A stretch of 64,000 bases of DNA from Mytilus galloprovincialis (lineage: Eukaryota; Mollusca; Bivalvia; Mytilida; Mytilidae): NCBI RefSeq assembly GCF_965363235.1, contig NC_134844.1:54122872-54186871 (forward strand), in the 5' to 3' direction. Both the position numbers and the translations under genes were made by a program. The notes under the pieces are model-generated. The model saw only the letters and a list, made by a program, of their open reading frames with translations, did not search any database and had not been told where the DNA came from. Shown here piece after piece: positions 1-64,000 of the stretch. Numbering within the stretch: the first letter of the stretch is position 1; the number at the start of each line of letters is the position of its first letter.

Positions 1-971
1 AAACGAATCCCACGGTATAACTGGCTTATATAAACCATGAAACAAAATTTCAGAAATCCTTGTAATTTAGTTCCTGAGTAATATTCGACGAACGGATGGA
101 CTGACGGATGAATTGACTGATGACCAGACAGAGGTAAATAAAGGCAACACCGTATACCCCCACTTTTTTAAATTGAGTTACTATAGTTTTGAAGTGATAC
201 TTGTTTCATACTTACAGTTTTGAACGCATTGCAAACTTTTTGATATTATTTCTGATAACATACTCGAATGTTTTCATTTGAACAAATGGACTTATTGTTT
301 GAAGTACAGGTGTATATATTGCGGATTAAAGCGTAGCAAAATAAAAGACAAAAACTTTCAGACAGACTTTCTTCTCTGTCGTACTTGATTTCTTTTAAGC
401 AAATGCTCTCGTGTGATGAACCATGTATAATTTTCCGCATTTGGTAAGCAATATAGTGCTCCAAATATCAAATTATTTTCTTGGGTTCTTCATACAATAA
501 CTTGCCGTACCAGAAGTATAAAAGAAATCTAGCTACGGAAAATAACTTTTTTGCGATTTCTAGAAAATATTTAAGATTTTTTTTTATACAACATTGATAT
601 TTTTATATATAGTGAAGAGGGTTAATACGCGTATAGTATTGCATCATCACATATCGTGGTACTAGTATGTCATAATAAGACTTAGAGATGTGTGGGAATT
701 TTTTTTTATATTATTTATAAATTATTTCTCTAAAGACAATAAGCATATACAGTGTATATATGTCAAAACAAGCATTTGAAAAGTTTTAACCGAATTTTAT
801 CACAGAATTAAAACTGTGCTACGTTTAAAATTTGAATCATAAATACGGCATTATTTTACAGAAGTAATGTACTATAAGAATATACTATTCAATTCGCATG
901 GGTAACGTTTAGAATTTTTTTTTTATCTCAATTTCAACGTGCAATTTATAGGTTTGTTGTACGTTACATTT
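1..971. other. Non-coding AT-rich stretch
   Basis: No coding region, RNA gene or element boundary could be supported. Open frames are short, have no recognisable domain and are not shared with another part of the window. Confidence 0.5.
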
Positions 972-1530
972 AAGGAATAACGGTACTGTAGTTGAAGAGT
1001 TGCCACCGTCAATTGTAGATTTGACGGTCGCAAATGCAGTTTTACTGGCGACGCGTAGCGGAGACAGTAAAACGGAGATTTGCGACCGTCAAATCAAAAT
1101 TGACGGTGGCAACTCTTCAACTACAGTACTGTTATTCCGATTCTAATGCATTACGAAAAGAAATAATACGATAAAACTTGAAAAAAAGGTCTAAATTTGA
1201 CAAATAAAAAAAGTCCGCGAAACTTCATGAATGATTTTGGCGCAAAGACGTCTATGGCTAAACGTGACGTCATACAAATGAAAACTTACAAACTGGAGAT
1301 TATTACGTTACCTGTACGATTCAAATTCGGATAAAATTACCTTAAAACGGCGAATTCGAGGTAGGTGTTGCTTTATTTTCGATTATATAGTAGTAATCGA
1401 ACATTTGTTGATTCAACAATTCAAAATGGCGGGTCCATCCTTAGTTAAGCCTGGTCAACTGTGGATTTGACGGCAACTTTTAGCCAATGAAAAAAATTGT
1501 TACATACAAATTGCATTATAATCTAGCGTT
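972..1530. repeat. Long-hairpin dispersed repeat, copy 1
   Basis: A ~560-bp unit shared almost base for base with 15,793-16,348. Its left part (about 975-1,140) is a long inverted repeat: two arms of roughly 70 bases that pair almost perfectly around a short central loop (GCGACGCGTAGCGGAGA). The arms contain GACGGTCGCAAAT and its complement ATTTGCGACCGTC. The right part (about 1,140-1,530) is unique sequence without an open frame. The shared unit begins near TTAAGGAATAAC and ends soon after GCCAATGAAAAAAATTG. No transposase is present, so this is best read as a non-autonomous, foldback/MITE-like repeat. Its class is unknown. Confidence 0.8.
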
Positions 1531-2760
1531 GACTACCGATTACGACGTCAAATGCGATAAGGGTTGTTTTTGCTTGACGGGCGTCAATTATGTATTTAAG
1601 AAAATGTATCTAAACGAAACATGACAACATTGCCAAATCCTGTATTGAGTCAATCGTTAGTTTTGTTTTTCTTTTATTGGATATAATTTTAGGATGCGGG
1701 TTTCAGTCTTTATTGAAGCTTTACTTTGCATGTACTGTAAATTCAGAAATTATTGCGATGTTTTTATTGTTGCTAAAAATGCGACAGGGTTTTAATCGCA
1801 ATAAATTAAACTCGCATGTTTGAAATTTTTGATTTTTGAATTAAGCAGGATTTGTCTCAATATCGCAAAAATTTAAATTGCATTCGAATCCAAAATGACA
1901 AATATGCAAAAATACACGCAATAATCTCTGAATTTACAGTAATACATGTTAATCTTTTTCGCCTCTCTAATTTATAATAAAACTTTTATAATTGTAAAAA
2001 GTAAAATCACAAAAATACTGAACTTAGAGGAAAATCAATTCGGAATGTCCATAATCACATGGCAAAATCGAATAACAAAACACATAAAAAACGAATGGAC
2101 AAGAACTGTCATATTCCTGACTTGGTACAGGCATTTTCAAATGTAGAAAATGGTGGATTAAACCTGGTTTTGTAGCGCTAACCCTCTCACTTTAATGACA
2201 GTCTCATCAATTTCCGTTATATTTACATTGATGCGTTAACTAAACAGACACAATAAATAAAATAGTCAGAATATGGGTACATCAGTCATCATCGTATAAC
2301 AATTTTAAAAGGAACAATTTAACAGAACACAAAAACATCTATCTACAAACACATTCATTGATTTGTGTGTCTGTCGTCAGAAAATTGTATACGTCACATA
2401 GATTTGTCGTTCAATGTGCATACAAACAATTTTAAAATTTACCTAGGCAATGTTAGCATACAGGGTTAAAAAATCAAAAGTATGTAAGAATAAATTTCAG
2501 AAATAGACCGAGATTTAAACTAGTCCAAACGCTATATATAGAATTTATAAGAATCCACAAATAGTTAATTCCACTACGCGATTGAATGATTTTGACGTTT
2601 GTGGTTCAACGTATATTGTAATTCATAATAGAAATATATCATAATGACATAAAATAGAACAATATCATACTGACGGGATCTTTTAAAGTACAGAGTCACG
2701 TTATATAAGAACCAAAGAAATACAAAAAGTCGCATATACAAATCACACCACCAAGGTGAT
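1531..2760. other. Non-coding, with one interspersed-repeat fragment
   Basis: No gene seen. The part at about 2,085-2,240 matches about 31,355-31,500: both contain ACTGTCATATT, CTGACTTGGTACAGG and GGTGGATTAAACCT. It is therefore a dispersed repeat, related to the R2-type repeats elsewhere in the window. Confidence 0.5.
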
Positions 2761-3000
2761 CTAAAGAGTAGAATGGAGTATTTGAGAAAAATGTTCAACG
2801 AACTGATGAAATGTCAAACAAATAATGCAGTAATCTTTGACAAACAAAGAGATGATATCCTGGAAAAGATTTACACCGGTAAACAGCAGGACAACAATGA
2901 TCTTGATGAAATCAAAGACGAATTGAATAAACAGTACCAAACAAAAGATGGAAAAGGCAAAACAAAATACGATTCGTTTCGACATCGATTACGTCAGTAA
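2761..3000 (+). pseudogene. Fragment of a TRIM-like coiled coil
   Basis: The open frame from 2,773 encodes 75 residues that align with residues ~121-195 of the complete TRIM-like proteins at 22,643 and 59,595. Shared strings are LMKCQT/LLKCQT, FDKQRD/FDRQRD, NNDLDEI/NNHLDQI and DELNKQY. The DNA match already begins a few bases before the ATG (AGAGTAGAAT). No B-box precedes it and no propeller follows. About five residues are missing before DELNKQY, and the frame ends soon after. This is a decayed, partial copy of the same gene family, lying about 20 kb upstream of the first intact gene. Confidence 0.8.
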
Positions 3001-3145
3001 AATTACCAAATAGACAGTACTGAACGATCTAAGTTTATAAATATTTCAAATTGACAGAGTAAAGTAGCTACAACAGAGTCTGAGTATTTAAACATCACGA
3101 ACAAACATCCGTTAAAATGTAATAATAAGTTTTGACTAAGTATAA

Positions 3146-3635
3146 CTAGAAGAACGGGGCTTGGTACTTATATATTCCTAAAAAAATTAAGCAATTTAAA
3201 TTGGTATCTGCAAAAGTTGTTAATTCTCTTATCCAAAATCTTTCCCGAGCGAGTCTATCTTCCTTAGACCAAGCAGAGTTGTGGTCAATGATTTTAATGG
3301 TCAGTCGATTGAGATATGCCTTAGTGTGGCCAGGGGATCTCAAATGTCGACTGAGAGGGAGGTCTGGCTTGCATTGGTAGTCGCTACGATGGCCGTTCAT
3401 TCGTTTGTGAAACGGCTGTTCTGACTCACCAACATACTGTTTATCACATTTACACTGTAAGAGATACACAACATTTGAAGTCTTGCAATTAACATTGCAA
3501 AATATGGTGAATTCTGTACCAGTGGAGTGACTGTTAAAAGTCTGGGTATCCATGCAGTATTTGTTTGCAAGTCAGACATCATTTGTTTCCGCAACCCTTG
3601 CAAGAGCCCACAGATGAAGAGCCTGCTCGAGAGAA
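3146..3635 (-). pseudogene. Penelope-like element remnant: GIY-YIG endonuclease domain
   Basis: The minus-strand frame at 3,553-3,146 (135 aa) carries a GIY-YIG nuclease in the form found at the C-terminus of Penelope-like retroelements. The VVYLLQC and CDKQYVGES blocks stand for the GIY and YIG strands. They are followed by HKRMNGHRSD (catalytic Arg), PLSRHLRSPGH, and the RLARERFWIREL helix with its Glu. Just upstream (about 3,540-3,625) the other frames encode a cysteine-rich linker (CKGCGNK, stop, CLTCKQILHG) typical of the RT-nuclease linker, so at least one stop and one frameshift have hit the gene. The reverse transcriptase is absent: a Harbinger-like element begins at 3,639 and nothing RT-like resumes after it. 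A decayed 3' fragment. Confidence 0.8.
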
Positions 3636-3638
3636 TAA

Positions 3639-4617
3639 TACCGTGTTCACACTATGAAATCTAAACCGGGTCGAACCCAGGTTAGTTAATCCGAATTAAT
3701 TACACCGGTTCACACTTGAAAAAGAATTACCCCACTTTGGGTTTTTCCCTTCAACAAAAATAGACACGCATGCGCAACATCTTGTAAACAGCGTCTGTGA
3801 CAACAAACGAAATGGAAACCGCCACGGTACTGTTCTTCTTTCTTTTGTCACTGATACGGAAAAATCGGCGGAAGATTACAAATTTAAAGCGAAAAAATAG
3901 AACTGCTAGTGGATGGCTGTTGAAAAATGTCCATATCTCCATCTTCATCTTCTGGCTCACTGCATTCAACAGAAGAGTTTTTTCTAGAGCTGTGGTTTTC
4001 CGAAGAGTCCTTAACTTTCGTTGGGGTTACTGCCGGGCGCCCTCCTAAAATGTCCTCAAGTTCGTCATAATATCTACAAGTTGTTCTGCCATTTCCACTC
4101 AATTTGTTGCTGTTCTTTGCATTAAAGTAATTTCTTTTAAGAGTTTTAATTCTCTGTCTACATTCCGGTGCCGTACGAAGATACCCCAAGCCACCCATTG
4201 TTCTTATAATTGAAGAAAATACATGGGTGTTTCTTGTTGAATTGTCCAATTCTGATTGAATTTTCCCTTCTCCCCACGTTGAAAGTAAAGCCTTCGTCTC
4301 CTGGTCACTCCAGGTTAGACCTCTCTTTTTTGAAGAATTTTGTTCGGCATCCATGTCTATACTCTGTATTGGCAATGACAGACGGCAGAAAACGTCACGT
4401 AACGCTATGGCAACAACCCCACATTAACTCCACTTTGCGTTCACACTAGAATGTGGGGTAACTAATCCGGGTTCGCCCCACATTAACTCCACCTCAGATG
4501 AGGGGTAATTTTAACCCGGGTTCGCCCCAGTTTAACGTGTTCACACTATTGGAATTTAATCCGGATTAATTAATTCGGGTCGAACCCGGTTTAAAAATGC
4601 ATAGTGTGAACGGGGTA
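3639..4617. mobile_element. PIF/Harbinger-like element carrying only a Myb/SANT gene
   Basis: This 979-bp element is bounded by imperfect terminal inverted repeats. The left end is TACCGTGTTCACACTATG and the right end read in reverse is TACCCCGTTCACACTATG. TAA is duplicated on both sides (3,636-3,638 and 4,618-4,620). A 3-bp TWA-type duplication and an accessory Myb-like gene are the known signature of PIF/Harbinger transposons. The subterminal regions repeat GGGTTCGACCC/GGGTCGAACCC and AATTAATCC motifs in both orientations. There is room for only one ORF and no DDE transposase is present, so mobility would need a transposase in trans. It interrupts the Penelope-like remnant. Confidence 0.85.
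3884..4375 (-). CDS. Myb/SANT-like DNA-binding protein (Harbinger accessory type)
   Basis: 163 codons, intact. Residues ~19-115 form a trihelix Myb/SANT-like domain: LTWSDQETKALLSTW is helix 1 with its tryptophans, then TAPECRQRIKTLKRNY is the recognition-helix region, then CRYYDELEDILGGRP closes the domain. The tail is acidic and Ser-rich (EPEDEDGDMD). In PIF/Harbinger transposons a protein of this kind binds subterminal repeats and brings the transposase to the DNA. Two candidate start Met (residues 1 and 8) lie close together; the upstream one is used here. It fills most of the element, and no transposase gene accompanies it. An alternative is a domesticated MSANTD-type host gene, but the flanking TIRs and target duplication favour transposon origin. 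Confidence 0.75.
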   Translation of the reverse strand: MPIQSIDMDAEQNSSKKRGLTWSDQETKALLSTWGEGKIQSELDNSTRNTHVFSSIIRTMGGLGYLRTAPECRQRIKTLKRNYFNAKNSNKLSGNGRTTCRYYDELEDILGGRPAVTPTKVKDSSENHSSRKNSSVECSEPEDEDGDMDIFQQPSTSSSIFSL

Positions 4618-5334
4618 TAAATCAGCTCTCACCAGCAAAAAATTTAGTCCTGCTATCTATGATGAGTTTATTTGAACTCTCTGTTGTAATAAAGCCATAT
4701 AACCTATGTCATGTTTAACAAATTTTTAGAATGGTGCAAGCGTCTTAATTGATGTTCGGTTTGACTTTTTATTGTATAAATTTCAAGATTGTGATAGTTT
4801 AATCTAAGAAGACTTAAAGATGATTCATTTAACATCAGAATCTGACTGAGGAAGGATATCTGTTATCCGAAATATTTATAAATAATTACATTTAAAGTTA
4901 CCTTTTTTGTATTTGGAGTTGTTGTGTACACTTTTTTAGGCGTTTATATAATTTATTTATTGTGTACATGTATCGTTACTCGTAACGATCCAGCGCCCTC
5001 GTGGGGAAAATCGTTGACTAATATTCAGACGTTTTATATATATATATATATATATTCACTCTTCATAGATACCAGGATTTAAATTTTATAGCCAGACGCG
5101 CGTTTTGTCTACATAAGACTAATCATACAGTGTTAAAAAGGCCAAATAAATTACGAATTTGAAAAGCATTGAATACCAAAATTTCCTAAAAGTTTTGTAA
5201 AATACAGCTAAGGTAATCTATTCCTGAGGTAGAAAAGCCTTAGTATTCCAAAAATTTAAAACTTTTTTGTGAGATGTATGATACATATTTAATTAATTGA
5301 TATTAGATTATTTATATTCAGTTATACAGTGGAG
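4618..5334. other. Repeat debris with a decayed hammerhead-family fragment
   Basis: No gene. Contains a hammerhead-like core at 4,846-4,872 (see findings), a short (TA)n tract near 5,037-5,055, and on the minus strand at about 5,090-5,127 a decayed member of the hammerhead repeat family. In that member the stem II GTC/GAC and the GCGCGTCTGGC part survive, but the catalytic core reads ATGATTA instead of CTGATGA and GAAA reads AAAA. The neighbouring ATACCAGGATTTAAATTTTA is the usual flank of this repeat. Confidence 0.55.
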
Positions 5335-5730
5335 ATCAGTTCTAACCTCTCATAAATTCTGTCAGAATCTGTCAGGAGAACTGTTCTAGAACAGTATGTA
5401 GAACTGTCAGCCTGACACCTTTTAGTCAGTTCTAGGTTAGAACTGTTCTAGCTAGAACTGATTTGGTCAGTTCTACCTAGAACTGATTTGGACAGTTCTA
5501 GCTAGAACTGATCCTGACAGTTCTACCCTAGAACAGTTTTAGACAGTTCTAGCTAGAACTGACCAAATATTTGGTCAGTTCTACTTCTAGAACAGTTCTA
5601 CGGTTAGAATTGATTTCAAATTCTACGGCTAGAATTGATTGATAAATTCTACAGCCAGAATTAATTTATAAATTCTACGGCTAAAATTGATTTATGAATT
5701 CTACGGCTAGAATTGATTGATAAGTTTTAA
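5335..5730. repeat. Array of palindromic CAGTTCTAGCTAGAACTG-type units
   Basis: About 15 degenerate units spaced roughly 23-27 bp apart, each built on the palindrome CAGTTCTAGCTAGAACTG. The motif drifts across the array from GTTCTAGAAC-like units at the left to ATTCTACGGCTAGAATT units at the right. No ORF. The 30-bp stretch just before the array (ATATTAGATTATTTATATTC) recurs at about 9,376-9,407. Confidence 0.75.
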
Positions 5731-6099
5731 GAAATATTTGTCTTAATATAAAGGCTTCGGCAAAATAGCGATTAATTTTATATAGAGTTTTGCTATTTTG
5801 CCGGTTTTATTTCAGATTTATAATCGGCAAGAGAACATGTTTAACCCCGCCATATTCTGCATGTATGTCAGTGCCTGTTCCAAGTCAGGAGCCCGTAATT
5901 CAGTGATTTTCTTTTGTTGATGTGTAGTATAAAATATTTGTTTTTCTTTCATTTTTTGTACATAAATTAGGCCGTTAATTAGTATTATGGGGGGGGGGGG
6001 AGGGTTATTATTTGAATTGTTTTACATTTTTTATTCTGGGAGTCAGGATGGCTCGTTATCACATAACAAAATTATCCTCATTAACCAAATGTAATATCT
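5731..6099. other. R2-type repeat fragment and poly-G tract
   Basis: About 5,870-5,985 matches the reverse-oriented R2 repeat at 62,105-62,215 (shared AAGTCAGGAGCC, TATTTGTTTTTC and TTTTATGTACAT-like blocks). It is followed by a 13-base G run near 5,989. No gene. Confidence 0.55.
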
Positions 6100-7860
6100 G
6101 TTTACGAGTAGTTTTCATACCTCGGACGGACCTATTTAACAAAAATCTTTTGACCACATCAATCTAAACTGAAATTATTTGCTCTTCAGTCTTTCTGCAA
6201 ATCTATATAGCTGCACAGTACTTCAGTTTTAATTTTAGGTCAAGAGGGACTGTACTATACAAGTTACAGCAATATTGGAAAACAATTTTGTTCGCATCAA
6301 TTTATAGTGCCAGCATGCAGGGGCAGATCCAGCCATTTAAAAAAGGGGGGGGGGCTCCAACTATATGCTCAAATTCAAAAGCATTGATCGTCAAAAAAAG
6401 GGGGTTCCAACTCCTGAACCCCCCCCCCCCCCACCTTGATCAGCCAATGAGCATGTCCTCTTTTTATTCAAAATATTGAATGATAAACAAATATCAGTAG
6501 TTTTCATACTTCAGACTGAGTCGTATAATAAAATCTTTTGACCGCATCAACCGAATCTTACCATATTTGCTTTTTTTTATGTAAATCTAAATAGCTGCAC
6601 AGTAATTCAGTTATAATTTTAGGTCAAGAGGGACTGTAGTATATAAATAACTACAATATTGGAATTGAGAGTGCCAGCATTTCCTATTTTTATTCAAAAT
6701 ATCGCACCAGAAACAAATATCAGTCATGTCAGTAGTTTTCATACCTCAGACTGACAGTAACATGTAATCATGTAACAAAATTATTTGTCTGCAGCAATCA
6801 AAACTGACCATATTTGACAGCATCAACCAAAACTGACCATATTTGACCGCATCAACCAAAACTGACCATATTTGCTCTTTTTTATGTAACTCTTATAGTC
6901 GCATAGTAAATCTGTAATATTTTTATGTAAGGATGGATTGTAAAATCATGAAAATACAAATGATAGAAATATGGGAACACAATGCTACCTAATTTCATTT
7001 GCATCAATTTAGAATGCCAGCATGTCCTCTTTTTATTCAAAATATTGCATCATAAACAAATATCAGTAGTTTTCATACCTCAGACTGACTGGTATAACAA
7101 AATAATTTGTCCGCATCAACCAAAACTGACCATATTTGCACTTTATTATGAACATGATGTGAATCTTAATAGCCGCAAAGTAAATCATGTATATTATTAT
7201 ATCAGGATGGATTGTTTAATAAAAATGAAAGCAATATTGGGAAAATAAAATTATGCTCACATCAGTTTATAGTGCCAGCATGTCATGCATGTCCTCTTTT
7301 TCATCAAAATTTTGAATCGTAAACTAATTTCAGTAGTTTTAATATCTCAGACTGACTCATGAATATAACACAATTATTTGTCGCATCAACCAAAACTGAC
7401 CATATTTGACAGCATCAACCATAACTGACCATATGTGACAGCATCAACCAAAACTGACCATAATTACATTTTGTTATGAAAATCTTAATATATATATAGC
7501 CGCATACTAAATCACTTATAGTAATACATATACTGGTAACGATGGATTGTATAATTCAAATAACAGCAATATCAATGAATATTGGAACACATTGGCTACA
7601 AAAAAATTTCCACATCAATTTAGAATATCAGCAAGTCCTCTTTTTATTCAAAATATTGAATTGTAAACAAATTTCAGTGGTTTCGATATATCAGACTGAG
7701 TGAGAGTTGTTTTAACAAAATTATTTGACCGCATCAACCAAAACTGAACTTTAATATTTACACTTTATCATGTAAATATACATGTATATGGCCTCATTGT
7801 AAACATGGTAAACCAATGTTTTTTCTATGTGAGGACGGATCGTATGATAAAAATGACACG
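6100..7860. repeat. Diverged tandem repeat array, unit about 240-380 bp
   Basis: At least six copies of one unit. Each carries CAGTAGTTTTCATAC, then TCAGACTGA, then GCATCAACCAAAACTGACC, CATATTTGC, a Lys/Leu-poor AT stretch, GGATGGATTGTA and CCAGCATGTCCTC with TTTTTATTCAAAATATTG. Unit starts lie near 6,113, 6,496, 6,737, 7,064, 7,331 and 7,672. Within units, GCATCAACCAAAACTGACC is itself amplified two to three times (6,790-6,870 and 7,383-7,460). A G-run/C-run insertion (6,340-6,432) interrupts the first unit. No coding potential seen. Confidence 0.8.
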
Positions 7861-8690
7861 AACTTTGAAACACAATACACCTTATCGCTAATCCTGGCTG
7901 ACCCGGCCTCTTGAACTTTTGAAGCATACAACACGACTTTTCTATTGTGGCGTCAGATATTTTGCTTTATGACGTCAAAATTTTACGGGAACCTGTGTGA
8001 TATCCAGTAATGGCAGACAAATTGCGACAAGGTGTATTTATACCATATCTAAGAATTTAGCGCGCCGTTATTTCCTCTCTGTATCCATAATAATGAACCG
8101 TCATTAAACATGCTAAAGTGACTTTTTAACATGTTTAACATGTTTAAGTCAGTAGTTTGTGATGGTTTTTTTTTAAAACAAAACTATTTAATGGCATCAT
8201 TCAACACTCACATGACTGATTCATATACTTTATTTTAAAAATAAAAAAAAAAGTTTTAACCGTTTTTTTCTTCAAATGAAGGTTAATTACGGCCCCGGCG
8301 GCAAAAAGTATAAAGGAAGGTATGGATGGGTTTCGACGGTTATTCATTGAATAGATGAAAAAAAATCAAGATTATAGAATAGGAATAATTGAAGAATAAT
8401 CGATTGGAAATTTAGAACCGAAAAAAAAATATGCCCCAAAAAAGATATATTATACCAAATAATCGGGTTTTTTTTGTAAGCAATTCTGTTTTGCCGTTTG
8501 AATCAGTCTAGTATGCTTTGTAATGAACTTGGGTTTTTATCCTAATCAAATTCTTTTCCAAATACAAAAATAATGAGGATGTCTTTCCTTAATTAAAAGG
8601 GTCAATCATTTCAATCAATTTTGATCAGGTTTTTACAAACAACGTAATTAGCGGCAATCATATAAGAGAGAAAATATCGTTTAAAGTAGT
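7861..8690. other. Non-coding stretch
   Basis: No domain-bearing frame, inverted-repeat boundary or window-internal repeat could be recognised here. Confidence 0.4.
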
Positions 8691-8693
8691 TGA

Positions 8694-9077
8694 GTACAGA
8701 ACGGCAAAAGGGGTTATAACTTCAATGGGTGCATTAAACAAACAAAAGACCTACAAATTATAAATATATGTTCCCAAAACATCGTCGCAAATTTCACTTC
8801 GCAATGTCCTCTAAAAGGGACTAAAAGTGACTTCTTATCTTGGTATGACAGTGATCTCAATCTTGATCTTTTACTTGGTGATTTTACTGCATCAGATATT
8901 GAATCTGAAGGACGGCTGCAAAAACTGCAAAAAAAACAAAAAGAAGCCACTACCGCAAATAACTCTGAACGTCAAGCTTTATACCAGTGCTCAGATTGTG
9001 ACAAAACCTATTCTTCAGTATCTGGATTCCGTGGCCATTTAAGAACAAAGCACAGCCACCAACAAAACCTTATTTAA
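8694..9077 (+). CDS. C2H2 zinc-finger C-terminal exon or relic
   Basis: One frame stays open for 127 codons to a TAA at 9,075-9,077 but has no usable ATG, so it would have to be an internal or terminal exon; a weak acceptor (GTACAG) lies at its 5' edge. The encoded chain has an acidic stretch (DSDLNLDLLLGDFTASD), a basic Gln/Lys helix (RLQKLQKKQKEA), then one classical C2H2 finger: C-x2-C, 12 residues, H-x4-H (YQCSDCDKTYSS... HLRTKH) close to the C-terminus. A lone C-terminal finger with an acidic/basic helical segment is found in various DNA-binding and transposon-linked proteins; the function is not recognised. It could be a terminal exon of a gene whose other exons are not visible, or a decayed copy. 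Confidence 0.45.
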   Translation, partial: VQNGKRGYNFNGCIKQTKDLQIINICSQNIVANFTSQCPLKGTKSDFLSWYDSDLNLDLLLGDFTASDIESEGRLQKLQKKQKEATTANNSERQALYQCSDCDKTYSSVSGFRGHLRTKHSHQQNLI

Positions 9078-11398
9078 CGTTTAGTAATGTCACGTTGCTG
9101 ATCTTTATGTTTTCTAAAGTCTCCTTTTTTTTGAAGTTTTATCTTGACGAATGAGTTTATCAAGAGTGGTACATATGTACACATCATTCTAATTCATACA
9201 TTAAATTAAGATAGTAAATAAATAAATATAAATATTTATAGTAGAGTTCTGTCCAATAATCAATAGCTGACTGTCAGTGGCAAATATTTCTGGCATTGGG
9301 TAACCGAAAATTAGCTACATCGAGTGGGGTAGGTTCTGTGTTAACAGAAGTTTTATAGTTGAAAAGTGCATGATATTGATATTAGATTATTTATATTCAG
9401 TTATACATGTATGGCAATGACGTTTTAAAAGCAAGAAAGATGTTATGGAAAGCAACAACTGTATTAATAAAAGCCAATATCATCAAATCGACGCCTATTT
9501 TCATGCCTATGTAATCGACGTCAAATTTTTGGCTCCTTTTATCGACGTCCAATTTTTAGCTTCTCTAATCGTCGCACGGGGGGTCAACTTCCTATTATTG
9601 GGTATACGGGGATGTGCCAAAAATATGGGTCATAATTTTGCGAGATTTTATATAAAAATGACCCTCCTTTTTAATGACATCCTATATTAAAATGCATTTA
9701 CGTTTGATTACTATATATTGATTCGGGGTATGATCTACATATATATAAATATGCTATTGAGAATCATACATTATTCAGTAATGGTCAATTATTATATTAA
9801 ATAAAATCAATTCATTTGAAAGTTCACCTTTCAAACAAAGTGCTTTCAAATAAGTTCCCAAATGAACCCCGGTGAGTTAGTGCTTATATAAGCATGGCTC
9901 ATATTTTAAATATTGTATATAAGTATAGGTCATTCTTTCTTAAATATTTATATAACTATAGGTATTGAATTTCAGTGAATGTTATATTAAAATGGGTACG
10001 TTTTTTGAGGCAAAAATGGCACACCCCTACCAAGAAAATATCGAAGTTACCCCCCCCCCCCCGTGAATCGTCGTCATTTTTGGACACACAATAGGACTGA
10101 AACTGATATCAGCTGAAACCTTGCGATCTTCAAATGTGTGACAAATAAAATCATCTAAAAATATAGTGTTTGAACGGAACTGTGATGTTTTTTGTATTGT
10201 TTGATCATTCCTGAGACTACTATAATGTGTTATAGTAGTCTCAGATCATTCGGAAGACTATCAAGTGGGTCTCCGACATTCGAAAAATAAACAAGTTGCT
10301 AAATAGAAGATTGATGAACTCCAATGATACTATATAACGTTTCCACTCATATCTTAGGTATCTTAACATTCCATATGTAAATATGAACCAATAAGATAAT
10401 AAAAAAACGATACATGCATCCAAACGCTTACCTTAGAATGGTAGAGTTCCGAGTAAATCGATCAAAACTGTCAAACACAACAGCGATAAAAAATGTAAAA
10501 AAAATCATTGAAAACCCAATCCTTGCTACCAAAAATTTTACGTGTACTTTTTTGATATACATTATTACCTCTCAGACAGTTATGAAGCCAGTATCCTTAT
10601 AAAAATTCAAACACACTAGCTTATCTAAATGTATGTCCAATATATTATTGATTGTACAAGCGCTTGCTAGTTTATTGAACAATCACTTGGGTCTGTTCCG
10701 AACAATCGCGTTGACAACTTCAAAACTTTTTGTAAGCACAAACTGAAAGAGCATATAGAAACTATCTAAGTTGGCTTGATTTGTTTGACTCTAAATTCAA
10801 TGATTACAAATTATCTAAATAAAAAATGGCTGATCACTGATATTTTCAATAACGTGTTAAGTTTCACGACACAAAAAAATATTACTATTATTTTTAATCT
10901 CCTTATTTTTGTGATACCGTAATAGACATGATAGATTTTAGTTGAAACATATTTTATTTGAAAAACGATTGCAGTTATACAAAAATAGATTCGGATATAA
11001 TTTTGTTCATATCTTTACATGTCTCCTTGTCAACAGAAAAAAGGAAAATACTGCTATTCAAAAGGTAACAAAAAAAACCCGTCATCAGGATTTGTATATT
11101 AGACTGTAGGGGGGTTGTCCCTTTGGCCTTTGGTCGATTAAAGTATTAAAATATTGGACGTCGATTTGGGAATGTGACGTCAGATTTGGACGTCGTTTCG
11201 AGGAACGAACGTCGATTAGAGGCCGGACGTCGATCTGAATCTAACATATATACGCGTATTAACATGATTGGTTTGATTAAAATATCATAACAGATAAGAT
11301 GAAATCGGACTGGGATTTTTAGAATCAAAGTAAGCAAATAAACCGTTCTGGTACATGTCGTCTTAAGAACTTATTTCACTCACTATGACATAGACTAG
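9078..11398. other. Non-coding, with small inverted structures
   Basis: No supported gene. Visible items are a perfect 13-bp inverted repeat TGAGACTACTATA...TATAGTAGTCTCA at about 10,211-10,242; a 12-13-base C run near 10,051; and clusters of CGACGT motifs at 9,488-9,585 and, in the opposite orientation, at 11,155-11,235, which may be the two ends of one ~1.75-kb element. Confidence 0.4.
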
Positions 11399-11674
11399 TG
11401 TGTATTTTTCTCTGAATGGTAAACAACATATACATGTAGAACTGTAACTGATTTTTCGTTAATAATTGGCAGATATATTTAAATCATCATTCAGATAAAA
11501 AAAACTGTGCTCATATGGTCCTTTTAATTCCTGTTTTGTTTGCGGAAATATATTAGTATTTATAAATATTTTGATGAGAGAATTGTGTAAATAAGTTTTA
11601 CATTATTTTGCATATCTGCTCACCATTTACTCATAGAAAGAAGTAAGAATGAAAACACATCCCAACAATAAAAA

Positions 11675-11965
11675 GTTTTATCGCTATTTTGTGCATTTTT
11701 CTTTTGATCTTTTTTTGTGATAATTCTCATATCATGCTTCTCGCTTGAGATGGAAAAAATATCGCTAGAAACTAAGGAGACCACGTGGCGTTGCTAACAA
11801 AATTGACATGAAATTGACAACGTTGTCATAGGTAAAATAGCGATAAACAGATTATCATTGGTCATCTCAACTCGATTGCTTTTCTCACTTTCGCTGTACC
11901 AGCTCAAGCGAGAAAATCAATCTCGTTGAGATGATCAACGATAATCTATAATTATAGTCTAGATA
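11675..11965. mobile_element. Hairpin MITE-like insertion private to copy A
   Basis: Copy B at about 35,450-35,475 runs straight through where copy A has ~290 extra bases. The insert ends in a strong inverted repeat of about 45 bases per arm (arms contain ATCATCTCAACTCGATTG-like sequence around 11,850-11,945). A related, diverged sequence lies inverted at about 22,065-22,165 and again at 59,025-59,125 in the TRIM upstream regions. No ORF. Class unknown. Confidence 0.65.
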
Positions 11966-12382
11966 ATACTTGAATATATTTTATGAAGATTTAAAGCCTA
12001 AGGTCTGGTTGAGTATGTTCTAAAATATGGTTAATAAATAATGAAGAGTAGAAATCAGAACTGTACATATTAAAATAATTGATACCAACAATAAATTTTC
12101 CAAATCCTCCTTTCGACTAGATCTCAGCAGATGATTATTATCCACCCCTTTTCTATCACCTGAAAGAAGATAATAGAAGATAAACGACAAAAACACAAAA
12201 ACTGAGCAACAAAACACAACCAGAAACTGAAAAAAATAAATGATTTGTAATGTGGAGTGCCCTGGTAAAGCTTGTAGAGTCCCAATGCCTCAGACAATTG
12301 CTGATATACATTACCCACGAGAATACTTACTATTGGTGATATTTAAATTATAGTTATAACAAGTTATCATAAGAGAAACAGA

Positions 12383-12512
12383 TTCCACCACTCTCAACAG
12401 TTAAATTTTAATTATTTAAAAAGCTCGACAAGGCTCGCGCTTTAAATATTAAAATATAACTCTCTCGAGTGGAGAAATATCGTAATACACGAGTTAGAGT
12501 GGTGGAATGTGT
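12383..12512. mobile_element. Short MITE private to copy A
   Basis: About 130 bp bounded by the inverted ends ATTCCACCACTCTCAAC and GTTAGAGTGGTGGAAT. The corresponding place in copy B (about 39,345-39,365) lacks it. The interior includes a CTCGACAAGGCTCGCGC stretch and no ORF. Confidence 0.65.
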
Positions 12513-12689
12513 ATTACTGCATGAATGTCCATTTGCTGATATCTGCATTGTTGTGATGTAAAAGTCCCCACTGCTTTGCACCAGTCATGAGGAAAACTAT
12601 TACTCCATATTATTCTCGTTTAGTGTAACTCAATAAACTATGTTACTTGTTTTTACATCCTTTTGATATATCTAAGTATATCTTTACGC

Positions 12690-13030
12690 TTAAAATCCTT
12701 TACTATTATTATGAATTATAATTCCATTGTTTATCAATACCTTATAGTCCAAAATAAAGGCAGTAGAATGCAGCTGTGAAAAAGTCATAAATTGATTGAG
12801 AGAAAACAACTCTGGATTACAAACTAAAACCGAAGGAAACACATCAACCATAAGAAAAAAAAGAACCAACAGAAACACTGAACTGCAACAAAAACAAACG
12901 CCAATGCAACATACATAGAAACGAATTATTAAATAACAACTGCAATTTTCCTGCCTTGTTACACGAAAAAAAGTAGGTTGAACCTGGGTTTGTGTCTAGC
13001 CCAACCTCGTTCTTATTGTAAAGGTTGAAA
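12690..13030. repeat. Interspersed repeat R1
   Basis: One of several R1 copies in this window. Diagnostic pieces are ATTATAATTCCA, AATACCTTATAGTCCAAAA, ATTGATTGAGAGAAAACAA, ACAGAAACACTGAACTGCAA and a variant of CCTGGTTTTGTGGCTA. Other copies are at 13,690-14,030 and 39,545-39,850 (same orientation), 18,300-18,560 and 56,540-56,790 (reverse), and a fragment at 34,795-34,880. No ORF is conserved among copies. Confidence 0.75.
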
Positions 13031-13689
13031 AGTCACCATCTCCCTCCTTATCTCTACAACGTCGATCTCATTACACACTATATTTGTTTTAATAATGTCC
13101 TATGTTGGTCACACTTTAGTTTGATGTGCGATTTCTTCGAAAACGGTTGGTTAGACATGTTATCGTTTGTTATTGGTTTAAATAAAATCTATTACATCTA
13201 TTTATTTATTTTTCATCTGATAAAAATGACTCCGAATAGTCCAGTATTTTTATTGATTGGGCGGGCCATAGCTCCAGTATCATAAAATCTAAAGTATATG
13301 GTATTTTTTACGAACGAACTCTTCCCTTACCCTGGGATAGAGGTGTAACAGTACAACATAAGAACAAACTATGAAAATCAGTTAAAAAACTGATCAAAAC
13401 TATGATGAAAAAAATACCGGACGTGGCAGGGTATCTATACGTCCCAACAAAAAAGACATTAAGGACAGACTTGAAAGTACTCAGAGTCAGTGCTGACAGC
13501 CAGCTTAAAGCAAATGACAACAAATAAAAAAATACGCATCTAAGAGTAAAATATCAATCAGAACAACATGAACAAATCCAACTTTCTATTTGATTTAGCT
13601 CAAACCGTCATTAACAGTTCGATAATAACATGAGCTTTTGAGTAATACCAAGATACAGGTATCGACATATTGTAGAGCTATGAATGTGC
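13031..13689. other. Segment unique to copy A between two R1 repeats
   Basis: Copy B carries only one R1 here, so this region together with one R1 is either an insertion or local duplication in A or a deletion in B. About 13,320-13,570 matches 16,370-16,520 and 31,915-32,040 (shared AACAGTACAACATAAGAAC, ACTATGAAAATCAGTT and GTATCTATAC-type blocks), which makes it an extension of R2. No gene. Confidence 0.5.
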
Positions 13690-14030
13690 ATATATATATA
13701 AATTATAATTCCAGTGTTTACCAATACCTTACAGTTCAAAATAAAGGAAATAATAGTATGCCGCTGTTAAAAAGTCATAATTTGATTGAGAGAAAACAAA
13801 TCTGGGTTACAAACTTCAACTGATGGAAACACATCAAGTATAAGAGGAAACGAACAAAACAACAGAAACACTGAACTGCAACAAAAACAAACGTGAATGT
13901 ATCATACATAGAAACGAACTTCCAATTTCCCCACATGGAATAGAACATTTAAGAAAAGAAATTGGAGTTGATCCTGGTTTTGTGGCTAACCAAACCTCGT
14001 GCTTAATGGCAATGTTAAAAAGTTCCCCAT
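13690..14030. repeat. Interspersed repeat R1, second copy in A
   Basis: Matches 12,690-13,030 and aligns best with the single R1 of copy B at 39,545-39,850. The downstream sequence (AATGGCAATGTTAAA, TTCCCCATCTTTTCATTA) is also shared with copy B, so this is probably the ancestral R1 at the locus. Confidence 0.7.
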
Positions 14031-15409
14031 CTTTTCATTAAAGATTCCCTTAAATACAAAACAAAAAAATGTTTTCTTGTCCCTCGCTTTAAATGGTGGA
14101 CGATCGACATTTTATAAAAAACAGTTATGCCCCTTATAAATAATGAATTTATAGAAAATGTCCTCGTTAGCGTTTTCATGCATACAATTCTTGCCAAATT
14201 CTTATGTAACTTATACTATAGGTTAATATCAGCAATATCCCGGACAAGTTCTAAAAAGGGGAACGATCGACCTCAAAAGAGCAATGTCTTTTGAAATATC
14301 AAATTTATGGAAAATTGCCTCATTGGCGCTCTCACAGATACAATTTATTCAAGATTTTTATAAGACTTATACTTTAAGTTACTATCATTAATGTCTCGGA
14401 CAGGTTCTATAATGGTGGACGATTGACTTTTTTTAATGAGCTATTCCCTTTAGAAATATTAAGTAAGTGCACCACTCGGTTCTTTGATGCTGTTAGTGAA
14501 TATATTTTTTTGCCATTAAGGTTTCCATGTACATGTTTTCCCTCCAGTTTTAATGTAACAGGCGGCTGATACCAAGTGAGGTTATACCAGAGGTTAACAC
14601 CGTGTTTCTTTAATTTATAACGTTTGACAAGGCGGTATGTCACATTCGTGAATAGGGAAAGGGATTGTAGTTACGACATACATTGTTTAATCTTGTAGTT
14701 TTTTTCTTGAAAATATAAGTTAAAAAAATTTAACTACTGGTATATAGGTTAATAGCATGAAGAATATCTTGCTTAAAATTTAGGCACAGTTGATAATGTA
14801 TCTTTGTAATCTGTTCATTCGCAATTTCAAATCTCAGAGGTGTCAAAGTTTATAAGAATATGTTTATTAATATTGAAAATTTTCACTTCTATTATGTGCA
14901 CTTTTTAATTTGCTCAGTCTTGAGAACGATGAATCTAAGTTAATTGTCGGTTGTGTTCCTGATCACATTATACATTTGTTGATCTATTTCAGATTTAAAA
15001 GGGAGACGTTTATTATTTTTCTTTCATTAATTTGGAGAATAAAAAAACACTAGTATGGCAAACAATTGGACCCTATTTATCTACAAATAGGACAAATTGA
15101 GCATTTTAAGGATATGATCATATAATTCTTCTGCCACATATACACGTAGACACCAATGTTTATTATAAACCATTGAATGTATACCTGTCGTACTTTATAG
15201 ATTTAACCTACTCGGGTGAAGCATAGTCACTTTCATCACTTCAATTTGTGTAATTTTAAACCTTTGAAGACTGATATCAATGATCGGATTATTGATACTC
15301 CAATGCATTTCGTTTTTCAAATTGTTTCTTATCTAACGTACAATTTGTACCTGAAGATTATTTTAAATAAATGTGTTGTTGTTCACATCATTGTTTTCCA
15401 TAAGAAAAT
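14031..15409. other. Duplicated non-coding block with an internal repeat
   Basis: Matches 39,850-40,970 of copy B. In A the motif GTGGACGAT(C/T)GAC occurs three times (about 14,096, 14,263 and 14,415) inside a local repeat of ~150 bp that copy B lacks. No ORF is conserved between the copies. Confidence 0.5.
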
Positions 15410-15792
15410 AAGAAATGGTATGATTGCCAATGAGAAAAAAATCCTCCAGAAATCATATGACGTAGAAATTAACAACTAAAGATTACCGTATGGCCATAAG
15501 CAATGAGCTAAAACTCATACATCTTAAGCAGCTAGAAAGGCCCAAAAAAATTACAAATGTAAACCATTTTAAACGTGGAAAATAAGCCAGTTATTTGGAT
15601 GGCCTACACCACATCTTCCTATATCTGATCTATAAACAAAACAATGAAAGAATTTTTTTTTATAATATACAGCAATAAACGGCAATTGAATTACAGGCTT
15701 ATGACTTGGGACATGCACGTAAAGAATGTGGAAGGATTAAACAAGTTTGTTGGCGCCAAAACTCTTCCCCTTCCCTGGGATAGTGGTTTAAG
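15410..15792. repeat. Interspersed repeat R2
   Basis: Matches 40,975-41,352 of copy B and, more distantly, 31,590-31,930 and 53,295-53,640; reverse copies are at 62,105-62,370 and 5,870-5,985, and partial copies at 22,425-22,560 and 59,365-59,500. Diagnostic blocks are ATGGTATGATTGCCAATGAG, CCGTATGGCC/CCGTACGGCC, a GGTTAAACAAG block and CCCTGGGATAG at the end. No ORF. The copy-B version was cut by the Ngaro-like element exactly at GGGATAGTGG. Confidence 0.75.
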
Positions 15793-16348
15793 AATTAAGG
15801 AATAACAGTACTGTAATTGAAGAGTTGCCACCGTCAATTGTAGATTTGACGGTCGCAAATGCAGTTTTACTGGCGACGCGTAGCGGAGACAGTAAAACGG
15901 AGATTTGCGACCGTCAAATCAAAATTGACGGTGGCAACTCTTCAACTACAGTACTGTTTTTCCGATTCTAATGCATTACAAAAAGAAAAAATACGATAAA
16001 ACTTGAAAAAATATTTACATTTGATAAATAGAAAAAAATCCGCTAAACTTTATGAATGATTTTGGCATAAAGACGTCATGGCTAAACGTGACGTCATACA
16101 AATGAAAACTTACAAACTGGAGGTTATTACGTTACTTGTACGCTTCAAATTTGGATAAAATTACATTAAAACGGCGAATTCGAGGTAGGTGCTGTTTTAT
16201 TTTCGAATATATAGTAGTAATCGAACATTTGTTGATTTATTCAATTCAAAATGGTGGGTTCCTCCTTAGTTACGCCTGGTCAACTGTGGATTTGACGGCA
16301 ACTTTTAGCCAATGAAAAAAATTGTTACATCCAAATTCCATTAGAATA
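15793..16348. repeat. Long-hairpin dispersed repeat, copy 2
   Basis: Near-identical to 972-1,530, including both hairpin arms and the loop, and absent from segmental copy B. The hairpin part spans about 15,800-15,965. Most differences from the other copy lie in the non-hairpin part, for example ATAGAAAAAAATCCGC against ATAAAAAAAGTCCGCG. Confidence 0.8.
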
Positions 16349-18088
16349 CAACATAATAACACAGTATTTAATCAGTTAAAATACGCATAACTCGTCAGAC
16401 CAAAACTATGACAAAAGACATACCAGACGTACACGGGTATCTATACATTCAAACAAAAAAGACACTTAGTACATCATGCATCTGAGTAAAATATCAATCA
16501 GTACAACCTGTTCAAATCCAACTTTCGATAGATTTAGCACACAGACGGCATTTACAGTTCGAGAAAAACAAGAGTTTGTGTAATACCAAGATACAGGTAT
16601 CGATATATTGTACAGCTTTGAATGTGCTTATTCGTATACAATAATATTTAATTTTATATTAATTCGCTAATCTCAAAGACAATAGTTATACCTATAAATC
16701 CACATTCAAAGATCTAATTCCAGTGTTGATAAGCTTTTAGAATCATAAAAGTTTATCCAGATCGTATCTAAATTTCCGGGCATCAAATGAAACATTCTGT
16801 TTTAAATAAGTTTAACAGGTACAGCCAAACTTCCAAACCAAATCTTGGTATCTATGAAGAATTAAGTAAAGATTTCAAGTTATTAGGGTAAACGAAATCT
16901 CTGAAGGTATACTTCACCAGTAATACATAGAGTATGTTGTTATTTCCAAAACGTATATACATGTTATTAAGGAGAACATTAACAGCTTCAATCGTGGCGT
17001 CACAACTCCAGTAAGTAAATATCAAATAAACCTGTCTAAGCTTATTAGAGAAGAAGGCTTTGAAAATAAAAATTAACACTTGATAAGTTGTATGCATCTG
17101 AAGCACTTTTTTATTTATCTACTTCAGGAACGCTCAAAAACAGATTTTACATTATGTTTTTCAATATTTGATAGGGTAATATCCATTGAATTCCTTTCTG
17201 CATGGACGATTTCGGTGGTTAATATATAAGGAAATTTTAAGGTACGTTTGACCGATGTGACGTTCGTTACAAGATTGTAAGGACAAAGTCTTGTTTGTAT
17301 GCTATATCCCATATAACTGTCATTTATGTAACTTTTCCGTTTAGTATCAACTTATGCATGGGAAAATTTGATGCATTTATGTTTGTATGATTATATATAT
17401 TTATTAAGTTTTTATAATTAAAAGCGATTTTATAACGATCGCACAACACTAAATTGTTTTGGTTGTTTCTCCGAAATTTGAATAAGGAATCTTTTTATTT
17501 TCGGAGGAGTTAAACGAGGGAGAAGATAGTAATCTGATTTAGAATATAAAGTAGGTCAAATGATTTAATATCGGTTTTCTGAAACATTCGTGTTAAACTA
17601 CCCATGTCAATTGTATACCCACGCCGCTATTTAAAGAACACGATCGATTCGGTAAGTTAGAAATAACTTCCTTGTCCGCCATTTTGTAATTTGGGTTGAA
17701 CTACGACGGTAAGAATACATTTATCATGTTTATCTCCTTTTTAATTCATAAAATGACTTGTTAACAATAAAATAAATATTCACGTGGTCGCAGTCTCTCA
17801 CGCTCGCTGCAAAACCAACAACATGTATTGAAGTATTTAGTCGTTGCTAAGGAAATATTAGTACACATTAAATATTCGATGACCTGAAGAAACAACTTTC
17901 TTCTAGTCAACACACTATTATGAACCTACTAAGTTGATTTCTTGTCTTCACTAACTGTATTTTTTTTAACCAACTATACTTTGAACTGTTTTGAAACTTT
18001 TTTTTATACTTTATTTCGTTTTGAACTTTTGGTTCTCAGTGCTGTTCAACTTTGTACGTGTTTTGGCTTTCGAACTTTTTTCATCTGA

Positions 18089-18130
18089 GCGTCACTGGTT
18101 AGTCTTGTGTGGACGAAAGCACGTCTGGCG
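18089..18130 (+). ncRNA. Decayed hammerhead-ribozyme motif
   Basis: Sits in a repeat whose frame is GAGCGTCA, core, GTC-loop-GAC stem II, GAAA, then CGTCTGGCG. Stem I (CGTCA with TGGCG) and stem II (GTC with GAC) can still form, but the core reads CTGGTTA instead of CTGANGA. That loses the conserved A6 and G8 bases, so cleavage is not expected. The same defects occur at 56,329-56,371 in copy B, so the decay predates the duplication. Confidence 0.55.
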
Positions 18131-18299
18131 TATTAAATTTTAAAAGCTGGTGCCTTTTGTTAGCTAATATTCGTGTGTTTCTCTGTCCTAAATGTTCTTC
18201 TATTTATTTGTATTGTAGTCCTGTCATGTTATGTTCTCATTTTAATGTTATATTTAACATTGCCATTAAAGCGGGAGGTTTGGCATGCCATAAAACCAG

Positions 18300-18560
18300 A
18301 TTCATCCCACCCTTTTTTTTCTAAAAATACCCTGTACCAAGTCAGGAAAAAGGCCATTGTTACATTATAGTTCGTTTCTGTGTGTGTCACATTTCAATGT
18401 TGTGTTTCTGTTGTGTCGTTGTTCTCCTCTTATATTTGATGCGTTACCTTCAGTTTTAGTTTGTAGCCCAGATTGGGTTTTTTTTCCTAATCAATTTATG
18501 AGTTTCAAACAGCGGTATACTACTATTGCCTTTTTAACTTTTAACGTGCGCTCCAAATTG
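18300..18560. repeat. Interspersed repeat R1, reverse orientation
   Basis: Reverse complement of the R1 family (for example TTTTAGTTTGTAGCCC, AATCAATTTATGAGTTTC and CAGCGGTATACTACT). Its copy-B partner is at 56,540-56,790. Confidence 0.7.
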
Positions 18561-19258
18561 AAAAATGATTGGTAAACCAAAGTACATATCATTTCGATCG
18601 TTTGAAAGTATAACTGAACTGTCTCGAAACACATAAAAGTGTCTTGCTTTTTAAAAAAATAATTTTTATTATATTTGGACAAAATTAAGTAAGTAAATTG
18701 TAAACTCTCGACGGAAACTACTTTCCTCCGCTCTCAGCGGGAAATTGTTACTGCTTTCGGGTTGCAATAATCTTGATATTGGAAGAAAATCTAGCCACTA
18801 ATAAGTCAATGTTACCTGAATTGTTAATAGACACTTGATTGGGGTGTTTGATCTTAAATGATGACGTATTACTCTTTTCTTTAAGTCTGATTTGGGCAAA
18901 ACTTAACGAGAAATTAAAAAAACAACAAAACAAAATACAGCAATACAAGATCAACAAAAAAGATTTTTTTAATGAACTCTATTCTGGTCCTAAATGTTGG
19001 AGAGTATTCATTGAATGAAACTGTATTGCATTAGCAAAAACATTGATTTAGCAAAGTATAAGGTACACATGTTTATACATATATGACAACTATAACAGGA
19101 CACAGGACACAGAGAACAAATAGATAAATTAAATAATGCAGAAATAACTTATAATAATACACACATTTGTACAACGTATTAATTCATAATTTGGTTAATG
19201 ATGCACACATACCTAAGTGAGTGACATCAGCTTTTTAGAGTCTCTAGTTACGATCAAT

Positions 19259-19627
19259 TAGTTTAAACATATTTTATTTGCTGAATTAAAGCAAAATGGA
19301 TTAAACACAAGTAAATCATACTTATGAAGTCTTCTCCATAATACAATATAAAGTTACAATAATAGTATAATATAATGGACATGCATATGAAACAAACAAT
19401 TAATGCAATATAATACTAGCTTTGATAGGTGAACAAAGAGGATAGAAAGTAAAAAGAGAAAAAGAAAGTTTGAAAAGTCGTATAATTCTGTGACGATGAC
19501 TTGTGAATTGATGACAATGATGACGTTCCGTGTCAGTAATAATAACGCTCTATCAAGGCATAAGAAATCTGTTTGACCTTTTTATGAAGTTTTGAACATG
19601 TTTGAAAATTTGAATATTACGATCAAT
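19259..19627. other. 369-bp presence/absence segment flanked by TTACGATCAAT
   Basis: Copy A has TTACGATCAAT at 19,248-19,258 and again at 19,617-19,627. Copy B has it once (about 57,548-57,558) and lacks the 358 bases between. Either an insertion with an 11-bp target duplication or a deletion in B between direct repeats explains this. The segment shows no ORF and no clear terminal inverted repeat. Confidence 0.7.
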
Positions 19628-19942
19628 ATGCTATCCTTTACATTAACGATAACTATTTTATTCTCTACTTTTATAGATGTGCAAGATACACGTTAACAAC
19701 GGAGGGCATACTCATTGATAAATGAAAGAATACAGTCAACGTAAGAATTATTTTATATTTTATCAGATACCAGCTATATATGGGGTTTCTGTTCTAGAAG
19801 GATACTGCTAAACAAATATCAATTATATATTGTATTGTTGTCAAACATAATTTGATAAGTATGATGCTGTTTATAAGTCATTTGAAACAAGTGACTGGTG
19901 AAAAATAATGTTTATCCAATTCATGAACCAATGTATGTATAT

Positions 19943-20930
19943 GTTCCGGACCATATGAGTATTTGGACCATACGCGTATGGTCATGACCATATGGGTATA
20001 TACTCATATGGTCGGGGTAATTAACATTCTGTTACAGTTTACTTTTAATACTTCTTAACTCTTCATATGGTATGACCGTTCTTTAAAAAGACGCTATCAT
20101 ATAGATAATTTTATAATTATTTTATAATAAAAAGATTAGCTAAAGAAAAAATAGAAGTTTCACAAAGTTAATTTTATTTAATTGTCAAAACTATGATAAA
20201 CACATTTTATACCTTTGGTCATTACCGATGGTCATTACCGATTTGTTATTACGAGTGAATGGCACTATGAATATGTCGACTTAGAAATTAAATTTTAAAA
20301 ATTTCTTTATCAACTGTTACACAAGAAGTCACTGGAAAGTAACATAGTTTATTTAAAATGTCTTGTGAATATGGTGTATTGCAGTCATTTTTAGGAAATT
20401 TGAGATCTAGAACTTTTTAAAAACACCATAGAAATCAAAATGGCCAAAGACCTCGGTTTCACTGTATGCAGCTGCAAAAAGGCTAGCTTTTCACTCGCAA
20501 ACAAAAGGTGTACATGAAAAGGATCGTGCACAACCAAGACTTGCGAATGCAAAAAAGCCATGATACCGTGTGGAAGTACATGTCACCCTAAGCCTACATG
20601 TAAGAATGTATCTAGAGATGAAAACTAACTATGGTATCAATATTTGATTTTTACGTAGTTTTTGAATTAACAAATTGTTATGTTACCATCATAGTGTTTT
20701 TAGATAAAGTTTTTGTATTATTGAAACGTTTATAATGTAATTTGAAATAAATACCTATATGGTCCAAATACTCATATGGTCCGGCCCGTTAAAAATCAAA
20801 CGAGTATTATACTCATATGGTCCGACCATACGCGTACGGTCGGACCATACGCGTATGGTCAGACCATATGAGTATACGCATATGGTCATGACCATACGCG
20901 TATGGTCCAAATACTCATATGGTCCGGAAC
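19943..20930. mobile_element. 988-bp TIR element with ATGGTC/GACCAT palindromic subterminal repeats
   Basis: The two ends are perfect inverted repeats for 52 bases, starting GTTCCGGACCATATGAG. The ends are built from the palindrome GACCATACGCGTATGGTC and variants (five or more units at the right end, about three at the left). Copy B provides the empty site at about 57,865: GTATGTATATATCATAA is uninterrupted there. Comparison implies a target duplication of about 6 bp in a TA-rich tract (GTATAT/ATATAT), with exact length ambiguous. The interior holds a degenerate cysteine-rich coding remnant and no complete transposase, so the element is non-autonomous. Confidence 0.88.
20440..20628 (+). pseudogene. 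Cys-rich C-terminal remnant of a transposon protein
   Basis: A frame from ATG 20,440 to TAA 20,626-20,628 with one in-frame TGA at 20,515. It contains spaced cysteines: CSCKKA, then KRC, then after the stop GSCTTKTCECKKAMIPCGSTC and CHPKPTC. Cys-x-Cys-rich tails of this style occur at the C-terminus of several metazoan transposon-encoded integrase/transposase-like proteins (family knowledge; exact family not determined). Lying inside the TIR element, it is probably the leftover 3' end of the parental transposase gene. Confidence 0.5.
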
Positions 20931-22642
20931 ATATATATCATAATTTTAGTCTTCTGTGCACGATTTTCTCATTTTTTTACGCAAACATATCGTGTTATAA
21001 TCAATCGTTTTTTCTTTCTCTGTCTGTTATGTAGTGAAAATATGGCAGGTAATTAATTGTCGTGTTTTGAATCCGTAGTTTACCGATTGTCACTTTATAG
21101 TAAACAATCAACAAAGAAGCATAGATATTGAGCACGTGTATAACATGTACAATCAGATAACAGTTTTTTTCAATGACAGACCCATGCGTACTGCGATCAC
21201 CGGATTTTTACGAGAGGGTCACGCTAAGGTCACTTGCATACGAAAAATATGTCGGTGAATTGCGTCCTGGAAGCAAGCAACTAAACAAAAGTAAACATCT
21301 TCTAAATGTTGACAAATCAAACATTTTTCTCCAGAAAAAAGTATATGTATATAAGTCCTATAAGGAAAACTATCCATTTAGTTATAGAAAAAATATGCAT
21401 CATTTTTTTTTTAATTTGAGGTTTCATATGACTTGGATGAAATATTTGTACAAAATATTCAATTTATGATTTGATCTTTAAATCGATTTTTTATAATATG
21501 ATTAAGAAATAATATTTCTTGTAAGAAGTTAATAGATAATGCTAAATTATTTCAAGAAGCACCACCAGGCGACATCGCTTGATAACCGTTGTCCCTTATT
21601 TCCCCAATTTATTTTATTACTAACATTTGGACAATTTGAAGCAATTCTGTGTACTATATAATGCTATCCTTCGTTTAGTCGTCAGCAAGACTGAAATACC
21701 CAGAAAATACTTAAATGTTATACTTAACAGCTCTAAACAATTTGAGAAATCGAGTTCAAACCGATTAAATAATTTATATAAGTTTCGCTATAAAGTTTCT
21801 TAATAAATTTTTTTGGTCAGAAGTTTACCATACCGGCAAAGGTAGGTTACATATTTGATCGGTTGGTTTTGCCAGGCTAAAGGAATACTGTTTACAACGA
21901 TTTCAAATATCAAAATAGCTGACAAGCTTCATATAATTCTCGAGGGGCCAGTCTTTATACTTTCCGAATCAAGGATCGAGACTTGCACCCATGATTTGTA
22001 TACTTACATTTCTCAATATAAAATATACAGATTTTCTCTAATGAGCCGGAACGCCGAAATTGAAAAAAAGTATTCGAGTTGAGTTGACCAATGATAATCT
22101 GTTGATCGTTTTTTTACCTATGACGAAGTTATTAATTTCATTGACAACGAGCTCATGCGCCCTTTATTTATAGCGATAAATTTTTCATATCACTCTACTG
22201 TGCTGAGAAAGCAAATTATCATTCAGTAAGACCAAAGGAAAATTTTGTAAATTACCGAATAGAAGGTCTATAACACAACTGTCCACCTGACACCACAGAA
22301 AGTAGATGTTAGCTTATTTCAACGTACGACCTTCACCAATTAGCAAAATCCATACTGCATAGAAAGCTACAAAAGGCTGGAACAAGACTTTCATTCATCA
22401 ATATGAAATACAGAAATATGATATAAATGTCAATAAGACAACTATCCACCAGACACCACATAAAGTAGATGTTAGCAAAATTCAGCGTAAGACCTTCACC
22501 AATGAGAAATACGTACAGTTATCAAAAGGCTCGAACAAGACATAATGTATAACAATTCAAAACGAAATCCCGTTTGCACTTTTCTTTCCAACAATAAAAA
22601 TCATTCGAAATATATTCAGTAGTCTTTTTTTGATTTTTTAGA
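20931..22642. other. Upstream region of TRIM-like gene A
   Basis: Collinear with 57,885-59,594 upstream of gene B, with only scattered differences. The longest frame here (21,173-21,469) is broken by a frameshift in the B copy, which argues against a conserved protein. Contains an inverted relative of the 11,675 hairpin MITE (22,065-22,165) and two R2-like pieces (about 22,270-22,400 and 22,425-22,560). A splice acceptor, a T-rich tract ending TTTTTTAG, lies directly before the ATG of the TRIM gene, so an upstream untranslated exon is expected but could not be located. Confidence 0.5.
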
Positions 22643-24298
22643 ATGACAGACAAAAAATTGTGTTCTGGATGTTTACGAGATGACGAAAAAATCGAGGCTG
22701 AAGCATGGTGTAATGACTGCCTAGAAGAAGTTTGTAAGACATGCGCAAAGGTACACAGAAAATTTAATCCGCCGCATAAAGTAATACCACTTCACCAGGT
22801 CAGTAATCTTAGTTCTTCTATTCTGAAAATCAGTAAAGACTGTGATGTCCATACCGACCAAAGAACCACTCAGTTCTGTACCCAGCATGACAAGGTCATC
22901 TGTGATCTTTGTTTGTCCGACACCCATAAAAACTGTGATTCCATCATTTCCATAGATCGAGCAGCAAAAGGCGTTAAAAGTGGGACCGCCCTTGCAGATC
23001 TTAAGAGTAGAATCAATCATTTGAACGAAATGTTTCCTGAATTGTTGAAGTGTCAAACTAAAGATGAAAAAGAGTTTGATAGGCAAAGAGATAAATTCCT
23101 CCAACAGATATCTACCACCAGACAACAGATTAACAATCATCTAGATCAAATTGAAAAGGAAACCATAGACGAATTGAACAAACAGTACAAATCAACCAAA
23201 CAAAAAATGGATGAGGCAAAACATAAAACACAGAAAGGACTCGAGGCAGTAGCGACATGGATAAAAGAATTGTCATCGATAGAAAGCATCAGTAATGAAG
23301 TACTTTTATTTCAGACAATCAAAGTAATGGATAATAAAACACACATAGAAGAAACCAATATTAGCGAGCTCAATAAGAAACACAAAATAGAATTTGATCC
23401 ATTTGATACAAACGATCTTCCCGTGGTACTTAAGTCTATAGGAAAGATTTCACTTACAGAAAATCAAATGCACATACCCGCATTACAGCACAATTTACAA
23501 CAAATACAAGAACCAGTTAAGTCAATGGAAGGCGAAATACAACTAACTAATTCGTTTCTAACATCAGTTTTAGGATCAGATGTTGAAATACTAAACGGTT
23601 GTTTTGTGTCCGGAAAGAGACTTCTCTTGTCACATTACAACCCACCACACATCTCTGTATGTGGATATGATGGAAATGATGTAAACAGGATAACATTAGA
23701 ACATGATCCACGTGATGTCGCTATGATCGACGATAATCAGGCAATAGTTACTTTAAAATATACAGGATTCCAGATCTTAGATCTAACAACACTTACCTTA
23801 GGGATATATATCAAACCTGGAGGAGGAGGATACTATGCTGTGACATGTAGTAATGATCAGATATGGATGTTTGATGGAAGCTTCACTATAAGTCAGATTG
23901 ATATCAGTGGTAATATACTACGTAGTATAACAACAAATAATTTGGTGTGGGACTTTTGTATAGACAACAATGACAACATTTACTATATTACAGAAGGTAT
24001 CACGGACAATAACGTATACCGTATAATACATGACGGACAGGAGAGTATATACTTTAGTCATTCTGATCTCATTACACCTTTGGGTATCGACGTAGATGAC
24101 AAGGGAAATGTTTATGTAGGTGGACTAATGTCTGACAATATACACAGAATATCATCAGATGGAAAAGATCATCAAATCATACTGACAAAAAACGATGGAA
24201 TACATGGTCCATGGGGTTTATGCTACAACAGGAAAAAAACAAAACTCCTCGTTGTCAACGATAATAAGAAAAGTGTCGCCATGTATAATTTACCTTAG
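22643..24298 (+). CDS. TRIM-like B-box/coiled-coil/NHL-like propeller protein A (no RING)
   Basis: 551 codons in one exon, intact. Residues 7-45 form a first B-box-type zinc site (C7, C10, C23, C26, C31, C34, H45). Residues 67-98 form B-box 2 (C67-x2-H70, C79, C87-x2-C90, H95). Residues ~115-250 are a long coiled coil rich in Lys, Glu and Gln. Residues ~310-551 are a WD/NHL-like beta-propeller, with repeats such as GIDVDDKGNVYVGG and WGLCYN...LLVVND. There is no RING finger, so E3 ligase activity of its own is not expected; such bivalve proteins are annotated as TRIM2/3/45-like and are often linked to signalling or immunity by family, not by direct evidence here. ATG 22,643 was chosen because a TTTTTTAG acceptor ends just before it and the paralogue shares it. 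A polyadenylation-type flank follows. The propeller has diverged strongly from gene B. Confidence 0.93.
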   Translation: MTDKKLCSGCLRDDEKIEAEAWCNDCLEEVCKTCAKVHRKFNPPHKVIPLHQVSNLSSSILKISKDCDVHTDQRTTQFCTQHDKVICDLCLSDTHKNCDSIISIDRAAKGVKSGTALADLKSRINHLNEMFPELLKCQTKDEKEFDRQRDKFLQQISTTRQQINNHLDQIEKETIDELNKQYKSTKQKMDEAKHKTQKGLEAVATWIKELSSIESISNEVLLFQTIKVMDNKTHIEETNISELNKKHKIEFDPFDTNDLPVVLKSIGKISLTENQMHIPALQHNLQQIQEPVKSMEGEIQLTNSFLTSVLGSDVEILNGCFVSGKRLLLSHYNPPHISVCGYDGNDVNRITLEHDPRDVAMIDDNQAIVTLKYTGFQILDLTTLTLGIYIKPGGGGYYAVTCSNDQIWMFDGSFTISQIDISGNILRSITTNNLVWDFCIDNNDNIYYITEGITDNNVYRIIHDGQESIYFSHSDLITPLGIDVDDKGNVYVGGLMSDNIHRISSDGKDHQIILTKNDGIHGPWGLCYNRKKTKLLVVNDNKKSVAMYNLP

Positions 24299-25378
24299 GT
24301 TTAGTTTCAATGCAGAGGATTTTATAAGTAGGACATATAACTTATATAAAAAGGGATAATTAATTTTGATTATTATGGGAATATTTTTTATTCATTGAAA
24401 TAACAGCATTACGAAACAAAAATATGTAATGATTTCGGTGTGGTTTCTTTATCATTATACATGTTATAAGACAGTTTGATATTTACACTATTAGTTGGTC
24501 ACTTGATATTCACCATAGTGTAAACATTGGTATGGATTGATGGTTTTCTGATGGAACTTACATTGTGTAAAGTGTAAGACTACATCTTTTTATATTTAGT
24601 TGTATTGTAAGGGTTTCTTGTTGAATTTTTGTTTGCCAATTAATTATTTTAAAATTAATATGCGTATGGTTCTTTTATTTGTGAGCATTTAATGTTATAG
24701 ATTTGGATAATTATAGGTTTCATAGCCAGTCTGAATTGGATATCGTTTAATTTAATATTACAATACACGAGCCGTCCTCGAAAATGTCATTTCTATTTTT
24801 AAATAAGATAACGATGGTTTATAATAAGCGATATCCAATCCTTACGAGTTGCTAAACATATATTTGTTATCGCAACACTCTCGTTGAGTTCAAATTAAAA
24901 AAATATCTGAAACGTTGATCTAGTCTTTTACAAATACCAGTATGACGACGTAAGCCATGTTCCGCCTTCACACTCTAACATCTGACAGATCCCCCCCCAA
25001 AAGAAAAATAAACCCGACCAAACACCAACACTGACAAATGCGCTTTTAATTTTGTGTCTATACGTTTTCACATTATAAAAGTACTATAAGAATTGAAGCC
25101 GTGTCATTGCTGACCTGGCACTTTCCAAATAATACATTTAAAATGGAGATACGGTCTGTCATCAAGTAACTGTGAATACACGTTAAAAAAATCAAAACGT
25201 CATTGTCCTGCCTTAGAGGTCGGAATCAGTTTCAGGATAAGAACTTTGAATTTTTCGATTTTCTTATCCCAGGCATAGATTACCACAGCCGTATTTGGCA
25301 CACCTTTTTTTTGAATTTTGAATCCTCAGTGCTCTTAAAATTTGTACTTGTTTGGCTTTATAACTATTTTGGTATGAG
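24299..25378. other. 3' flank of TRIM-like gene A
   Basis: Nearly identical to 61,245-62,090 in copy B for the first ~850 bases: the first 110 bases after the stop differ by about one base. No second gene seen. Copy B departs near 25,150/62,095, where B carries an R2 repeat and A carries a hammerhead-bearing repeat. Confidence 0.5.
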
Positions 25379-25420
25379 CGTCACTGATGAGTCTTATGTA
25401 GACGAAACGCGAGTCTGACT
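25379..25420 (+). ncRNA. Hammerhead ribozyme motif, near-intact core
   Basis: Reads CGTCA (stem I), CTGATGA (invariant core), GTC-TTATGTA-GAC (stem II), GAAA (invariant), CGCGAGTC (very short stem III ending in a GUC cleavage triplet), then TGACT (stem I return strand, 4 pairs with CGTCA). All core bases of a type I hammerhead are present. The weak point is stem III, where a G-A mismatch leaves two pairs. Minimal stem III hammerheads are known from metazoan repeats and usually act as dimers. It lies in the dispersed repeat family that also contributes the 18,089 and 56,329 motifs. Absent from copy B at this position. Confidence 0.65.
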
Positions 25421-25471
25421 TACTAAATACGAATCCTGGTACCATTAATAACTGTATCTCTGGCGATAAAC

Positions 25472-25609
25472 ATGGCAATAAATAATACAGAAACTTTTCA
25501 ATTGACAGCAACTGCATTCTTCCTTATCATCTGTGTTTTTGTTGCTCAACCAATTTGTAAATATAACGGAACTTTAAACAACTGTCGTACAAATTGGAAG
25601 ATTACATAG
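25472..25609 (+). CDS. Candidate small secreted Cys peptide A
   Basis: A 45-codon frame: a hydrophobic segment (TATAFFLIICVFVAQ) that resembles a signal peptide core, then a short tail PICKYNGTLNNCRTNWKIT with two cysteines. Copy B has a 44-codon counterpart at 62,747 with the same tail and a different but also hydrophobic leader. The tail is identical in the two copies at DNA level, so identity alone proves little. No family recognised, and a random open frame cannot be excluded. An opposing frame covers the same region (see findings). Confidence 0.22.
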   Translation: MAINNTETFQLTATAFFLIICVFVAQPICKYNGTLNNCRTNWKIT

Positions 25610-26260
25610 GTATACAACCAGTTTTTACCCACCATAATCCGTCTTAGATTAACTTGATCACTTGCCTTTGCGAAGCACACAGAAATGAAAAAGGAAAATA
25701 AATACTTTTTTACAAAGCCATTTTCGAATAAATTTAATTTATGTATTACATGTTTAAACACTAACGGCGACAAATTAACACCTAGTGAAAAAATCATGTC
25801 ATTCCTTATTATCAAAACAAAACGCAAACATTATATATCTGATTTGTCGGATTTACAATAAGATTTTTAGATTTGACAGTACAATTTTTTTTTCAAATTT
25901 CATCTCTATTGCCAAAAACAGAATTCCATTTAAATATATGAGAAAGATGGCGCGTGTCGTCTTAATTTCTTTGTATAGATATATGTATTCAATACTCATA
26001 TATATAGCTGTTCAAAGTTTATTATTGTATTGGTGCATGGCATGCAATTTCTATATTGAATGTCATTTAGGTGCATAGGATACATAGCAATTATTTTTTA
26101 ATAACAAGACGGATGAAAATAACACGGGGAAAAATTGTAATTGTTGCAATTAAAAGATAAACATTGAATAGCTACATGCTATTTTGATTGCTTATTGACG
26201 TAACCATTTAGAGGGTTTTAGTCCTAAACTATTGTTCTTTACCTGAAAAACGACATTCTT

Positions 26261-27411
26261 TTATAACTATATTAAAATGATTTTTATTAGTCTGTAAGTT
26301 CAAATTTAATATAGATAGTAGAAAAATTGGTTAATTGCATTATTTACATGCAAGATGTAAATTATAGACTTTTAATAGCATTGATTTTGATACGTTAGTT
26401 GTGTTTTGGAATAATCATTTTATTGTACATATCTGTTCAAACGAAATAAAAGGAATACCGAATAATGACCGTCATGTTATATTAGTGCCACTGTTGACCG
26501 TGTGTTGTTCCGCAAATGGTGGCAGTAAAATAACCGAAATCAACTCAGCACATTTTGTTTAAATTGAATTGATTTATATGACGGTGTGTCTTTTGTGGCG
26601 CAGAAACTTCTAAACCTTCAGCTGCATCCGAATTAGATCGGCTCGTGTTGTTCTATCTGTAATGTTTACTGGGCATAATTATAGTAGATCATGGACTGTT
26701 TATGTGGTTTATTTTTACACTTTTTTTCTGTTTTTAATAATTTTTATGGTGGTGTAAACTGTTTAAATTTACTAAAAGTGTTGGTTACCTCCTTGTGATT
26801 TCCTGTTGACTGTATCTGGAAAAAGATCATATTAACAGAAAACCAGAATATAATCTAGTCAGTTTCATGTACCTGAATCAGATATAGACCGATGCTATAT
26901 GTTTTTCACATTAATATAAGTATACTAAGTATAACAATTGAATAGATTGTAACATAAATTATAATCGAAGACTAACAGTATAAGATATGGATCAAATACA
27001 ATTTAAAAATAGGTTACAATAAAACAACAAGACGAAAAGACGAAACATATGAAAAGCATGTAAACAACCATATCATACAGTTGTACCAATAGAATGCAAT
27101 ACAAAAGCTTTTAAACCAAGAATTCAAAGTGATGCGGTTGAAATCTTCCCTATACCATGCGATACTTTTTCGCGTCCATCGTGTTACCGAATTCGTAAAT
27201 GTTCTTACATGAAATAACCATCTACATGAAATTTTTGTTGCATTTTTTCTCAGGAACAACGAGTCAGAGCTTTATGAAATTTTGTATTAAGCTTCATGTC
27301 ATCATGTTTTTCAGAGGGATTATTTTCCCATCTATTATGGATTTCTTGAAGTTTCTATTCAACAAATACTTGACACGCGGGCATCATTTGTGAGCAATAC
27401 CTTAAAGTACA
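26261..27411. other. Non-coding stretch after copy A
   Basis: Begins where homology to copy B stops. No gene, repeat boundary or RNA feature recognised. Confidence 0.4.
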
Positions 27412-28320
27412 TCACTGAAAATCTAAATTAGTCAATTTGACCAATTTGATTAGTCATTTTGACTGTCCTCTAGGTGACAAAGCACTTTAATCATTTTGAC
27501 TATGCTCTTAGTCGTTTGACTAAATGATAAGTCACATTTGACTGGGTAGGGTGGTCATTATGACTATGTTAGGAAGTCAAAATGACCATATGTAATACTC
27601 GTTATGACGAATTGGGTTGTACAATTGACTATGCACATTTGTCAGTTTGACAATTGAATGCAGTCCATATGACTAATTGAAATAGTCGGAAGTGACCATG
27701 TTGGTTAGTCAACATGATTACTGTGAATAGTCACGACTGTTAGATTGTTATTCTAATTTGTGTTGTGTTTTTTGTTCTACCATTGATTTTGTGTGCGTTT
27801 CATTCCGTTTCGTTCTTGTATGGTTCAATCATTTCTTCTGTTATTATACTTTTTGTTGTTTCTCTTCCATGGGATTGACAAATACATCTGGAATATAATA
27901 TCATTAAAAATACCACAGCAGCAATACTAACAATGACAATAGTATAGGACCAGAAAGTGCTCAATGTTCAAAACCTTCCTATGTCTTAAGTGGCCATGTG
28001 TAACCATTACTTAGTGAAACATATTAAAGTCTAAAAATCAAATATAGAAAATAAATTTATTATATCAAAACTCATTGTTCATTTGAAGTGTTTATTTCAG
28101 ATATTTTGTCGGTATCAACTCAGCATCTGTCAGTGTGGTATTCTCTATGGTCAAAAATCTCTTAGCTGTGTTCATACAAATAGTAATGTCTTCATTTGCT
28201 GAAAAAAATAAATATATCATTTTAGAAGCTTAAATATAACAATAAACAAGTATATCAGTCATGTTAAAAGTTTAAAGAAAAAAACAAATTTTAATAAAAT
28301 TAACGGTACCAATTTTCTTG

Positions 28321-28362
28321 CACCAGATGCGCATTTCGACAATACATGTCTCTTCAGTGATG
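28321..28362 (-). ncRNA. Hammerhead ribozyme, intact-looking type I
   Basis: On the minus strand: CATCA (stem I), CTGAAGA (core, fits CTGANGA), GACA-TGTAT-TGTC (stem II, four pairs, five-base loop), GAAA, TGCGCATC (stem III of three pairs closing a two-base loop, ending in the cleavage triplet AUC), then TGGTG, which pairs with CATCA over five positions (one G-U). Every invariant position of the hammerhead is present. Cleavage would fall after the C at 28,326. Hammerheads with such a tiny stem III are known in animal retrozymes and satellite-like repeats. It lies about 70 bp from the minisatellite in the same transposon-like element. Confidence 0.8.
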
Positions 28363-28435
28363 CTCGTGACCAAAATATTTGAAATCCAAAAATCTTTGAT
28401 TTAAAGATTTAATCACTCATCTTATACCATTAATT

Positions 28436-28930
28436 TGTAATATAAGCACCAGGATCTTGACAGCCACCCATCTTATACCACAACATTTTAATGTAAGCAC
28501 CAGGATCTTGACAGCCACCCATCTTATACCACAACATTGTAATGTAAGCACCAGGATCTTGCCATCCACCCATCTTATACCACAACATTATAGTGTAAGC
28601 ACCGGGATCTTGCAAGCCACCCATCTTATACCACAACATTGTGATATAAGCACCAGGATCTTGACAGCCACCCATCTTATACCACAACATTTTAATGTAA
28701 GCACCAGGATCTTGACAGCCACCCATCTTACAACACACCATTGTAATATAAGCACCAGGATCTTGACAGCCACCCATCTTATACCACAACATTTTAATGT
28801 AAGCACCAGGATCTTGACAGCCACCCATCTTACAGCACACCATTGTAATATAAACACCAGGATCTTGACAGCCACCCATCTTACAACACACCATTGTAAT
28901 ATAAACACCAGGATCTTGAAAGACACCCTG
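28436..28930. repeat. 51-bp minisatellite, about 9-10 copies
   Basis: Units read AAGCACCAGGATCTTGACAG, CCACCCATCTTATACCACAA, then CATTTTAATGT or a close variant. Because 51 is divisible by three, several frames stay open across the array; the minus-strand frame gives a 17-residue repeat with the core KMGGCQDPGAYI. Two unit subtypes alternate (TTATACCACAACATT and TTACAACACACCATT). No start context, signal peptide or flanking coding sequence supports translation, so the open frames are most simply a consequence of the period. Confidence 0.9.
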
Positions 28931-29450
28931 AGTTTTTAATTTATTGTTGTTGATATCGATTGCAGTGTTTATTTTTAACAGTATTTGCTCAGGTTAAAAA
29001 AAATATCGTTAAATACTCTTTTCAATCGACAATCCGTTGTATGCGTATCAAAATTGATATCCCGTATACATATCCCCCTTTTTTCAACATGTGCCGATAT
29101 TACTTTCATTTATACTCTTTTTTTTTTCTTAAATTCAATTTTTGTAAGTTAGAAATAAAACAAATATACATCATACTTACTTAAAACAATTGGTTTATTT
29201 GACAAAATAACAGTTTCCGTGCCTTCTGGTTTGTTTACATCTACACCATCTATGGAACAAAGGGAACGCGAAAGAGTGCGCGTGAAAACCGATACTCTAC
29301 ACCACGTGGTGCTGTGACCACTCACATAGTCAATTGACCATGCAGGTAGTCATAATGACTTGATGAGTAGTCATATATGCTTTTGACTACCTTTCGGCTG
29401 ATATTTGACTAACTGAATAGTCATCGTGACTAATTTAGATTTTCAGTGAT

Positions 29451-31354
29451 TTTGTTTGATGCGATTTTTAATTATGTATAGTAGATGAAAAGGGTGTGTA
29501 ATACATATAGTCAATGTGGCACCTTAAATGCTGAGTTGCCGGCTATTTCACATCCTAGTACCAAAGAACTCTCTTGAATAGCATAATGTGACTATGAACA
29601 CCAATAAAATGGAAAACTTTCAACAAAGAAAACCCCGTTAAAGAAGAATATACGTCAACATTCAATCTTCAATTATAAATATGAATGTCCAAGCGACATA
29701 CAAGTCTCAAAATATCTCAAACTCTATACTCAACAAATTGTGACTTGAATGTAGAGTTGTCTCATTGGCACTGATACCACATCTTCGCATTAATATTTAT
29801 AGCTGAATAAAAAGTGAGACTACCAAAATTATAACTCTATCGAAACTGCAATCCTATACTGAAGAGATTTAAAGATTTTTGCATAGTGAAGTTTTATTAT
29901 TAAGTTGTGGTATTTGTATTAATATTTACCCGGTTTGTAAAACGGCCAAGCTATTTACTATTTATCCTCACACTGAATGCGCATGTCAAGTCTTTTAGTA
30001 AAACGCAATCTACAACCAATTGTGTATTACCATGATTACCAGTTATAGGTTTAATTACTTTGTACCTTAAAGTATTCAGCAAATGCCAAATATTTTAGAT
30101 TGAGATAAATTTAAAAGACTAACGAGTCAACATTGGTCTAGATTGCAAATGATAGGACTATTTTATTTATGCGGATGAACTGATGATACCCAAGATTATT
30201 AAACTGACGTGACGGATTAATACGTCGATACCAAAAGCAACAGACAAGGTTTTACACGGTTTAAACAACCTTCTTTGTTTAAAAGAGATACAAGATGACC
30301 TCAAAAGGTTACTGTTGAAAATGATGGAAATCACGTTTAAAAATCTTTTCAAATATGACTGGTATGTTGAACAACAAGGGAGGTGTTTGTGAGAGATATT
30401 TTGTGAAATACAAATAAGCAACAAAAAAATTATAGTTGATTGATAAAAAACTAAAGGTAATTTTTTTTTTACAATTCTGATATAAGATTCCACTATAATA
30501 CCCAATTAATACGTTAAAAATATCGATGCATTTAAAATTATTAAAACAATATGGATTAATGTAAAAAAAAATCATAGCGTAATTAGCGCAATGATATGCG
30601 CATTGTCCTAAAACTGGAAATAAGGACATCTGAATGCCATTATGGTTCAAGTTGTGTTTTTTTTTTTTATTTTTCTCCTTATACCAAAATTATTTCCATA
30701 TAAAGTATGTATGTGTTCTTATTATGTGTTTTTTATATATCAATGTTCAGAATTAGACTGTATTATGTAGTCATGGAAATAAGATGTAATAAACAACTAT
30801 AGCCATAACATTTCTTATAGTGTTTAATGTTTTCAATATTTACAACTTATATCCTCGTTTCAGATTTTAATTTTTCATCCAATTTATATATTCTATATAA
30901 TCTGCGGTTAAATTAAATAATGATTTATCAAAATATTTTTGAATAACAGATAGACAACATCAACGTATACCATTTTTGAAATATTGTCCAGTCTCTCTCC
31001 ATTCACTTACTCGTCCCCAATTCGAAAAAGGCAGATTTTAGACATGACAATTCTAACAAAAAAATAATTGTCAGAATCTTCAAGCATTCTATGTAAAAAA
31101 TACAAACTTTTGCACATTTGCTTGATAAAAATAGTTTAAATTACAATTTGTTAAGGCATATGTTATATAATTCTATAAAGAAGCAACAATAAAAAAAAGC
31201 TTCGGTGTTAATGGAATACCATTCTTCATTAAAGATTTTTTTTTCAATTTATTTTATCATTTTTAATGATTAAAATTTTTATAATAACATTTGTATTATA
31301 GAATAAATTTAAACAAAGTCCTAAAGCGAAATGCAAAATCAAAAGCTCAAACAT
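29451..31354. other. Non-coding stretch
   Basis: No gene or bounded element. A short piece around 29,735-29,790 (TGTAGAGTTGTCTCATTGGC, ATACCACATCTTC) is the reverse of the start of R2. The minus-strand frames near 30,170-30,650 show no recognisable domain. Confidence 0.4.
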
Positions 31355-32040
31355 ATCAAAAGAATGGATAAAAACTGTCATATTTCTGACTTGGTACAGG
31401 TATTTGATTAAGTAGAACATGGTGGATTAAACCTAGTTTTATAGCTAGCTAAACCTCTTACTAGTATGACAGTCGCATTAAATTTCATTACTAGTATATT
31501 GACAACAATGTGTGAACAATGTGTGAACAAAACAAACAGACATAATAGGCAAAAATGCCAAAAATTGAAGGCTTACATATAAAAAAAAAAGAAGATATGG
31601 TATGATTGCTAATGAGACAACTGTCCATAAGAGACCAAAATGACACTGAAATTAACAACTATAGGTCACCGTACGGCCTTCAAAAATGAGCAAAGCCCAT
31701 ACCGCATAGTTAGCTATGAAAGGCCCCGAAATGACTATGTAAAACAATTCAAACGAGAAAACTAACGGCCTTATTTATGTACAAAAAATGAACGAAAAAC
31801 AAATGTGTAACACATAAACAAACGACAACCACTGAATTGCAGGCTCCTGCCTTGGAACAGGCACATATATACATAGTATGGTGGGGTTAAACAAGTTCGC
31901 GGGATCCCAAACCTCCCCCAACCTGTGACAGAGGTATAACAGTACAACATAAGAACGAACTATGAAAATCAGTTGAAAAAGGCTTAACTCATCAGATGGA
32001 CAAAAATACAAGTAGACGTGGCCGGGTACTTGTACATCCC
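31355..32040. repeat. R2 repeat with extension
   Basis: About 31,355-31,560 matches 2,085-2,290. About 31,590-31,930 is the fullest R2 copy in the window (ATGGTATGATTGCTAATGAG, CACCGTACGGCCTTCA, CAGGCTCCTGCCTTGG). It continues into AACAGTACAACATAAGAACG and GTGGCCGGGTA, shared with 13,320-13,450. No ORF. Confidence 0.7.
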
Positions 32041-32542
32041 AACAACAATTCATCATGTGACTTATTATATGACATATAACTATTGGAAATCGCAATATTT
32101 TCAGCATATTCTTTGAAAGTACAAACCTTCGGGAGAACTGAATTAAGGCAAATGTATCTATATGACAACTGATAGGACAAACAGAGAACTAGGTCATATT
32201 CCTCACAGGGACACATTGGAACTAATGTATGTTTCTTTAGGTGCAATGTACAGATAGACCCTATTTTAAATCATGTTGTCAATATTCTGCCCGATCTATT
32301 TCTCACTGTGATATGCCGTACTTTGACAGTAATCTTGTTGCCATGTAACTCTTGAGATAGAGGTCTATATAATTATTTCTCTGTCCCCCCCTCGGAAAAA
32401 AACCAGTTCATTTTGTTCATTTTGTTCTAATTAGACCTACAATGATGACAATTAACACCAAATACCTTCATAATTATGGATAATTAATAATTAATAAGTG
32501 TGAAACATACATTTATTTTAGTTGAAGCTTCGGAAAATTTAT

Positions 32543-33372
32543 CCCTAGGTTGTCACCTTAAGGTGTTACTTTTGACAGAGGTTCCTATTATTTTTAGATG
32601 GCACCTTTGATTAAATTTGTATATCTGCGATCCTACTCAAGTATGTAATGGGAATTCACAAGATATCATCCGTTTTGTACGGTACTCGTCCGTTTCGTTT
32701 CCGTTTTGTATCCGTTACATGTCCGTTATACATCCGTTGGAGATCTGGCAGATAAATTCACCAATGGACTTCTACCGGGCGTTTAAATGATAAAACGGAT
32801 GTTGAACGAATGTGAAACGGAATTCTACCGGACGTATAACGGATAAAACGGATGATGAACAGATCTTAAACGGATAAATGCCAATTGGAAATTTCGTGTC
32901 AGAAATGCCAATTATTGGTATGTCAGATTTCTTAAGGTTCATGAATTCTTATTATTGATAATCGATCTTAGAGTAAGAGCACGTCTTCAAAATCAAGCAG
33001 CTCTTATTCAGACCAGACACTGCCCTATGGCATTTTGAAGAACAAACCACAACCAGTTACACAGAAACATCGCCTTTAATTTTTCCGTATATCTTTTTCA
33101 TCCGTTTTATCCGGTACGCTTCCATTAGGTGTCCGTTTTATGCGTTACTCGTCCGTTGAATGTACGTTCGACATCCGTTCTGTCCGGTACGTTTCCGTTT
33201 CTCGTACGTTGCATATCCGGTGTGTGTCCGTTATGCATTCGTCACGGGTCCGTTTTATTCGGTCAGTATATCATCCGTCTCCCAACGGATAGCAATTTTA
33301 TAAACGGACAGCTTTTATTTTCATCCGTTAGGCGTCCGTTAGTGCTATCCGGTAAGGTGTGACCGAGGCTTA
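32543..33372. repeat. Motif-array element of CATCCGTT / AACGGATG units
   Basis: More than 25 short units of the form (N)TCCGTT, CCGTTTTAT and their complements AACGGA, AAAACGGAT. They cluster in two blocks (about 32,665-32,875 and 33,088-33,355) around a ~200-bp unique core. The outer edges show imperfect inverted similarity: CCTAGGTTGTCACCTTAAGG at the left, and CCTCGGTCACACCTTACCGG when the right edge is read in reverse. No transposase. Confidence 0.65.
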
Positions 33373-35177
33373 AACGGCCCCAGCATTAGACAATGTGCAT
33401 CAATTTAAACTATAAACAACAGGGGTCCGAATAATGACCATTAATAAACAAAAAAAAACAAGCATGACAGAGAGTAACCAACGACAACAACTGGAGTACA
33501 TTCTTGTGTCACGCACATATATAGAATATGCCAGATTTTAGAATGTTATTATTATGTTTCTTGGATTCGTCTCGCGACTTTGTTCGTAAATAAAAGACTA
33601 AATTACATTGATTTATTTTAAGACAGACAGCTAGATACCATAAACATACTATGTATACACATGCCAGAGTCTGAGCTTGATTTGCTATATGACATAAAAA
33701 CTAAACCGACGATAAAAGGTCATTTATTCAAAATCATAAAATGCAAAAAATACATTTTGCAAATAAAACATTTGACATAAAAGTTCATATTTAATATGAA
33801 ATAATAATACATAATTAATACGAAATTACATCAACTAATATCATATCAATTGAATAAATGACAAAGAATAGCAAAGGTGGGAAGAAAAATTTGCCCCATA
33901 AATAAACATATATCTCTACTTCAAAAGATAACTTTAAGGGAGGTATGTGGGTGGGAATTTTGAACAAATTGTTTGATAAGAATCAAAAGTTAACACATCA
34001 AATGCTGATGATAAAAGGAAGTGACCACAATGCACTTACACGTGAACTCGTGCTGACCCGCAAGATCATTGACCAATAAGAAAGATGAAATCCAATCATG
34101 CATTGGTCATAAGGGAAATTTCTCTGCACGTGAAAACATGTTATCTAATTTCAACAATTTATGGTTTAATTAAGTAGGACACTCTGACCCTTTGACCAGA
34201 CTAGAGACATCATACATTTAGAGTATTAATAGCTCACTCTTTTATTTAAGTCGGCTAGTAATAACCAATTAAAACAGAATTATCTTCTCTGCTGTCTTAA
34301 ATTATTTTATTCCGCTTAATTTTCAATTAGCAAATAAAATTGGTTATCTTCATAGGTATTTCATCTGTTCAAATTATTATATGCGTATAAATGATATTAA
34401 ATCTAACAGTAGTTGTCTGAGAAAGACTTTCAGTTGAACAGGGAACCACTCTAGGGAACCATGATAGCATAATTAGTGATACAACTTTTATCTTACAATA
34501 CTACGTTATATTTACAGTACTTGATGACTGTTAGTTAACTTTTGTATTGAAATTTTAAATCTTATTTATATGATTCTTAGTTTGTCGGACTTTATAAGAC
34601 AAAATAAAGATAATTTGTTCACATTTATTTTATTTTTAAAAAGTTCGATGTATCATAACATTATACACGATATTGGATGCAGGACCACGGAAACAAGATA
34701 ACAAATTTAAATCGCGTGAATATGAGCAGATGCAACAAAATCCCCCAAAAAAGAACAAAAAACAGTTCTGTAAGTGACAAAAATAAAGGCAACATTATTA
34801 TACCTTTGTTCGGAATTCATAAATCGATTGAGAAAAAAACAAATCCGGGTTACAAACTTAAAGTGAAGGAACACATATAATTAGTATACTATTGAGCGCA
34901 TTAATCCTCAATTTTTAATGCAAACTCATAGACAAGTAAATGTTGACTCAGAATGATCTAAATGTAATCCTCTTTCACCAAAAATTTCATTTCTGCCAGT
35001 GTGATGATTAGTTTAAGACAACAATGACACAAAAAGCACTATTTGTGTCAGAGTAGGGCTACTTTTACGTTCTAAATTAGAGGGAGTAAATTGGTGGTCT
35101 GACACCAGTATAGACATGAATAAAAGCCATGTTGAGTGTAATTGGAATGAGACAGTGTCCATACTATTATCTGTTAT
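33373..35177. other. Non-coding stretch between elements
   Basis: No gene supported. A fragment of R1 lies at 34,795-34,880 (GATTGAGAAAAAAACAAATC, GGGTTACAAACTTAAAGTGA). Confidence 0.4.
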
Positions 35178-35778
35178 CGTGTATATTTCTCTAAATGGTA
35201 AACAACATATACATGTAGACCTGTAACTGATTTGTCGTTAATGATTGGCGGATATATTTAAATCATCATGCAGATGAAAAACTTTGCTCATATGGTCCTT
35301 TTAATTCCTGATTTGGTTGCGGAAATATCATGAATATCTTAGAAATGTTTTAATGAAAGAAATGCGTGAAATAGTCTTTCATTATTGTGCATATCTGTTC
35401 AGCATTTACTTAAAGAAAGAATTAGGTATGAAAACATTCCTCAACAATAAAACGTTGTATAGGTTAGACAATACTTGATCATGCGTTATGAAGATTTAAA
35501 GCCCAAGGTATGGGTAAGTAAGTTTTAAAATATGGTTAATAAATAATGAAGAGTAGAAATCAGAACTGTACATATTAAAGCAATTGATACCAACAATAAA
35601 TTTTCCAAATCCTCCCCTAAAGGCTTATGAATTTGAGACTATTTCTCAGGAGATGATTATTATCCACCCCTTCTTTATCAAATGAGAGAAGAGAATAAAA
35701 GATAAACGACAAAAAAAAAAAAACTGATCAACAAAACGCAACCAGAAACTGAAAGAAAAATTAATGATTTTGTAACGT

Positions 35779-38700
35779 CCCAGGTAGCACAAAACATTTT
35801 CAAAACATTTTTATAAGGTTGTATAAATGTCTTATCAAAACGTTGTCAAACAAATATTTTCGTGATGTTATGCGAATATTTTTTCTTTGATTTTTAAAAC
35901 ATTTATTTAAAACATTTTTTGAAAATATTTTTACAATGATGTAAGAATATTCATAAAAATGTTTTCGATAATATTTTTTAGGATATTTTGTATGAATGTT
36001 TTATAAATGTTCAGAAGATATGTAGGTTCTACCTCTGAAAAACATTTTAAAAGTATATAAGTAGAACATTCTTAACAATATCACTCCGATGTTTTAAAAA
36101 TATTTTCTAAAAATGTTTCATGAAATGTTTAAATAACATGCCTTTGGGATATTTTAACAACATTTCTTCATAATATTTGATGAAAACATTTTGAAAACGT
36201 TACGCTTTTAATATTGAGAAAATGAATTTATAAAACATTTTGTTGCTAATATTTTGACATCATTTTAAAATAATATTATGAATACATTTACCCCAAACGT
36301 TTTAAAAATGTTTCGCATTTAATATTGAGAAAATGACTTTATAAAACATTTTGTTGCTTATATTTTAACAACATTCTAAAATAATATTATGAATACATTT
36401 ACAAAAAAATATTTATTAGAAAATGTTTTAACAATATTTTTCAAACATTGATTTAGGTTATGTAAAATACTTTATTTTATTTAATAAATATAGAGATTGG
36501 AGCTGTACCTCGATCCCATATATATATATATATAGCATTATATAGTGCACGCACTGCTATTTTCCGGATTTTATATCCACTACCGACATCAAACGTTTAC
36601 ACATTTAAATCTAACTGTTCCCGATGATCAACGGACATGATCCAAAGGAATTTTGGAACCAGTAACCGAAAGTTTTAATTATTGCCATGCTGTAAACAAA
36701 GACAAAGGAAACGTACAAAATAAAGAATAACCTTATCATGCGTTAAAACTGGTAAGATATGACACTAGTTCACATTTATAAATCATTGTTATGCTTCTGA
36801 AAATATCTTGGTTAATTTGTTTAATATATTCAAAGAATAATATATACGAGTGTAAGCAAGTATATTACAAAAAGGGGGATGATGATAATTTAGTCTGCCT
36901 TGATGTTGTGATGTGTATGTCCAGTGAACATTAGAATTATACAAACAGGGTTAAACTTAAGGTTTTTTTTTATATTATTTTAAAGTCTATTAATGCAATC
37001 ACTTGTAACCACTGAGCATGTCTGAAAAGTTCTGTTATAAGCATTACAAGTCAGCCCATTATTTGCTTTAACAGACAGGGCTATATAAGCAATACTTTAT
37101 TTGCTCCATCGCTGGCTACACATCTACCTATCAAGGGAATCTCAAATACGCAATGATTATCAAAGCTTTTGCTATTTGACAAAGCGAGTGTTGTTGCCTC
37201 TTTAATATATTGTTTTACGTTTTTGTAACTTGTACTTTGGTGTTGAGCCCTACAACCTATCGCCCAGCCAGATAATTATTTATGTGCCGATCCCAAGACA
37301 GGAGTTTGATTCAGTAGTTGCCGGTTCATTTCTGACAAATTTGTTTTTTCGTTAAACTCTATAAATTATGCCATTCCTTTCATTGTTAGAATTGTTTAAA
37401 TAACATGTATACGCCTTTACAGGACGTATTATGGTAATGTATACTGTGTCTGTCTGTCGGTCGGCCAGTTCGTTCCTCTATCTGTTGCGTCAACATGTCC
37501 GACACTAACTCAAAAAAGCTTTAACCAATTTGAATAACACTTTGGGTGGACTGTTCACTTTTAAATGTTGTGGCCTTTGTAGCTGACTATTACACTGTGA
37601 CTTTTTCTAACTTATATTTTATTCATTTGTTTATTTTAACTTTTGTAGGATCAATTAGACGTTCCAAAATTTATGATAAATTTTCTGAAATGCAGATTAA
37701 AATGGAGAATGGAAATGGGGATTTTAAAGAAGAATATAAGCTTAGAAATGACTACAAATATCCTGGAAGAGCAAATTTTATGAAGGTATTTATTATTTTA
37801 AATCCTCAATCTACATTACATGTATTTGCACAAAAATATACAATAACCATTACAAAACTTTTTTTTTCTATGTAAGACCAAGAAAATTTTACAGGTTCTT
37901 CATGGCTGGCTACTCTTTATAGTTGAGAAAACTATAGTGTCTTATTTTAAAAACTGGTAAAATCTACCGTTACACTTGTTTAATAATATAAAAAAATCAT
38001 CTAGATGTATAAAATAGCTACAATTGTTGCTTCACAATCAATTAACACTGATAAGTTGACACTTTTCAATATATTTTTGTAAAACCGCTGGATTTAATGA
38101 AGAGAAATAGTTTATAGTGTAATTTTGATTAAATTAACTGAAATTTCAGCCACTTGTTTAATCACTAAACTGAAGGACTAATTTGCTTACACTTTATTTT
38201 ACAGAAGCCAGCAGATGTCAAAGGAAATAAAAAGAATGGAACAAAGGAAACTTTGAAAAAGAACAGTGATATGAAAATATTGAATAAATGTTTTGCATTT
38301 ATAATTGTAGTTCTATCTTGTATAGTGTTGACTAATTATTTATAAGGTAGCAGAGAAAACAGTTAAAAAACTATGCAGCAGCAGAAAAATGTCTGACGGT
38401 ACCTGTGATCAAACATGAGATCAAGAAATACTTTTAAAAAAATGTGCAAAGATATTTAAAATCAGAAAAAAAGAATACCTTTCTGTAAGTAAAACCATGA
38501 CAAACTATATAATATTACGTGTTCAATAAATACAAAAATTAGGGTTATGTCAATGAGATATCAATCTAAATCTGACAAAAGTAAATAAAATATATGCTGA
38601 TTTAACTGTAATCAACAAACAATTGTAAAATGAGATGTTGGGTAAAGATCAGTATGACAGCAGTTGTTTTTCAGATGCAGATCCAGGATTATGAGAAAAG

Positions 38701-39239
38701 TGGCCACATGCTCTAAACTAGACAAAGTTGAAGTGAAATAGTTGGAATTAGATAAACCATAATTATAGCTCCATGCGGGGACCCAGGATCTCCCATATTC
38801 AAACACGATCAACTGTTTTATAATATTTTATAAAACGTTTGAATAATGATGTTAGAAAACATTTTTCTAATGATATTCATATAACATTTAAATGATGTTT
38901 TGAGAATATGAACATTATTAAAACATTTTGTAAAATGTTTTTGAACATTTTCACAACATTATTTCCTGCAAAACATTTTTGTTTTATGTTTTAAAAATGT
39001 TTCAAGGATATTTTAATATAAAACAAACATTTATAAAACATTTTACAAACATTGTCAACAAAATTTAGAAACGTTTTAATGATGTCTTAAAAATATTCTG
39101 GAAATGTTATAGAAAATGTTTTGAAAATATTTGTGAAACCATACAATGGCACGTTATTTTAATATTTTCTACGATATTTTCACAACATTTTTCAAAATGT
39201 TTTAAAAACATCAACAAAATATTTTTGTGTTAACTGGGG
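35779..39239. mobile_element. 3.46-kb TIR element with AAAACATTTT subterminal arrays and captured exons
   Basis: The left end reads CCCAGGTAGCACAAAA and the right end in reverse reads CCCCAGTTAACACAAAA. Flanking GTAACGT and GTGACGT suggest a ~7-bp target duplication with one mismatch; copy A at 12,245-12,265 is the empty site. Long subterminal regions (35,795-36,470 and 38,815-39,235) consist of dozens of AAAACATTTT, ACATTTTGAAAA and AATATTTT units in both orientations. The interior (about 36,480-38,810) holds an R2-like fragment (37,255-37,360) and two exons of a host-type gene. No transposase was found. Confidence 0.75.
37649..38345 (+). CDS. Captured two-exon tail of an unidentified tail-anchored protein
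   Basis: Exon 1 is 37,649-37,785: the acceptor TTTAACTTTTGTAG precedes it and the donor AAG|GTATTT follows. Exon 2 is 38,205-38,345: the acceptor TTATTTTACAG precedes it and TAA ends it. The junction is phase 0 and the frame is open through both. The joined tail (~92 residues) is charged (KIYDKFSEMQIKMENGNGDF...) and then has a Lys-rich linker followed by a single C-terminal hydrophobic helix (CFAFIIVVLSCIVLTNYL), the layout of a tail-anchored membrane protein. Upstream exons are not visible, and exon 1 would be entered in phase 1. The parental gene is not recognised. It could be a transduplicated gene fragment or a real gene into which the repeats were later inserted. Confidence 0.5.
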
Positions 39240-39544
39240 TGACGTGCCCTGGTGAATATTGCAGAGTCCCAATGCATGCCTCAGACAATTGCTAATATGC
39301 ATTACTCACGAGGATACCTACAAATGACGATACCTAAATAATAGTACTAACAAGTTCTACATAAATGTTCATTTGATGATATCTGCATTGTTTTGATGTA
39401 AAAGTCGACACTGCTTTGTACTAGGTATGAGGAAAACTATAACTACTTATGATTTTCGTTTTGTTTAACTCAATAAACTATATTACTTGTTTTTACATCC
39501 TTTTGATGTATCTAAGTATATCTTTACGCTTAATATCCATGACT

Positions 39545-39850
39545 ATTATAATAAATTATAATTCCAGTGGTTCCCAATACCTTATAGTCCAAAACAAATG
39601 CAGCAGTAGTTAGCCGCTGTTAAAAAGTAATAAATTGATTGAGAGAAAACAAATCACAAAATAAAACCGAGGGAATCGTATCAAATATATGTGGAAACCA
39701 CGGAACAACAGAAACACTGAACTGCAACAAAAAGAAACGTCAATGTAACAAACATAGTAACGAACTCCCAATTTCCTCACATGGAATAGGACATTTAAGA
39801 AAAAAATTGTGAGCTGATCCAGGTTTTGTGGCTAGTCAAACATCGGGCTT
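39545..39850. repeat. Interspersed repeat R1 in copy B
   Basis: The single R1 copy of segmental copy B, aligned with 13,690-14,030 of copy A. Confidence 0.7.
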
Positions 39851-40974
39851 AATGGCAATGTTAAACAGTTCCCCATCTTTTCATTAAACATTTCCCTAAA
39901 TGCAAAATACAAAAATAAATGATTGTCCCTCGCGTTAAATGGTGGACGATTGACATTTTTTAAACAGTTATGCCCTTTAGAAATATTAAGTAAGTGCACC
40001 ACAGAGGATATTTGAACTCTGTTATATGATCTAGTGAATATTTTTTTTCCGATTAAGGTTTCCATGTACACGTTTTCCCTTCATGTTTAATGCATCAGGC
40101 CGCATATGCCAAGTGAGGTTATTCCAGAGGTTAACACCTTGTTTCTTTTATTTATAACGTTTGACATGGCGCATGCGTACCAGTAGTGTACAAGGGAGGG
40201 GCAACAGATACCAAAATGACAGTCAAACTCCTCGATCAAAAATAAAATGACAACTCCATGGCTAAAAAAGAAAAAGACAAACACACAAATAACAGTAAAC
40301 AAGACACAACATAAAAAACTAAAGACTAAGCAACACGAACACCACCACAAACTGGGGATACATGTATCTTTGTAATCTGTTCATTCTTAATTTCAAATCT
40401 CAGAGGTTTTAAACATGTAAAAGTTTTTTAAGAATTTGTATATTAATATTGAAAATTTGCACTTCCAGTGTGTGCACTTTTTAATTTGCTCAGTCTTGCA
40501 AACGATGAATCTAAATTAATGCGACTGTGTTCCTGATCACAATATACATTTGTTTGATATATTTTAGATTGAACAGGGAGGAGTTCATTTTTTTTTCTTT
40601 AATCAATTTGGAAAATTAAATTACACTAGTATTATAATCAATTGGACCAAATTCATCTATAAATAGGACAAATTGTGCATTTTAAGGATATGATCATATA
40701 TTTCTTCTGCAACGTATACATGTAGACAACAATGTATATCATAAACCATTGACTGTAGTACTTTATAGATTTAACATACTCGGGTAAAGCATAGTCACTT
40801 TCATCACTTCAATTTGTGTAATTTTAAACCTTTGAAGACTGATATCAATGATCAGATTATTGATATTCGATTGCATTTCGTTTTTCAAATTGTTTCTTAT
40901 CAACGTTTAATTGGTACCTGAAGATTATTTAATATAAATGTGTTGTTGTTCATATCATTGTTTTACATAAGAAA
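39851..40974. other. Duplicated non-coding block
   Basis: Counterpart of 14,031-15,409; the local ~150-bp repeat of copy A is missing. No gene. Confidence 0.5.
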
Positions 40975-41350
40975 ACAAGAAATGGTATGATTGCCAATAA
41001 GAAAAAAATCCTCCAGAAATCAAATGACGTAGAAATTAACATCGTAAGATAACCGTATGGCCGCAGGGCAATGAGCTGAAATTCATACATCTTTAGCAGC
41101 TATAAAGACCACAAAAATGACAAATGTAAACCATTTTAAACGTGGAAAATAGGCCTGTAATTTGGATGGACTACACCACATCTTCCTATATCTGATCTAT
41201 AAACAAAACAATGAAAGAAAAAACAAATATAATATACAGCAATAAACGACAATAGCATTACAGGCTTCTGACTCTGGACATGCACGTAAAGAATGTGGAA
41301 GGGTTAAACAAGATTGCTGGCGCCATAACTCTTCCCCTACCCTGGGATAG
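40975..41350. repeat. Interspersed repeat R2, truncated by the Ngaro-like insertion
   Basis: Same as 15,410-15,790 up to CCCTGGGATAGTGG, where the retrotransposon starts. The R2 end resumes at 51,196 as TGTACTAATC. Confidence 0.7.
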
Positions 41351-41411
41351 TGGAATATTACAAGTTCACAACGGTTCCTCTCATATATAAGATATTGGAT
41401 TCAACAAACCA
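41351..41411 (-). repeat. Split direct repeat B2 (3' end of the Ngaro-like element)
   Basis: 61 bp identical to 42,186-42,246 except one base (CAACAAACC against AAACAAACC). It abuts the flanking ATAGTGG. Confidence 0.88.
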
Positions 41412-41705
41412 TAAGAGGTTTGAAAAGGGGTGAAAGGAATCAAGTGAACTAGTTAATACAAACTATTACCTGGTTCTCAGATATTAACCATCTGGCTTCT
41501 TCAAATAACTAGTTGACCACATAACATTCTAATAGACTCGTATTTGTGTTAAACGATCGTTAAATCTCATGTTCAGTTTGAAGCTGTTTAGATATTTCAT
41601 GCGCATTTCAGTTCCGAAAATAAAATACCAAAAGCTTCATGCTATATACCAAGCACAGCCTATCTAAAGGTTCAAATAAGTACAAGTCCCAAAGTTGCGT
41701 AATCT

Positions 41706-41737
<32 letters not shown>

Positions 41738-42098
41738 GTGGCCATTTTACCATCTATTTTACAATCTCCAATAATCGTTACTACTTCGGTTCCTACCACA
41801 CCAAATGAGAAAACGAAATAATGTGTATTTTTGTACCTACCGAATATATCATATTCAAAACCCATAATATCCGAACACCTCTAAAAACGAACAGGAACAA
41901 AAGTTTATAATAAAACCATTGTGACAGGCCGAGCTTTTTCTTTTTCTTTTTTCCCCCCTGTTTTTCTGTTTTAGCTTTTTGTATTATGTATTATGCGTTT
42001 TTTTTTTTTTTTTTTTTTTTTTGTTTTTTTTTTAAACACAATGACCTCTCAATCAGCAACGCTTATGCATTCGATCCACATAGCGATCATGCCCTAAC

Positions 42099-42246
42099 TA
42101 TGACCTCCAATTGAGTGACGATGAGACCAAGAGTGGCCGCGCTATCTTATACATTCGAGGTACCGAAAGGGGTAACTTGGAATAGTGGAATATTACAAGT
42201 TCACAACGGTTCCTCTCATATATAAGATATTGGATTAAACAAACCA
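42099..42246 (-). repeat. Fused internal B1-A2 repeat of the Ngaro-like element
   Basis: A2 (42,099-42,188) and B1 (42,186-42,246) meet at ATAGTGG, the same heptamer found at both outer junctions. In YR elements this fused copy is thought to template restoration of the ends from a circular intermediate. Confidence 0.85.
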
Positions 42247-42462
42247 ACGATGTATAAACGGGTCTCATTGAAATGATTTGACATGACTGACTGGCTAAAT
42301 ACAAAACCTTATGCTATGTTCCAACCTCTTTATTCAACAACTATTACCATAAAACATATCCAATACTTATAAAAAAGAAGCTTTCCCATGTTAGAAGAAG
42401 ACTTTATTATTCTTTTGTTCAACACAATCATAACTAATTGAAACTGAAACTTTTCAATTTGC

Positions 42463-43765
42463 TCAAACCAGTATATTGATTTGAAACTTTATCAAAAGAA
42501 GTCCTTTCCCTAAATTTTCCGCAGCCTGCGACAAAATTGAGGCCGGTCCTTTAGGACTTATCAATTTCCCTACATTGGCATAATGATCAACCATGTTTTT
42601 TTGTGCCCCAACCTACGTGTTGATTTATCCCTTCATCATTAACACCTGGCATACGCAATGTAATTGCACATCCTCTCCTACTGCTATGGGAAGTTTCCCC
42701 TTCGTATAATTTCAACACATTTAAATGTAATTTGAGTCTCTCTGTCATCCAAGATGAAGTAACTGGTTCGTTAACGATTTTTCGTGACACTTGGTCTCGT
42801 ATACGGAAAACATACCCTTCAGCAAGAGTAATGCCTAACTCCTTAGCGTTGGTGATGTATTTTGTTAAGTTTTTAACCGGACAAATATCAGAATCCTTTG
42901 AAGGAAGAACTATGAAATTTCTCGGATTATCCAAATTAGCGACTTTTCCGGCCGTTTTAGACACAAAAATGTCCTCTGAGTCGGGTATTTGAAAACATCT
43001 GTCTGCCGTCAATAAACCAAGGTCGCCCCCTCTGCTACCAGAATGACATAAAATTGAAAAATAAGCCAGGTCTCTTGCATAGAGAATGTTCGAAATAGGA
43101 TCTTTCTCAACTGAAGCTCTATATGATAAATGTCTGCATAGCTTTCCCAACTTACTAAACATTAATGGAGGAGCTTGTTTTACAGAAATGTTAGCGTTAG
43201 CCTGCTCCTAATTAATGACCTGTAGATGTTTTTTTAACAAATGTGAAGCAGCAGGGTTACCCGTAAGAAGCATAGGATTCCACTCTCCTGATCTACCCTC
43301 ATCTCTAAATAATGCTCTGATTTTTCCCAGTAAAGAATCAACAGACTTTGATGCCAAAGTCCTTGGGCATTGGCAAGTTTGAAGGCCGTGTTTCGTGCGT
43401 AAAGGGCAGCTAATATCGCGTATCTGTGTTTTCCCACCCTTTTCTTTGAAAATGAGAAATGTCCTAATGTCTTCTGGACTTGCATTAGTAAGATTTTTCC
43501 GCGAATCTAAAAAGATGAAAAAATTTTCAATCACTTTTTTCAAACTACATTTCTGTTTAGAATAGCTAGCCGCGTCTAGCAGAGCATCTAGCTGACTAAT
43601 TCTATTGTTTATTTTATTTAAAACTTCCTCCTTTTTCATCTCGTCCTGGTAATTAGTAGCTTTATTTTCCCTAGCAAAACCACACGCTTTGCAGTACTTA
43701 AAGTCAATGTCATTTGTTACTGCACATCTTGAACACGTTATGTAGGGGCACCAAATTTTTTTCAT
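42463..43765 (-). pseudogene. Tyrosine recombinase (YR) of the Ngaro-like element
   Basis: The N-terminus has a small zinc-ribbon-like motif (CPYITCSRC ... CKACG), then a helical SAM-like region, then the catalytic domain. Catalytic landmarks are the first Arg in SGSRGGDLG, the H-x-x-R box in HSSRRG, the second His in NQHVGWG and the nucleophile Tyr in VDHYANV. Two lesions: an in-frame TAG at about 43,208, and a one-base expansion of an A run (seven T on the plus strand at 42,596-42,602) that moves the catalytic Tyr segment out of frame. The last segment after the frameshift stays open to 42,463. It would catalyse integration of the circular DNA form without target duplication; inactive in this copy. 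Confidence 0.85.
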
Positions 43766-43848
43766 GAGATACTCCTAAAACAAAATATATAAAACCTGAT
43801 AATAAAAACTAAAATACTTTGTTAAGTGTTGACTCAAATTTTTATATC

Positions 43849-43852
<4 letters not shown>

Positions 43853-43885
<33 letters not shown>
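43853..43885. repeat. (AT)n microsatellite
   Basis: About 16 AT dinucleotides between the SGNH and recombinase genes of the Ngaro-like element, flanked by CACATACAT and ACACAAG. Confidence 0.9.
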
Positions 43886-43891
<6 letters not shown>

Positions 43892-43898
43892 AGAAAAA

Positions 43899-44459
43899 TC
43901 ACCAAACATTTTTTAATACACCATGCAAATTGTTAAGAAAAATTAATTGACCTTCTTCATTCAAGTGCACACAATCTCTCAAATGTCTACAATTAATGTT
44001 TGAATTGTCCATGAACATCCAACAATTACGCTTGCATAAACTTTCTATCTTTTCATTAATGATAGCCGATCTTGCGTTTATAGCTTCATCTTTACACCTA
44101 ATTATTGATGATAATACAATAGATACGTGCCTATCACTCGTACGCGTGCACTGAAGTATATGTGCTAAATGTTCTAATTGTTGAGTTGTAATTAATAACT
44201 GGCTGAACTCGCTTTCAAACAGAAAGGATTTGCTTACATTATTGACACCTACATGAATAAACAAAAGTCTAGGCGGATGCATTCTAGTTAGTCTCTCAAT
44301 TTGGGGTGTTATTTCACTCACAAGAGCACCTCCTTGTGAAAACACATTTACCATTGGGTTTTTAAAATCTTTTCGCCACTGTAAAAATCTTATCATTGAA
44401 TCACCAATACATAACAAGTGAAATTTAGTAGAAATAAGTGGTTCATTAAGAAATAACAA
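43899..44459 (-). CDS. SGNH/GDSL hydrolase ORF of the Ngaro-like element
   Basis: 186 codons, open. All four SGNH blocks are present: block I CIGDSMIR (catalytic Ser), block II FSQGGA (Gly), block III HVGVNN (Asn), and block V DCVHLNEEG (Asp-x-x-His). This is the only gene of the element without a visible lesion. SGNH-type ORFs are known accessory genes in some YR and CR1-like retrotransposons, where their role is unproven. It lies 10 bp downstream of the RNase H frame and upstream of the recombinase, so it is probably translated from the same or a spliced transcript. Confidence 0.8.
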   Translation of the reverse strand: MLFLNEPLISTKFHLLCIGDSMIRFLQWRKDFKNPMVNVFSQGGALVSEITPQIERLTRMHPPRLLFIHVGVNNVSKSFLFESEFSQLLITTQQLEHLAHILQCTRTSDRHVSIVLSSIIRCKDEAINARSAIINEKIESLCKRNCWMFMDNSNINCRHLRDCVHLNEEGQLIFLNNLHGVLKNVW

Positions 44460-44469
44460 TTTTCCATAA

Positions 44470-47303
44470 TCAAAGAGATTGCTTTGAACTTATGCGAACT
44501 GCCCACAGATTTCCAGATAACCCTATACCATCTGGATCATAACCTTTCTTTGTAGGATATTTCAAAACACCCTTTTGTCCCTTGTTACCAACAATAAAAG
44601 CATCGTGTGTCAATTCATAAAATGTTGGAACCCATGTGGCTATTACTCCATCCGCACGTAATATCACGGTACAATTTAACATATTCTCCCTGATGAAAGA
44701 CAACACCGGTAATAATAATGCAAAAGGAGGAAATAAATTTACACCTGACGACAACGGAAAAACAGTTGGAGTGAAATGTTTTAGAATTCTACCATTTCTG
44801 TCGATCATGCTATTAGAATCTAAAGCCATCAAGTCGATCGTGTGTCCTGTATTGTCACCAAAATACTCTTGTATTGTACTCCATATATCGCTATCTAATT
44901 TCGCATCCGATTTATTAAGTTTTCTCGATGGCTCATCTGCTAAATTCAATTTAGATGGTACAAAATGTAAATTTAACATTACGTCTAAATCCAAAGTTAA
45001 TTGAAAAATTTCTTTAAGAATGGAATTGAGCATCATAGATTTGGAACCTTCATTATTCCAAGCGCCTATCAAGGCCTGATTGTCTACGTTTGCGTCCACC
45101 CGACTACCCTTTATGTTTTCCCGTATAGATCTTAAAAACATATAACAAAGCTTTAGCCTCTAGTACCATAATAGGAAGCGATAACATTTCATGTGCCCAC
45201 GAATCGCCCACTTTGTGCTCTGTATCATCTATAATACTAAAATTACGAGGTCCAATTTGTCAGCCGTCATCGGGTAAAAACGACATATCAAAGAATTCAA
45301 CTCTATAGAGAACTAATATAGGACAATGGTGTAGATTAAAAATTACACCACTCCAGACCCTTTTGTTTTCCACATAATTAATATTGCCAATAATTAACAA
45401 GTTCCGGGTCGAATCCGATACCGATACCAATAGTATATTCACCTGTTAGCTATTACCTTATCTGTACGTTCCGCATTTGACAGGCGCACCACCAAACGGT
45501 GTATTTAGGATTTTGCTATATACACGGGTCATAATCAAAGGGCTGACACTACTAAATTCTATCATTGTCAAATTGTTCCCTATTGTAGTTTTATTCAGCA
45601 ATCAGCAAGACTTTATAAGATAACTAATATAGGACAATGCTGTTGATGAAAAAATACTCCATTCCTGGATAGCCAGGACCTTTTGTTTTCCAAATAATTA
45701 ATATTACCAATAATTGATATAAGTTCCAGGTCGACGGATTCAAACAGAAAGATTTGAAAGCAAAAAAAAACTGTGTATCTTATAATCGACATGACTTTAT
45801 CAGATGACAATACCAATTACTAAAATAAGGCTTAGGCATAGTTATATACTTTAAATCAGTCACGGACCCGCGATATCACGGGTGTGTACTTGTTTATTTT
45901 AAAATATCCACCCCATTTGAACATAGAGCATCTGTATAAATGTTTACAACTAAATGTCTTTCTTTTTTCCATTCTAACTTTCCTGTCCATGAATCCAAAA
46001 ACCGCCAATTATTAAGTTCGTCCTTTAAATCTTTTGTCATTGGAATGCTTGTTTGATTGCGGATTCCTAATGAAATTGCATTATTCATCTCCCGAGTGTA
46101 AAGTTTTGCTGCCGGAACAGCTAACATAAAAGAAATACAACGACCCACTAATTTTTGTAAATCTAGCACCGTAATAGCACTTTTCCTTAAACAATCCTCG
46201 CGTAAATCAATAAATTTTTGTTTTTTGGACTCAGTTATTCTGAAACATCTAGCTACGGAATCAACAACAAATCCCAAAAATATTACTGATTGGGACGGGA
46301 TAAACACGGTCTTGTCTAAATTAATGCAATACCCTTATCTAGTTATAACTTCACACACAATGTAATTTGCCAATAGAGCGGAACTGACACCTGCTTTTAA
46401 ACCAGGTTTTCTTACTTCCTCGACAAGACGATCATCTATATACAAATGTACAGGAATCAAAAACTTTCTCCTAATATACGATGTTGCTTGCAGATTTAAT
46501 GTGTGATAAATGTAGCTAGAAAGTTTAAAACCAAACGGTAATGTTTTGAAAATGAAATAAAATCCACCCCACTGGAAACCCACTAGTCCACGGGAATCCT
46601 CGGATAACATAACATTATCAAAACCTGATTTATCATCTATTGAGGTAAAATATGCATTTTCTCTAACGGCTCGAGGTACATTGTTGAGAGTGTCTAAACT
46701 AAACGGTATATCTTTGATCCAATTATTCAAATACATTAGATTAATGCATAATCTAGGTTTTGTTGGATCGACGGTTAAAGGTGCTACAATGTGGGTTGGT
46801 TTAGCTAAACCTACTTTTCCTAAGCATTCAATTGAACCATTTCTAAGTCTATCCACAACGGTTTCTGTTATGAACGTAGAAAACTTTTTGTATTTATTTG
46901 AATTATTGAATGTTCTGCTAGGCGGGAACTTATCATCATAATGGTGTCCCCAGAAATCTCCTTTAAAATGTACCATGTAATTATTAATATTTACACCATG
47001 AACTAGTCAATCTAAAATTTCATCTGAAGAATACGAACAAGCTAATATTTTCTCCCATTGCTTTAACCTTGTATGAATTTGTCCAGCAACAAAATTCTTC
47101 GGATTAAAAAAAATCACATTTTGTATATCTGGAGATATATCATCCATTGCTTTTGAATAAACCACCTCTGCTGAAACAACCTCGCTACTATTATCAATAA
47201 TTTTGTTTTCAAAATTAACAAACGTCGGGCGTCTAACTGTTACTGAAGTAGGATATGGTCCCAAATTTATTTTTAATTCCCATGGTTTTAACCGAAATGC
47301 ATC
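44470..47303 (-). pseudogene. Reverse transcriptase / RNase H gene of the Ngaro-like element, broken
   Basis: The frame appears to begin at a splice acceptor (TTATTTCGTTTCAG) at 47,304, followed by DAFRLKPWELKINLG. RT signatures at 46,976-46,335: KPRLCINL, TSIDDKSGFDNVML, FKTLPFGFKLSSY and the catalytic YIDDR. The thumb continues at 46,307-45,894 (VIFLGFVVD, LQKLVGR), ending in the RNase H start NIYTDALCSNG. RNase H resumes at 45,141-44,470 (NVDNQALIGAW, FVPSKLNLADEPSR), followed by a DIRS-type tail (TIDLMALDSN, LFPPFALLLPVLSFI). Lesions: in-frame TGA at about 47,007, TAA at about 46,335, a frameshift near 45,120, and a ~650-bp insertion inside RNase H. It would copy element RNA into DNA; inactive here. 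Confidence 0.85.
45245..45893. other. Insertion inside the RNase H region, with an internal duplication
   Basis: Separates the RNase H fragments ending at 45,894 and resuming near 45,240. It contains two ~200-bp related units (about 45,308-45,425 and 45,625-45,745) sharing ACTAATATAGGACAATG, CCTTTTGTTTTCCA, AATAATTAATATT and CAATAATT. Its right edge has the short palindrome-like CCCGCGATATCACGGGT. No ORF. Whether it is a nested element could not be decided. Confidence 0.5.
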
Positions 47304-47379
47304 CTGAAACGAAATAAGTATGAATTTAACTAACGGAATGGAAGATGTATTTTACTTGTTTTAAAATTATGTAAATAAT

Positions 47380-47967
47380 TTAATTTGAACTTGCAGAACT
47401 TTGGTTAGCTGGACAATCCCTGACAAAATAATCCGGCTTGTCACATTGAAAACATAGATTGTGACTATTACCACGCCCCCTACCGCGACGGGGTGGACCT
47501 GGAAAGCGAGGAGGCATTCCGTAAGATTGACCTTGTCCCTGACCAAAAGAATTTCCCATAAAACCTGGCCCATGCATGTACAAATTATGAGATTGCATAT
47601 TATAATTGTCATCATCAGTGAAACCAAATGTCTTAAGTAACTTCTGTTCTTTGTCAAGTATCGCTTCCTCCTCTTTGTTGCAAACAAGTTTCAACACTAG
47701 AGCTGTAGCAAAATTTGGTCTACTTTTGTGTATATGAAATCTACTTAGTATTAAGTTTATTTTGTCCTTTAAGTCATGATTTTGCTTTCTCGCCAAATTG
47801 TCTAGTAATATCAATCTTTCATGTAAAACATCAATATCCACCTTTCCTTTTGCAGTCTCATCCTTAACGTCTCTCTTGGCCCTCTCAAATTCCGATAACT
47901 CGTCTTCAGCTTGTTTCTTCTCTAACTTTTTTTCAAGCTCTGCTATTTTCTCTTCTAATGTCTTCAT
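47380..47967 (-). CDS. Gag-like protein, second exon, of the Ngaro-like element
   Basis: 195 codons. Residues 1-40 are a charged coiled coil; the middle is helical; residues ~125-165 are Gly/Arg-rich (GQGQGQSYG, PPRRGRGRG), typical of RNA-binding gag tails; then a zinc knuckle, CFQCDKPDYFVRDC. In the CCHC consensus the third ligand is His, but here it is Tyr, so zinc binding may be lost. The ATG follows a 3' splice acceptor (TTCATTTGTATAG) immediately, and a first exon lies ~2.8 kb upstream in the same phase. It would package element RNA. Confidence 0.75.
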   Translation of the reverse strand: MKTLEEKIAELEKKLEKKQAEDELSEFERAKRDVKDETAKGKVDIDVLHERLILLDNLARKQNHDLKDKINLILSRFHIHKSRPNFATALVLKLVCNKEEEAILDKEQKLLKTFGFTDDDNYNMQSHNLYMHGPGFMGNSFGQGQGQSYGMPPRFPGPPRRGRGRGNSHNLCFQCDKPDYFVRDCPANQSSASSN

Positions 47968-50797
47968 CTATACAAATGAAGCAAAGAACTATATCTTAAT
48001 TTCAAGCATTTATCTAGATTATTGTCTTATAAAATACATTCAAAATCACATGTAAGTCATATCAAATATTGTCCTTAAATATTGTATTGAATATTTCATA
48101 CATTCTGGCTACAACACCTAACGAATTCCTCCCTACCACTTCTTCTACACATGCTCTATTTATACACTAATTTACACGTATAAATCATCTATATGAAAAC
48201 AGTGGCAAATATCTTAATTAGATCCGTTATTTTCATACATCTCTTTTTCTCATAAACCAAAATCCGTTGTACTTACAGAGATAATATAAATACAATACTT
48301 TCACGCCCATTCATTATCACTTGTCTTTGAAAAAAGACAAATACCACATTTGAATAAAATCTTTAACATTAATCGTTTAATGACATCAATTTATCTAAAC
48401 TTTAAAACTGTACATGCCTGTTAATTAGTATTAAGGCAATGAATTAAGTTAATGAAACATGTATACGTACATTAGTGTATGTACTATCATGTAAATTATT
48501 ATTATTATTATATATAAATATGTAAGATATCTGTTTATATTTTATACATATTTGTTTTATTTTATTTTATTCTAATTTTTCTTTCGTTTTTAATAATTAA
48601 ACGTAAGTACTATTCTTGTAAAACACCACGTGGAACAAATTCACAGATGCCACCTTCCCAAGCAAATTAACCTCTGATGAAACCCATGACAAGGGCTGCA
48701 TCTTATTAGTTTTATCACACTCATGTTGCTGAAATCTGCTCTTAAATAAATATTAATATCTTTGAAGACGCGTAGCTGTCAAGTGTCTATGTTTGACCGC
48801 CTGTTTTAAAAATACACCCCGCTGATGTGGACTTCTATTCTGTTCAGATTGTTGATTCAAAACTAATCATCAAACAACATCTAATTAGTGTCTAACCCAT
48901 AAAAGTTTACTTTGTACACAATAAATTATGTTCTCGCTTTAACAAACAACATGGTCAATTAGCAAATCTTGTGTATCAATAAATAACATGCTTTGTATCT
49001 ATATGCGAATAATGTTACATTTTTTTCTCTCTTTCTTTTAAGATCAAATATTAAGTTAACTGTAAAATATATTTAAATAAATTGAATATGCTTTTCTCTC
49101 GTCTGTTATAAATTTATATTTCTTAAATTTATGCACTCTAAATTATTATTTTTTTTTTTTGTAACGCCGTTCGAACTTTTTAAACATGATATATCGCTAT
49201 ACCCAAATAGTAACGGTCCCCTTTAAGCTTATTACATTTACAAAACCGTGTACAAGGTCATATTTAATGTAAGTAAAAGAACAATTATAATGTGTCATTT
49301 ATGTGCATGCTTTATATGAAACAGCCAATTAATCAATTTGACACCGATTCTAATTTGTAGAGTTTGATTTAAAAAAAAAAACAGAAAAAATGTGCTTCTA
49401 CGGTTTCCCTTTTCACTCGTATTTCATAAAGTGTTCTTTCCTTCTCACTTTCTCTTAAATACCACCCTATAACACGTAAAACAACTCTTCTGGTTATTTG
49501 ACATTCTAACTCAAAATTGTACTTAACCTATTTGCTTCGAGCTCAAGAATACATCTTTTGAAATACCACCTTTTAACACACGTTCAAGTTTCCTTTAAGT
49601 ATCCCTCTTTTATGTTTATATACAGTAAGTTATTTTAAAAAATTATAAATTTCTACTGTTTGCCGATATGAGTGTGCAAACTCCATTTAGCCACTAATAT
49701 TGATAATCGTATCTATATTTCCCTTTCTGAATGACCTCATAAATAGTAAAAATCATATTCTTTGTTCACGTTCGAGCATGATGCTAAAACAAATATGTTT
49801 TGTAATTTCTTTTGATACATACTTTAATATACATAATAATACCACCAAGTAAATTTTTCCTTGTCACGATCAAACACAAAACCGCAACCCCCATAAAAGC
49901 GTTTTGTCTCCTAAGCAATTTTCTCTTTTCCCTTTTATCACATTCCCCATCACGTTAATCCTAGCCGCTTAATGCGTACACGTTCAAGAAACAATCTTGA
50001 ACAAATTGCTAACATCATCTTCATCCTTCTCTTCTCTTCTTTACTTTATTTTATTCTCATCCGAGCATCATGCCCAAACACATTTAAATGAAATACGATT
50101 TTTTTTTATTTATTGATTTTTTCTCTCTCTATTCACGTTCGAGCATAAAACCCGAACAATAATAATCTGATATATCAAAATTAAAATATCCAAAACTATT
50201 CTTTTTTTTCTTTCTTTTTTCTATTATATTTTAACCAACAAAATGTTTACACGTTCAAAAACTTGAACATTTTTTTTTTATTTACTTTTTTCCACGACCG
50301 AGCGTAATACTCGCCGCAACATTATTATTATTTTTTCTATGTACCTCTATTCACGTTCGAGCATCTTGCCCGAACAATATTCAAATAATTGAGTTTCAAC
50401 ATTTATATACACATGATAATATCATTAGACATTCTTTGTCTCCCGTTCAAATAGAACACCCGACAAAACATATTTTGTTTACTTGCATTCTTCCGTTGTT
50501 ACTTTTCTAAACAAATATTTTTAACTTTGAAATATCTGTGCCCGTTCAATATGAAACAAAATATCTAACTAAATATATAACAATAAAGTTTCATTAACAC
50601 GTGCGTACTAATTTGCATTTTGAACTTATTATTTAAACATTATTCATACACATATATATATACTGGCATACGATGACCTTTATGACGTGTTCATTTCTGT
50701 ATAATTATCTATTACACTCATCGTTTTCTCAAACTTTCCTCATAACCCATTGTTATATCATTCATACTCTTTGTGTCAAATTAACTTAGAAACTTAC
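47968..50797 (-). other. Putative spliceosomal intron in the gag gene
   Basis: The minus-strand donor GGG|GTAAGT at 50,798/50,797 and acceptor TTTGTATAG|ATG at 47,968/47,967 are both in phase 0. The interior is T/C-rich on the plus strand. It contains a ~600-bp zone (about 49,750-50,470) where CGTTCGAGCAT and CCCGAACAA-type motifs recur roughly every 100-150 bp. No coding potential. Confidence 0.55.
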
Positions 50798-51087
50798 CCC
50801 TGACGACTTGTTTTCTGTAGTTTTATTTTTCTTCTTTGGAGGTTCTTCAACCTTATCCTCTTTCAATGCGTATTCTTGCTCTAATGCAAAACTAACAACT
50901 TTGCATAAGTTTTCTCTCGTGTCATCCACGTCTAGGAGCACTAAAATGTCATTAATTGTATCTTTATTTTGGTGGCTACTTGTAACAAATCTTCCCTGCT
51001 AAAAGTACTTAAGCACTTCCCATTAAACTGCTGAAGCTTTGGATCAATGTCTGATATGTATCTTTTAATTATCTTAAGGAGATCCAT
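50798..51087 (-). pseudogene. Gag-like protein, first exon, of the Ngaro-like element
   Basis: Starts with ATG at 51,087, 18 bp inside the A1 repeat. It begins MDLLKIIKRYISDIDPKLQQ, with the later part in a second frame (DTINDILVLLDVDDTRENL, EDKVEEPPKKKNKTTENKSSG), so one single-base frameshift lies near 50,985. It ends in a Lys-rich segment directly at the GTAAGT donor. No domain recognised; its position and phase join it to the gag exon at 47,967. Confidence 0.55.
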
Positions 51088-51105
51088 TATACGACTGCAC
51101 AATAG

Positions 51106-51195
51106 TATGACCTCCAATTGAGTGACGATAAGACCAAGAGTGGCCGCGCTATCTTATACATTCGAGGTACCGAAAGGGGTAACTTGGAATAGTGG
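51106..51195 (-). repeat. Split direct repeat A1 (5' end of the Ngaro-like element)
   Basis: 90 bp matching 42,099-42,188 with one difference (GACGATAAG against GACGATGAG). It ends in ATAGTGG next to TGTACTAATC of the interrupted locus. Confidence 0.88.
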
Positions 51196-52573
51196 TGTAC
51201 TAATCTAACTTTCAATAGATTTAGCACACAGACGCAATTTACAGTTCGAGAAAAACCAGAGTTTGTGTAATACCAAGATACAGGTATCGATATATTGTAG
51301 AGCTTTGAATGTGCTTATTCGTATACAATAATATTTAATTTTATATTAATTCGCTAATTTCAAAGACAACAGTTATACCTATAAATCCATATTCAAAGAT
51401 CTAATTCCAGTATTGAAAAGCTTTTAGAATCATTAAAGTTTATCCGGATCGTATCTAAATTTCTGGGCATCAAATGAAATATTCTGTTTTAAATAAGTTT
51501 AACAGGTACAGCCAAACTTCCAAACCAAATCTTGGTATCTATGAAGAATTAAGTAAAGGTTTCAAGTTATTAGGGTAAACGAAATCTCTTAAGGCATACT
51601 TCACCAGTAATACATAGAGTATGTTCTTATTTCCAAAACGTATATACATGTTATCAAGGAGAACATTAACAGCTTCAATCGTGGCGTCACAACTCCAGTA
51701 AGTAAATATCAAATTAACCTGTCTAAGCTTATTAGAGAAGAAGGCTTTGAAAATAAAAAATTAACACTTTATAAGTTGTATGCATCTGAAGCACTTTTTT
51801 ATTTATCTACTTCAGGAACGCTCAAAAACAGATTTTACATTATGTTTTCAATATTTGTTAGGGTAATATCCATTGAATTCCATAATACTTCCATGGTTTG
51901 ACCTATGTGACGTTCGTTACAAGATTGTAAGGACAAAGTCTTGTTTGTATGCTATATCCCATATAACTGTCATTTATGTAACTTTTCCGTTTAGTATCAA
52001 CTTATGCATGGTAAAATTTGATGCATTTATGTTTGTATGATTAAATACATTTATTAAGTTTTTATAATTAAAAGCGATTTTATAACGATCGCACAACACT
52101 AAATTGTGTTTGGTTGTTTCTACGAAATTTAAATAAGGAATCTTTTTATTTTCGGAGGAGTTAAACGAGGGAGAAGATAATTAATCTGATTTAGAATATA
52201 AAGTAGGTCAAAGGATTTAATATCGGTTTTCTGAACTATTCGTGTTAAACTACCCATGTCAATTGTATACCCACGCCGCTATTTAAAGAACACGATCGAT
52301 TCGGTAAGTTAGAAATAACTTCCTCGTCCGCCATTTTGTAATTTGGGTTGAACTACGACGGTAAGAATACATTTATTATGTTTAACTCCTTTTTAATTCA
52401 TAAAATGACTTGTTAACAATAAAATAAATATTCACGTGGTCGCAGTCTCTCACGATCGCTGCAAAACCAACAACATGTATTGAAGTATTTAGTCGTTGCT
52501 AAGGAAATATTAGTACACATTAAATATTCGATGACCTGAAGAAACAAATTTCTTCTAGTCAACACACTATTAT
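51196..52573. other. Duplicated non-coding block
   Basis: Counterpart of about 16,505-17,930 with few differences. No frame is conserved. Ends at the TAT target of the next insertion. Confidence 0.5.
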
Positions 52574-55500
52574 TAGTGCGGTGACTGAAGGCAGATTTTT
52601 TTTAATTTAATCTCCCCACCGAACACACACCTACATAATATATCATTGGAAAGAAGAAATCGTGTACTATAATAATATGCCTGTCGTCAGGACTTGATAT
52701 GGTCACATTTCTTTTAAATTGAGGTCAAAGGTCAAATGTAAAAATCTGTGAAAATTTGGGATGGTTTCAATTTTGACATTTTTTTCTATTTCTAAACTCT
52801 ACCTAAATACAAATGATACCGTTTTGGCTTTAGTAATGTTTGTTATTATACATAAACCTTAATCATTGAGATTTTTTTATCAAAAAAATCCTAAAACGAC
52901 GTTTTATTAACAAAACTTCAAAAACCAAGTTTTCAACCTATAAAATGTTTAGAGCACCTTAACCTTATGAAAAATATCAATTTCAAGTAAAAATCAAGTG
53001 TCATGCAGGACAATACTTTAAAATTATTTTTTAAACTATCATAGTGGGTGAGTTATCAATCCAAAGCCATAACCACGACAGTCAAATATGACCTCAAATT
53101 GAATTTGCGGATACTTCAGGTTTTTTTATAGACTACTCGTTGCTTTTTTTTTTTTTTCACAATTATTACTGCTACCATAGTATTATCTTTTGTTGTGTAT
53201 TTAACTTTGGTTAATATCTATTACATAGTTTTGTTTTGCAACTATATCCCCCCTTTTTTCGCTTGCAACGTACCACAAACTTCAAAAGTATTCCATATAC
53301 AAAACAAGAAGATGTGATATGATTGCAAATGAGACAACTATCCCAATGAGACCAAATGAGACATAAAACAATTATAGGTCCCGTACGGGCTTCAACAATG
53401 AGTAAAATTCATACTGCATAGTCTTCAATTCCCGATATGAATAATGTAAAACAAACAAAAAATCTAACGGCCTGATTAATGTACAAAATAAATAAGAAAG
53501 AAACAAATATAGTATATAGAAACAAACGAAAAACACTGCGTTACCGTCTCTTGACTTGAAACAGACGCATACAGATAGTGTTGGGGTTTAACTTTTTTAA
53601 GGGCACGCCTACACTCCCCTAAACACGGGGCTGGAACCGTGTGTACCAGTGCAACAAGCTTTATACCAAATCAACCGCTATCTCCATCATCTTCATTTTC
53701 ATCAACCGTCACAAGACATGTTTTAATATTTCTACACATTTCTTTCATGGCCACAGGTCTGCACATGAAATGTTCTGCTCAAAGCAAACACGTTATTTTG
53801 AGTTTTTCTTTACAAGTACAGATAAGGTGTTGTAGGAAGTCCGAAGACATATGTTCCTAAAAGAATACCAGCTTCAAACCATCCCTATCAATTCATTCAA
53901 GATTTAACAGAGATCTAAAAGGGGGCTAGGAAGGTGTGATGACATTCATATGCTTGTCTGCAAAGATGCTGGGGAAACATTATACGAGACGTACACACTA
54001 TCTTGAATTCGCTCAATGTCATGGTTGGCAACAAATTAGATAGCGTCGCACTTTACTTTAAGAAGCATAAAATCCATTTGCATTCAATGTTTCAACAAGG
54101 TGTTTTGAACCAAACTCATTGTACATTTGTAAAGTCAATTCTAAATGAAAAGGAGTAAAACAAAAACGGTTGCCTCAACAATTGCTTAGCATTTCCACAA
54201 TTTCTCTGGTGCCATTTCCTGAGAATAGTCTTGGCTGTATGCAGTTTCATTGAGTAACCATAGAATGAATTGCAATGAATACGAAGGCATTGACTGAATT
54301 AAGAAGGAAGAGACAATTCACCCGAAGTTGGGTAGTCTTCTTTAGAGTTTCGATGTCTTTTCTAAGTAAACTTGCAGCGGAATGAAATATCTGTCCGTTA
54401 TTTGTGTCTATTACAGTTGACATTGAGATTTTGAGGTCAGTGTTCAATTGACTAAAAGCTTATACGGCATCTTAAATAGTTATTTTGCTACTAAATATTA
54501 TGTTATATTTGCCTTGAACTTGTTGAAGTTGATTGACAACTGAATTTCTATAGAAATAAATGAGTTTAGACTGCATTTTACATACAGAATATTTTAAATT
54601 AGAATCAGCCGGAAAAAATTATCTATATTCATCAAGTAACGGTGCTATGAGGAATGACCATTAAATCGCTGTCAATAGCCAAAATAAAATAAGTAAAAGC
54701 AGTATCGTGTTCTGAGATATCTGCTTCCACGGGTTTGGATTTTTTTTTATCGTTTTTAGCAAATAATTTGTAATATTACCAAAATGACAGAGTGCTTGAA
54801 GTTTAAAAGATGGACGGGAAACTATTTCAACTTTAACTTTATCTGACACGCATAAAACATTTTTAATACTTGAGTATTTTTTTTATCTTTCTAAAATGTT
54901 TTGTTGCAACAAAATATACAAGCACTCCAGTTGAACAACTGCATTCTTGAACGTGTACAAATACCCGAAACTGAGGGATAACAGTCACATAATTGTATGT
55001 CGTCATTAAATATCAGACTAGAAGCTTCCTCGCTCTAAAAAGGGGGAACAAATATATTTACTTTGTAAGTTTTGTAGCATGAACGATGATAAGCTGCCTG
55101 CACAGAGTTCTTCAAATTAACAGCTTTCGCATGAAACATCTTGATGTTCACCTCATGATCATCATCCAATCTTTTATGCAATGCAGATACAAAAATTGAC
55201 TTCCTTTAACTGGTAAATTGACTCAAAATTTCAATCGAGGTTTTTTTTTTTTGGGGGGGGGGGGGGGGGGGGCATATTATGCACTGCATAAAATTTAACG
55301 ACTTTTGTCTTTTCTTTGGACTTAATAAAGCAATTTGCAAATGACTTGACATATCACGGAATATTTACTGAAACTGTCCATCAATTATTTTGATTTTACA
55401 ATAAGACTTTTCTGACAAAGTATTTGATGTTTTATAACGAAAAAACATAGAACATAAACATATACAAACAAAGTATGTGCATATATCAGTGCACTTTAAT

Positions 55501-56152
55501 TGAAAATATGTGTATATAATATCGAAAATGGTAGTTATTTCATATATCATTTGAGAGCAAATTATTGACTAATACACAAAATGTGACGGAAGGCAAGTGA
55601 TTGAGTTCCGTGTTGAAAATGAAGATTTTTACTCGATTCTTTTTCCGTTGATTTCTTAAGGTTTTTTTCATATTTTGGTCCGAAATTTTTATCACTTATA
55701 AGTTTTATTAAATACTATATGCTTAAAATATTATGGGATAATTTTTATTACTACTATGAAGAAGAAACTAAAGTTTGAGTTTGAATTTGCAATTTAAATT
55801 ACCTCAATTTTAAATAGTCTAAACTTCGCAAATTTTATAGATTAGAAGAAAATAAAATACTGAATAGAATATTTTGACATATATAAATAGCTTCAGGAAA
55901 AACTATTTCAATTAAATATAAGCAAACATACACATTTATTCATTTTAAAAAAGGGGGGTTGAAACTCTCCAATATACTACCAGTCATTAAAACGACTTTT
56001 TAGAAAAAAGTGACCGTACGAAATTCTGACGACAGGGCAAAAACTAAAGAAGACATATTTTTCTTTAAGTTAAGACCATTTTTAGCCGTGTGTTTTTTGG
56101 GGAGATTAAACTCGCGATCTAGACAACTTTTTACGATTCTGTCACCGCACTA
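52574..56152. mobile_element. 3.58-kb TIR element, TAGTGCGGTGAC ends
   Basis: Inverted ends TAGTGCGGTGAC and GTCACCGCACTA, followed inside by AATCTCCCCA-like sequence at both ends. TAT is duplicated on both sides (52,571-52,573 and 56,153-56,155), and copy A at about 17,925-17,940 (ACACTATTATGAACCT) is the empty site, which fixes the boundaries well. It contains a nested R2 repeat (about 53,295-53,640) and an 18-20-base G run near 55,251. Short minus-strand frames (54,247-54,447 and 54,661-54,849) have no recognisable domain. The autonomous family is undetermined; the 3-bp duplication is compatible with a PIF/Harbinger-like origin. Confidence 0.8.
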
Positions 56153-56328
56153 TATGATCCTACTGAGTTTTTGTTGATTTCTTGTCTTCACTAACCGTAT
56201 TTTTTTTAACCAACTATACTTCGAACTGTTTTGAAACTTTATTTTTTTAATTTATTTCGTTTTGAACTTTTGGTTCTCAGTGCTGTTCATCTTGTACTTG
56301 TTTCGGCTTTCGAACTTTTTTCATCTGA

Positions 56329-56371
56329 GCGTCACTGGTTAGTCTTGTGTGGACGAAATGCACGTCTGTTG
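56329..56371 (+). ncRNA. Decayed hammerhead-ribozyme motif, copy B
   Basis: Partner of 18,089-18,130 with the same CTGGTTA core defects. In addition the return strand of stem I is TGTTG rather than TGGCG. Not expected to cleave. Confidence 0.5.
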
Positions 56372-56539
56372 TATTAAATATTAAACCTAGTGCCTTTTGT
56401 TTGCTATTATTCGTGTGTTGCTCTGTCCTATATGTTCTTCTATTTATTTGTATTGTAGTCCTGTCATGTTATGTTGTCATTTTAATGTTACATTTAACAT
56501 TGCCATTAAAGCGGGAGGTTTGGCATGCCATAAAACCAG

Positions 56540-56790
56540 GTTCAACCCTCCCTTGTTTTTCTAAAAATGCCCTGAACCAAGTCAGGAAATTGGCCATTGT
56601 TACATTACAGTTCGTTTCTGTGTGTGTTACATTTCAATGTTGTGTTTCTGTTGTGTCGTTGTTCTCTTATATTTGATGCGTTACCTTCAGTTTTAGTTTG
56701 TAGCCCGGATTTGGTTTTTTTTCTCAATCGATTTATGAGTTTCAAACAGCGGTATACTACTGTTGCCCTTATTTACTTAAATTTCTGACC
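56540..56790. repeat. Interspersed repeat R1, reverse orientation, copy B
   Basis: Counterpart of 18,300-18,560. Confidence 0.7.
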
Positions 56791-59594
56791 AAATCCACAG
56801 AAATGTTCCCTCGTCAAAATAAATTTATAGATTCGCAAACTTTTAACGTACGCTTTCAATTGAAAAATGATTGGTTAACCAAAATACATATCATTTCGAT
56901 CGTTTGAAAGTATAACTGAACTGTCTCGAAATCTATAAAAGTTTCTTTCTGTATAAAAAATTATTTATTATATTCGGACAAAATTAAGTAAGTAAATTGT
57001 AAACCCTCGACGTAAACTACTTTCCTCCGCTTCTCAGCGGAAAATTGTTACTGCTTTCGGGTTGCAATAAGCTTGCTTTTGGACGAAACTATAGCCAGTA
57101 AATAAGTCTATAATATTGAGTCAAAGTTACCTGAATTGTTAATAGACACTTGATTGGAGTGTTTGATCTTAAATGATGACGCATTACTCTTTTCTATACG
57201 TATGATTTTGGCAAAACTTAACGAGAAATTAAAAAAAAAAAAGAACAGCAATACAAGATCAACAAAAGAGATTATTTTCATGAGCTCTATTCTGGTCCTA
57301 AATGTTGGAGAGTATTCATTGAATGAAACTGTATTGCAATAGCAAAAACATTGCTTTAGCAAAGTACAAGGTACACATGTTTATACATATATGACTACTA
57401 TAACAGACACAGAGAACAAACAGATAAATTAAATTATGCAGAAATAACTTATAATAATACACACATTTGTACAACGTATTAACTGATAATTTGGTTAATG
57501 ATGCACACATACCTAAGTGAGTGACATCAGCTTTTTAGAGTCTCTAGTTACGATCAATATGCTATCCTTTACATTAACGATAACTATCTTATTCTCTACT
57601 TTTATAGATGTGCAAGATACACGTTAACAACGGAGGGCATACTCATTGATATATGAAAGAATACAGTCAACGTAAGAATTATCTTATATTTTATCAGATA
57701 CCAGCTATATATGGGGTTTCTGTTCTAGAAGGATACTGCTAAACAAATATCAATTATATATTGTATTGTTGTCAAACATAGTTTGATAAGTATGATGCTG
57801 TTTATAAGTCATATGAAACAAGTGACTGGTGAAAAATAATGTTTATCCAATTCATGAACCAATGTATGTATATATCATAATTTTAGTCTTCTGTGCACGA
57901 TTTTCTCATTTTTTTACACAAACATATCGTGTTATAATCAATCATTTTTGTTCTCTGTCTGTTATGTAGTGAAAATATGGCAGGTAATTAATTGTCGTGT
58001 TTTGAATCCGTAGTTTACCGATTGTCACTTTATAGTAAACAATCAACAAAGAAGCATAGATATTGAGCACGTATATAACATGTACAATCAGATAACAGTT
58101 TTTTTCAATGACAGACCCATGCGTACTGCGATCACCGGATTTTTACGAGAGAGTCACGCTAAGGACACTTGCATACGAAAAATATGTTCGTGAATTGCTT
58201 CCTTGGAAGCAAGCAACTAAAAAAAAGTAAACATCTTCTAAATGTTGACAAATCAAAAAAATTTCTTCAGAAAAAAGTATATGTACTAGTATATAAGTCC
58301 TATAAGGAAAACTATCCATTTAGTTATAGAAAAAATATGCATCATTTTTTTTTTTAATTTGAGGTTTCATATGACTTGGATGAAATATTTGTACAAAATA
58401 TTCAATTTATGATTTGATCTTTAAATCGATTTTTTTATAATATGATTAAGAAATAATATTTCTTGTAAGAAGTTAATAGATAATGCTAAATTATTTCAAG
58501 AAGCACCACCAGGCGACATCGCTTGATAACCGTTGTCCCTTATTTCGCCAATTTTTTTTATTACTAATATTTGGACAATTTGAAGCAATTCTGTGTACTA
58601 TATAATGCTATCCTTCGTTTTGTCGTCAGCAAGACTGAAATACCCAGAAAATACTTAAATATTATACTTAACATGCTCCAAACAATTTGAGAAATCGAGT
58701 TCAAACCGATTAAATAATTTATATAAGTTTCGCTATAAAGTTTCTTAATAAATTTTTTTGGTCAGAAGTTTACCATACCGGCAAAGGTAGGTTACATATT
58801 TGATCGGTTGGTTTTGCCAGGCTAAAGGAATACTGTTTACAACGATTTCAAAAATCAAAATAGCTGACATGCTTCATATAATTCGTGAGGGGACAGTCTT
58901 TATACTTAATTTCCGAATCAAGGATCGAGACTTGCACCCATGATTTGTATACTTACATTTCTCAATATAAAATATACAGATTTTCTCGATTGAGCCGGAA
59001 CGCCGAAATTGAAAAAAAGTATTCGAGTTGAGTTGACCAATGATAATCTGTTGATCGTTTTTTTACCTATGACGAAGTTATAAATTTCATTGACAACGAG
59101 CACATGCGCCCTTTATTTCTAGCGATAAATTTTTCATATCACTCTACTGTGCTGAGAAAGCAAATTATCATTCAGTAAGACCAAAGGAAAATTTTGTAAA
59201 TTACCGAATAGAAGGTCTATAACACAACTGTCCACCTGACACCACAGAAAGTAGATGTTAGCTTATTTCAACGTACGACCTTCACCAATTAGCAAAATCC
59301 ATACTGCATAGAAAGCTACAAAAGGCTGGAACAAGACTTTCATTCATCAATATGAAATACAGAAATATGATATAAATGTCAATAAGACAACTGTCCACCA
59401 GACACCACATAAAGTAGATGTTAGCAAAATTCAGCGTAAGACCTTCACCAATGAGAAATACGTACAGTTATCAAAAGGCTCGAACAAGACATAATGTATA
59501 ACAATTCAAAACGAAATCCCGTTTGCACTTTTTCTTTCGAACAATAAAAATCATTCGAAATATATTCAGTAGTCTTTTTTCTTTATTTTTTAGA
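56791..59594. other. Upstream region of TRIM-like gene B
   Basis: Collinear with copy A but without the 369-bp segment and the 988-bp element, so it preserves both empty sites (about 57,558 and 57,865). The same T-rich splice acceptor (TTTATTTTTTAG) stands directly before the ATG of gene B. The frame extending 24 codons upstream of that ATG crosses this acceptor and is therefore probably not translated. Confidence 0.5.
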
Positions 59595-61244
59595 ATGACG
59601 GACAAAAAATTGTGTTCTGGATGTTTACGAGATGACGAAAAAATCGAGGCTGAAGCATGGTGTAATGACTGCTTAGAAGAAGTTTGTAAGACATGCGCAA
59701 AGGTACAAAGAAAATTTAATCCGCCACATAAAGTAATACCACTTCACCAGGTCAGTAATCTTAGTTCTTCTATTCTGAAAATCAGTAAAGACTGTGATGT
59801 CCATACCGACCAAAGGACCGTTCTGTTCTGTACCCAGCATGACAAGGTCATCTGTGATCTTTGTTTGTCCGACAACCATAAAAACTGCGAATCAATAATT
59901 TCCATAGATCGAGCAGCAAAGGGCGTTAAAAGAGGGACCGCCCTTGCAGATCTTAAGAGTAGAATTAAACACTTAAACGAAATGTTCCCTGAATTGTTGA
60001 AGTGTCAAACTAAAGATGAAAAAGAGTTTGATAGGCAAAGAGATAAATTCCTCCAACAGATTTATACCACCAGACAGCAGATCAACAATCATCTAGATCA
60101 AATTGAAAAGGAAACGGTAGACGAATTGAACAAGCAGTACAAATCAACCAAACAAAAAATGGATGAGGCAAAACATAAAACACAGAAAGGACTCGAGGCA
60201 GTAGCGACATGGATAAAAGAATTGTCATCGATAGAAAGCATCAGTAATGAAGTACTTTTGTTTCAGACAATCAAAGTGATGGATAATAAAACACACATAG
60301 AAGAAATCAATATTAGCGATCTCAATAAGAAACACAAAATAGAATTTGATCCATTTGATACAAATGATCTTCCCGTGGTACTTAAGTCTATAGGAAAGAT
60401 TTCACTTACAGAAAATCAAATGCATATACCCGCATTACAGCACAATTTACAACAAATACAAGAACCAGTTAAGTCAATGGAAGGCAAAATACAACAAACT
60501 AATTCGTTTCTAACATCAGTTTTAGGATCAGATGTTGAAATACGAAACGGTTGTTTTGTGTCCGGAAAGAGACTTCTCTTGTCACATTTCGAATCACCAC
60601 ACATCTATGTATGTGGATATGATGGAAATGACGTAAACAGGATAACATTAGAACATAATCCACATGATGTCGCTATGATCGACGATAATCAGGCAATAGT
60701 TACTTTAAGAAATAAAGGATTCCAGATCTTAGATCTAACAACACTTACCTTAGGGAGATTCATCGAACCTGAAGGAAGAGGATGCTATGCTGTGACATGT
60801 AGTAATGATCAGATATGGACGTTTGATGGAGGCAAAACTATTAGTCAGATTGATATCAGTGGTAATATACTACGTAGTATAACAACAAATAATATGATGC
60901 GGGACTTTTGTATAGACAACAATGACAACATTTACTATAATCTTACCAGCGGCAATCACGTATACCGTATAATACATGACGGACAGGAGAGTATATTCTT
61001 TAGTCATTCTGATCTCATTAGCCCTAGGGGTATCGACGTAGATGAAAAGGGTAATGTTTATGTAGGTGGATTGTTTACTAACAATATACACCGAATATCA
61101 TCTAATGGAAAGGATCATCAAATCATACTGACAGAGAACGATGGAATAAAAAGTCCATGGAGTTTATGCTACAACAATGAAACAAAACAATTTCTCGTTG
61201 TCAACGATTATACGAAAAGTGTCGCCATATATGATTTACCTTAG
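59595..61244 (+). CDS. TRIM-like B-box/coiled-coil/NHL-like propeller protein B (no RING)
   Basis: 549 codons, intact, and paralogous to 22,643-24,298. The domain layout is identical: B-box 1 with C7, C10, C23, C26, C31, C34, H45; B-box 2 around residues 67-98; coiled coil ~115-250; propeller ~310-549. All zinc ligands are kept. About 14 substitutions separate A and B in the first 330 residues, but roughly 45-50 plus a two-residue deletion in the last ~220. Variable stretches lie mostly between conserved strand motifs (DGNDVNRITLEH, FQILDLTTLTLG, AVTCSNDQIW and DISGNILRSITTNN are unchanged), which places the changes in loops or strand edges. ATG 59,595 is preferred over the in-frame ATG at 59,523 because the acceptor lies between them and the paralogue starts here. 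Confidence 0.93.
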   Translation: MTDKKLCSGCLRDDEKIEAEAWCNDCLEEVCKTCAKVQRKFNPPHKVIPLHQVSNLSSSILKISKDCDVHTDQRTVLFCTQHDKVICDLCLSDNHKNCESIISIDRAAKGVKRGTALADLKSRIKHLNEMFPELLKCQTKDEKEFDRQRDKFLQQIYTTRQQINNHLDQIEKETVDELNKQYKSTKQKMDEAKHKTQKGLEAVATWIKELSSIESISNEVLLFQTIKVMDNKTHIEEINISDLNKKHKIEFDPFDTNDLPVVLKSIGKISLTENQMHIPALQHNLQQIQEPVKSMEGKIQQTNSFLTSVLGSDVEIRNGCFVSGKRLLLSHFESPHIYVCGYDGNDVNRITLEHNPHDVAMIDDNQAIVTLRNKGFQILDLTTLTLGRFIEPEGRGCYAVTCSNDQIWTFDGGKTISQIDISGNILRSITTNNMMRDFCIDNNDNIYYNLTSGNHVYRIIHDGQESIFFSHSDLISPRGIDVDEKGNVYVGGLFTNNIHRISSNGKDHQIILTENDGIKSPWSLCYNNETKQFLVVNDYTKSVAIYDLP

Positions 61245-62104
61245 GTTTAGTTTCAATGCAGAGGATTTTATAAGTAGGACATATAACTTATATAAAAAGG
61301 GATAATTAATTTTGATTATTATGGGAATATTTTTTATACATTGAAATAACAGCATTACGAAACAAAAACATGTAATGATTTCGGTGTGGTTGCTTTATCA
61401 TTATACATGTTATAAGACAGTTTGATATTTACACTATTAGTTGGTCACTTGATATTCACCACAGTGTAAAAATTGGTATGGATTGATGGTTTTCTGATGG
61501 AACTTACATTGTATGAAGTGTAAGACTACATCTTTTTATATTTAGTTGTATTGTAAGGGTTTCTTGTTGAATTTTTTGTTTGCTAATTAATTATTTTTAA
61601 ATTAATATGCATATGGTTCTTTTATTTGTGAGCATATAATGTTATAGATTTGGATAATTATAGGTTTCATCGTCTGAATTGCATATCGTTTAATTTAATA
61701 TTACAATACACGAGCCGTCCTCGAAAAACATCATTTCTATTTTTTAATAAGATAACGATAGTTTATAATAAGCGATATCCAATCCTTACGAGTTACTAAA
61801 CATATTTTTGTTATCGCAATACTCTCTTTGAGTTCAAATAAAAAAAAGTCGTGAAACGTTGATCTAGTCTTTTACAGATACCAGTATGACGATGTAAGTC
61901 ATGTTCCGCCATCCCACTCTAACATCTGATAAATCCCCCCAAAAGAGAAATAAACCCGACCAAACACCCACACTGACAAATGCGCTTTTAATTTTGTGTC
62001 TATACGCTTTCACATTATAAATATACTACAAAAATTGAAGCCGTGTCATAGCTGACCTGGCACTTTCCAAATTTAATACATTTAAAATGGAGATAAGTTT
62101 GTTG
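61245..62104. other. 3' flank of TRIM-like gene B
   Basis: Nearly identical to 24,299-25,150 of copy A. No additional gene. Confidence 0.5.
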
Positions 62105-62380
62105 CCTGTCCGAAGTCAGGAGCCTGTAAATCAGTGGTTGTTGTTTGTTTATGTGTTACATATTTGTTTTTCAATATTTTATGTACATGAATAAGGACGT
62201 TAGTTTTCTCGTTTGAATTGTTTTACATTGTCATATACGGGCCTATTATTATATAGCTGACTATACGGTATGGGCTTTGCTCATTGTTAAAGGCCGTACG
62301 GAGATCTATTATTAGTTTTAAAATTTCTGTGTCATTTTGGTCTATTGTGGACAAATTTTCTTTTTTTTTTCTTGTTGGTT
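62105..62380. repeat. Interspersed repeat R2, reverse orientation, private to copy B
   Basis: Contains GAAGTCAGGAGCCTGTAA, GGGCTTTGCTCATTGTTAAA, GGCCGTACGGAGATCTA and TTTCTGTGTCATTTTGGTCT, the reverse complement of R2. Copy A has no R2 here. The sequence 62,381-62,746 is a further private segment without a gene. Confidence 0.7.
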
Positions 62381-62746
62381 TTTTTTTTATTGTTGTTACG
62401 GTTTAATCCGTTCATTTGCTAGTCTGCATAAGCAAATTACACAATCACTATCGAAAGGATTTTTTTTATAGTGATAGGGTTCCCTATTGGAAATAAGTGG
62501 ATAAGCAAATGAAAGCGAGGCGTTCCAGTACATTCCCCACTCTTTTTTACCTGGTTCTTTTGTTTTTCTATACTTTTTATACTATTTCACTTTACAAATA
62601 TCCTATTAGAATTGTAGGCCTCTCATCGCTTAAATGGCAATTTATAACCTTGACTTATTTCCTACAAGTGGCGTTAGTTTTTAATCTGTACATTTGCTAG
62701 CTCTGTATAAGCAAATTACACAAATAACTATAAGAATACTTTCAAA

Positions 62747-62881
62747 ATGAAAACTAAAATTCATTTGTTCTCTATTTTGACAAATTGCATACTTCCTATC
62801 ATCTCTGTTTTTGTTGCTCAACCAATTTGTAAATATAACGGAACTTTAAACAACTGTCGTACAAATTGGAAGATTACATAG
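62747..62881 (+). CDS. Candidate small secreted Cys peptide B
   Basis: 44 codons: MKTKIHLFS, then a hydrophobic run (ILTNCILPIISVFVAQ), then the tail PICKYNGTLNNCRTNWKIT, identical to the copy-A candidate. The leader differs by compensating small indels that keep the frame. It has a Lys-containing N-terminus and a hydrophobic core typical of signal peptides. No family recognised; it could be a chance frame or one exon of a longer gene. Confidence 0.25.
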   Translation: MKTKIHLFSILTNCILPIISVFVAQPICKYNGTLNNCRTNWKIT

Positions 62882-63567
62882 GTATACAACCAGTTTTTAC
62901 CCACCATAATCCGTCTGAGATTAACTTGATCACTTGCCTTTGCGAAGCACACAGAAATGAAAAAGGAAAATAAATACTTTTTGACAAAGCCATTTTCGAA
63001 TAAATTTAATTTATGTATAACATGTTTAAATACTAACGGCGACAAGCTTCGTGTGTGTTTTTCATCTTTTTTTACGTTATCATATTAACACCTAGTAAAA
63101 AATTCATGTCATTTCTTATTATCAAAAAACAAACCACAAACATTATATCTGATTTGTCCGAATTACAATAAGATTTTTAGATTTGACAGTACAATTTTTT
63201 TTCTCAAATTTCATCTCTATTGCCAAAAAACAGAATTTCATTTAAATATATGAGAAAGATGGCGCGTGCCATCTTAACTTTGTATAGATATATGTATTCA
63301 ATATTCATATATATAGCTGTTCAAAGTTTATTATTGTATTGGTGCATGACATGCAATTTCTATATTGAATGTCATTTAGGTGCATAGGATACATAGCATT
63401 ATTTAATAACAAGACAGATGAAAATAACACGGGGAAATATTGTAATTGTTGCAATTAAAAGATAAATATTGAAGTAAGCTACATGCTATTTTGATTGCTT
63501 ATTGACGTAACCATTTAGAGGGTTTTAGTCCTAAACTATTGTTCTTTAACTGAAAAACGACATTCTT

Positions 63568-64000
63568 AAGGAGGCTCGTTGGTATAAGATTTTCAGAAAA
63601 AAATTAAACATTTATTTTTCATTACAAATTTTATTTATTACCTTAAGTAGTTGTTACTTTATCATATGGTACTAAAATCATTCCAAAAAATCAATTCTTG
63701 TTGGCCCCAGATGACTTTTAAAATGTAGATATCATTGAAAAAGCTCCAGATTATCTCCCTTTGGTGCAAAAATGCCATTTTTTGGCATTAAAATTGAAAT
63801 ATTTTTTTTTAACTCATCGGTGACCTATATTTTTTATTGTTGTTTTGGAATAACACGGTGGGTATGGTTGTCCTGCGAGAGAACGTTCTGTGCTGGTGAT
63901 TCGGTCCTGACGGGTGCTGGTGATCAATGAAAAAATGTAAACAAAGACGAAAATGATGATTTTTGACGTTTTCACTCATAAAAAATGGAAGAAAACAGTT
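63568..64000. other. Sequence that interrupts copy B at the window edge
   Basis: Begins AAGGAGGCTCGTTGGTATAA directly after CGACATTCTT, where copy A continues TTATAACTAT. Probably the start of another inserted element that runs out of the window. No ORF. Confidence 0.4.

Follow-up and report, generated by a model that had tools for sequence, protein, structure and literature searches.

The closest described relatives of the two genes analyzed here, A and B, are the TRIM-NHL and TRIM56-like proteins (subfamily C of Marin 2012, PMC3503706, in its available text), with which they share a B-box, a presumed coiled coil, and a probable C-terminal NHL-like propeller, but A and B have no detected RING, are single-exon genes in tandem arrays, and diversify strongly on the predicted upper face of the propeller. 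Human TRIM NHL domains are described as variable at the top opening in the accessible part of PMC9634614, and poly I:C treatment of Mytilus haemocytes elicits a response of a transcript annotated as TRIM56, although from the excerpt of PMC7773633 it is not linkable to the A/B array. A different recognition domain characterizes the fish finTRIM, btr, and trim35/hltr genes, TRIM-type multigene families in which, as here, loops of the C-terminal domain are positively selected (available sections of PMC3137616): theirs is B30.2 (PRY/SPRY), whereas A and B carry an NHL-like propeller and no SPRY match.

The fungal HET-D/HET-E NWD genes, as far as the accessible text of PMC1805685 goes, resemble the A/B array in being a multigene family with exchange between members and in concentrating selection, blade by blade, on codons of the D-A and B-C loops at a single propeller face (in A and B these loops are assigned from sequence). 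The diversified WD40 positions in HET-D/E are 7 and 9, in the D-A loop, and 25 and 27, in the B-C turn. HET-D/HET-E carry their WD40 repeats, near-identical and exchanged, behind a NACHT domain, while in A and B divergent NHL-like blades follow B-boxes, in an animal.

Results

Two TRIM-Like Paralogs in an Expanded Family

The window, a stretch of 64,000 nucleotides from Mytilus galloprovincialis, contains genes A and B within the two copies of a segmental duplication (Table 1), and the gene coordinates given in an earlier, sequence-only reading of this DNA proved exact for both. Gene A encodes a protein with a B-box, a presumed coiled coil, and a probable NHL-like propeller, and no RING was detected. 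Gene B and L013, a relative on contig C14, each have two stretches matching the Pfam B-box, the best one in L013 being aa 17–50; scores for PF00643 exceed the cut-off of 24.1 in P0001 (26 bits), P0002 (32.9), and L013 (37.9). The NHL family PF01436 reaches 20.1 bits in P0001 against a cut-off of 20 and a borderline 18.8 in P0002, and other propeller Pfam matches are likewise borderline. Stretches that span the presumed coiled coil weakly match the chains of TRIM28 (aa 7–222, E 3e-4) and TRIM25 (aa 19–192, E 0.003), and a profile built from ten family propellers weakly matches the NHL chains of TRIM3 (E 1.6e-5) and TRIM2 (E 4.5e-4). The Pizza propellers and PknD are designed or bacterial proteins and have neither B-box nor coiled coil. 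Designed Pizza propellers and the NHL domain of PknD are the best matches of the A/B propeller among solved structures (PDB), and the ten-propeller profile matches Pizza6 and PknD NHL among the best 60 of 92 matches.

Table 1. Features of the A/B locus, in positions of the window
Feature	Positions	Strand	Description
Gene A (L001)	59595..61244	+	Single-exon CDS, 549 aa; ATG at 59595, TAG ends 61244
Gene B (L002)	22643..24298	+	Tandem paralog of gene A, 551 aa, single-exon, architecture as gene A
B-box zinc finger of gene A	59787..59885	+	aa 65–97, Pfam
Propeller of gene A	60504..61241	+	aa 304–549; six-bladed, NHL-like, blades assigned from repeat pattern
Propeller of gene B	23552..24295	+	NHL-like
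Diversifying codons, C7 array	60543..61214	+	Posterior >0.9: aa 317, 357, 414, 434, 436, 451, 452, 478, 493, 494, 520, 540; all assigned to D-A or B-C loops
Segmental duplication, copy 1	51196..63567	+	Carries gene A; separate blocks 89–98% identical
Segmental duplication, copy 2	16509..26260	+	Carries gene B; blocks 89–98% identical to copy 1

P0001 and P0002 have no Pfam match to RING, SPRY, NACHT, or WD40 up to E 1. A RING regular expression, which would miss a RING split across exons or, for array copies, one lying farther off, matched nowhere on either strand of the window nor in L001–L006, L013, or L055; the same expression recovered the RINGs of two relatives on contig C10, L067 and L068, that of L067 being found by Pfam as well. 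Because no RING was found in the window, we describe A and B as TRIM-like rather than as complete TRIM proteins. In L067 and L068 (C10:26.32–26.34 Mb) the RING stands ahead of the B-boxes and propeller, which is possibly the ancestral full TRIM architecture.

A protein search of the 1.385-Gb assembly (331 contigs) yielded at least 83 matches, from the 79 candidates scored among 2517, with some genes giving several, and a second, overlapping search for relatives yielded at least 90, with some genes split into several; the family includes several tandem arrays. One of them, on contig C7 (54.145–54.389 Mb, plus strand), holds eight copies across 244 kb, of which six have full-length frames without stops and two contain stops. 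A second large clade, located on a different chromosome (C14), is 33–38% identical to the C7 array, and a third (C5:87.5–87.8 Mb) shows 23–25% identity to L001 and L013. Codon analyses used the six intact C7 copies (L007 and L008/L022 were excluded for internal stops), eight of the 12 near full-length C14 copies (L010, L017, L020, and L023 were excluded for the same reason), and five C5 copies, among which the L053 frame was trimmed to the family start codon; L019 (at most 45% identity to the others) and partial fragments were also excluded. In all 12 pairs drawn from several subfamilies the propeller had a higher dN/dS than the N-terminal part, but the propeller value exceeded 1 in just three (one from C7, two from C14). 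Propellers are thus fast family-wide, and omega above 1 comes from site models only, in C7, C14, and C5 only.

Divergence of Genes A and B

The core of the segmental duplication, 4.2 kb including the gene, is 95% identical between copies. The replacement changes counted in the sequence-only reading are borne out by codon alignment, which counts 14 replaced residues in the part preceding codon 331 and 46 in the remainder, as is the net difference of two residues in the indel region; nine codons after 331 differ synonymously. The family alignment positions the indel differently from the pairwise one and gives 13 replacement and 21 silent codons over aa 1–303 and 50 and 7 over aa 304–549. The same pattern holds across the three pairs of L001–L003. 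Over aa 1–303 they differ silently at 21, 19, and 18 codons and by replacement at 13, 19, and 16; over aa 304–549 the silent counts are 7, 6, and 8, and the replacement counts 50, 39, and 41. Within codons 282–415 these pairs have 1, 5, and 4 silent vs. 21, 26, and 20 replacement differences, and those codons of this range that encode one residue in all six copies show no silent difference between them at all.

Estimates by NG86 are dN 0.019 and dS 0.116 for codons 1–330 and dN 0.114 and dS 0.113 for codons 331–552. The pairwise propeller dN/dS is therefore about 1, ranging from 1.0 to 1.4 with boundary and alignment (1.37 and 1.15), and taken alone is not clearly above 1. The propeller dS is probably inflated, since many changed codons carry several changes.

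The 3′ flank had been put at about one difference in 110 bases. This holds near the stop codon (2/145 in the first bin) but not beyond it, where divergence rises to about 5% (41/848 over the first six bins); in the seventh bin A and B differ at 66/120 positions, and the alignment is poor from there on. In the last ~700 columns before the ATG they differ at 8/682 (1.2%).

Diversifying Selection on the Propeller

We fitted codon site models with a self-written GY94 program (not PAML) using F3x4 frequencies and models M0, M1a, M2a, M7, M8, and M8a, with branch lengths kept in proportion from M0 and naive empirical Bayes posteriors. For the C7 propellers (n = 6), M2a improves on M1a by 2dlnL 79.3 (P = 6e-18) and assigns 8.1% of codons to a class with omega 10.2. 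Codons before 300 give 2dlnL 2.9 (P = 0.24) in the same comparison; M8a/M8 gives P = 0.04 for the N-terminal half, and another boundary agrees, so this half is not wholly free of signal in C7. The C14 propellers (n = 8) yield 2dlnL 93.3 (P = 5e-21; 9.2% of codons at omega 6.1) and the C5 propellers (n = 5) 21.9 (P = 2e-5), with an N-terminal gain of 0 in both clades. The average pairwise ratio near 1 and the site models thus bear differently on the expectation that propeller dN/dS exceeds 1: the average does not, whereas the models require a site class, about 8% of codons, with omega far above it.

The signal persists under changes of model, alignment, and tree. With two- and three-base substitutions allowed, 2dlnL is 50.3 for C7 (P = 1e-11), 56.9 for C14 (P = 4e-13), and 8.4 for C5 (P = 0.015); with columns near gaps removed it is 45.0, 96.8, and 21.2, respectively, and with the N-terminal tree imposed on the propeller 95.5, 94.6, and 16.5. 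Null data were simulated for the C7 array, one of the three clades. Without recombination (n = 60) the largest 2dlnL was 7.68, and with tree labels permuted per 42 or 15 codons (n = 60 each) the maxima were 9.22 and 11.29; refitting M2a to all 180 data sets from three starting points instead of one left the maxima unchanged.

Sites chosen in one clade were also tested in another. Among 249 shared columns, 12 sites in C7 and 15 in C14 have posterior >0.9, and seven are common to both (P = 4e-7 Fisher's exact test). As a fixed partition, the C14-chosen sites have omega 4.36 in C7 (P = 4e-11 against 1), and 5.22 in L001–L003 alone (P = 4e-5), while the C7-chosen sites have omega 6.26 in C14 (P = 3e-19). 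The union of the two site lists has omega 1.62 in C5 (P = 0.019), a clade that agrees with C7 and C14 more weakly. The replacement excess noted in the propeller is therefore real: site models and simulations put it beyond chance, as does an independent clade. Strong diversifying selection acts on some 8–9% of the propeller codons in C7 and, independently, in C14, while the B-box/coiled-coil half is mainly conserved. We have very little doubt about the selection signal; its evidence base is paralogs within one genome.

Predicted Position of the Selected Codons on One Propeller Face

All 12 selected C7 sites map to the 65 of 246 propeller residues that belong to D-A or B-C loops (hypergeometric P = 5e-8), and among 246 rotations the observed register alone places them so well. 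Of the 15 C14 sites, 12 fall in these loops and the remaining three one residue away; for C5 (posterior >0.8) the count is 9/12, the others lying at 1, 5, and 7 residues. The bottom loops contain no selected site of C7, C14, or C5. Taken whole, the top loops have omega 1.93 in C7 (P = 1e-5), 1.63 in C14 (P = 1e-4), and 1.34 in C5 (P = 0.051), and the bottom loops 0.41, 0.44, and 0.30; in L001–L003 alone the bottom-loop value is 0.60 and does not differ from 1 (P = 0.28). The six blades and their loops were delimited from the sequence repeat pattern after the variable sites were known, so that loop placement is not blind, whereas the cross-clade test is independent of these boundaries. In propellers beyond the WD40 type, too, the D-A and B-C loops generally form the upper face. 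For WD40 propellers this is stated in the accessible text of PMC1805685. Diversifying selection on the propeller, as the sequence-only reading had proposed, is thus strongly supported by site models and cross-clade sites, and sequence mapping would place the selected codons in or adjoining the D-A and B-C loops, together one face.

Compared with the remaining propeller, 20 slots in the 14 C7 and C14 genes are enriched in Trp (12.9-fold), Met (3.8-fold), and Arg (3.2-fold), and further in Glu (2.2-fold), Phe (2.0-fold), and Tyr (1.7-fold). Across 19 genes, net slot charge varies between −4 and +4, and no two of the 19 slot strings are the same.

A Candidate Recognition Surface

Selective divergence at a few sites on one face is what would be expected if each copy had a different, changing target. 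We favor, as the probable explanation, a tandem array evolving by birth and death, to which A and B belong and whose RING-less TRIM-like proteins recognize different evolving ligands with their variable propeller face. Under this explanation duplication would supply new copies, conversion would keep the common half alike, and selection would diversify the recognition face; a hypervariable face rich in Trp, Met, Arg, Glu, Phe, and Tyr would bind a paralog-specific ligand, while the conserved coiled coil and B-boxes would dimerize and relay a common output, perhaps via recruited RING-bearing relatives. Each paralog may present a hypervariable binding surface to a different evolving ligand, most likely pathogen proteins within the cell. 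Invertebrates lack adaptive immunity of the vertebrate type, and we hold with moderate confidence that the array has a role in immune recognition. To our knowledge, no ligand has been reported for RING-less TRIM-like families of the A/B kind.

We give even odds to the idea that the germline encodes a large repertoire of NHL-propeller receptors acting inside the cell, one face of each forming a hypervariable binding site of roughly 20 slots. If it does, NHL propellers would join the B30.2 domain of vertebrate TRIMs as another recognition platform of the TRIM type and would be the animal equivalent of the fungal HET propellers. The defined set of selected positions on one predicted face, recurring in two independent arrays, makes an "expanded family" amenable to testing as a recognition surface. 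The correspondence of loops suggests that NHL propellers in animals and WD40 propellers in fungi may have arrived independently at the same two loops per blade. A search of the open-licence PMC literature, mostly titles and the beginnings of abstracts and hence no proof of absence, turned up no paper describing an NHL propeller as positively selected.

Alternative Ligands and Drivers

Alternatively, the top face could bind RNA in the manner of Brat and LIN-41 and have diversified toward different viral or transposon RNAs, a reading that we think unlikely. According to the available text of PMC5908797, the upper face of the NHL propeller is where LIN-41 and Brat bind RNA. The spacing of LIN-41 contact residues also alternates similarly to that of the selected sites, in a comparison of residue numbers without alignment. 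Against this, the range of net slot charge leaves no constant basic patch, and Trp and other aromatics are enriched alongside Arg, a combination more typical of protein interfaces. Variable proteins would accordingly be more plausible ligands of these slots than an invariant phosphate backbone. The Brat surface is itself described as mixed hydrophobic and basic (PMC5908797, same available text), so the RNA-binding reading, though unlikely, keeps some weight.

Self- or allorecognition, or reproductive or intragenomic conflict, might have driven the diversification in place of pathogens, as in fungal HET-D/HET-E; this seems to us improbable. We know of no animal with intracellular allorecognition propellers. 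In its favor, the codons under selection in the WD40 propellers of HET-D/E occupy the same pair of loops in each blade (accessible text of PMC1805685). Selection between paralogs could also reflect functional divergence and not an arms race.

Gene Conversion, Relaxed Constraint, and Imported Sequence

Conversion has probably left traces in the C7 array. In Sawyer-type run tests (15 pairs, each tested twice, P values uncorrected), L002 and L005 agree without interruption at 23 polymorphic silent-codon sites within codons 2–101 (P = 0.0125) and share a run of 54 sites when all sites are used (0/2,000 permutations). Further runs join L002 and L003 over codons 267–485 (P = 0.006) and L001 and L004 over codons 58–161 (P = 0.064), and all-site runs join L002 and L004 over codons 175–208 (P = 0.0005) and L001 and L004 over codons 181–208 (P = 0.0035). 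Conversion probably homogenizes parts of the common, N-terminal half. The L004 copy (C7:54361758–54366413) has flanks that hardly align to those of the other copies (against L001, K is ~0.24 on the 5′ side and 0.63, hardly alignable, on the 3′ side), while its CDS is close to theirs; it is possibly a conversion partner, or else belongs to a different duplication unit.

The sequence-only reading had offered, as its other explanation, that conversion homogenized the whole duplicated unit save the propeller, which then merely looks fast. The L002–L005 silent-site run, the diverged flanks and similar CDS of L004, and the 1.2% divergence of the A/B 5′ flank are what such a process could leave behind. 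Conversion-like tracts exist, yet silent differences in the propeller are not raised: fourfold sites differ between A and B at 2/68 in the propeller against 5/89 before it, and the L001–L003 pairs have 6–8 silent codon differences over aa 304–549 against 18–21 over aa 1–303, the opposite of a several-fold higher silent divergence of the propeller. With so few silent differences the propeller lacks the appearance of an older stretch that escaped conversion. Moreover, the site models within the propeller weigh silent against replacement changes of one and the same region, and the recombinant null simulations fail to yield the signal. As the cause of the propeller's divergence, such conversion is very improbable.

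Relaxed constraint on surface loops, or pseudogenization, might be suspected from the stops in two of eight C7 copies and in four of 12 near full-length C14 copies. Omega is, however, significantly above 1 at sites picked in the other clade and only 0.30–0.44 in the bottom loops of the three full clades, and six C7 copies keep full-length frames; we give this account scarcely any credence. That one propeller was simply imported from a more distant family member, as had also been considered, is practically negligible, because a genome search with the gene A propeller DNA detected no outside donor among its 14 matches (the best eight are the array copies, and the other six reach at most 70% over short stretches) and because the signal is distributed across all six C7 copies.

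Other Elements in the Window

Between genes A and B, on the minus strand, lies a probable retroelement of the tyrosine-recombinase type (42587–47967), which we take to be DIRS/Ngaro-like. It matches the reverse transcriptase family PF00078 and the ALOG domain PF04852, with a GDSL hydrolase match below the cut-off; a CCHC motif (47380–47967) and a recombinase-like ORF (42587–43162) were recognized by eye, neither with such a Pfam match. Also on the minus strand, an ORF at 3146–3553 resembles by eye the GIY-YIG endonuclease of Penelope-like elements, with no Pfam match at 0.01, and an ORF at 3884–4375 carries a Myb/SANT-like DNA-binding domain (PF13837) and is possibly transposon-derived. A minisatellite-like tandem array with several frames open occupies 28430–28939. 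The sequence at 62103–62351 is an interspersed repeat, with full or partial matches at 77–88% identity in at least 37 places beyond four array matches.
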